Source: Myxococcaceae bacterium
Lineage (GTDB): Bacteria; Myxococcota; Myxococcia; Myxococcales; Myxococcaceae
Assembly (NCBI GenBank): GCA_022842905.1
Contig: JALHOS010000032.1
Location: 1 to 34,005, forward strand
DNA length: 34,005 nt
Direction: 5' to 3'
In this document: positions 1 through 34,005 of the stretch, in pieces
How the letters are laid out: each line of letters opens with the position of its first letter
Numbering within the stretch: position 1 is the stretch's first letter
Notes under the pieces: model-generated
What the model was told of the DNA's origin: nothing
Seen by the model: the letters and a program-made list of their open reading frames with translations, nothing else
The model's database searches: none
Program-made: the position numbers and the translations under genes

Positions 1-681
1 GGGCTCGAGGGGGAGGGGGCCGCGCCGGTCCCACCGGGTGACTGCGTCGTCGAGGTGCGCGTTGAGCGCCGCTGCGACGCGCGCGGCGTCACGTTGGTCT
101 TCGGCCGTGAGCCCAAGCGCCGAGAGCCCCGCGCTCGTGACGCCCGCGTGCACCAAGAGGCACCCGTGGGCCTGCGCGGCCAGGCGGAAGCGGCGGGTGA
201 CGAGCAGCTCGCTCACCAGGTCTCGTTGTGCGGGTCGAAACCCCGAGAAGTCGCGTGCGCAGCACTCCGCGGTGGGGAGCGTCGGGTGCGCGGCGAGCAG
301 CTCCTCTTCGGCCGCCGGCTCGACGAGCGCGCCGTCGCGGTACGCGCGGTCCGCCAGGCTCAGCGCGTCGGCCCACGCACGTTCGTCGAAATGGAACAGC
401 TCGCCCACACGGGCGACGTCGTGGTTGCCGAGCAGCAGCGTGCACTGGTCTTCCGAATGCGCCGTGAGCCACTCCAGCAGGCGCAGCGCGTCGTCGGCGG
501 CCTGCGCGCGCAGCGCCCGGCCGCCCCAGTCGAAGTGATCGCCCAGCGAGACGAGGTGCACGTCGCCGCGCAGCCGCCCGTCGGGTCCGAGGAGCCCGTT
601 GGCCCGCAGGACCCCCAGCACCGTGTCGAAGGGGGCCTGGGGATCGCCCATGGCCACCACGCGGCGCGCGGTCGGGCTCAC
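1..681 (-). CDS. Calcineurin-like metallophosphoesterase, C-terminus cut by window edge
   Basis: The frame is open for 227 codons from a GTG at 681 to the window edge, so the C-terminus is missing. The translation shows the calcineurin-like phosphoesterase motifs in order: MGDPQAP (about residues 11-17), LGDHFDWG (about 47-54), LLGNHD (about 85-90) and, later, LLVHAGV. These normally build a two-metal site that hydrolyses phosphomonoesters or phosphodiesters. The first motif reads Asp-Pro-Gln where the family usually has Asp-x-His, so one metal ligand may differ. The GTG overlaps the TGA of the upstream acyl-CoA ligase (GTGA, 678-681), which suggests translational coupling and decides this start. 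An internal ATG at 651 is the alternative, but it lies immediately before motif I. The substrate cannot be told; protein phosphatase and nucleotidase roles are both possible. No signal peptide is seen, so it is probably cytoplasmic. Confidence 0.82.
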   Translation of the reverse strand, partial: MSPTARRVVAMGDPQAPFDTVLGVLRANGLLGPDGRLRGDVHLVSLGDHFDWGGRALRAQAADDALRLLEWLTAHSEDQCTLLLGNHDVARVGELFHFDERAWADALSLADRAYRDGALVEPAAEEELLAAHPTLPTAECCARDFSGFRPAQRDLVSELLVTRRFRLAAQAHGCLLVHAGVTSAGLSALGLTAEDQRDAARVAAALNAHLDDAVTRWDRRGPLPLEP

Positions 682-2471
682 ACCTCGGCGACGTTGCCCG
701 AATAGAAGCCGTCGAGCAGCGCCTGGTACTTCTTCTCGACCACCTTGCGCTTGAGCTTGAGGCTCGGCGTCAGGTCGCCCTCTTCAAGCGTGAGATCCTT
801 CGGGAGGATCGTGAAGTTCTTGATCTGCGAGTAGCTCGGCAGGCCCTTGTTCAGCTCGGTGATCGACTCCTTGACCAGCGCGTGAGTCCGCGGATCCTTC
901 ACGATGGCCGCGTACTCACCGGCCACGCCGTTGCTCTTGGCCCAGTCGGTGATCGCGTCTTTGTCGAGCGCGACGAGCATGGTGCAAAAGTTCCGGTTGT
1001 TCCCGTGCACCAGCGACTGGGACACGTAGGGGCTGATCAGCTTGAGCTTGCCCTCGATCTCCTGCGGCGCGACGTACTTGCCGCCGGACGTCTTGATGAG
1101 GTCCTTCTTGCGATCGGTGATCTTGAGGATGCCGTCTGCGTCCACTTCGCCGATGTCGCCGGTGTACAGCCAGCCGTCCTTGAGGCACTCCGCCGTCGCC
1201 TCGGCCTTGTTGTGGTACCCGCGCATGACGCCGCGACCCTTGATGAGGATCTCTCCGTCCTCGGCGATCTTCAGCTGCGTGCCCGGCACCGGAGGCCCCA
1301 CCGTGCCGAACTTGAAGTTCTGCGGCCGGTTCACGAACGACGCCGCGCTCGTCTCGGTCAGCCCGTAGCCTTCGAGGATCAGGATCCCGAACGCGTGGAA
1401 GAACTCCGCCATTTCCCGGGACAGCGGCGCCGAGCCCGACACGAAGTAGCGCACCCGGCCGCCGAAGCGCTGCTGCAGCTTGGAGAACACCAGCTTCTTG
1501 GCGATGCCCTCTTTCATGGCGAGGAAGCCCGACGGCTCCTGCCGCTGCTGGCGCAGCTTGCTGCACTCCTTGCCGACCTCCGTCGCCCACTTGAAGATCG
1601 CCCACTTCGCGCCGCCGGCCTTCTTCGCCCCGTCGACGACCTTGTTGTAGACCTTCTCGAAGATGCGGGGCACGGCGGCCACGAAGGTCGGCTGCACCAC
1701 GCCCAGGTTGTCGACGATCTTGTCCACCCGGCCGTCGACGGCGGTGTGGAAGCCGATCTGCAGCTGCGCGGCCTCGAGCACCTTGCCCATGGAGTGCGCC
1801 AACGGCAGCCACAGGTACTGCACGTCGTCGGCGCGCAAGAGCTTGAGCTCGTCGATCGCCTCACCTTCGTAGACCCAGCAGTCCTGCGTCAGCTCCACGC
1901 CCTTGGGCATGCCCGTCGTGCCGGACGTGTAGATCAGCGTCGCCAGATCGCTGCTCTTGACCGACTTGCACACCGCCTCGAAGTCGGCCTGCGGCGCGCT
2001 CTCACCCAGCTTCATCAGGTCCGCCAGGGTGATCACCCAGCCGTCGGCGCTCGCCTGGCCGTCGAAGGTCACGACCTTCATCACCGTGCCCAGCTTGGCG
2101 CGCACGCTGGCCAGCTTCTTCACCTGCTCCTCGTTCTCCGCGAAGACGACGACGGTGCCCGAGTCGCTGATGATGTACTCACACTCGTCGGCGAGGTTCG
2201 ACGGGTAGATGGTGGTGGTCGCCGCGCCCGCGCAGACGATGCCGAGGTCCGCGAGCACCCACTCGTACCGAGTGCCCGCGAGGATCGCCACGCGCTGCTC
2301 GTTCTTCACGCCCAGCGCCCGCAGGCCCATGGCCGCCTTCTTCACCTGTGAGCCGAACTCACCCCAGGTCACCTTCGCCCAGCCGGCGCCCTGGGGGTAC
2401 GAGTACGCGAGGTTGTTCGGCGTGGCGGCGATGCGGTGGAGGAACATCTCCGGAACGGTGGCGTGGCCCAT
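678..2471 (-). CDS. fadD: Long-chain fatty acid-CoA ligase (FadD15-type AMP-forming synthetase)
   Basis: This 597-residue protein belongs to the ANL (acyl-CoA synthetase) superfamily. It should activate a fatty acid with ATP to an acyl-adenylate and pass it to CoA. Visible motifs are the P-loop YTSGTTGMPKG (about residue 178), EGYGLTETS (about 366), YTGDIGEVD (about 435) and the hinge/A10 region DRKKDLIKTSGGKY with the catalytic Lys (about 450-465). Its length fits the roughly 600-residue FadD15/long-chain family. The ATG at 2471 is chosen because GGGGAG lies 9 bases upstream (2481-2486) and MGHATVPEMF aligns with the usual N-terminus; the frame extends 23 codons further up without a good start. 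It is read in the same direction as fusA upstream but is separated from it by a candidate terminator. Its stop overlaps the start of the phosphoesterase gene. Chain-length preference cannot be judged from sequence. Confidence 0.93.
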   Translation of the reverse strand: MGHATVPEMFLHRIAATPNNLAYSYPQGAGWAKVTWGEFGSQVKKAAMGLRALGVKNEQRVAILAGTRYEWVLADLGIVCAGAATTTIYPSNLADECEYIISDSGTVVVFAENEEQVKKLASVRAKLGTVMKVVTFDGQASADGWVITLADLMKLGESAPQADFEAVCKSVKSSDLATLIYTSGTTGMPKGVELTQDCWVYEGEAIDELKLLRADDVQYLWLPLAHSMGKVLEAAQLQIGFHTAVDGRVDKIVDNLGVVQPTFVAAVPRIFEKVYNKVVDGAKKAGGAKWAIFKWATEVGKECSKLRQQRQEPSGFLAMKEGIAKKLVFSKLQQRFGGRVRYFVSGSAPLSREMAEFFHAFGILILEGYGLTETSAASFVNRPQNFKFGTVGPPVPGTQLKIAEDGEILIKGRGVMRGYHNKAEATAECLKDGWLYTGDIGEVDADGILKITDRKKDLIKTSGGKYVAPQEIEGKLKLISPYVSQSLVHGNNRNFCTMLVALDKDAITDWAKSNGVAGEYAAIVKDPRTHALVKESITELNKGLPSYSQIKNFTILPKDLTLEEGDLTPSLKLKRKVVEKKYQALLDGFYSGNVAEV

Positions 2472-2480
2472 GTGTCGTAT

Positions 2481-2486
2481 CTCCCC
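2481..2486 (-). promoter_or_regulatory. Ribosome binding site of the acyl-CoA ligase gene
   Basis: GGGGAG on the minus strand ends 9 bases before the ATG at 2471. It supports that ATG over in-frame upstream codons, which have no such element. Confidence 0.6.
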
Positions 2487-2552
2487 AAAAGGTGAAGTGA
2501 GCGGCGGGGTGGACTCTAAGGACGGCCCCAGCCCGCGCAACCGCTAAACGCG

Positions 2553-2596
2553 CAAAACGAAGCGGCCGACCCCTCGTGGAAAAGGAGCCGGCCGCC
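2553..2596 (-). terminator. Candidate Rho-independent terminator downstream of fusA
   Basis: On the minus strand, past the fusA stop, a perfect 7-base stem GCGGCCG/CGGCCGC (2589-2595 paired with 2562-2568) closes a 20-base loop. It is followed by the T-rich run TTCGTTTT (about 2561-2554). It lies in the 150-base gap between the fusA stop and the ligase start. The loop is long, so the call is moderate. Confidence 0.5.
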
Positions 2597-2621
2597 AGGA
2601 GCTGCGTCGAAAGCGGAGGGC

Positions 2622-4757
2622 TTACTTCCGCTGGCCCGCTTCGGCCGCGAGCTTCTCCTTGTGCTTCTTGATCATCTCTTCCTGCTCGTTCTTCGGCACC
2701 GGCTGGTACTTGGCGAACTCCATGGTGAAGTTGCCCTTGCCCTGGGTGGCCGAGCGCAGGTCCGTCGAGTAGCCGAACATGGTGTTCAGCGGCACCTCGG
2801 CGAGCACCGTCACGTTGCCGTCGGCGTTGCTCGTCTCCATGATCACGCCGCGCCGCTGGTTGACCTGGCCGACGACGCTGCCCTGGAACTCGCTGGGCGC
2901 TTCGACTTCCACCTTCATGATGGGCTCGAGGATCGTCGGCTTGGCCGCCGCGTACCCTTCGCGGAAGCCCATGAGCGCCGCCGTCTTGAACGCCTGCTCG
3001 GACGAGTCGACCGCGTGGTGCAGACCGTCGTTGATCGTGCAGCGCACGCCGACGACCGGGAAGCCGATGAGGCTGCCCTTCTTGATCGCTTCCTTGAAGC
3101 CCTTGTCACACGCGGGAATGAACTCGCGGGGGATCGACCCGCCGACGATCTCGTCGACGAACTCGTACGTCTCCACCGAGTCGCTCGGCAGCGGCTCGAC
3201 GAACCCGCACACGCGCGCGAACTGACCGGAGCCACCGGTCTGCTTCTTGTGCGTGTACGCGAACTCGCCGCGCTGGAGGATCGTCTCGCGGTAGGCCACC
3301 TGCGGCTTGCCGGCGATCACCTCGCAGCCGTACTCGCGCTTCATGCGCTCCATGTAGATCTCGAGGTGGAGCTCGCCCATGCCGCTGATGATCGTCTGGG
3401 CGGACTCTTCGTCTTGATGCACGCGGAACGTCGGGTCTTCCTTGGTGAAGCGGTTGAGCGCCTTGGAGAAGTTCGTTTCACCGGCGCGGTCCTTCGGCGC
3501 CACGGCCAGCGAGATCACCGCCGCCGGCACGTGCATGGACGTCATCGTCACGTTGATCTTGCCGTCGGTGAACGTCTCACCGGAGCTCGCTTCGATGCCG
3601 TACAGCGCGACGATGTCACCCGCGCGGGCTTCGGCGATCTCTTCGCGCTCGTCCGAGTGCATGCGGAACATGCGTGGGACGCGGACCTTCCGGAGCTGGT
3701 TGCTCGTGTTGATGATGGTGTCGCCGGCCGCGATCTTCCCCTGGTAGATGCGGAAGTAGGTCAGCTGGCCGTACTTGTCCTGCTGGAGCTTGAAGGCCAG
3801 GCCGACGAACGGCTTGTTGAAGTCGTGCTCGACGACCAGCTTCTCTTCGTTCTTCGTCTGGTCGTGCGCTTCGTTCACCACTTCCGGCGGGCTGGGGAGG
3901 AAGTTGAGCACGCCGTCCAGCAGCAGCTGCACGCCCTTGTTGCGGAAGGCAGAGCCGCACATGACCGGCGTCATCTTCAGCGCGATCGTCGCGCGGCGAA
4001 CGGCGGCGCGCAGCTCCGCGTGGCTGATCGGCTCGTCCGCCAGGAACTTCTCGGCGAGCTGGTCGTCCACGTCGGCGACGGCCTGCACGATGTCGGCGCG
4101 GGCCTGCTTGGTCTGCTCGGCGTACTCCGCCGGGACCGCCTCCTCGCGGATGATCTCGCCGTTCTCACCGTCGAAGAAGAAGGCCTTGCCTTCGATCGGG
4201 TCGATGATGCCGACGAACTTGTCTTCGGCGCCCATGGGCACCTGGAGCTTGACCGGGTGGTGCTGGAGCTTCTCCTTCAGCATCGCCGCGACGCGGTCGT
4301 AGTTCGCGCCGGGGTTGTCCATTTTGTTCACGAAGGCGATGCGGGGCACGCCGTACCGCTTCATCTGCCGGTCGACCGTAATCGACTGGCTCTGCACGCC
4401 CTTGCCGGAGTCGAGCACCAGGATCGCGCCGTCGAGCACGCGGAGCGCACGCTCGACTTCGATCGTGAAGTCCACGTGCCCCGGCGTGTCGATGATGTTG
4501 ATGTTGTAGTCCTCGCGGTCTTCCTTGGACCCCTTCCAGACGCAGTAGGTGGCCGCGGACTGGATCGTGATGCCCTTCTCACGCTCGAGGTCCATCGAGT
4601 CCATCTTCGCGCCGACGCCGTCCTTTCCGCGGACTTCGTGAATCGCGTGGATTCGGCCCGTGTAGAAGAGAATGCGCTCGGTGAGCGTCGTCTTCCCGGA
4701 GTCGATGTGGGCGGAAATGCCGATGTTGCGAATTCGTTCGAGGGGGATCTGTGCCAT
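2622..4757 (-). CDS. fusA: Translation elongation factor G, mitochondrial EFG1/spdEFG1-like type
   Basis: This 711-residue GTPase drives tRNA-mRNA translocation on the ribosome. The ATG at 4757 begins [17 protein letters not shown], the normal EF-G N-terminus; 60 further upstream codons are open but do not look like EF-G. G1 is AHIDSGKTT (residues 16-24), followed by the switch I region [10 protein letters not shown]3 DTPGH and G4 NKMD; domains II-V run to the C-terminus. Several positions depart from E. coli-type EF-G and match the mitochondrial EF-G1 pattern: Ser rather than Ala in [14 protein letters not shown], the string [11 protein letters not shown], and QSAATYC. The spd-type EF-Gs of spirochaetes, planctomycetes and delta-proteobacteria share this pattern. 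A short charged insert (about KEDRED) precedes [10 protein letters not shown]. The gene is not in a str operon with rpsL/rpsG/tuf; it is flanked by topA (divergent) and an acyl-CoA ligase. A second EF-G is expected elsewhere in such genomes. Confidence 0.96.
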
Positions 4758-4823
4758 GGCGGGTCGCGCGCGTACCGAAGACCCAGCCCGAACGCAAGCA
4801 GAGGCTGCCCGCATCAAACGTCG

Positions 4824-4852
4824 TTGACGGGTGGCGTGTCCGCGCCGTAACC
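4824..4852 (+). promoter_or_regulatory. Weak candidate promoter for topA in the fusA-topA divergent gap
   Basis: TTGACG (4824-4829) is separated by 17 bases from GTAACC (4847-4852), a weak -35/-10 pair. If it is used, transcription would start about 5 bases before the topA ATG at 4864, giving a nearly leaderless message. That would agree with the lack of any Shine-Dalgarno sequence there. The -10 match is poor, so this is a suggestion only. I see no better element in the 106-base gap and no clear fusA promoter. Confidence 0.22.
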
Positions 4853-4863
4853 ACCCGCGCACC

Positions 4864-7671
4864 ATGGCAGCCAAGCCGCTCGTGATCGTCGAGTCCCCCG
4901 CGAAAGCGAAGACGATCGGACAATTCCTGGGGTCCACCTACCGCGTCATGGCCAGCGTCGGCCACGTGGTCGACCTGCCGTCGTCCGGCCTGTGCGTCGA
5001 CGTCGAGAACGACTTCAAGCTCACCTACGAGGTGACGAAGAAGGACGTGATCGCCGACCTCAAGGCGGCGCTCAAGGACGCGGGTGAGCTGTTCCTGGCC
5101 ACGGACGAAGACCGCGAAGGAGAAGCGATCGCCTGGCACCTCAAGGAGCAGCTGAAGCCCAAGGTGCCGGTCAAGCGCATGGTGTTCCACGAGATCACCA
5201 AGAAGGCGATCAGCGAGGCCGTCAACAACAGCCGCGACATCGACATGGGGCTGGTCGACGCCCAGGAAGCGCGGCGCACGCTCGACCGCTTGTACGGTTA
5301 CGAGGTCTCGCCGGTGCTCTGGCGCAAGGTGAAGGGCGGACTGTCCGCCGGGCGCGTGCAGTCGCCGGCGATTCGCCTGATCGTCGCGCGGGAGCACGAG
5401 CGCATGCGCTTCCGCGCGGCGTCCTACTGGGATCTGATCGCCCAGCACCCGACCGCGCCGCAGTTCGAGTCCACGCTCACCGCGGTCGACGGCAAGAAGG
5501 TGGCCACCGGCAAGGACTTCGATCAGTCCGGCAAGCCGCAGAGCGACGCGCGCTGGCTGGGCGAAGCCGACGCCCAAGGCCTGGTCCAGCGGCTGGCTGG
5601 CGCCGCCTTCACGGTGCGCTCGCTCGAGCCGCGGCCCTACCGCAGCTCTCCCAAGCCGCCGTTCATGACGTCGACGCTCCAGCAAGAAGGTGGGCGCAAG
5701 CTGAACATGAGCGCGCAGCAGGTCATGCGCGTGGCCCAGGGGCTCTACGAGCGCGGCTACATCACCTACATGCGTACGGACAGCACCAGCCTGTCCGAGA
5801 CGGCGATCAGCGCCGCGCGCACGCAGGTCAAGGAGCTGTACGGGGCCTCGTATCTCCCCGAGGCGCCGCGGCAGTACCAGCGCAAGGTGAAGAACGCGCA
5901 GGAAGCGCACGAGGCGATCCGCCCGGCCGGCGAGGCGTTCCGCACGCCCGACGAGCTCGTCGGTGAGCTCAACCCCACCGAGCTCAAGCTCTACGATCTG
6001 ATCTGGAAGCGCACGCTGGCCTGCCAAATGGAAGACGCCACCGGCGAGACCGTCAGCGTCAAGCTCGACGCGACCACGAGCTCAGGCGAGCGGTGTGAGT
6101 TCTCCGCGTCCGGCCGGACGATCTCCTTCCAGGGCTACCTGCGCGCCTACGTCGAAGGCTCGGACGACGAAGCGGCGACCAAGGACGACCAAGAAGCGCC
6201 GCTGCCGGTGCTCGCGCAAGGGGACTCGGTGCCCTGCGGTCAGGTCGAAGCCAAGGGCCACACCACCTCACCCCCGGCGCGCTTCACCGAAGCCTCGCTC
6301 GTCAAGAAGCTCGAAGAGCTCGGCATCGGCCGGCCGTCGACCTACGCGAGCATCATGGGCACGCTCCAGGCGAAGTACGTCTGGAAGCGGGGCAGCGCGC
6401 TGATTCCCAACTGGGAAGCGTTCGCCGTCGTCGCGCTCATGGAGAAGCACTTCGAGGGCCTGGTGGACTACGCGTTCACCGCCGAGATGGAAGAGGACCT
6501 CGACGCGATCGCCGGCGGCGAGCGGGACAAGGTGCCCTTCCTCAAGGAGTTCTACTTCGGCGACAAGCGGCACACGGGCCTGTCCAAGCTCGTCACCCAG
6601 AACATCGAGAAGATCGACGCGGCGGCGATCAACACGATCCCCATCGGCAAGGACCAGGACGGCGCCGACATCATCGCCAAGCCGGGCAAGTACGGGCCGT
6701 ACCTGAAGCGCGGCGAAGACACGGTGTCGATCCCCGAGACCCTCGCGCCCGACGAGCTGACCGTGGAGAAGGCGCTGCAGCTGCTCGCCGCGCCCAAGGG
6801 CGACACGCCGATCGGCGTGGACCCCGTGACGAAGCTGCCGGTGTTCGTCAAGCAGGGCCGCTTCGGCCCGTACGTGCAGCTCGGCGAGATGAGCGACGAG
6901 CAGAAGCCGAAGACGGCCTCGCTGTTCCGCAGCATGAAGCCCGAAGCCGTGACGCTCGAGCAGGCGCTCCAGCTGCTCACGCTGCCCCGCACCGTGGGCA
7001 CTGCCGCCGACGGGGAGACGATCGTCGCGCAGAACGGCCGGTACGGCCCCTACATCACCAAGGGGAAGGACAGCCGGAACCTGGGCATCGAGAACGAAGA
7101 GAAGCTGCTGACGCTGACCGTCGCCGAAGCCGAAGCGATCTTCCTGACGCCCAAGCAGTTCCGTGGCCGCGGGGCGCCCAAGCCGCCGCTGGCGACGTTC
7201 GGGAAGGACCCGGTCAGCGGCAAGGAGCTGATCCTGAAGGAAGGGCGCTTCGGCTACTACGTCACCGACGGCGAGACGAACGCGTCGCTGCGCAAGGGTG
7301 ACGATCCCAGCACGCTCAACACCGAGCGCGCAGTGGAGCTCATGGCGCAGCGCCGCGAGTACATGGCCTCGCCCGAAGGGCAAGCGAAGGCCGCCGCGCG
7401 CGGTGCGAAGAAGCCCAAGGCGCGGTTCACCAAGGCCAAGGCCAAGGCGGCGGACGGCGGGAACGGCGCCGTCGTGGAGAAGGCCGCGAAGCCGGCGAAG
7501 GGACCCAAGGCGCCCAAGGCCACGAAAGACGTCATCGCCAGCAAGCCGCCGAAGGAAGCCAAGACCTCCAAGGCCGCGCCGAAGGCCAAGAGCGGCAACG
7601 GCGCCAAGCCCGCGGCCAAGGCGAAGAAGCCGGCGAAGAAGGGCGCCGGCGAGAGCAAGAGAGCCCGGTAA
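4864..7671 (+). CDS. topA: DNA topoisomerase I (type IA)
   Basis: This 935-residue enzyme relaxes negative supercoils by cutting one strand through a 5'-phosphotyrosine. The ATG at 4864 gives [18 protein letters not shown], the canonical TOPRIM start (catalytic Glu10), and DEDREGEA supplies the metal-binding Asp81/Asp83. The active-site Tyr is about residue 302 in YITYMRTDS. The C-terminal third lacks the C4 zinc fingers of E. coli TopA. It carries instead at least four GRFGPY-type repeats ([36 protein letters not shown]; about residues 600-830), the Topo_C repeat type known from actinobacterial TopA. The last roughly 95 residues are Lys/Ala/Pro-rich with KAPKA and KAKK clusters, a histone-H1-like DNA-binding tail. 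The stop shares one base with the start of the Nudix gene (TAATG), so the two are probably co-translated. Confidence 0.97.
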
Positions 7672-8399
7672 TGCCTCGCACGGTCAGCGCCGACGAGCAG
7701 GCGTTCTTGGCGCAGTACAAGCCGACGAGCTACCCGCGCGCCTCGCTCACCGTCGACCTGGTGATCTTCACCATCATCGACGCGCAGCTGCGGATCCTGC
7801 TGGTGCGGCGCAAGGAACACCCGTTCAAAGGCGACTGGGCGCTGCCCGGCGGCTTCGTGCGCGTCGGCGAGACGGCCAAGGACCAAGGCGAAGACGTCGA
7901 CGCGGCGGCGCGGCGAGAGCTGCACGAGGAGACGGGGCTGGAGCCGGACCGCGTCTTCCTGGAGCAGCTCTACACGTTCGGGCGCGCTGGCCGCGATCCG
8001 CGCATGCGCGTGGTGACCGTCGCGTACTACGCGCTGGTGCGGCCGGACCTGGCGCCCTTCGTCCGCGCCGGCGGTGACGTCAGCGACGTGGACTGGATCG
8101 CCGTCGAGTCGCTCGGCAAGCAGCACCTCGCGTTCGATCACAAGGAGATCATCGACACGGCGCTGGCCCGCATCCGCGGGAAGCTCGAGTACAGCGATCT
8201 CGCGTTCGATCTCGTCCCCGCCACGTTCACGATCCCCGAGCTGCGGCACGTCTTCGCGATCGTCCTCGATCGCCCCATGGACCCGGGCAACTTCCGGCGG
8301 CGCTTCAACGGGCTGGTCGATGCCGGCGTCATCGAGCGGGCGCCCGGCAAGCGCATCACCGCGTCGAAGCCGGCGGCGGTGTTTCGCTTCAAGCGCTGA
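7671..8399 (+). CDS. NrtR-like protein: Nudix domain plus C-terminal winged helix
   Basis: This 242-residue protein begins with a Nudix fold (about residues 20-150). The Nudix box is recognisable as GGFVRVGE and then RELHEETGL. About 14 residues lie between the two halves where the classic box has 7, an insertion (around DQGED) that also occurs in some NrtR/ADP-ribose-type relatives. The C-terminal part (about 170-242: FTIPELRHVF, FRRRFNGLVDAGVIE) matches the winged-helix domain of NrtR-type regulators. Those sense ADP-ribose or related metabolites and repress NAD genes. The catalytic Glu residues of REL-x-EE are retained, so hydrolysis of ADP-ribose or another nucleoside diphosphate derivative remains possible. 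The start overlaps the topA stop by one base. A NadM-like protein two genes downstream fits an NAD-related role, but no operator was identified. Confidence 0.85.
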   Translation: MPRTVSADEQAFLAQYKPTSYPRASLTVDLVIFTIIDAQLRILLVRRKEHPFKGDWALPGGFVRVGETAKDQGEDVDAAARRELHEETGLEPDRVFLEQLYTFGRAGRDPRMRVVTVAYYALVRPDLAPFVRAGGDVSDVDWIAVESLGKQHLAFDHKEIIDTALARIRGKLEYSDLAFDLVPATFTIPELRHVFAIVLDRPMDPGNFRRRFNGLVDAGVIERAPGKRITASKPAAVFRFKR

Positions 8400-8466
8400 A
8401 GGTCGTGCCTTTGGCGGTGCAGCAGAACAGAGCGCCGCGACGTACGGCCTGCTACACGCGCCGACC

Positions 8467-9165
8467 GTGCGCTCTTCGTCCCGCCTCGAGCTCGTCGTCG
8501 CCGCGGTGTTGCTGGTGTTCGCGGCCTGCAAGAAAGATCCGCCGCCCCCCGCGACGGACGCCGAGCGCGACGCTGCGTTCTGGGCGTGGACTGCAGCGAA
8601 CCTGGACGAGCTGCGCGCGGTGAAGACGGGCAGCGAGCCGGTGGCGTCGGCGCTGGCCGAGCAGCTGGAGCGAGTGGACAAGCGGCTGGCCTTCGAGCTG
8701 GGGGTGGGGAAGGACGCGTTCGAATTCATCATCAGCGCCGACGGGAACCCCGCCGCGTTTGGGGTGGTCAAGCGCCTGGTCGCCGCGGCGCCGCCGCTCA
8801 AGGGCGTCAAGGTGATCGCGTTTCGCCCGCGCAAGGGGCCCGGGTTTCAGCTCGACGTCGCCGGGACCAAGGTGGGCTTCGACGACGTGCTGTTCACCGT
8901 CGAAGCCGATCCGTCCAGGCCGTCGCTCGTCGCGGTCACGCTGTACTTGAAGCAGCTCGACGACACGAACCGCCAGGCCTTCTTGAACGCGGCCTTCATT
9001 CTGCTCGAGCTGGCGCTCGGCGAATACGACGTGGCGACGAAGGTGGGGCAGCTCGAGCTCAAGGCGCTGCCGGAAGGTGACGCGACGCTCAAGGCCCTGT
9101 CCGAGCTGCCCGCGGTGGTGGACGGGTGGCAAGCGCCGGACGCCGGGAAGGTGGCGACACCGTGA
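8467..9165 (+). CDS. Putative lipoprotein of unknown function
   Basis: This 232-residue protein starts at GTG 8467. Its N-terminus has basic residues, a hydrophobic run (LVVAAVLLVF) and a lipobox-like FAAC with Cys21, so it is probably exported and lipid-anchored. The mature part, about 210 residues, begins with a Pro/Asp linker, then helices (FWAWTAANLDELRAV; LAFELGV) and an alpha/beta region with FEFIISADGN and LKGVKVIAFRPRKG. This resembles a widespread small family of unknown function that I recall from Bacteroidetes and myxobacteria, but I cannot name it with certainty. No catalytic motif is evident. Its TGA overlaps the GTG of the next gene (GTGA, 9162-9165), so it is coupled to the NadM-like/methyltransferase fusion. 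A gap of 67 bases separates it from the Nudix gene; nothing clear was seen there. Confidence 0.75.
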   Translation: MRSSSRLELVVAAVLLVFAACKKDPPPPATDAERDAAFWAWTAANLDELRAVKTGSEPVASALAEQLERVDKRLAFELGVGKDAFEFIISADGNPAAFGVVKRLVAAAPPLKGVKVIAFRPRKGPGFQLDVAGTKVGFDDVLFTVEADPSRPSLVAVTLYLKQLDDTNRQAFLNAAFILLELALGEYDVATKVGQLELKALPEGDATLKALSELPAVVDGWQAPDAGKVATP

Positions 9166-10547
9166 GCTACGCGCTGGTCCTGGGCCGCTTCCACGCGGTC
9201 ACCAAGGCGCAGTCGGAGTGGCTCGAGTCGCTGGGGCGCAGCCCGGTGGAGCGGATCGTCTGCGTGTTGACGAGCGCGGATCACAGCGGCACCCGGCGCA
9301 ACCCGCTCGATGCCGCGACCCGCGAGGCCATGCTCAAGCCGGCGCTGGCGCGGTCCACGAAGCCCTTCGACGTGGTCCACGTGCCCGACGTGCCGGAGAG
9401 CGACGCCTGGGTGGCCCACGTGGTGGCGACGGTGAAGGCGAAGACGGGGCTCGGGTTGACGCCGTCCAACACCACGGTGGCCTCGGCCAACCGCGACGTC
9501 GACGCGCTCTTCGCGCAGGCGGGCTTCGCCGTCGAAGCGCCGGCGGTGCACGGGCTGACGCCGCACGAATTGGTGCAGCGCATCGCCGACGGGAAGGCCT
9601 GGCAGGACGACGCGTCGGCGGAGACGAAGGAGGTCTTCAGCCGGCCGGGCATGGCGGATCGGCTCCGGGCGATCTTCGGCCAACGGCTGCTCAACGACGA
9701 CGGCGAGCTGGGGCACGCGCGCGACTTCGGCAGCTACGGCGCGCAGATGGACGCGAGCCTGCGGCAGAAGCTCGAAGATCTGGTCCGCTGGGTGAAGCCC
9801 GGTTGCATCGTCGACAAGGGCTGCGGCACCGGGAAGTTGTTGGTCGAGCTGTCCCGGCTCTTTCCGCAGTCGAAGCTGGTGGGGGTCGACCTGTCCCGCG
9901 AGTTCCTGCGGCTGTGCGACGAGAACACCTACGCGACGGACGACGTGGCGCTCGTGTTCGGCGACGTAGTCGACGTGTGCGTACCCGAAGCTTCGGCGAG
10001 CACGGTGATCTTCTCGTCAGTCATGCACGAGGTGCACAGCTACAACGGCTACGCGCTGGGCAAGATCGACGCCGCGCTGGCGAACGCGTGGACGGAGCTG
10101 GCTCCCGGTGGGCACGTGCTGATTCGCGACGGCGTGTCGCCCGAGCCGGCGACGTGGCGGCTGAAGTTCCTGTCCGCCGACGTGCAGGCCACCTTCGAAC
10201 GCTTCGCCCGGGAGTTTCGGCACGGGCAGGGCGCGCCCTTCGAGCGGCTGAGCGACGACACGGTGCGGCTGCCCGCGCACTACGCCAACGAGTTCCTCTG
10301 CAAGAAGGACTACCAGAAGAACTGGCACATCGAGGTGCACGAGGAGTTCGGCCCGCTGACGCTGAACGGCTGGAAGGACGCGCTGGGGCGCGCCGGGTTC
10401 GAACCCATGCACCTGCTCCAGTACGTCAACTCGTGGATCGCCAAGCACCGCTACGAAGGCACCGTCGAGCTGAGCCTGGACGACGGGACCCGGCTGGGCT
10501 GGCCGGCGACCAACTGTGTGGTGGTGGGGCGCAAGCCTCGGCGGTGA
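9162..10547 (+). CDS. Fusion of degenerate NadM-like nucleotidyltransferase and SAM-dependent methyltransferase
   Basis: This protein has 461 residues. The N-terminal domain (about 1-150) follows the NadM-type NMN adenylyltransferase plan. GRFHAVTKAQ (8-17) sits where NadM has GRFQPxHxGH; SADHSGTRRNPLDAATRE (about 38-55) matches the NadM SAxxSHTxxNPFTAGER segment; and DALFAQAGFAVEAP is followed by HELVQRIADGKAW in place of SGTxIRxxMLxGxxW. Both nucleotide-handling motifs are therefore substituted (HxGH is TKAQ, and GTxIR is lost), and adenylyltransfer may be absent. The C-terminal domain (about 200-461) is a class I methyltransferase: motif I VDKGCGTGK (about 217-225), an acidic loop VGVDLS, then VMHEVHSY and LAPGGHVLIRDG. 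The start is a GTG overlapping the lipoprotein stop. The NrtR-like neighbour suggests a pyridine-nucleotide-related substrate; this is inference. Confidence 0.85.
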   Translation: MSYALVLGRFHAVTKAQSEWLESLGRSPVERIVCVLTSADHSGTRRNPLDAATREAMLKPALARSTKPFDVVHVPDVPESDAWVAHVVATVKAKTGLGLTPSNTTVASANRDVDALFAQAGFAVEAPAVHGLTPHELVQRIADGKAWQDDASAETKEVFSRPGMADRLRAIFGQRLLNDDGELGHARDFGSYGAQMDASLRQKLEDLVRWVKPGCIVDKGCGTGKLLVELSRLFPQSKLVGVDLSREFLRLCDENTYATDDVALVFGDVVDVCVPEASASTVIFSSVMHEVHSYNGYALGKIDAALANAWTELAPGGHVLIRDGVSPEPATWRLKFLSADVQATFERFAREFRHGQGAPFERLSDDTVRLPAHYANEFLCKKDYQKNWHIEVHEEFGPLTLNGWKDALGRAGFEPMHLLQYVNSWIAKHRYEGTVELSLDDGTRLGWPATNCVVVGRKPRR

Positions 10548-10614
10548 GCCGGCGGGCCGGCGCGCGGGCCACTCGAAAATGGCCGACCTGCAACGGTCTG
10601 GTACAAGGCGCAAC

Positions 10615-12243
10615 ATGGTCGAGGTGTCGCCAGATCTCGCTCGGGCGCTGCCGGTCGGACAGGCCCTGGGGGAGTACGTCATCCAGCGGAAGCTGGCCGA
10701 AGGCGGCTTCGGGGCGATCTACGTCGCGGCGAGCACCAAGCTCGAGGGGCGCCAGGTCATCGTCAAGACGATGCGGGCCTGGGACGAGGACAGCCAGGCG
10801 CTGCTCCGGCGCGAGGCCAAGCAGCTGGTGAACCTGCACCACCCGGCCGTCGTGCAGGTGATCTCCTACGGCGAAGAAGCGGGCTTCCAGTACCTGGTGA
10901 TGGAGCATGTCGACGCGCCGACGCTGGCGGCGATCCACCGGGAAGGCGGCGCGCTCGGGCCGTTCGAGGTGGTGCGGCTGGGCACGCGGATCGCCGAGGC
11001 GCTCGAGGCGGTGCACGAAGTGAACGTGGTGCACCGCGATCTGAAGCCCGACAACATCATGGTGAAGCTCAGCCGGGACCGCGGCCGCTACGTGGACTGG
11101 CTCAAGCTCATCGACTTCGGGCTGGCGCACCAGGCCGGCGCGACGGACGCGATTCGGGCCGGGACGGTGGCGTACGTGGCGCCCGAGACGCTCATGCCCG
11201 AGCTGTCGGCGGTGACGCCCGCGACGGACCTGTACTCGCTGGGCTGCATTCTGTTCGAGCTGCTGACGGCGCAGGCCCCGTACGTGGGCGACACGCAGCA
11301 GGTCGTCAACCAGCACGCGCACGCGAAGGTGCCGCGGCTCAGAGATCTGCGGCCGGACTTGCCGGAGGCGCTCGACGAGCTGGTGTTTCGGTTGATGCAG
11401 AAGCAGCCGAAGGACCGGCCGGCGTCCGCGGCGGAGGTGCGTCGGACGCTGACGAAGATCGAGCGGGACCTCTCGGACGGCGCGACCGGCATGCAGCGGC
11501 TGTCGGCGGTGCTGGGGCGGCCGACGGAGCTGCCGAAGGCGGCGGTCACGGAGCCGATGGGGACGGTGAAGAAGCCGGTGGAGCCGACCCTGAAGGTGGA
11601 CCGGCTGCCGGTGCCTCCGCTCGAGGGCGACGCGCCGAAGGCGGACGTCGCGCCGGTGCCGGTGGCTGCTGTGCCGCCGCAGTCGTCGTCGCGGGCTGGG
11701 CTGATGGTGGCCGCGCTCGGCGCGGTCGTGGGTGGGGCGCTCTTGGTGTGGGTGCTGATGCAGGGCGGCGGTCCGAAGCCCACTGGCCCGGTCGATCCGG
11801 CGATGGGGGTGACGGTCGCGCCTCCGCCGGCGAAGGTCGAGCCTGTGGTGGTGCCTGCCGCGCCCGTCGTTGCTCCGGCGGCGACGCCTGCCATGGAGGA
11901 CCCGGTGGCTGCGCTGCCGGTGCCGGTCGCGAAGAAGCCCGAGGTGGCCAAGCCTGTCGCGGTGGTTGCGCCGGTGGTGGCTGCGGCGCCGGTGGAGGTT
12001 CCGAAGCCGACGGTCCAGCCGGCGCCGGTGGTGACCGCGCCGCCGGCGTGCACGTTCGACGACGGGTTCGTGAAGTACGCGCGCAAGCAGGTGACGCTGC
12101 TGCGGGCCTTCCCCAAGGGGAGCACGAGCGAGTTCGAAGCGGGCGCGGATCGCGTCGGCGAGTCGCTGGTGGAGAAGAACTGTCAGAAGGCGCAGGCCGG
12201 GTTGGCGGCGCTGCAGCGGTTGGTGGGGGCTCCCGAGGAATGA
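10615..12243 (+). CDS. Membrane Ser/Thr protein kinase with extracytoplasmic tail
   Basis: This 542-residue Hanks-type kinase has the Gly loop AEGGFGAIYVA (about 27-37), an invariant Lys in VIVKTM (about 50), HRDLKPDN (about 140-147), IDFG (about 166-169) and YVAPE (about 187-191), so it should be catalytically active. A juxtamembrane Pro/Lys-rich stretch leads to one hydrophobic span (about 362-386, LMVAALGAVVGGALLVW). A Pro/Val/Ala-rich stalk follows, then a roughly 65-residue outer domain with two Cys (CTFDDGF, EKNCQKA). The kinase would face the cytoplasm and the tail the periplasm, a receptor layout common in myxobacteria. The ATG at 10615 is preferred because AAGGCG lies upstream; 10579 and 10516 are alternatives without one. 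It ends at a TGA that overlaps a possible ATG of the next gene. Confidence 0.93.
   Translation: MVEVSPDLARALPVGQALGEYVIQRKLAEGGFGAIYVAASTKLEGRQVIVKTMRAWDEDSQALLRREAKQLVNLHHPAVVQVISYGEEAGFQYLVMEHVDAPTLAAIHREGGALGPFEVVRLGTRIAEALEAVHEVNVVHRDLKPDNIMVKLSRDRGRYVDWLKLIDFGLAHQAGATDAIRAGTVAYVAPETLMPELSAVTPATDLYSLGCILFELLTAQAPYVGDTQQVVNQHAHAKVPRLRDLRPDLPEALDELVFRLMQKQPKDRPASAAEVRRTLTKIERDLSDGATGMQRLSAVLGRPTELPKAAVTEPMGTVKKPVEPTLKVDRLPVPPLEGDAPKADVAPVPVAAVPPQSSSRAGLMVAALGAVVGGALLVWVLMQGGGPKPTGPVDPAMGVTVAPPPAKVEPVVVPAAPVVAPAATPAMEDPVAALPVPVAKKPEVAKPVAVVAPVVAAAPVEVPKPTVQPAPVVTAPPACTFDDGFVKYARKQVTLLRAFPKGSTSEFEAGADRVGESLVEKNCQKAQAGLAALQRLVGAPEE
12235..12239 (+). promoter_or_regulatory. Ribosome binding site deciding the start of the exported protein gene
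   Basis: GAGGA lies 6 bases before the ATG at 12246 but directly abuts the ATG at 12240. It favours 12246 as the start, even though 12240 would give a classic ATGA overlap with the kinase stop. Confidence 0.5.
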
Positions 12244-12245
12244 CG

Positions 12246-13136
12246 ATGCGACGGTGGATGCTGGTGGTAGCGCTGGGCGTTGCCGGGGCTTCGTTTGCGC
12301 AAGCAGACCGGCCGACGGTCATGCCGTTCCCGCTCGAGCTCGAGCCGCACCCGAGCTTGAAGAAGGACGAAGCGGCGCTGGTCGACACGTTCGAGAAGAA
12401 GCTCGGGGAGGCGCAGGCCGTCGTCCCGACTCGGCCCGAGCGCGCGGCGGTGCTGGCCGAGGTGAAGCGCTCGGACTGTGCCGAGAGCGACGAGTGCCTG
12501 CGCGCGATCGCCGAGAAGAGCGGCAGTTTGTACGCGCTGTACGCGGTGGTCGGGTACGAGCCGAAGCCCAGCGGCGTGGTGCTGACGCTGCGGGGCCGGG
12601 TGGTGCGCAAGGACGGGAAGGTGATGGGGACGGCGGCGGTGGAGCAGGGCAAGGAGCAGCGGACGGTGGTGGAGGCGCTCGGGCTGGCGGCGGCGCGGTT
12701 CTTCGAAGAGCTGAAGGTGAAAGGGTTGCCGGCGAGCCTCGAGGTGGTGGCCAAGCCGGACGTCGTGACGCCCGCGGTGACGACGCCGGTCGTCGTGCCG
12801 GCGGCGCCGAGTGGGCCGAGTGGGCTGAGCACCGTGGGGTGGGTCGGGGTTGGGGTTGGCGCGGCGGGGGCGGTTGCGGGGGCGGTGGTGTTCGGCGCCG
12901 CGGGGACTGTTCCGGTGGATGCGGCGGGGAATGTTGCGCAGGCCGATGCGAGTCGAGCGGTAGGCATTGCGAATACGCGAACCGTTGGCGTCGTGACGAT
13001 GGCCGCGGGCGCGGGAGTGGCTGTGATTGGGCTGGTCCTGGCGTTGGTCGGCGCGAAGCCTGCGAGCGCTCCGGTCGTCGGGGTCGGAGTGGGTCAGACG
13101 GGAGTGGTCGTGACAGTGGGAGGCTTGCTGCCGTGA
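12246..13136 (+). CDS. Exported protein of unknown function, kinase-operon partner
   Basis: This 296-residue protein begins with a clear signal peptide (MRRWMLVVALGVAGASFAQA). A roughly 150-residue periplasmic region contains SDCAESDECLRAIAEKSG, with a Cys pair, and LYALYAVVGYEP. It then has VLTLRGRVVRKDGKV, reminiscent of the small proteins that bind or modulate secreted enzymes in myxobacteria. No enzyme signature is visible. A Pro/Val-rich spacer is followed by two hydrophobic glycine-rich segments (about 196-220 and 246-271), which may anchor it in a membrane. The gene starts 3 bases after the kinase stop, and its TGA overlaps the GTG of the first Gly-rich lipoprotein (13133-13136), so it sits within a coupled operon. 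I do not recognise the family. A role in the envelope signalling or surface assembly served by this operon is inference. Confidence 0.8.
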   Translation: MRRWMLVVALGVAGASFAQADRPTVMPFPLELEPHPSLKKDEAALVDTFEKKLGEAQAVVPTRPERAAVLAEVKRSDCAESDECLRAIAEKSGSLYALYAVVGYEPKPSGVVLTLRGRVVRKDGKVMGTAAVEQGKEQRTVVEALGLAAARFFEELKVKGLPASLEVVAKPDVVTPAVTTPVVVPAAPSGPSGLSTVGWVGVGVGAAGAVAGAVVFGAAGTVPVDAAGNVAQADASRAVGIANTRTVGVVTMAAGAGVAVIGLVLALVGAKPASAPVVGVGVGQTGVVVTVGGLLP

Positions 13137-15376
13137 GAGTGAACGCTGCGCTGTGTTTGGGCGTGCTGACGCTGGTGGCTTGCGACGTGGCTCGACCGTG
13201 TCGGACGAGTACGGACTGTGCGGGTGGGGGGATCTGTGACCCGATGCACTTCGTGTGTGTGATTCCGGCCGATGCGGGGAAGGGTGGCGGGAGTGGAGGC
13301 GGGGCAGGGACTGGCGGAGGGGCGGGCGCGGGCGGGGTTGGCGGTGGGACGGCTGGCGTTGGAGGTGGGACTGCCGGAGTCGGTGGGGTGGGCGGCGGCG
13401 GAGGGAATGACGGTGGCGCGGACGCGGGGATGGACGCCGGGATCGATGCGGGTGTGCCGTATTGTGTGGCCGGCCTCAATTGCGAGGTGTTCGAGGAGTG
13501 TCGCCCGACGCTCGACGGTGGGCTTTGCGTGAACCAGGACTTCGTGCTGCAGTGGCAAATGCCACTGCCTGGATTGGTGACGCGCGACTCGACGGTGGCC
13601 GCCACAGTGAGAGTGTCGAAGACGGACGGCGGTGCGGTGTCGCTGACGAAGGTGCCCGTGGACGGGGGCGCGACGGACTTCCTGGGCAGTAACGGGACAT
13701 ACGCCGGCATGTTGACGCTGAGCGGCGCGGATGGGCCAAGGACCTTTGTGGCGGGCTGGCCGTCGCCGGGGCCGCGCGCCGCGCTCGTGATTGAACGTGA
13801 CACGACACCGCCAAGTGTCGTGGTGGTGGTTGAGCCGCGGGACGGAGGCGACGCGGACCCAGCGAGGCCGGGAGCTTGGAAGAAGGACGAGTGGGCGCTT
13901 GTGATGGTGACCGTCGATGGGGGGCCGGGGGTAGAAGTCAGTCAGGTGCGCACTGCGTGGGACGGCGGGGTACGTGCGGCGAGTTGCAGGAGTGTTTGCG
14001 TGGGGACTTGTCGTTGCTTCGCGGTGGAACTTGCTGGGGCGCCCGTACCGGGGATGAGTGCGGCAGTGAGTATTTCGGTGGGGCCGGTCGCCGATGACGC
14101 TGGAAATCTGGCGCCGGTGTCCGACGCGGGACTCGGGGTGACGCGACTTCGGTGGACCAGGTCGATAGGAAGTGGTGCGTTCAGCGGTCTTTCTCCTCTG
14201 CCAGTTGCAGCTGCGGGAAACGGTGTCGTCGTCGCGGGGTCTCGAGAGGGCGCTCCCTATCGAATCCGTGCGTTCGCGCCGGACGGACAACTGCTGTGGG
14301 GGGCACTCGACGCGGGGTTGGTCACGGGCGGACCAGCCATGGCCGCCGGGGATGTATGGTTCGGCTGGAATTCTGGCGCCTTCGCGATGCTGCAGCCTGT
14401 GTCCCTTGTTGGCGGGTTGATTCGAGCGGGAGAGTGTTCGAATACCCCGTTGGCTGACTTTGGTGGAGACCTCGCCATCGCAGTTGTCGACGCAGGCGAC
14501 GGGTTCCCTCTTGGAATTCGAAACGGACGAGTTCAGGGGCCAGTGGCCGGCAACTGTGAAGGATTAACGCTGACAGGGATAACTGATACGACCGCGCGGT
14601 CGTCGCTGGTCGCACAGCCGAATGGCACCGGGTTCGACACCTTCGTTGCCTTTGAAGGCGATGCGAAAATCTGGAAGGCGAGTCTGTCCGGAACGACGTG
14701 GACGGGCCGCGGGGACGCGCAGCTCCCAACCTTCACGCAGCCGAGGGGGCTCTTCTTGGATGGCGCGGGTCATGCAGGAGGAGGAGGCGTCGTTGGGAAT
14801 GGGGCGCTATTTGTCACAAGTGCTGGCGTAGATTTGTCAATGAGCACTGTCTTTGACAGTGTGGGGGCGCCGAATGCGGGAGCCCCAGTTGTGGGGGCGG
14901 GTTTTGTGCTGTATGGCGATACATCGGGTCAGCTGGTTAGGCGTCCGCTCGACGGGGGTGCGTTCGGCCCTGCCATGCTGAGTCAGGCGTTGGGGAGCGG
15001 CAGTCTGCAAAGCTCGATGCCGGTTCTTGGGGCCGGCGGGTTGGTGTATGTGATTGGTGGGGCAGGGGTGCTTGCGGTGCGCCGTGCATCTGACTTGGGT
15101 GAGGTCTGGTCGGCGTCTCTTGATTCGCTGTCGGGCTCCGGCAATATCTCTCAGCTGGCGCTTGATGTGTTGCGTGGTCCAGGCGGTGCGAAGGACTGTA
15201 GTCGCGAATTAGGGGTCCTATATGTTGTCACGCGCGCAGGCGCGGAGGCGACGCTTCGGGCCGTCCTGGTGGATAGCGCTGGGCTTGATGCAACTGCGCC
15301 TTGGCCCAAGTACCAGCACGACAATGCTAATACCGGCAATCCGGCGCGCAGTCTCGCGGCCTGGGCCTGTCCGTGA
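13133..15376 (+). CDS. Surface lipoprotein with Cys knot, Gly-rich linker, Ig-like region and PQQ-like propeller (copy 1)
   Basis: This 747-residue protein starts at a GTG overlapping the previous stop (GTGA). The lipobox is LVAC with Cys17. A small Cys motif follows (CRTSTDC...GICDPMHFVC), then a Gly/Ala/Val linker (about 47-106) ending in DAG repeats, and a second four-Cys motif (YCVAGLNC...EECRP...LC). The middle (about 125-345) looks like beta-sandwich/Ig-like modules (DTTPPSVVVVV). The C-terminal half reads as a beta-propeller of the PQQ-like type and closes with WPKYQHDNANTGN and a final Cys-Pro. It should be anchored in a membrane and displayed outside. The propeller part uses codons rare elsewhere here (TTA, ATA, CTA) and is visibly poorer in GC. 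The next gene is a paralogue. The function is unknown; ligand binding or adhesion is inferred from architecture. Confidence 0.82.
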   Translation: MRVNAALCLGVLTLVACDVARPCRTSTDCAGGGICDPMHFVCVIPADAGKGGGSGGGAGTGGGAGAGGVGGGTAGVGGGTAGVGGVGGGGGNDGGADAGMDAGIDAGVPYCVAGLNCEVFEECRPTLDGGLCVNQDFVLQWQMPLPGLVTRDSTVAATVRVSKTDGGAVSLTKVPVDGGATDFLGSNGTYAGMLTLSGADGPRTFVAGWPSPGPRAALVIERDTTPPSVVVVVEPRDGGDADPARPGAWKKDEWALVMVTVDGGPGVEVSQVRTAWDGGVRAASCRSVCVGTCRCFAVELAGAPVPGMSAAVSISVGPVADDAGNLAPVSDAGLGVTRLRWTRSIGSGAFSGLSPLPVAAAGNGVVVAGSREGAPYRIRAFAPDGQLLWGALDAGLVTGGPAMAAGDVWFGWNSGAFAMLQPVSLVGGLIRAGECSNTPLADFGGDLAIAVVDAGDGFPLGIRNGRVQGPVAGNCEGLTLTGITDTTARSSLVAQPNGTGFDTFVAFEGDAKIWKASLSGTTWTGRGDAQLPTFTQPRGLFLDGAGHAGGGGVVGNGALFVTSAGVDLSMSTVFDSVGAPNAGAPVVGAGFVLYGDTSGQLVRRPLDGGAFGPAMLSQALGSGSLQSSMPVLGAGGLVYVIGGAGVLAVRRASDLGEVWSASLDSLSGSGNISQLALDVLRGPGGAKDCSRELGVLYVVTRAGAEATLRAVLVDSAGLDATAPWPKYQHDNANTGNPARSLAAWACP
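13294..13452 (+). repeat. 159-base direct repeat, copy A (Gly-rich linker)
   Basis: This segment matches 15534-15692 at an offset of 2240 bases with 5 mismatches (13321, 13330, 13336, 13443, 13444). The stretch 13337-13442 is identical over 106 bases. It encodes the Gly-rich linker and the start of the DAG repeats in lipoprotein copy 1. Confidence 0.95.
13343..13384 (+). repeat. Imperfect 21-base tandem repeat, two units
   Basis: The units 13343-13363 and 13364-13384 both encode GGTAGVG in the same frame, with synonymous differences. They form the core of the Gly-rich linker. The same pair recurs at 15583-15624 in the paralogue. Confidence 0.8.
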
Positions 15377-17601
15377 GACTGCCCGCCCGCAGCTTGGTGG
15401 TGTTCGTCGTGCTGGTTGGATGCGGCAGCCAACCGCAAGCGCGCTGTGAGGAGGACCGGAACTGCCCCGAGGGCCAGCTGTGCGTCCAGCAGGTGTGCGT
15501 CGCGGCTGACGGTGGCCAGGCAGTTGGCGGGACTGGAGGCGGGGCAGGGACTGGCGGAGGAGCGGGCGCTGGCGGAGTTGGCGGTGGGACGGCTGGCGTT
15601 GGAGGTGGGACTGCCGGAGTCGGTGGGGTGGGCGGCGGCGGAGGGAATGACGGTGGCGCGGACGCGGGGATGGACGCCGGGACGGATGCGGGCCCACCGC
15701 CGTGCTCGCTGGTGACGTGCGGGACGGGGCAGGAGTGCCGCGTGACGGCGCAGGACGCCGGCCGGTGCGAGGAGAGCTTCAGCGGCGTGACGTTGCTGGC
15801 GCCGGATGGAGGCGTGTACGGCCCGGACGCGTCGGTGGCGGTGGTGGCGCAGCTCGTGCTGCGGGCGGGCTTCGTGGGCGGCAGTCCGCCGGCGACGCTG
15901 GAGGGAGTGTTGACGGGCGGGATGACGCAGGCAGTGACGCTCCGGACGGACGGAGGCTTGTTGTACCGCGCGCAGGTGGGCACGGCGACGCTGACTGGCG
16001 GGCAGTACACGGTGAGTGTTGGCGGTGACGGCGGCGTCGTGAGTGGACGGTTTGAGGTGGACCGAACGCCGCCGAACGTGTCGGTGCGGCTGGAGTTGCC
16101 GAGTTACGACGGCGGGACCGCGACGTTCCGGCCGGTGGATTCGAGTCGGCCCGCGGCGGTGCGGCGAGATGCGCGAGTCGGCATTGTGGTGACGTCGTCG
16201 GACATGGATATTCTGGCGAGTTCGTTGGCGGTGGCCGTGACTTGCGACGCCGGGCATGTCTGGGATGCGGGAGTCGGGACGGCGTGCGATGCGGGGTTGT
16301 TCTGCCGACGGTACGAGTTGGACGTCGCGGGGCAGCCACTGGCGGCCTTCTCGGCTGGGGTGGAGGTGCGTGCGCAGGTGGCGGACGCCGTGGGCAACGT
16401 GGCGTTGGCGAGTCCAGCGGGGTTTGAGGTGACGCGGTGGAAGTGGGCGGTGCAGGTGGCGCCGAACTTGGCGATTGAGGGGAGTCCGGCGATTGGCGAT
16501 GGCGGGACACTGTACGTGCCGATGACAGCGCCAGGCACGGGCGGGCTGTTTGCCGTCGCGCCGAATGCGTCTGTTGTGCCGCTTGTTCAGAACGTGACAA
16601 TTCGCGGGAGCCCCGTAGTGGCGCGCACGAATACATCGGAGTTCGTTGGATATCCTTCTGCGTCCGGAACTGGCGGCGGAATCTCGTCCGTCGGAGGCTC
16701 GACATGCGGAAGCGCCGCCACCGAGAACGTCACTAGTTTGGCGGTGCTGTCCGACGGACTGGCAACGGCGCGGTTGGTCGGTGTTAGTGCCACGACGGCG
16801 ACTCGTCGCCTTATGGCTGTCGAGCCAAGTATTGGCTGCGCAGAGAGCCTGCCGTCGGTGCCCCCCACAGCATTCCCCGCCAACGTTGTGGTGGCTGGCA
16901 GCGTCGTCCACTATCCCTCTGGAAGCGGACGGATTCAGTCGTGGCAGGTCGGAAGCACATCCCTTGGGCCGGAGATCATTGTTGGAGCGGGCACCGTGTA
17001 CGGCGTGTCTCTTGTGGATGGTGGCGCGAATATCGCAGGAGGAGGAGGAGGGGCCGGGGTCGGTCGTCTCTTCGTCGTCGCACGAGACGGGGGCACGGTG
17101 TCCGGATTGAACAACTCGACACACGTCTCTGGAGTGGCCGTTGGAGCCACGTCACTCTTCGCTGTCGTTCAGGACAACAATGAATCTGGCGTGCTTGCGC
17201 GATTCGACTTGTCTGGCAATGTCACCGGCGACGCGGGCTACGGCTATCCCTTCCCGACTGGGCGCATTCCTGGGGCGACTACGCCAGTGCTTGGGTGGGG
17301 GGAACGGGTGTATCAGGTAAGCAGCGAGGGCCATGTGCTGTCGGCGAGCCAGCAGACACTCGTGAGTGATTGGAGGTCTCCGTCGCCGATGCTGGGTGAA
17401 GTCGTCGCCTCGCCGACCCTCGACTGCAACCGCGAGCGAAGCGGGACAAGCACCGGCGTCCTCTACTTCGGCACCACCCAAGGCTGGCTCGTCGCCTACG
17501 TCGTCGATTCCCCCGGCCTCGACCCGACGGCGCAGTGGGCGAAGTACCAGCACGACGCGCGCAATACCGGCAACGTCTCCGTCCCCATCACCTGCCCGTA
17601 A
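15373..17601 (+). CDS. Surface lipoprotein with Cys knot, Gly-rich linker, Ig-like region and PQQ-like propeller (copy 2)
   Basis: This 742-residue paralogue of the preceding gene has the same plan. A GTG start overlaps the upstream stop (GTGA, 15373-15376). The lipobox is a perfect LVGC (Cys17), followed by a Cys motif (RCEEDRNCPEGQLCVQQVC), the Gly-rich linker (about 50-107) and a second Cys motif (PCSLVTC...ECR...RC). Ig-like strands follow (DRTPPNVSVRLEL), then a C-terminal propeller ending WAKYQHDARNTGN and a terminal Cys-Pro. An internal DCNRE and the C-terminal CP occur in both copies at matching places and could form a disulfide. Sequence similarity outside the linker is modest. Codon use in about 16560-17340 is again less GC-biased than in neighbouring genes. 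It ends 4 bases before the convergent oxidoreductase stop; no terminator hairpin was seen there. Confidence 0.82.
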   Translation: MRLPARSLVVFVVLVGCGSQPQARCEEDRNCPEGQLCVQQVCVAADGGQAVGGTGGGAGTGGGAGAGGVGGGTAGVGGGTAGVGGVGGGGGNDGGADAGMDAGTDAGPPPCSLVTCGTGQECRVTAQDAGRCEESFSGVTLLAPDGGVYGPDASVAVVAQLVLRAGFVGGSPPATLEGVLTGGMTQAVTLRTDGGLLYRAQVGTATLTGGQYTVSVGGDGGVVSGRFEVDRTPPNVSVRLELPSYDGGTATFRPVDSSRPAAVRRDARVGIVVTSSDMDILASSLAVAVTCDAGHVWDAGVGTACDAGLFCRRYELDVAGQPLAAFSAGVEVRAQVADAVGNVALASPAGFEVTRWKWAVQVAPNLAIEGSPAIGDGGTLYVPMTAPGTGGLFAVAPNASVVPLVQNVTIRGSPVVARTNTSEFVGYPSASGTGGGISSVGGSTCGSAATENVTSLAVLSDGLATARLVGVSATTATRRLMAVEPSIGCAESLPSVPPTAFPANVVVAGSVVHYPSGSGRIQSWQVGSTSLGPEIIVGAGTVYGVSLVDGGANIAGGGGGAGVGRLFVVARDGGTVSGLNNSTHVSGVAVGATSLFAVVQDNNESGVLARFDLSGNVTGDAGYGYPFPTGRIPGATTPVLGWGERVYQVSSEGHVLSASQQTLVSDWRSPSPMLGEVVASPTLDCNRERSGTSTGVLYFGTTQGWLVAYVVDSPGLDPTAQWAKYQHDARNTGNVSVPITCP
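15534..15692 (+). repeat. 159-base direct repeat, copy B (Gly-rich linker)
   Basis: This is the partner of 13294-13452; 154 of 159 bases agree. It encodes the linker of lipoprotein copy 2. Confidence 0.95.
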
Positions 17602-17605
17602 CGCC

Positions 17606-20600
17606 TCACACCGCCTTCAGCACCCGGCGCAGAAATACATCCGTCTGCCGCTCGAGCACCGCGTTCGCGCCCAGCCGCTGCGCGAGGTGCTCGAAGTCCA
17701 CCTCATCCAGCGCCTGATCCTGATTGAAACAACTGAACACGAACGACTCCTTCCCCGTCCGTGGATCCACGTGCCGCTGCAGGCACTGCGCGCAGATCTC
17801 CTTCATCATGCACTGCATCGGCGAGTTGATGCTCCCGACCGCGCAGTGTGCCGGCTTCAACTCACCCTTCAGCACGCCGTGCCGCGCCTCCTTCACCGCG
17901 CGCATCATTCGGTCCGACCCAATGGCGATGATCCGATCCACGTCCCGCATCGGCACCGGTTGCGTGCCCAGGCTCCCCTCGGCGTACGCGACCATCGCCT
18001 GCACGATGTTCCCGACGATCGATCGGTCCTGCGGACGCCGCGGCGCCGGAGGCACGCCCGCATCCACACTCCACACGACCGCGTCTGCCGACTTCTCGAC
18101 CTCCTCAATCATGTACAGGTCTTCCGCGCGTCGGTAGCCAGCGAAGTACAACACCCGGCTCCCCGCAGCCCGCAGCGCCTGCCCAATCGAGAACAGCACC
18201 GCGTTCCCCAGCCCGCCGCCGGCGAGCAGCACCGTCTCTCCGCGCGGGATCTCCGTCGGAGCCCCCGTCGGCCCCATCAACACCACCGGCTCGCCTTCCT
18301 TCAGCCGCGCACACAGCCGCGAAGACCCGCCCATCTCCAGCACGATCGTCGACACCAGCCCCTGCGCTCGGTCCACCCACGCGCCGGTCAACGCCAGCCC
18401 CTCCATCACCAGCTTGGTGCCCGCGATCACCTCCGCGGTCCGCTCGTAGTTCTGCAGCCGAAAGAACTGCCCGGGCGCGAAGTGCTCCGCCGCGGCCGGT
18501 GCGTGCAGCACGATCTCCACGATCGTCGGCGTCAGCCGGTTCACCGCCCGCACCGTCGCCAGGAACGCCGCGTCGAGCCGGCCGAACAGCGCCGCGCGCT
18601 TGGCCTCGCGCTCGGCCCGCCCCGCGTCGTCCAACCCGCGCAGCTCACCCTCGAACAGCCGCACCACCTCCCCGAACCCGTCCCGCGCCGACGCCATGGC
18701 CTTCACCACGTTGCCCGCGTACGTCGGGTGGTTGTCCCCGTAGAACGTGACGTAGCGGCCTCCCTGCGCGTAGCTCGTGAAGAACCCAGCGCTCCGCCCC
18801 AGATCGTCGTGCCCCTCCACCGGCGTCAGCTCGAACCCACCCGCCGCGCCAGCGACGAGCGCGTGGGCGCGGAAGAAAGCCCCGTCGTCGTCCAGCGCGA
18901 ACGTGCCCGGGTACTCCTTCTCGTACGTGACGTTCGGCGACGTCCCCGCCGCCAGGCACACGGTCCGCGCGGGCAGGGTCAGCCGCTCGCCGCTGCTGAC
19001 CAACTTCCCGCCGTCGACCCGCATGCGCTCGAACACCAGGCCCTCCACGGCCCCGTTCGGGTCGACCACCGTCTCCACCGGGCTCACGCGCTCCACGAAG
19101 CGCAGGCCTTCCTCGAACGCCTTCTCCACCTCCTCCGCGTTGAGCCGGTAGGCGGGGGACTCGGTCAACCCGCGGCGGTAGCAGACCGACACGCCGCCCC
19201 ACTGCCGCACCAGCCGGCTGAGGTTCGGCGCTTCTCCCGCGGCCGCCGCCCGCGCACGCTCCGCGCGCACCGCCCGCCCGTGCTCGAGGAACGTCGCATA
19301 CGTCGCCCGCTGGTCGTCGCGCAGGCTCGTCAGCACCTCACCCTCCGCGCCGTTCGCCTGCAGCGCCTCGTGCCGCGCGAGCACCTTCTCGACCTGCACC
19401 GGGTAGTACGCGAGCAGCTCCGTCGCCGTGTCGATCGCCGTCAACCCGCCGCCGATCACCACCGCCGGCAGGTGCACCTCCAGGTTCGACAGCGAGTCCC
19501 GCTTGAACGCGCCCGACAGCTGCAGCCCCATGAGGAAGTCGGACGCCGCGCGCACGCCGCGCACCAGGTTGTGCTTCATGCGCGGGAGCGTCGGCTTGCC
19601 CGCCCCAGCCGCGATCGCCACGTGGTCGAAGCCCAGCCGCCACGCGTCGTCGAGGGTGATCGTCCCGCCGAAGCGCACGCCGCCGTACGCGCGGAAGCCC
19701 TGCCGCCGCAGCAGCGTCAGGTGCAGGAGCGTCAAGAACGACTTGTCCCAGCGCACGGTGATGCCGTACTCGGACACGCCGCCGAAGCCTTCGAGCACTC
19801 GCTCGTCCAGCCGCCCCGCCACCCGCGCCCAGTCGCGGATCGGCTCCATGCCCGGTCCGACCAGCGCTGCATCGAACGGCTCCAGCTTGAGCCCGTCGAC
19901 GGCGACCACGGTGAAGCCTTCGTTCAGCAGGTAGTGGCTCAGCGTGTAGCCGGCCGGCCCCAGGCCCACGACCAGCACGTTCTTCCCGTTCGCCGGCAGC
20001 GCCACCGGCCGCTTCGCGTTGAGCGGGTTCCAGCGCGTCAGCAGCCCGTACACCTCGAAGCCGTATGGCAGCGCCAGCACGTCGGTCAGCACGCTGGTCT
20101 CGATCTGCGGAATGTTCACCGGCGTCTGCTTCTGGAAGATGCAGCTGCGCATGCAGTCGTTGCAGATCCGGTGGCCCGTGCCCGGGCACATCGGGTTCGA
20201 CTCCATGATCATCGCCAGCGCGCCCACCGAATCACCCAGCGCCTTGAGCTGGTGCATCTCGCTGATTCGCTCGTCCAGCGGGCAGCCGGTGAGCGGCACG
20301 CCCAGCGGGTTGGGCTTGTACGTGTGCGCGGCCTGCGGCTGCTTGTCCTTGAAGCCGTGCCGGCAGCTGTCCTTCTCGCGCTCGTGGCACAGCACGCAGG
20401 TGTCCAGCTCACTGGCGATCTGTCGCGGCGTGGCCCGCGGGTCCGTCAGGCCGAAGCCGTCGCGCCGCCGCTGGGCGTGCGCCGGCCCCTCCACCGCCTC
20501 CGGGAGCGCCGGGTCCGGCCGCTCGAGCTCCACCAGCGCGTCGAACTTGAGCGGCTTGGGCTGGCGGATCGTCCAGAAGCCGTCGAACGAATGTGTGTAG

Positions 20601-21280
20601 CTCGCGCGGGCCCAGGTCCAGCGATCGACGATCGCCAAGAGCGCGCGGAGCCGATCCAGCGGCTCGCCCGTCAGCGCCGCTCCCAGCACCGTGCGCGCGT
20701 CGGCGTCGTGCTCGAGCGCGGCCAGCGCCTTCGCGGCGGCGTCGACGGCGGTGAGGTCCTTTGGTTCGGCACCCGCCGCGGCTCGCTCGGCCCGCATCAA
20801 CGTCGTCACCGCCAGCGCCAGCGCCCGCTCGAAGTCGCCCGTCGACTCCTGGGCGCCGAAGCCGACGCGGAGGAGCGCCGCCACCCGCGCGTCCAGCCCC
20901 GGCAGCTCTTCGCGCGTCGGCCGGTCCACCGCGCCCTTCTTGAAGACGCGGCGGCTGACGAAGTCCCGCTTGAATTCGAATAGCTCGAGCTCCGATCGGA
21001 ACGCCTGCGCTTGCGCTTCACGTTCGGCGGTGATGCCAAACAGCTCGAGGACGAAGCGCGAGAACGCTTGCGCGACGGAGATGAGGAGCGCCGACTCCAC
21101 CGTGGGCGCCAGCCCGCCGTGGGCGACACCCGCGCCGAGCTGCTGCCGGTACGAGCGGTACGCCGGGCCGATCGTCGGGTGCTGACGGTCCAGCGCGGCG
21201 AGGAACGTGGCGTCCAGCCGGGCGAGGGCGGTGGGGTCGTACAGATCGCGAAACGAGAAACCTTCGACTCCGAGCTGCAT
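17606..21280 (-). CDS. Fused flavoprotein oxidoreductase: helical domain, GltD/NfnB-like domain, PyrK/NfnA-like FNR domain
   Basis: This 1224-residue protein has three parts. Residues 1 to about 280 are mainly helical with no recognised family. About 290-900 is a GltD/NfnB/SudA-like flavoprotein. It has Cys clusters CVLCHEREKDSC (about 293-304), GCPLDERI and CPGTGHRICNDCMRSC that could hold iron-sulfur clusters, then a dinucleotide fold VVGLGPAG (about 435) and a second one IGGGLTAIDTA (about 605). About 930-1224 is a ferredoxin-NADP reductase/PyrK/NfnA-like domain with AGGGLGNAV (about 1018) and CMMKEICAQC...SC (about 1160-1185), a PyrK-type [2Fe-2S] pattern. NfnAB-type enzymes bifurcate electrons between NADH, NADPH and ferredoxin. 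Here both halves are in one chain, so electron transfer among pyridine nucleotides is inferred. The ATG at 21280 is chosen; a GTG at 21319 is possible. It lies 42 bases after the upstream lipoprotein gene. Confidence 0.85.
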   Translation of the reverse strand: MQLGVEGFSFRDLYDPTALARLDATFLAALDRQHPTIGPAYRSYRQQLGAGVAHGGLAPTVESALLISVAQAFSRFVLELFGITAEREAQAQAFRSELELFEFKRDFVSRRVFKKGAVDRPTREELPGLDARVAALLRVGFGAQESTGDFERALALAVTTLMRAERAAAGAEPKDLTAVDAAAKALAALEHDADARTVLGAALTGEPLDRLRALLAIVDRWTWARASYTHSFDGFWTIRQPKPLKFDALVELERPDPALPEAVEGPAHAQRRRDGFGLTDPRATPRQIASELDTCVLCHEREKDSCRHGFKDKQPQAAHTYKPNPLGVPLTGCPLDERISEMHQLKALGDSVGALAMIMESNPMCPGTGHRICNDCMRSCIFQKQTPVNIPQIETSVLTDVLALPYGFEVYGLLTRWNPLNAKRPVALPANGKNVLVVGLGPAGYTLSHYLLNEGFTVVAVDGLKLEPFDAALVGPGMEPIRDWARVAGRLDERVLEGFGGVSEYGITVRWDKSFLTLLHLTLLRRQGFRAYGGVRFGGTITLDDAWRLGFDHVAIAAGAGKPTLPRMKHNLVRGVRAASDFLMGLQLSGAFKRDSLSNLEVHLPAVVIGGGLTAIDTATELLAYYPVQVEKVLARHEALQANGAEGEVLTSLRDDQRATYATFLEHGRAVRAERARAAAAGEAPNLSRLVRQWGGVSVCYRRGLTESPAYRLNAEEVEKAFEEGLRFVERVSPVETVVDPNGAVEGLVFERMRVDGGKLVSSGERLTLPARTVCLAAGTSPNVTYEKEYPGTFALDDDGAFFRAHALVAGAAGGFELTPVEGHDDLGRSAGFFTSYAQGGRYVTFYGDNHPTYAGNVVKAMASARDGFGEVVRLFEGELRGLDDAGRAEREAKRAALFGRLDAAFLATVRAVNRLTPTIVEIVLHAPAAAEHFAPGQFFRLQNYERTAEVIAGTKLVMEGLALTGAWVDRAQGLVSTIVLEMGGSSRLCARLKEGEPVVLMGPTGAPTEIPRGETVLLAGGGLGNAVLFSIGQALRAAGSRVLYFAGYRRAEDLYMIEEVEKSADAVVWSVDAGVPPAPRRPQDRSIVGNIVQAMVAYAEGSLGTQPVPMRDVDRIIAIGSDRMMRAVKEARHGVLKGELKPAHCAVGSINSPMQCMMKEICAQCLQRHVDPRTGKESFVFSCFNQDQALDEVDFEHLAQRLGANAVLERQTDVFLRRVLKAV

Positions 21281-21322
21281 GGCGCGAGCAGGCTTAACTC
21301 GGAGGGCGCGGCGCCGCACGCC

Positions 21323-23887
21323 TCACGGACGGCTTCGCAGGTCGTCCTGGGGCAGCACCAGCTCCGACGACGGCTCGGCCAGGCACCCGCGGCGCTCGTC
21401 GCTGGTGAAGAGATCGCTCAGCACCCGCAGGCTGTCCGTCGCCAGGCCTTCCCCCCAGGCCACGGTGATGGGGTTGATGATGTTGAGGTAGCAGGGCGAC
21501 ACCGGCGCATCGACCGCCTTGCCCTCGTCTCGCCACCAGTAGAACAGCGCGCGCACCGTCCACAGGTAGGTGAAGGAGTACGAGGTCGGGTTGGGGCGCC
21601 ACCCCGAGATGCGGCTGCGCGGCACCCGGTAGAAGCGCTCTCGCTCGTTGACCACCAAGCGCGCGGCGTCCAGCGCGCCCCGCGCGTCGCTCAAGCGCGC
21701 CCGCCGCTGGGCGGTGGTGACGTTGGGGTCGAGCCAGCCGTCGACGTAGTCGTACAGGCCGTGAACCTGGCGCGCCCGCAGCGCCGTCATCTTCGCCGCG
21801 TCGGCGAGCTCGTCGAACAGCGCTCGGGCCGGGCCGCTCAACCGGCCGCGCAACATCTCCGCGCGGGCCGACAGCGCCCCGAACGTCGTCTTCATCTCGC
21901 GCAGCAAGGGCTCGATCTCCGCCGAGTAGCCGGGGCCGCCGTGAAGTGGGTTGCGCATGTCCACCAGGCCGAGCCGCGCCGGCTGCGTCATCTGCGCGGG
22001 GCCCAGGCGCGCCGCTGCGGCGCGCTCGCTGATGTCGTCCCAGGTCTCGAAGCCCTGCAGGTACGCCTGCCCCGAGCGCCGGGTGATGTCGTTGGGCCGC
22101 ACGCCGTTGATGCGACCTTCGATGAGGAGCGCCTGCTCCGCGGCCACCGTGTCCACGAGCCATTGCTCGACGGTGAGCGCTTCAGCGCCGAAGACCTGCG
22201 TGACGGGGCGCAGCGCCAGGCGGAGCGCCTGAGTGTGGTCGCGAACGCTGACGAAGGGCTCGTACGCAGAGCGCGCGGCGACGACGTCGTTGAGCCAGTA
22301 GCCCCACTCCCAGCCGCTCGAGAAGATGAGCTGGCCGTCCATGCGCTGGCCCGCGGTGGCGCCGCTGCCCGTCAGGCCCGACTCTTCGTCTTGGGCGATG
22401 AGCCGCAGATCGTACAGGCGCCGCTCGGCGTAGATCGGCAGGAACAGCGGCACGTCCACGTCGAAGCTGACCCAGTAGGCGGTCTCCGGGTACCAGACGA
22501 CGGGCCGCCGGCCGACCTGCTGGCGGAGGAACTTGCGAATGAAGTCGAAGTCGGAGTTCCCGTAGGTCGGCGCGAGATCCGTCAGGCCGTAGTGCTGGAC
22601 GGTGTGGGGCAGCACACCCAGGCGCGGGTCGGCGAAGTGGGGGAGGAAGTTGAAGTTGATCGGCGCCCCGGTGACGGGGTCTGGGAAGCCCGCCGCGGTC
22701 TGCCCGCTCGACGCGTGGACCTTGATGAAGACGTGCTTGCCGTACGTCGTCTCGACGTGGCGGGTCAGCTCGTTCATCCACTCGAGCATGCGCTGCGGCT
22801 CCGGCGCGGTGAACTCGCTGGTGCCCGCCTCGGTGCCGACGAAGTCGAAGCCGGCGGTCATCACCAGGTCCATGCGGGTGCGCAGCTCCGCCAGCTCCTG
22901 GGCGAGGGTGCCGCGCGTGCGCACGAGCCGGAACGCGTGCTGCTGGCCGAAGGCGATCGGCACGTCGATGCCTACCGCGAGGCCGAAGTCGTGCCCCTTG
23001 TCGACGAGCCGGGCCAGCCGCTGGAAGCGCGCGGGGCTGTCGGCGAAGGTGGCCCAGGCCTGCGCCCAGAGGAGGAACCACTCGACGCCGTTCTGCCGGT
23101 TGGCGACGAGCCACTCGCAGTAGGCCTCCCACTCGGGCAGCTGCGCGTCGAAGCCGGTGGCGTCGGTGGGGCCGGCGGGGCCCCAGCCCTGGAGCAGCTC
23201 GGTCAGCTCGAGCGGGTGTTGGGTGTGGAGGTGCAGCTCGCGCTTCTTCCAACGCGGACGGGCCGTCTCGTCGAGCGTCAGCGGCGGCGGGCGCAGCGCG
23301 AGGGGACGGAAGGGCTGCAGCGGGTGGAGGAAGCCGAAGCCGAGCGCCTCGAGCGCGCCGTAGACGGCCATGGACAGGCCGAGGTTCGTCGTCGCGCCGG
23401 CCCGCTGCGGTGTCCCGTCGGCCGCGAGGAGGACGCCGGCGCCCCAGGCGCGCGCCTTGAGGCGGATCGCCTCGTCCCCGGCCGTCTGCGCGCTCAAGCG
23501 AGGGAAGACCTCCCGCGTCAGGGCGGTGTCACCCAGGGCGAGGAAGAGGCTGCTCGTGTCGGCCGCGTCGACGAGCTCGGCGGGCGGAATCTCCGTCGGG
23601 GCGCGACCGAGCACGGCGCTCAGGTGCCGCAACACCCGGGCGCGCACGGCGGGGGCGACGTCGGCGCCGAAGCTGACCGCGAAGCCCGCAAGCCGCTGCC
23701 GTGGCGGGCCCGCGTCCAGGGTGCCCGTGGAGCCAGCGTCTTCGCCGTTGCCGCCGTCAGGGGTGACCCCGCCCGCATCTGCCGGCAAGCCCCCAGCGTC
23801 GAGCGGAGGCTGCTCGACGATCTCCGGGCCGCCGCACTGGCAGCCGGTCAGCATCGTCAGCATGAGCAGCAGGACCCGGGCGCGCAT
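21323..23887 (-). CDS. Large lipoprotein with GH67/alpha-glucuronidase-like architecture
   Basis: This 854-residue protein starts at ATG 23887. It has a signal sequence and a lipobox LTGC (Cys16), then a low-complexity spacer rich in Asp, Ala, Gly and Pro (about 20-60). The N-terminal domain (about 70-210) ends in a string like MAVYGALEALGFGFLHP. This resembles the alpha/beta domain preceding the catalytic barrel in alpha-glucuronidases and related glycoside hydrolases. A probable TIM barrel follows (WKKRELHLHTQHP, WLVANRQNGVEWFLLWA, DFVGTEAGTSEF), with many Trp and Tyr residues and candidate carboxylates, and then a helical C-terminus with YDYVDGWLDP. The acceptor and catalytic pair cannot be fixed by eye. 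It is likely cell-envelope attached and acts on a polysaccharide, or is a non-catalytic relative. It is transcribed with the oxidoreductase downstream; the functional link is unclear. Confidence 0.65.
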   Translation of the reverse strand: MRARVLLLMLTMLTGCQCGGPEIVEQPPLDAGGLPADAGGVTPDGGNGEDAGSTGTLDAGPPRQRLAGFAVSFGADVAPAVRARVLRHLSAVLGRAPTEIPPAELVDAADTSSLFLALGDTALTREVFPRLSAQTAGDEAIRLKARAWGAGVLLAADGTPQRAGATTNLGLSMAVYGALEALGFGFLHPLQPFRPLALRPPPLTLDETARPRWKKRELHLHTQHPLELTELLQGWGPAGPTDATGFDAQLPEWEAYCEWLVANRQNGVEWFLLWAQAWATFADSPARFQRLARLVDKGHDFGLAVGIDVPIAFGQQHAFRLVRTRGTLAQELAELRTRMDLVMTAGFDFVGTEAGTSEFTAPEPQRMLEWMNELTRHVETTYGKHVFIKVHASSGQTAAGFPDPVTGAPINFNFLPHFADPRLGVLPHTVQHYGLTDLAPTYGNSDFDFIRKFLRQQVGRRPVVWYPETAYWVSFDVDVPLFLPIYAERRLYDLRLIAQDEESGLTGSGATAGQRMDGQLIFSSGWEWGYWLNDVVAARSAYEPFVSVRDHTQALRLALRPVTQVFGAEALTVEQWLVDTVAAEQALLIEGRINGVRPNDITRRSGQAYLQGFETWDDISERAAAARLGPAQMTQPARLGLVDMRNPLHGGPGYSAEIEPLLREMKTTFGALSARAEMLRGRLSGPARALFDELADAAKMTALRARQVHGLYDYVDGWLDPNVTTAQRRARLSDARGALDAARLVVNERERFYRVPRSRISGWRPNPTSYSFTYLWTVRALFYWWRDEGKAVDAPVSPCYLNIINPITVAWGEGLATDSLRVLSDLFTSDERRGCLAEPSSELVLPQDDLRSRP

Positions 23888-23964
23888 GACCGCCGCAGGG
23901 TGACGACCGGCGCCAGGGCGGTCAAGGCACGTCAAGCCGGCCGTGCTCGAGTCGCCGCCGCGCC

Positions 23965-23981
23965 TCAAGGCAATGACTTGA
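23965..23981. promoter_or_regulatory. Inverted repeat TCAAG-N7-CTTGA in divergent gap
   Basis: The 163-base gap 23888-24050 separates the divergent lipoprotein and DUF3298-like genes. It holds TCAAG (23965-23969) and CTTGA (23977-23981) as an inverted repeat, the size of a dimeric regulator site. GTCAAG also occurs twice, just upstream. Short stems arise by chance, so confidence is low. No convincing -35/-10 pair was found. Confidence 0.2.
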
Positions 23982-24050
23982 ATGCACCGCCAGCCCGGTG
24001 CGAGGGTTCGCATCCGTCGCACGCAGGACCCACGCCCCGCGAGGAACTCC

Positions 24051-25256
24051 ATGACTGGCCCCGTTCGCTCCAACACCAGCGCCCCTTCGCTCCGCCCCGT
24101 CGTGACGGACGCGCCCGCCTCGCCTGCCTCGGCTGGGGCCTCGCCGAGCGCGACGTCGGCCACTGGCGCGGCGCCGGCCAGCACCTTCACGCCCGCCGGG
24201 ACGACGTCGACCAGCCGGCCGCAGCTCAGCCCGGTGGGAACGCCGCTGACCGGCGCGCAGTCGCTGCTGAACCCCGGGCCGATCGTGCGCTTGTCGGCGG
24301 TGCTCGGGCCGTCCGAAGAAGGGCCGATCGGCGTGCCCGTGCCGCCCGGCTTCAAGGCAGTGCTCGCCGCCGACATCACCGACGATCTCCTCACGCTCCC
24401 CGGCGGGCAGCAGCCTGGCTTCTGGTGGAACGAGCAGACGTTGTCGCTTTCGAAGGGCGGGGGCGGCTCGGTGGAGCTGCTCCCCAAAGCGCAGGCGCGC
24501 TTCGATGCGACGCACGCCGCGTTCAAGGCGAAGGCCGCGGCCCTGGCCAAGGCGTCCCCAGACGATCCGACCGCCGGCCACTTCATCGCTTCGCGGCAGG
24601 TCGCGGGGCACGGCTCGGCCGGCGCGCTGGTGTCGCTGACGGTTTCGACGAGCCGTTACGACGGGGAAGGGGAGTCGAAGGACGCGGTGGAGCTGCAGAC
24701 GTTCGACACGCGCACGGGCCAGCGGGTGCAGCTCGACGCGCTGCTCAGCGCCGAGCAGTTCAAGGGCGTCGTCGACACCATCGAGAAGGAGCTGCCGCTG
24801 CTCAAGGTCGACGGCAACCCCGACTTCGGCTCGGCGGCGTTCGTGCCCCCGACGCGGGCGGCGCTCGAAGGGCTGGTCGCGCAGCACTTCGCGCTCGTCC
24901 CCAGGCGCGGGCGGCTCGAGCTCGACGTGACGCTGACGGCGAAGAACCTCGAGCTGGGCAGCGCCCGCTTCACCTTCCAGGGGCCGACCGACGCCGCGTT
25001 CCTCAAGGTGATCGGCGCCGACGTGGCGCCTCTGCCGCAGGCCTACCCGCTGCCGACGAAGAACACGACGGACACGCTGGACGCGCTGGCCAAGCGGCTG
25101 CGCGATCCCGAGCAGCTGCGGGAGAAGGCGCTCGAGGTGCTCAAGAGCGATCCTGCGACGACGACCATGACGATGCAGACCGCGGAGCTGGTGCTCGAAG
25201 CGCTCGGCCAGAAGCAGTCGGCGGCGGACGTGCTGCGCCGGGTGTTGAGCTCGTAA
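24051..25256 (+). CDS. Protein with DUF3298-like (RsiV/PdaC-type) region, unknown function
   Basis: This 401-residue protein starts at ATG 24051, with GAGG (24041-24044) well placed upstream. The first roughly 65 residues are Ser/Thr/Pro/Ala-rich, low-complexity and probably disordered. No signal peptide or lipobox is visible. The body has a segment LVSLTVSTSRYDGEGE and then VELQTFDTRTGQRVQLDALL. This matches the pattern in DUF3298 domains (RsiV, PdaC), where a Tyr-rich strand is followed by FDLxTGKxLxLxDLF. RsiV binds lysozyme and PdaC acts on peptidoglycan, but no catalytic residue set is clear here. A helical tail (ALAKRLRDPEQLREKALEVL, VLEALGQKQS) ends the protein. It converges on the membrane glycosyltransferase with a 6-base gap. 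Without a signal peptide its location is uncertain; secretion by an unusual route is possible. Confidence 0.75.
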   Translation: MTGPVRSNTSAPSLRPVVTDAPASPASAGASPSATSATGAAPASTFTPAGTTSTSRPQLSPVGTPLTGAQSLLNPGPIVRLSAVLGPSEEGPIGVPVPPGFKAVLAADITDDLLTLPGGQQPGFWWNEQTLSLSKGGGGSVELLPKAQARFDATHAAFKAKAAALAKASPDDPTAGHFIASRQVAGHGSAGALVSLTVSTSRYDGEGESKDAVELQTFDTRTGQRVQLDALLSAEQFKGVVDTIEKELPLLKVDGNPDFGSAAFVPPTRAALEGLVAQHFALVPRRGRLELDVTLTAKNLELGSARFTFQGPTDAAFLKVIGADVAPLPQAYPLPTKNTTDTLDALAKRLRDPEQLREKALEVLKSDPATTTMTMQTAELVLEALGQKQSAADVLRRVLSS

Positions 25257-25262
25257 GGCGCT

Positions 25263-26633
25263 TCAGGCCCGCGCCGCCGGCGGCTCGTCCACCCGAACTC
25301 CGCCCGCGGCCAGCACACACGCGCCGATCACGAACGCGTAGTAGTTGCAGAACGCCTGCTTGTTGAACGCGAAGAACAAGATGTACGCCAGCACACAGCA
25401 GGCCGCGTAGCCCGCGGGCGTCCGCGGGAGCCTCCACAGCCCCACGCCCAGGCCGACACACGCCATGACGAAGGCCCATGCCGTCGACGGCTTGTCGTGC
25501 CCCTGGCTGTGCCACCACGCCAGGTAGCTCAGCGCCTCGGTGCGGAACGGCTGCAGCGTCTGCAGCGCCACGACCGAATGCCAGAAGGCCTTGAAGTCCC
25601 ACAGCGCGAAGGGGAGCGTCACCGCGGCCCCGGTGGCGATCACCTTGCCGACGAAGCGCAGCGCCTGCTTGGGCTCGATCGGCCGGGGCAGCAGCAGCCA
25701 CACCGCCGGCGCGGCGAACACGAGGTACTGCTTCACGGACAGGAACAGCCCGAGCACGTAGGGCAGCGCCTTGGGGAAGCGCACCGCGGTGAAGACCGTC
25801 GCGCCCAGCCCGAAGAAGACGAACGGATCCGTCCAGCCTTGCTCCACGACGAAGAAGGCCCGCGGGGTGAACAGGTACAGCGCCGCCGCCACCCGGCTCA
25901 GCCGCCCCGGCCTGGCCAGCATCAGGAACAGCGCGCCCAAGGCCGACGCGGCGATCTGCGCGTAGCGGTAGTCCCCGCCCAGCACGTGCCCCGGCAGCGC
26001 CAACAGCAGCGACAGGGGAAAGTACGGGAACCCGAACTGAAGCCGGCCGTTCACGCTCAGGCCTTCGCCGTAGAACGGCGAGTTCCCGTAAATGTCCGGG
26101 TACGTCATCGCGTACGGGTTCTTCCCCGCGAGCAGCTCGACCGACGCTTCTTTCTGGAACACGTACACGTCGATGAAGGGCGCCGGTGAGGTGCGGATCA
26201 TCCACGCGCCGACGAAGAGGAACGCCGCCACCAGCAGGTACGGCAGCGCCTTCTCGAGCGGGGGCTTCTCGGACAGCGCCAGGCCACAGAGCACCGCGGC
26301 GGCGGCCAGCCCCAGGAAGAAGTCGCGGAAGCTGCCGATGCCTTGGGCGTGGAGGTACATGCCGGGGGGCGGCTCCAGCTTGAGCAGTTCGAAGAACTGC
26401 CAGGCCAGGCCCGCCGTCGCCAACGCCCCGAACAGCCGCTCGGCCCAGGCTTCGAGCGTGCTCCAGGTCGGCAGCGTCACCCCCACCAGGCAGGCGACGA
26501 TCGCCGCCGTCAGCCAGCGGATCGACACCGGGTGCAGGTTCCCGTTCGACGCCTGCACGGCTTGTCCGACGGCGAAGGCCGCGAAGCCGAAGAACAGCGC
26601 CATGCTCTTGCGATCCGTCACCGGTGGGCTCAT
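25263..26633 (-). CDS. Multi-pass membrane glycosyltransferase, GT-C/GT87-like
   Basis: This 456-residue protein has about ten to twelve hydrophobic spans across its whole length (for example FFGFAAFAVGQAV, YLLVAAFLFVGAWM, LPYVLGLFLSVKQYLVF). An early loop around residues 165-205 carries FIDVYVFQKEA...GKNPYAM and later FGFPYFPLSLLLALP. Acidic and aromatic loops of this type are typical of GT-C polyprenyl-phosphate-sugar mannosyl/arabinosyl transferases such as GT87 (DUF2029). It would use a lipid-linked sugar donor on the outer face of the inner membrane. The catalytic Asp is probably the one in FIDVY; this is a family-based inference. ATG 26633 is used. Its promoter region faces the deoxysugar operon at 26738, so both may be part of one surface-glycan locus. 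Confidence 0.82.
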   Translation of the reverse strand: MSPPVTDRKSMALFFGFAAFAVGQAVQASNGNLHPVSIRWLTAAIVACLVGVTLPTWSTLEAWAERLFGALATAGLAWQFFELLKLEPPPGMYLHAQGIGSFRDFFLGLAAAAVLCGLALSEKPPLEKALPYLLVAAFLFVGAWMIRTSPAPFIDVYVFQKEASVELLAGKNPYAMTYPDIYGNSPFYGEGLSVNGRLQFGFPYFPLSLLLALPGHVLGGDYRYAQIAASALGALFLMLARPGRLSRVAAALYLFTPRAFFVVEQGWTDPFVFFGLGATVFTAVRFPKALPYVLGLFLSVKQYLVFAAPAVWLLLPRPIEPKQALRFVGKVIATGAAVTLPFALWDFKAFWHSVVALQTLQPFRTEALSYLAWWHSQGHDKPSTAWAFVMACVGLGVGLWRLPRTPAGYAACCVLAYILFFAFNKQAFCNYYAFVIGACVLAAGGVRVDEPPAARA

Positions 26634-26657
26634 GCGAGGGCGCGCACCATAGACACC

Positions 26658-26675
26658 GACGCCTTCGAAAGCGTC
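26658..26675. promoter_or_regulatory. 18-base palindrome in divergent gap (candidate operator)
   Basis: GACGC-CTTCGAAA-GCGTC, centred on TTCGAA, is palindromic except for one mismatched pair. It sits in the 104-base gap between the divergent GT87-like gene and the sugar-epimerase gene. Close to it on the minus strand is TATGGT (26652-26647), a possible -10 for the glycosyltransferase; no matching -35 was found. A dimeric repressor site is plausible but unproven. Confidence 0.3.
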
Positions 26676-26737
26676 AGCGGCGTGACGCGGCGCCGGGCTG
26701 GGCTGGGTGGCGAGGTGGTTGCACAGCCCTGGCGGGC

Positions 26738-27187
26738 ATGATCGACGGCGTCGTCGTCAGCCCCCGGCGCGTGATCCCCGACGAGCGCGGGAAGGTCCTG
26801 CACATGCTCAAGGCGACGGACCCGGAGTTCGAAGCCTTCGGCGAGGTGTACTTCTCGACCATCTACCCGGGCGTGGTGAAGGGCTGGCACCTCCACCGGC
26901 GCATGGTGATCCACTACGCCGTCCCCGTCGGCATGGTGAAGCTCGTGCTGTACGACGATCGCCCCGACTCCCCCACGCGGGGGCGGGTCGAAGAGCACTA
27001 CCTGGGTCAGGATCACCACTGCCTGGTGAAGGTCCCGGTGGGCGTCTGGAACGGCTTCATGGGCGTCGGCACCGAGCCCGCAGTCGTCTGTAACTGCGCG
27101 TCGATTCCCCACGATCCCGACGAGATCGAGCGCGCCGACCCGCATGGCCCGCTGGTCCCCTACCAGTGGGCGCGAAAGGACCGCTGA
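26738..27187 (+). CDS. Sugar 3,5-epimerase-like cupin (RfbC-related)
   Basis: This 149-residue protein is shorter than canonical RmlC (about 180). It shows the RmlC-type cupin core: GEVYFSTIYPGVVKGWHLH around residues 36-52, including the catalytic-type His of the GWHLH segment, then VKLVLYDDRPDSPTRG, and VPVGVWNGFMG near 105. Such proteins act on nucleotide-linked 4-keto-6-deoxysugars as 3- or 3,5-epimerases, or as relatives such as WxcM-like isomerases. The TGA at 27185-27187 is 4 bases before the methyltransferase gene, so the two are co-transcribed. Context with a CDP-glucose 4,6-dehydratase points to a CDP-4-keto-6-deoxyglucose substrate rather than dTDP. That is inference, because the complete dTDP-rhamnose operon next door has its own RfbC. 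Confidence 0.85.
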   Translation: MIDGVVVSPRRVIPDERGKVLHMLKATDPEFEAFGEVYFSTIYPGVVKGWHLHRRMVIHYAVPVGMVKLVLYDDRPDSPTRGRVEEHYLGQDHHCLVKVPVGVWNGFMGVGTEPAVVCNCASIPHDPDEIERADPHGPLVPYQWARKDR

Positions 27188-27191
27188 ACCC

Positions 27192-28445
27192 ATGGCCACC
27201 CCGCTGCCCAGCTGCCGCGTCTGCGGCCAAGACATGCCCCGGCCGAGCGTCGACCTGGGGCTCCTCCCACCCGTCAACACGCTGGCCAGCACGCGCCAGG
27301 CTGCGCTCTCCGTGCCGCGCTTCCCGCTCGCGGTGGCCGTGTGCCCCAACTGCACGCACGCGCAGCTGACCCACCGGCTCGACCCGAAGGACGTCTTCGA
27401 GGACTACGTCTACTTCTCGTCGGTGTCGGAGACCGTTGTCCGCTGGGGCAAACACCTGGCGCAGCGCTACCAACACGAGCTCGAGCTGTCGGCCGTCGAT
27501 CTGGTGGTGGAGCTGGCGAGCAACGACGGGTGCATTCTTTCGCCGTTCCAACCTCGCTCGAAGGTGCTCGGCGTGGAGCCGGCGCGGAACGTGGCCAAGG
27601 TCGCCAACGAGCGCGGCGTGCCCACGCTGCCCCGCTTCTTCGAGAAGAAGCTCGGCGCAGAGCTCGCGGGCGAATACGGCCAGGCGCGGCTGATCCTCGC
27701 GCGCAACGTGCTGGCCCACGTGCCGGACCTGTGGGGCTTCGTGCAGGGCGTGCGCGACTGGCTTGCGGACGACGGGATCTTCCACGTCGAGGTGCCGTAC
27801 GTGCGGCCCATGCTCGAGAAGCTCGAGTTCGACACCATCTACCATGAGCACCTCTCGTACTTTTCCGTGACCGCGTTGGACCGGCTGCTGCGCGCCGCGG
27901 GGCTCGTGCTGTGGGACGTCGAGGAGATTCCGTTGCACGGCGGCTCGCTGGTCGCCCGCGCGAAGAAGCGCGGTGCGCCGAAGCCGAGCGTCGCGCGTTA
28001 CCTCATCGAAGAGCGCTCCGACGGGCTGCTGGGCCAAGCGGCGTGGGACCACTTCGCGCACGGGGTCAGCCGGCTCCAGGCGGAGCTGCCGGCCTTCTTG
28101 GGCTCGCTGTCGAGCCAAGGCGCGCTCGCGGCGTACGGCGCGGCGGCCAAGGGCGTCATCCTCGCGAACACCTGCGGCCTGGGCCCGCTGCTGCCCTGGG
28201 TCGCGGACAAGTCGCCGCACAAGCAGGGCAAGTTTCTGCCGGGGCTGGGCACGCCGATCGTCTCGCCCGAGCGGGTGGACGACGAGCTGCCTACCCACCT
28301 CGTGGTCCTCGCGTGGAACTTCTTCGCGGAGATCCGCAAGCAGCTCCACGTGTACGAGAGCCAGGGCGGGCGCTTCGTGCTGCCGCTGCCGAAGCCGCAC
28401 GTCGTGGCGACGGAGTTGGTGCGGGTGCGAGGGAAGGCCGCATGA
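27192..28445 (+). CDS. Sugar C-methyltransferase, NovU/TylC3/TcaB9 family
   Basis: This 417-residue protein has the three-part plan of deoxysugar C-methyltransferases. An N-terminal zinc-binding module has Cys8-x2-Cys11 (CRVC) and CPNC (about 51-54). A SAM domain carries the family variant VELASNDGCIL (about 106) in place of GxGxG. A C-terminal Methyltransf_14-type domain contains GAAAKGVILANTCG and AWNFFAEI. YHEHLSYFS (about 217-225) supplies the Glu-His pair that acts as general base in TcaB9. Members add a methyl carbon to C3 (or C5) of nucleotide-linked keto-deoxysugars, giving branched sugars. ATG 27192 has AAAGGA upstream (about 27175-27180), inside the end of the previous gene. Its stop overlaps the dehydratase start (ATGA, 28442-28445). 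The position methylated here is not determinable. Confidence 0.9.
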   Translation: MATPLPSCRVCGQDMPRPSVDLGLLPPVNTLASTRQAALSVPRFPLAVAVCPNCTHAQLTHRLDPKDVFEDYVYFSSVSETVVRWGKHLAQRYQHELELSAVDLVVELASNDGCILSPFQPRSKVLGVEPARNVAKVANERGVPTLPRFFEKKLGAELAGEYGQARLILARNVLAHVPDLWGFVQGVRDWLADDGIFHVEVPYVRPMLEKLEFDTIYHEHLSYFSVTALDRLLRAAGLVLWDVEEIPLHGGSLVARAKKRGAPKPSVARYLIEERSDGLLGQAAWDHFAHGVSRLQAELPAFLGSLSSQGALAAYGAAAKGVILANTCGLGPLLPWVADKSPHKQGKFLPGLGTPIVSPERVDDELPTHLVVLAWNFFAEIRKQLHVYESQGGRFVLPLPKPHVVATELVRVRGKAA

Positions 28446-29560
28446 CGCTCACGCTCGAAGCGCTGGCCGACGTGTACGCCGGGCGGCGGGTGGTGGTGAC
28501 GGGGCACACCGGCTTCAAGGGCGGCTGGCTGACGTTGTGGCTCGAGCAGCTGGGCGCGCAGGTGTTTGGCCTCGCGCTCCCGGCGGATCCGAAGGCGCTC
28601 GCGGTGAGCTGCGGCATTTCCCCGAAGCTGGGGCAGCGCTTGGCCGACGTGCGCCACTTCGACGCGGTGCGCAGCGCGCTGGACGAAGCGCAGCCCGACG
28701 TCGTCTTCCACCTCGCCGCGCAGCCGCTGGTGCGCCGCAGCTACGTGGCGCCGCTCGAGACGCTGCAGACCAACGTGCTGGGGACCGCCAACGTGCTCGA
28801 GGCCGTGCGCCAGCGCGGGGCGCAGTGCGCCGTCGTCGTCGTCTCGTCGGACAAGTGCTACCAGAACCGCGAGACGGAGCTGGCGTACCGGGAAGACGAT
28901 CCGCTCGGCGGGCACGATCCGTACAGCATGAGCAAGGCGGGCACCGAGCTGGTCGTCTCGTCGTGGCGCAGCAGCTTCTTCCCCGTCGACGCGCTGCCCC
29001 ACCACCAGATCGCCGTGGCGTCTGCCCGCGCCGGGAACGTGATCGGCGGCGGTGACTGGGGCGTCGATCGGCTGCTGCCGGATCTCATCAGCTCACTGCG
29101 CCGCGGGCGGCCCGTCACGCTGCGCAACCCGCAGGCGGTGCGGCCCTGGCAACACGTGCTCGAACCGCTCGGAGGCTACCTGCTCCTCGGCGCGGCCCTG
29201 CTCGGCGCGGACGCCGCGGAGGCCTGCGACGCGTTCAACTTCGGGCCCAACGCCGACTCGACGGTGCCGGTGCAGCGGCTGGCGGAGCTGGCGGTGCGCG
29301 CGTGGGGCAGCGGCCAGGTGTTGGCGTTGGGGGAAGCGTCGGGGCCGCACGAGGCCGGGCTCTTGCGCCTGGCGTCGGATCGCGCCTTCGCCAAGCTGGG
29401 GTGGACGCCGCGCTGGAGCCTGACCGAGGCGGTGCAGCACACCGTCGCGTGGTACCGCGCGCAGGCCTCGGGCATGGGGCCGCATGAGCTGAGGGATCTC
29501 TGCGAAGCGCAGCTCAGCTCCTACGTGAGCGGCGATCGCCGGCGACGCGCGGCGGCCTGA
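28442..29560 (+). CDS. rfbG: CDP-glucose 4,6-dehydratase
   Basis: This 372-residue short-chain dehydrogenase/reductase converts CDP-glucose to CDP-4-keto-6-deoxyglucose with bound NAD. The N-terminal Rossmann motif is VTGHTGFKGGWL (about 19-30), a string typical of RfbG rather than RfbB. SSDKCYQN supplies the catalytic Ser/Asp/Lys region, and the Tyr-x3-Lys pair is DPYSMSKAG. ARAGNVIGGGDW and RPWQHVLEPLGGY also match RfbG. ATG 28442 overlaps the methyltransferase stop, making this the third gene of the group. The usual partner, glucose-1-phosphate cytidylyltransferase (RfbF), is not in the window and must lie elsewhere if the path operates. Together these genes suggest a C-methylated 6-deoxysugar. 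It converges on rfbC with a 15-base gap. Confidence 0.93.
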   Translation: MTLTLEALADVYAGRRVVVTGHTGFKGGWLTLWLEQLGAQVFGLALPADPKALAVSCGISPKLGQRLADVRHFDAVRSALDEAQPDVVFHLAAQPLVRRSYVAPLETLQTNVLGTANVLEAVRQRGAQCAVVVVSSDKCYQNRETELAYREDDPLGGHDPYSMSKAGTELVVSSWRSSFFPVDALPHHQIAVASARAGNVIGGGDWGVDRLLPDLISSLRRGRPVTLRNPQAVRPWQHVLEPLGGYLLLGAALLGADAAEACDAFNFGPNADSTVPVQRLAELAVRAWGSGQVLALGEASGPHEAGLLRLASDRAFAKLGWTPRWSLTEAVQHTVAWYRAQASGMGPHELRDLCEAQLSSYVSGDRRRRAAA

Positions 29561-29587
29561 GCAGGGCGGCCGTCTTCAGCGCTGCTC
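29559..29587. terminator. Possible bidirectional hairpin between rfbG and rfbC
   Basis: GAGCAG (29559-29564) and CTGCTC (29582-29587) form a 6-base stem around a 17-base loop. It spans the convergent gap and overlaps the end of both genes. There is no T-run on either side, so the call is weak. Confidence 0.25.
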
Positions 29588-30130
29588 GAAGCGGGGCAGG
29601 GCGGTGGCTTCTTCCAGCGTGGGCAGCTTCAGGTCCTTCGCCGAGAGCAGCGGCTCCTTCACCGGCCAGGGAATGGCCAGCTTCGGATCGTCCCAGCGCA
29701 CGCCGCCGTCGTGCTGCGGCAGGTAGTACTCCGTGCACTTGTACTGAAAGTCGGCCAGCTCACTGAGCACGCAGAAGCCGTGCGCGAAGCCCGGCGGGAT
29801 CCACAGCTGCTTCTTGTTGTCCTCGGACAGCTCCAGCCCGAACCACTGACCGAAGGTGGGCGAGCCCACGCGCACGTCCGCCGCGACGTCCCACACGGCG
29901 CCGCGAGTCACGCTGACCAACTTCCCTTGGGCGTGCGGGTTCTGGAAGTGCAGGCCCCGCAGGGTGTTCTTCACGCTGCGCGACATGTTGTCCTGCACGA
30001 AGGGCCCGGGGATGCCGGCCTTCGCGTAGCGCTCGGCCTGGAACGTCTCCAGGAAGAAGCCGCGGGCGTCGCCAAAGACCTTGGGCTCGACGACGAGGAC
30101 GCCGGGGAGGTTGGTGGGCGTGACGTTCAT
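29576..30130 (-). CDS. rfbC: dTDP-4-dehydrorhamnose 3,5-epimerase
   Basis: This 184-residue cupin is the normal RmlC length. It epimerises C3 and C5 of dTDP-4-keto-6-deoxyglucose, the third step to dTDP-L-rhamnose. The signature is seen in GDARGFFLETFQ, QDNMSRSVKNTLRGLHFQ (catalytic His in RGLHFQ), VWDVAADVRVGSPTFG and PPGFAHGFCVLS. The catalytic Tyr region is in KCTEYYLPQHDGGVRWDDP. It is the last gene of the minus-strand rfbBDAC operon, 12 bases after the rfbA stop. It differs from the shorter cupin at 26738, which serves the CDP-sugar group. Confidence 0.96.
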   Translation of the reverse strand: MNVTPTNLPGVLVVEPKVFGDARGFFLETFQAERYAKAGIPGPFVQDNMSRSVKNTLRGLHFQNPHAQGKLVSVTRGAVWDVAADVRVGSPTFGQWFGLELSEDNKKQLWIPPGFAHGFCVLSELADFQYKCTEYYLPQHDGGVRWDDPKLAIPWPVKEPLLSAKDLKLPTLEEATALPRFEQR

Positions 30131-30142
30131 GGTGCGAGCGCT

Positions 30143-31012
30143 TCAGTGCGACTTGAGCAGGCCCAGCAGGTACTGGCCGTACTGGTTCTTCTTCATCGGC
30201 TCGGCCAGCGCGGCCAGCTTCGCGTCGTCGATGTAGCCCAGCCGCCAGCAGATCTCCTCGGGGCAGGCCACCTTCAGCCCGGTGCGCGACTCGATGACGT
30301 GAATGAAGTTCGACGCCTCCATGAGCGACTCGTGCGTGCCGGTGTCGAGCCAGGCGAAGCCGCGCGTCATCACCTCGACCTGGAGCTTCTTGCGCTCGAG
30401 GTAGACCTTGTTGACGTCGGTGATCTCCAGCTCGCCGCGGGGCGAGGGCTTCAGGTTCGCGGCGATGTCGACGACCTCGTTGTCGTAGAAGTACAGGCCC
30501 GTCACCGCGTAGTGGCTCTTGGGCTGCTTGGGCTTCTCTTCGATCGACAGCGCCGTGCCCTTCGCGTCGAGCTCCACCACGCCGTAGCGCTCGGGGTCCT
30601 TCACCCAGTAGCCGAAGACGACGGCGCCGTCCTTCACCTGCGCGGCGCGGCGGACCATGTCGCTGAAGTGCCCGCCGTAGAAGATGTTGTCGCCCAGCAC
30701 GAGCGCGCAGGGGCTGTTGCCCACGAACTGCCGGCCGATGATGAACGCCTGCGCCAGCCCGTCGGGCGAAGGCTGCTCGGCGTAGCTCAACGACACGCCC
30801 CACTGCGCGCCGTCGCCCAGCAGCTCCTTGAAGCGGGGCAGATCCTGCGGCGTGGAGATGATGAGGATCTCGCGAATGCCGGCCAGCAGCAGCGTGCTGA
30901 GCGGGTAGTACACCATGGGCTTGTCGTGGATCGGCAGCAGCTGCTTCGAGACGACGCGGGTCAGCGGGTACAGCCGGGTGCCGGAGCCGCCGGCGAGGAT
31001 GATCCCCTTCAT
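30143..31012 (-). CDS. rfbA: Glucose-1-phosphate thymidylyltransferase
   Basis: This 289-residue enzyme makes dTDP-glucose from dTTP and glucose-1-phosphate, the first step of the rhamnose path. The start [18 protein letters not shown] has the nucleotide-binding GGx[31 protein letters not shown] (metal Asp), EEKPKQPKS and [10 protein letters not shown] are all canonical. Length and order match the short-form RmlA. ATG 31012 overlaps the TGA of rfbD by four bases (ATGA, 31009-31012); the frame upstream continues but is antisense to nothing conserved. Feedback inhibition by dTDP-rhamnose is usual for this family. Confidence 0.97.
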
Positions 31013-31911
31013 GGTGCTCCTTGGACTTCGTGGAAGAAACGATCGAGCGACTCGGTGAGCCCCAGCGGCTTCGCGGTCAACGCTTCGGCCGTGCGCGTGA
31101 CGACCAGCCCGCTGCGCGGCGGCCGCGGGCTGAGCAAGGCGACGTCCTTCATGCGGCTGGGGGTGATGAGCGCGGGATCGAAGCCGAAGCGCGCACACAG
31201 GGCGCGGCCGAAGGTGACCCGATCCACCACCTCGGCGCCGGCCACGTTCCACAGCCCGGCGAGCTTCTTCGTCCCCAGCTCCGCGAGCATGTCCGCCACG
31301 TTGAGCGCGAGCGACGGCGAGACGAGCTGATCTTCGAACAGCTTGACCGCCTTGCCTTGCCGGAAGCTGTCCACCAGCCAGCTGCCGAAGTTGTTGTTGC
31401 CGGCGCGGGGCCACCCGTAGACGACGGCGGTGCGGGCGATCGACCACTGTTCCTTGGGCAGCAGCGAGCGCACCGTCAGCTCACCCGCGTACTTGGTCTG
31501 GGCGTACGTCCCCAGCGGGTTCGGCGTGGCGGTGAGGTCGTACGGGCCGGCCTGGCCGTCGAACACGTAGTCGGTGGACACGTGCAGCAGGTGCGCCTGC
31601 GTGTCGCGGGCGACGAGGCAGAGTGACGCGACGCCCTCGACGTTGGCGGTGTACGCGGCGACCGGCTGCTTCTCACAGCCGTCGACGTCCGTCATGCCCG
31701 CGGGGTTGATGATGACGGCGGGCTTGAAGGGCAGCAGCGCTTCGACCAGCCGCCCCCGGTCGCCCAGCTCCAGCGACGCGTAGGTGAAGCCCTGGCCCGA
31801 CAGCCGGGACGGGCCGCGGCCACAGGCGAGGACCTCGTGCCCTTGCTGCACGAGCGTGCTGACCAGCCGACTGCCGACGAGCCCGTTGGCTCCGGTGACG
31901 ACGACGCGCAT
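31009..31911 (-). CDS. rfbD: dTDP-4-dehydrorhamnose reductase
   Basis: This 300-residue SDR protein reduces dTDP-4-keto-L-rhamnose to dTDP-L-rhamnose with NAD(P)H, the last step. [11 protein letters not shown] (about 7-17) is the dinucleotide-binding loop, VSTDYVFDG carries the catalytic Thr/Asp, and [10 protein letters not shown] holds the Tyr-x3-Lys. [16 protein letters not shown] and LWNVAGAE also fit RmlD. A slightly unusual point is [13 protein letters not shown], where many RmlDs have INAAAYTxVDxAE. It starts 9 bases after the rfbB stop and overlaps the rfbA start, so all are one transcript. Confidence 0.95.
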
Positions 31912-31920
31912 GGCTTGGCC

Positions 31921-32937
31921 TCAGCTCAGCCGCTGCTTGTACTGGGTGTCGAAGTACTGACGGTACGCGCCGGACGTGACGCGCTCCCACCAGGGCCGGT
32001 GCTCCACGTACCAGGCCACGGTGTCCTTGAGCGCCTGCTCGAAGACGAAGCTCGGCTGCCAGCCCAGCTCGGCGCGGATCTTCGTCGCGTCGATCGCGTA
32101 GCGCTTGTCGTGGCCGGGCCGGTCGGTGACGTACTTGATCAGCGACTCGGGCTTGCCCACCGCCGCGAGGATCGCCTTGACGATCTGAATGTTCTGCCGC
32201 TCGCTGTTCCCGCCGATGTTGTAGACGTTGCCCTTCTTGCCCTTCTCGAGGGCGGCGACGAGCGCGCTGCAGTGATCGTCCACGTGCAGCCAGTCGCGCA
32301 CGTTGGTCCCGTCGCCGTACACCGGCAGCGGCTTGTCGTGCAGCGCGTTCACCACCATCAGCGGGATCAACTTCTCGGGGAACTGGAAGGGCCCGTAGTT
32401 GTTCGAGCAGCGGGTCACGACGACGTCGAGCTTGAACGTGTGCTCGTACGCCAGCGCGAGCAGGTCCGCGGCCGCCTTGGAGCTGGAGTAGGGGCTCGAC
32501 GGATCGAGCGGCGTCTTCTCGGTGAACAGGCCGGTGGGCCCCAGCGAGCCGTAGACCTCGTCGGTGGACACCATCAGGAAGCGGCCGACGCCGACCGTGC
32601 GCGCGGCCTCGAGCAGCACCTGGCTGCCCAGCACGTTGGTCACCGTGAACGCCTCGGGCCCGAGGATCGACCGATCGACGTGGCTCTCGGCCGCCAGGTG
32701 CATGATCGCGTCGACCTTGTGGGCGCGCAGCACGTGCTCCACCAGCTCGCGGTTGCCGACGTCACCCTTGACGAAGACGTGCTTGGGGTCGCCCTCGAGC
32801 TCCTTCAAGTTCTCGAGGTTCCCGGCGTAGGTCAGCTTGTCGAGGTTGATGACCGTGGCGTCCGGCCGGTGCTTGCGCAGCCAGCGGACCAGGTTCGAGC
32901 CAATGAAGCCGCAGCCGCCCGTGACGAGGATGTTCAT
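31921..32937 (-). CDS. rfbB: dTDP-glucose 4,6-dehydratase
   Basis: This 338-residue SDR enzyme converts dTDP-glucose to the 4-keto-6-deoxy sugar. VTGGCGFIGSNLVRWL (about 5-20), DKLTYAGNLENL, HLAAESHVDRSI, STDEVYGSLG (catalytic Thr-Asp-Glu), YSSSKAAAD (Tyr-x3-Lys) and RCSNNYGPFQFPEKLIPL are all diagnostic. ATG 32937 is used; 27 further upstream codons are open but not conserved-looking. It is the first gene of the rfbBDAC operon. Confidence 0.97.
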   Translation of the reverse strand: MNILVTGGCGFIGSNLVRWLRKHRPDATVINLDKLTYAGNLENLKELEGDPKHVFVKGDVGNRELVEHVLRAHKVDAIMHLAAESHVDRSILGPEAFTVTNVLGSQVLLEAARTVGVGRFLMVSTDEVYGSLGPTGLFTEKTPLDPSSPYSSSKAAADLLALAYEHTFKLDVVVTRCSNNYGPFQFPEKLIPLMVVNALHDKPLPVYGDGTNVRDWLHVDDHCSALVAALEKGKKGNVYNIGGNSERQNIQIVKAILAAVGKPESLIKYVTDRPGHDKRYAIDATKIRAELGWQPSFVFEQALKDTVAWYVEHRPWWERVTSGAYRQYFDTQYKQRLS

Positions 32938-32948
32938 GACGCCGGGGC

Positions 32949-32976
32949 GACTAGGGCATGCCGTGGCGCAATTCAA
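32949..32976 (-). promoter_or_regulatory. Weak candidate promoter for the rfbBDAC operon
   Basis: On the minus strand, TTGAAT (32976-32971) is spaced 16 bases from CTAGTC (32954-32949), upstream of ATG 32937. Both hexamers are only partial sigma-70 matches, and the 5' leader would be very short. It lies in the 79-base divergent gap 32938-33016. Confidence 0.22.
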
Positions 32977-33016
32977 GACCGGCGCGCGGGCCGCTTTGGT
33001 ATTCACCGCGCCGCCC

Positions 33017-33328
33017 ATGACCCGCCGCGCTCCGTCCAGCCCCGCGCGTCGCCCGTCGCTCGAGGAGCGGCTGGCGCAGGCGCTTCAAGAGCGCGACGCG
33101 GCGCTGGCCGCGCTGGCGCAGGAACGGGCCGTGGTGAACGCGCTGCGCCTGGCCTCGGCCCGGCGGGGTGAGCCCGAGCCCAAGGACTACCCAGTCGCTG
33201 CCGGCCCTGGGGAGGCGCCGCTGCGCTACGTGCTGGCGGACGAGGCGAACGACACGCTCAAGGCGTTCTTGGGGCCGCTCCACCGCGGCGTGAAGGGCGT
33301 GCTCAAAGGGCGCGCCAAGAAGCGATGA
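33017..33328 (+). CDS. Small coiled-coil protein of unknown function
   Basis: This 103-residue protein is basic at the N-terminus (TRRAPSSPARRPS). It has a heptad-like helix rich in Leu, Ala, Glu and Arg (ERLAQALQERDAALAALAQE, about 16-36) that probably forms a coiled coil. A Pro-rich turn and a C-terminal basic end (GVLKGRAKKR) follow. No family is recognised. Its TGA overlaps the ATG of the following glycosyltransferase (ATGA, 33325-33328), which argues that it is real and supports a role in that enzyme's expression or assembly. No Shine-Dalgarno sequence precedes ATG 33017; the in-frame region upstream is open but lies antisense to rfbB. Confidence 0.6.
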   Translation: MTRRAPSSPARRPSLEERLAQALQERDAALAALAQERAVVNALRLASARRGEPEPKDYPVAAGPGEAPLRYVLADEANDTLKAFLGPLHRGVKGVLKGRAKKR

Positions 33329-34005
33329 GCCTCCAGGCCGACGTCGTCGTCCCGGTGTTCAAGGACGTCGCGCTGACGCTGGCGGCGATTCGCGCCGCGC
33401 TGCTCCACGGCGGCGAGCACGTGCGGCGCATGATCGTCGTCAATGACGCGTCGCCCGAGCCGGACATGGCGCAGGCGCTGGCGGCGCTCGAGCGCGAGCA
33501 CGAGCGCGTCGTCGTGCTGACGAACGCGCGCAACGTGGGCTTCGTCGAGTCGTGCAACCGCGGGCTGTCGGTCCGAGCAGGGCACGCGGTGCTGCTCAAC
33601 AGCGACACCGAAGCGCGTCCCGGCTGGCTGGGTGAGCTGCTCGCGGTGCTCGACGGGGATCCTCGAGCGGCGGCGGTCTGCCCGCTGTCGAACGACGGCA
33701 CGCTGTGCTCGGTGCCGAACTACGTGACTGGCTCGCCGCCCAGCGCGTTGCCTGACGACTTGCCGCTGGCCGAGCTGCCCCGCGCGACGGAGCTGCCCAC
33801 CGGCGTGGGCTTCTGCCTGCTCCTGCGGAACGAGGCGTTGGAGCTGCTGGGCCTGCTCGATCCGAAGTACGGGCGCGGGTACCACGAGGAGAACGACTGG
33901 TGTCAGCGCGCGCGGGCGGCGGGCTTGAGGGTGCTGCGGGCGAACCGGGCGGTGGTGCTCCACCACGGGGGCGTGTCCTTCGGCGCGGAACGCGAGGCGC
34001 TGGAA
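33325..34005 (+). CDS. Glycosyltransferase family 2, C-terminus cut by window edge
   Basis: The frame is open for 227 codons from ATG 33325 to the end of the window. The N-terminus ADVVVPVFKD, the nucleotide-binding VVNDAS (about 38-43), TNARNVGFVESCNRGL, and NSDTEA (about 92-97, the DxD-equivalent) are typical of GT2 (GT-A fold) enzymes such as rhamnosyl- and polysaccharide-chain transferases. GVGFCLLLRNEAL and EENDWCQRARAAG (catalytic base region ED/QxxRW-like) follow. It probably adds a sugar to a growing surface glycan on the cytoplasmic face, possibly using dTDP-rhamnose from the adjacent operon; donor and acceptor are inferred. Its ATG overlaps the stop of the small coiled-coil gene. 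Confidence 0.88.
   Translation, partial: MSLQADVVVPVFKDVALTLAAIRAALLHGGEHVRRMIVVNDASPEPDMAQALAALEREHERVVVLTNARNVGFVESCNRGLSVRAGHAVLLNSDTEARPGWLGELLAVLDGDPRAAAVCPLSNDGTLCSVPNYVTGSPPSALPDDLPLAELPRATELPTGVGFCLLLRNEALELLGLLDPKYGRGYHEENDWCQRARAAGLRVLRANRAVVLHHGGVSFGAEREALE

Follow-up and report, generated by a model that had tools for sequence, protein, structure and literature searches.

The question raised by this locus is what a protein may do that carries an NMN adenylyltransferase (NadM)-like domain with altered catalytic motifs in front of a SAM-dependent methyltransferase. The window, i.e. the whole stretch of DNA that was analysed, is 34,005 nucleotides long, and the fusion gene, here called NadMT, is listed with its neighbours and motifs in Table 1. 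The reading frame was open on the plus strand from 9126 to 10547, and since homologues begin with M-x-A-L-L-x-G-R-F-H, the GTG at 9162 was taken as the right start. The codon-position GC content (0.68/0.46/0.94) was typical of coding sequence in this DNA and, together with the homologue-matched start, ruled out a frameshift or a chance ORF. Identity over the full length was 60-71% in Myxococcaceae and about 51-52% in the homologue at locus L049. NadMT was confirmed as a real gene in a Myxococcaceae-type genome, and the observation made in the sequence-only reading holds.

Table 1. Features of the NadMT locus and copies of the candidate operator (positions in the window unless a locus is given)
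Feature	Position	Strand	Remarks
topA, directly upstream of nrtR	4831..7671	+	synteny only
nrtR, Nudix and NrtR winged-helix regulator	7671..8399	+	NUDIX 1.7e-21, NrtR_WHD 3e-12
Small lipoprotein-like ORF between nrtR and NadMT	8404..9165	+	start uncertain; 4-bp overlap with NadMT start; found in only some relatives
NadMT, NadM-like/methyltransferase fusion gene	9162..10547	+	461 aa; GTG start, in agreement with homologues
N-terminal NadM (NMN adenylyltransferase) fold domain	9162..9680	+	about aa 1-172/173; sequence profiles and AF2/Foldseek
GRFHAVTKAQ (residues 8-17)	9183..9212	+	= NadM GRxQPFHxGH; R9 = Mth R11, T14 = H16, Q17 = H19; G, R, F, H, T 17/17, Q 16/17
TRRNPLDAATR (aa 44-54)	9291..9323	+	= Mth S45-I46-R47-D48-P49...R55; R46 and R54 17/17
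TPHELVQR in place of SGTEVRRR motif	9558..9581	+	V138 = Mth R136; V 16/17, L 1/17; E136 17/17
Junction LLNDDGELGHxRDFxSYGAQMDAS	9681..9776	+	best-conserved stretch of NadMT; partly low pLDDT
Class I SAM-dependent methyltransferase domain (about residues 190-460)	9777..10544	+	with C-terminal EFxCKKDY..NWH..E extension; Pfam, NCBIfam, Foldseek
Copies of AGAGTCTTGACGACTCT	L047:1085-1101; L114:272-288; L091:3111-3127		also in L090, L092, L110-L113

The best NCBIfam matches of residues 4-172 were PRK01153 (E 1.7e-12) and TIGR01527 (E 6.6e-9), both well beyond chance and both well below the curated cut-offs (47 vs 127 bits and 35.5 vs 181 bits for two NadM models). When a family profile of 17 NadMT members was compared with the PDB, the Methanothermobacter (Mth) and Mj NMNATs were found at E 1.5e-14 to 5e-13, followed by methyltransferases at residues 206-327. 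The AF2 model (mean pLDDT 83.7, pTM 0.58) gave Mth NMNAT as the top Foldseek match (1ej2, target-normalised TM 0.85), and its second half matched class I methyltransferases. The check proposed earlier, a predicted structure of the N-domain compared with NadM, thus came out in favour of an NMNAT fold. Since NCBIfam, PDB-profile and AF2/Foldseek matches were obtained, the predicted folds of both halves are considered settled; the modelled placement of the domains relative to each other is unreliable because of the pTM of 0.58.

The methyltransferase half exceeded several Pfam cut-offs (Methyltransf_25, E 7e-11, 43 vs 27 bits) and kept SAM motif I, DKGCGTGK, in all aligned rows, so that the intact domain expected behind the N-domain was indeed present. 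Its acidic SAM-ribose residue is D243 (E in one sequence). The mean majority frequency in the NadMT alignment was 0.85 for the junction, 0.77 for the methyltransferase and 0.69 for the N-domain, and the junction is likely to be a lid or hinge.

Residues of the N-domain were counted from a phmmer alignment to Mth NMNAT, tallied over 17 NadMT sequences down to 52% identity. As had been proposed, residues 8-17 aligned gap-free to the NadM motif, GRxQPFHxGH in the Mth and Mj proteins and in full GRMQPFHRGH in Mth NMNAT. Mth H16 was replaced by Thr in 17/17 sequences and H19 by Gln in 16 and Leu in one, the second His of HxGH being absent throughout; the site reads T-x-[A/S/G]-[Q/L] in the family. 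No homologue kept HxGH, although the TKAQ named in the sequence-only reading is not literally conserved, since its middle residues vary. Mth Q13 was His in all 17 (H11 of NadMT), and R136, the Arg of GTxIR, was Val in 16 and Leu in one, in keeping with the reported loss of that motif. The equivalents of Mth G10, R11, R47, P49, R55, D80, W87, N105 and E134 were retained in 17/17 sequences, and those of S39 and A40 in 16/17; W87, N105 and D80 of Mth NMNAT presumably have roles in NMN binding. Both segments said to remain, SAxxxxTRRNPL and the DALFAQAGFAVEAP region, were found. In the remote members at L086 and L087 (~30% identity) the motif was GRHHLLT and GRHHVFT, respectively. Because H11 and T14 are invariant, Q17 is nearly so and GRHHxxT recurs in these remote members, the HxGH site has given way to a pattern that is itself conserved, GR[FH]HxxT, and has not merely drifted or decayed.

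Thr is allowed at the first HxGH position within the superfamily (T/HXGH, PMC1249556), and the importance attached earlier to the loss of the first His was therefore overstated. It is the second His that has been linked to ATP binding and catalysis (PMC1249556; PMC3509593). As Thr is permitted at the first position, it was the second His, together with the GTxIR Arg, whose loss was taken as diagnostic. The window's genome encodes a canonical NadD (HVGH...SSSEIRRR) elsewhere, so adenylylation is already covered without NadMT. With two motifs lost in all relatives and this NadD present, NadMT as an ordinary NadM was rejected.

The full fusion was detected in 22 of the 145 genomes of the order, and in a further 10 only the related methyltransferase was found, opening a frame of 740-820 aa. 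A full-length profile applied to a wider sample of the phylum added three carriers (G150, G161 and G162). With a profile of the N-domain only, 24 of 194 phylum genomes were positive and the methyltransferase was fused in 24/24, no unfused N-domain being found in the 194 genomes; the two parts of one copy (G090) lay on separate contigs, and the set did not include the genome of the window. Copies of the methyltransferase domain that lack the N-domain occur in jumbo phages and on Bacillus plasmids, and in other myxobacteria the domain is joined at its C-terminal side to an unrelated region.

Two jumbo phages, Atu_ph07 and Phosso, and a plasmid of Bacillus velezensis encode free-standing proteins related to the methyltransferase half (L056:5995-6759; L057:5971-6747; L055:5968-6792). 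A viral origin of NadMT was rejected, as IMG/VR yielded no relative of the fusion and phage matches cover the methyltransferase only; plasmid matches were likewise restricted to that half, which led us to reject plasmid carriage. PADLOC gave partial matches to methyltransferase models only (best mad2), and membership in a defence system was not accepted. The myxobacterial protein at L025:1453-3663 and its relatives at L023-L030 combine the related methyltransferase with a C-terminal region of ~420 aa. A Nudix identity of this region was discarded because its faint ADP-ribose pyrophosphatase-like stretch (E 0.09) was not significant. Fusions of NadM with Nudix are already known (PMC9503650); no description of a NadM-methyltransferase fusion was found in the literature searched, which covers part of the published work.

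In the nrtR product upstream of NadMT both the Nudix and the NrtR winged-helix domains exceeded the cut-off. In 20 of the 22 Myxococcaceae genomes, nrtR was located within 3 kb upstream of NadMT and in the same orientation; it was 10 kb away in G091 and on another contig in G129. As topA is equally linked, preceding nrtR in most Myxococcaceae NadMT loci, the synteny of nrtR and NadMT may in part reflect inherited order alone; the array at L047, which lacks topA, speaks against this as the whole explanation. The next-closest NrtR relatives (57-62%) adjoin NaPRT and a nicotinamidase-like gene, and relatives without NadMT show the order pncB, nicotinamidase-like gene, nrtR. The NadMT homologues at L049, L088 and L087 do not adjoin NAD genes; their genomes do carry nrtR/VWA-type clusters. 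A different NAD linkage was found in G150, where the remote homologue L086:4100-5728 starts 15 bp past the stop of an ORF (L086:2315-4084) that matches both NadD and NAD kinase models. The NadD part of this ORF reads TAYH where HxGH would be expected, and for this reason it may also be altered.

Other genes of the window were recorded as well. The minus strand carries two large genes, of 1237 and 1087 aa, at 17606-24586, the first with a weak Pyr_redox_2/Fer4_20 match and the second with no Pfam match. The region 27144-33018 contains a plus-strand C-methyltransferase gene (27144-28445) and minus-strand dTDP-sugar-type genes (29576-33018; RmlC-, RmlD- and GDP-mannose 4,6-dehydratase-like).

The most complete NAD context was found at L047:1141-9374, where pncB, PP2C, kinase-like, nicotinamidase-like, VWA, nrtR and NadMT genes follow one another on a single strand, with topA outside the array. 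Its pncB encodes NaPRT (match to PDB NaPRT, E 5e-11). In the window's genome the genes from pncB to VWA (pncB-PP2C-kinase-nicotinamidase-like-VWA) lie apart from NadMT on contig C151 (L110:2599-8461). The NadMT genomes G161 and G162, which belong to another family, carry PP2C-kinase-nicotinamidase-like-VWA-nrtR, and in G162 this cluster adjoins NaPRT, PRPP synthetase and isochorismatase genes. Of 25 NadMT genomes, 21 contained the VWA orthologue, against 2 among 170 other genomes (Fisher p 4e-22, without correction for phylogeny). Scores against cut-offs were 34.8 vs 23.8 bits for VWA and 57.6 vs 24 bits for PP2C_2, and the kinase was sub-threshold (16.8 vs 31.7 bits). A nicotinamidase identity of the 329-aa gene was not adopted, as there was no Pfam or PDB sequence match; it is called nicotinamidase-like because its similarity to Pfam isochorismatase is at motif level only (hhalign E 3.7e-5).

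A TerY-P-like phospho-signalling triad was observed inside the nicotinate salvage operons L110:2599-8461 and L047:1141-9374. In genus g19 (G094:C111, G120:C12, G104:C1, G118:C1) another NrtR paralogue (~50%) lies 5-7 kb from another TerY-like VWA gene (~41%), which suggests that the pairing of NrtR with VWA is more general. Nicotinate salvage, NrtR and VWA/PP2C/kinase genes together form an uncharacterised set that suggests control of NAD homeostasis by phosphorylation in myxobacteria.

A palindrome, AGAGTCTTGACGACTCT, was located upstream of pncB in 9 of the 10 loci compared (L047, L090, L091, L092, L110-L114), either exactly or with up to 3 mismatches, and it overlaps the -35 box of a sigma-70-like pncB promoter; when 3 mismatches are allowed, 0.07 sites per 34 kb would be expected by chance in the window. 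It was absent from the window, including the vicinity of nrtR and NadMT. We regard it as a candidate NrtR operator for myxobacteria. The nrtR-NadMT linkage, the L047 array with this candidate operator and the adjacency of a remote homologue to the NadD-NAD kinase gene are new here.

We consider it probable, at roughly 0.6, that the N-domain binds pyridine nucleotides but does not adenylylate them, and that it either controls the methyltransferase or supplies it with substrate. The NadM pocket would no longer have the groups needed for gripping and activating the ATP phosphates, but keeps the equivalents of GR, the second arginine cluster, Trp87, Asn105 and Asp80. Its probable new role is to accommodate one of the pyridine nucleotides of nicotinate salvage (NaMN, NMN or NAD). 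Once the salvage enzymes have increased the level of NaMN or of a related nucleotide, this would enter the pocket, and the conserved junction may couple pocket occupancy to the SAM site. Binding would then control the methyltransferase or present a substrate to the SAM domain, and methylation would therefore track NAD-precursor status. NadMT may act in this way alongside NrtR and the VWA-PP2C-kinase triad on the nicotinate salvage operon. If true, one polypeptide links NAD-precursor status directly to SAM-dependent methylation, and the link was built by retiring the chemistry of a housekeeping enzyme while keeping its pocket. The NadM fold with lost catalytic motifs ahead of an intact SAM methyltransferase, as claimed in the sequence-only reading, stood in structure and motifs; its two suggested functions, ligand sensing and pyridine-nucleotide methylation, are proposals to which the neighbouring genes (NrtR, pncB, the nicotinamidase-like gene and NadD-NAD kinase) lend independent support.

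Taken strictly, the feeding variant of this reading would make the bound NaMN, NMN or NAD itself the substrate of the SAM domain, and the product would be a modified NAD metabolite or signal. The same NAD-gene context is consistent with such a pyridine-nucleotide methyltransferase, as are the retained pocket with its lost adenylylation chemistry and the resemblance of the methyltransferase half to the small-molecule enzymes NovO, TleD and CouO as well as to tRNA methyltransferases. However, the SAM domain probably has its own acceptor site, because it occurs elsewhere without the N-domain or with an unrelated partner, and the AF2 model yields no reliable pocket-to-pocket distance; we hold this alternative to be unlikely. 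Its extension, in which NadMT turns a pocket-held salvage intermediate into a novel methylated pyridine nucleotide (or NAD-derived signal) that serves as the output of an NAD-status circuit with NrtR and a phospho-switch, is speculative and rather doubtful.

The N-domain could also be a ligand-free scaffold for folding or dimerisation, with the methyltransferase serving an unrelated process and the NAD linkage being inherited order. The linkage of topA in most Myxococcaceae loci and the unlinked homologues at L049, L088 and L087 would fit, but the pocket residues are invariant against an N-domain average of ~0.69, the NAD linkage in L086 is a second and unrelated one, and the VWA/salvage/NrtR cluster is found in NadMT genomes of another family as well, which makes a mere scaffold quite improbable. 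Finally, NadMT might still be an adenylyltransferase, Thr14 and Gln17 forming a rewired active site in a bifunctional NMNAT/methyltransferase. The tolerance for Thr in T/HXGH would permit this, E. coli NadD H19A keeps 0.62% activity, so that a trace of activity in NadMT is conceivable, and archaeal NMNAT may work mainly by positioning (PMC1249556). Against it stand the canonical NadD in the genome and the absence of both the second His and the GTxIR Arg from 17/17 sequences, and we infer that the adenylyltransferase activity was lost; this last alternative is very unlikely.

When compared with known systems, the N-domain of NadMT shares with archaeal-type NadM (PRK01153/TIGR01527; 1ej2, 1f9a, 4yp5) the fold, ~23% identity over the whole domain and the GR, SA, R47/P49/R55, D80, W87, N105 and E134 equivalents. 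It differs in HxGH changed to T-x-x-Q, Gln13 to His and the GTxIR Arg to Val, in the fused methyltransferase and in scores far below the curated cut-offs; with two motifs lost and the curated score not reached, NadMT is by these measures not a NadM member despite its NadM fold. The NadM-Nudix enzyme (PRK05379; weak N-domain match, 5.6e-5) likewise carries another catalytic domain at the C-terminus of a NadM domain, whereas the partner in NadMT is a methyltransferase and the catalytic motifs are lost. The C-terminal part of the class I SAM methyltransferase NF005379/PRK06922 (677 aa) matches NadMT aa 192-455 (8e-25), but the first 398 model positions remain unmatched and the score is below the cut-off (87 vs 602 bits). 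TerY-P triads consist of VWA, PP2C and a Ser/Thr kinase (PMC11090510); the salvage-array triad likewise combines these domain types within an operon, but accompanies NAD salvage genes and not ter or restriction genes, and gave no match to the PADLOC TerY-P models. As in NrtR-regulated NAD salvage sets, genes for PRPP synthetase, pncB and nicotinamidase-type proteins are linked here to an NrtR-type regulator, with a candidate operator; the sets described here go further in adding the VWA-PP2C-kinase triad and the NadM-like/methyltransferase fusion.
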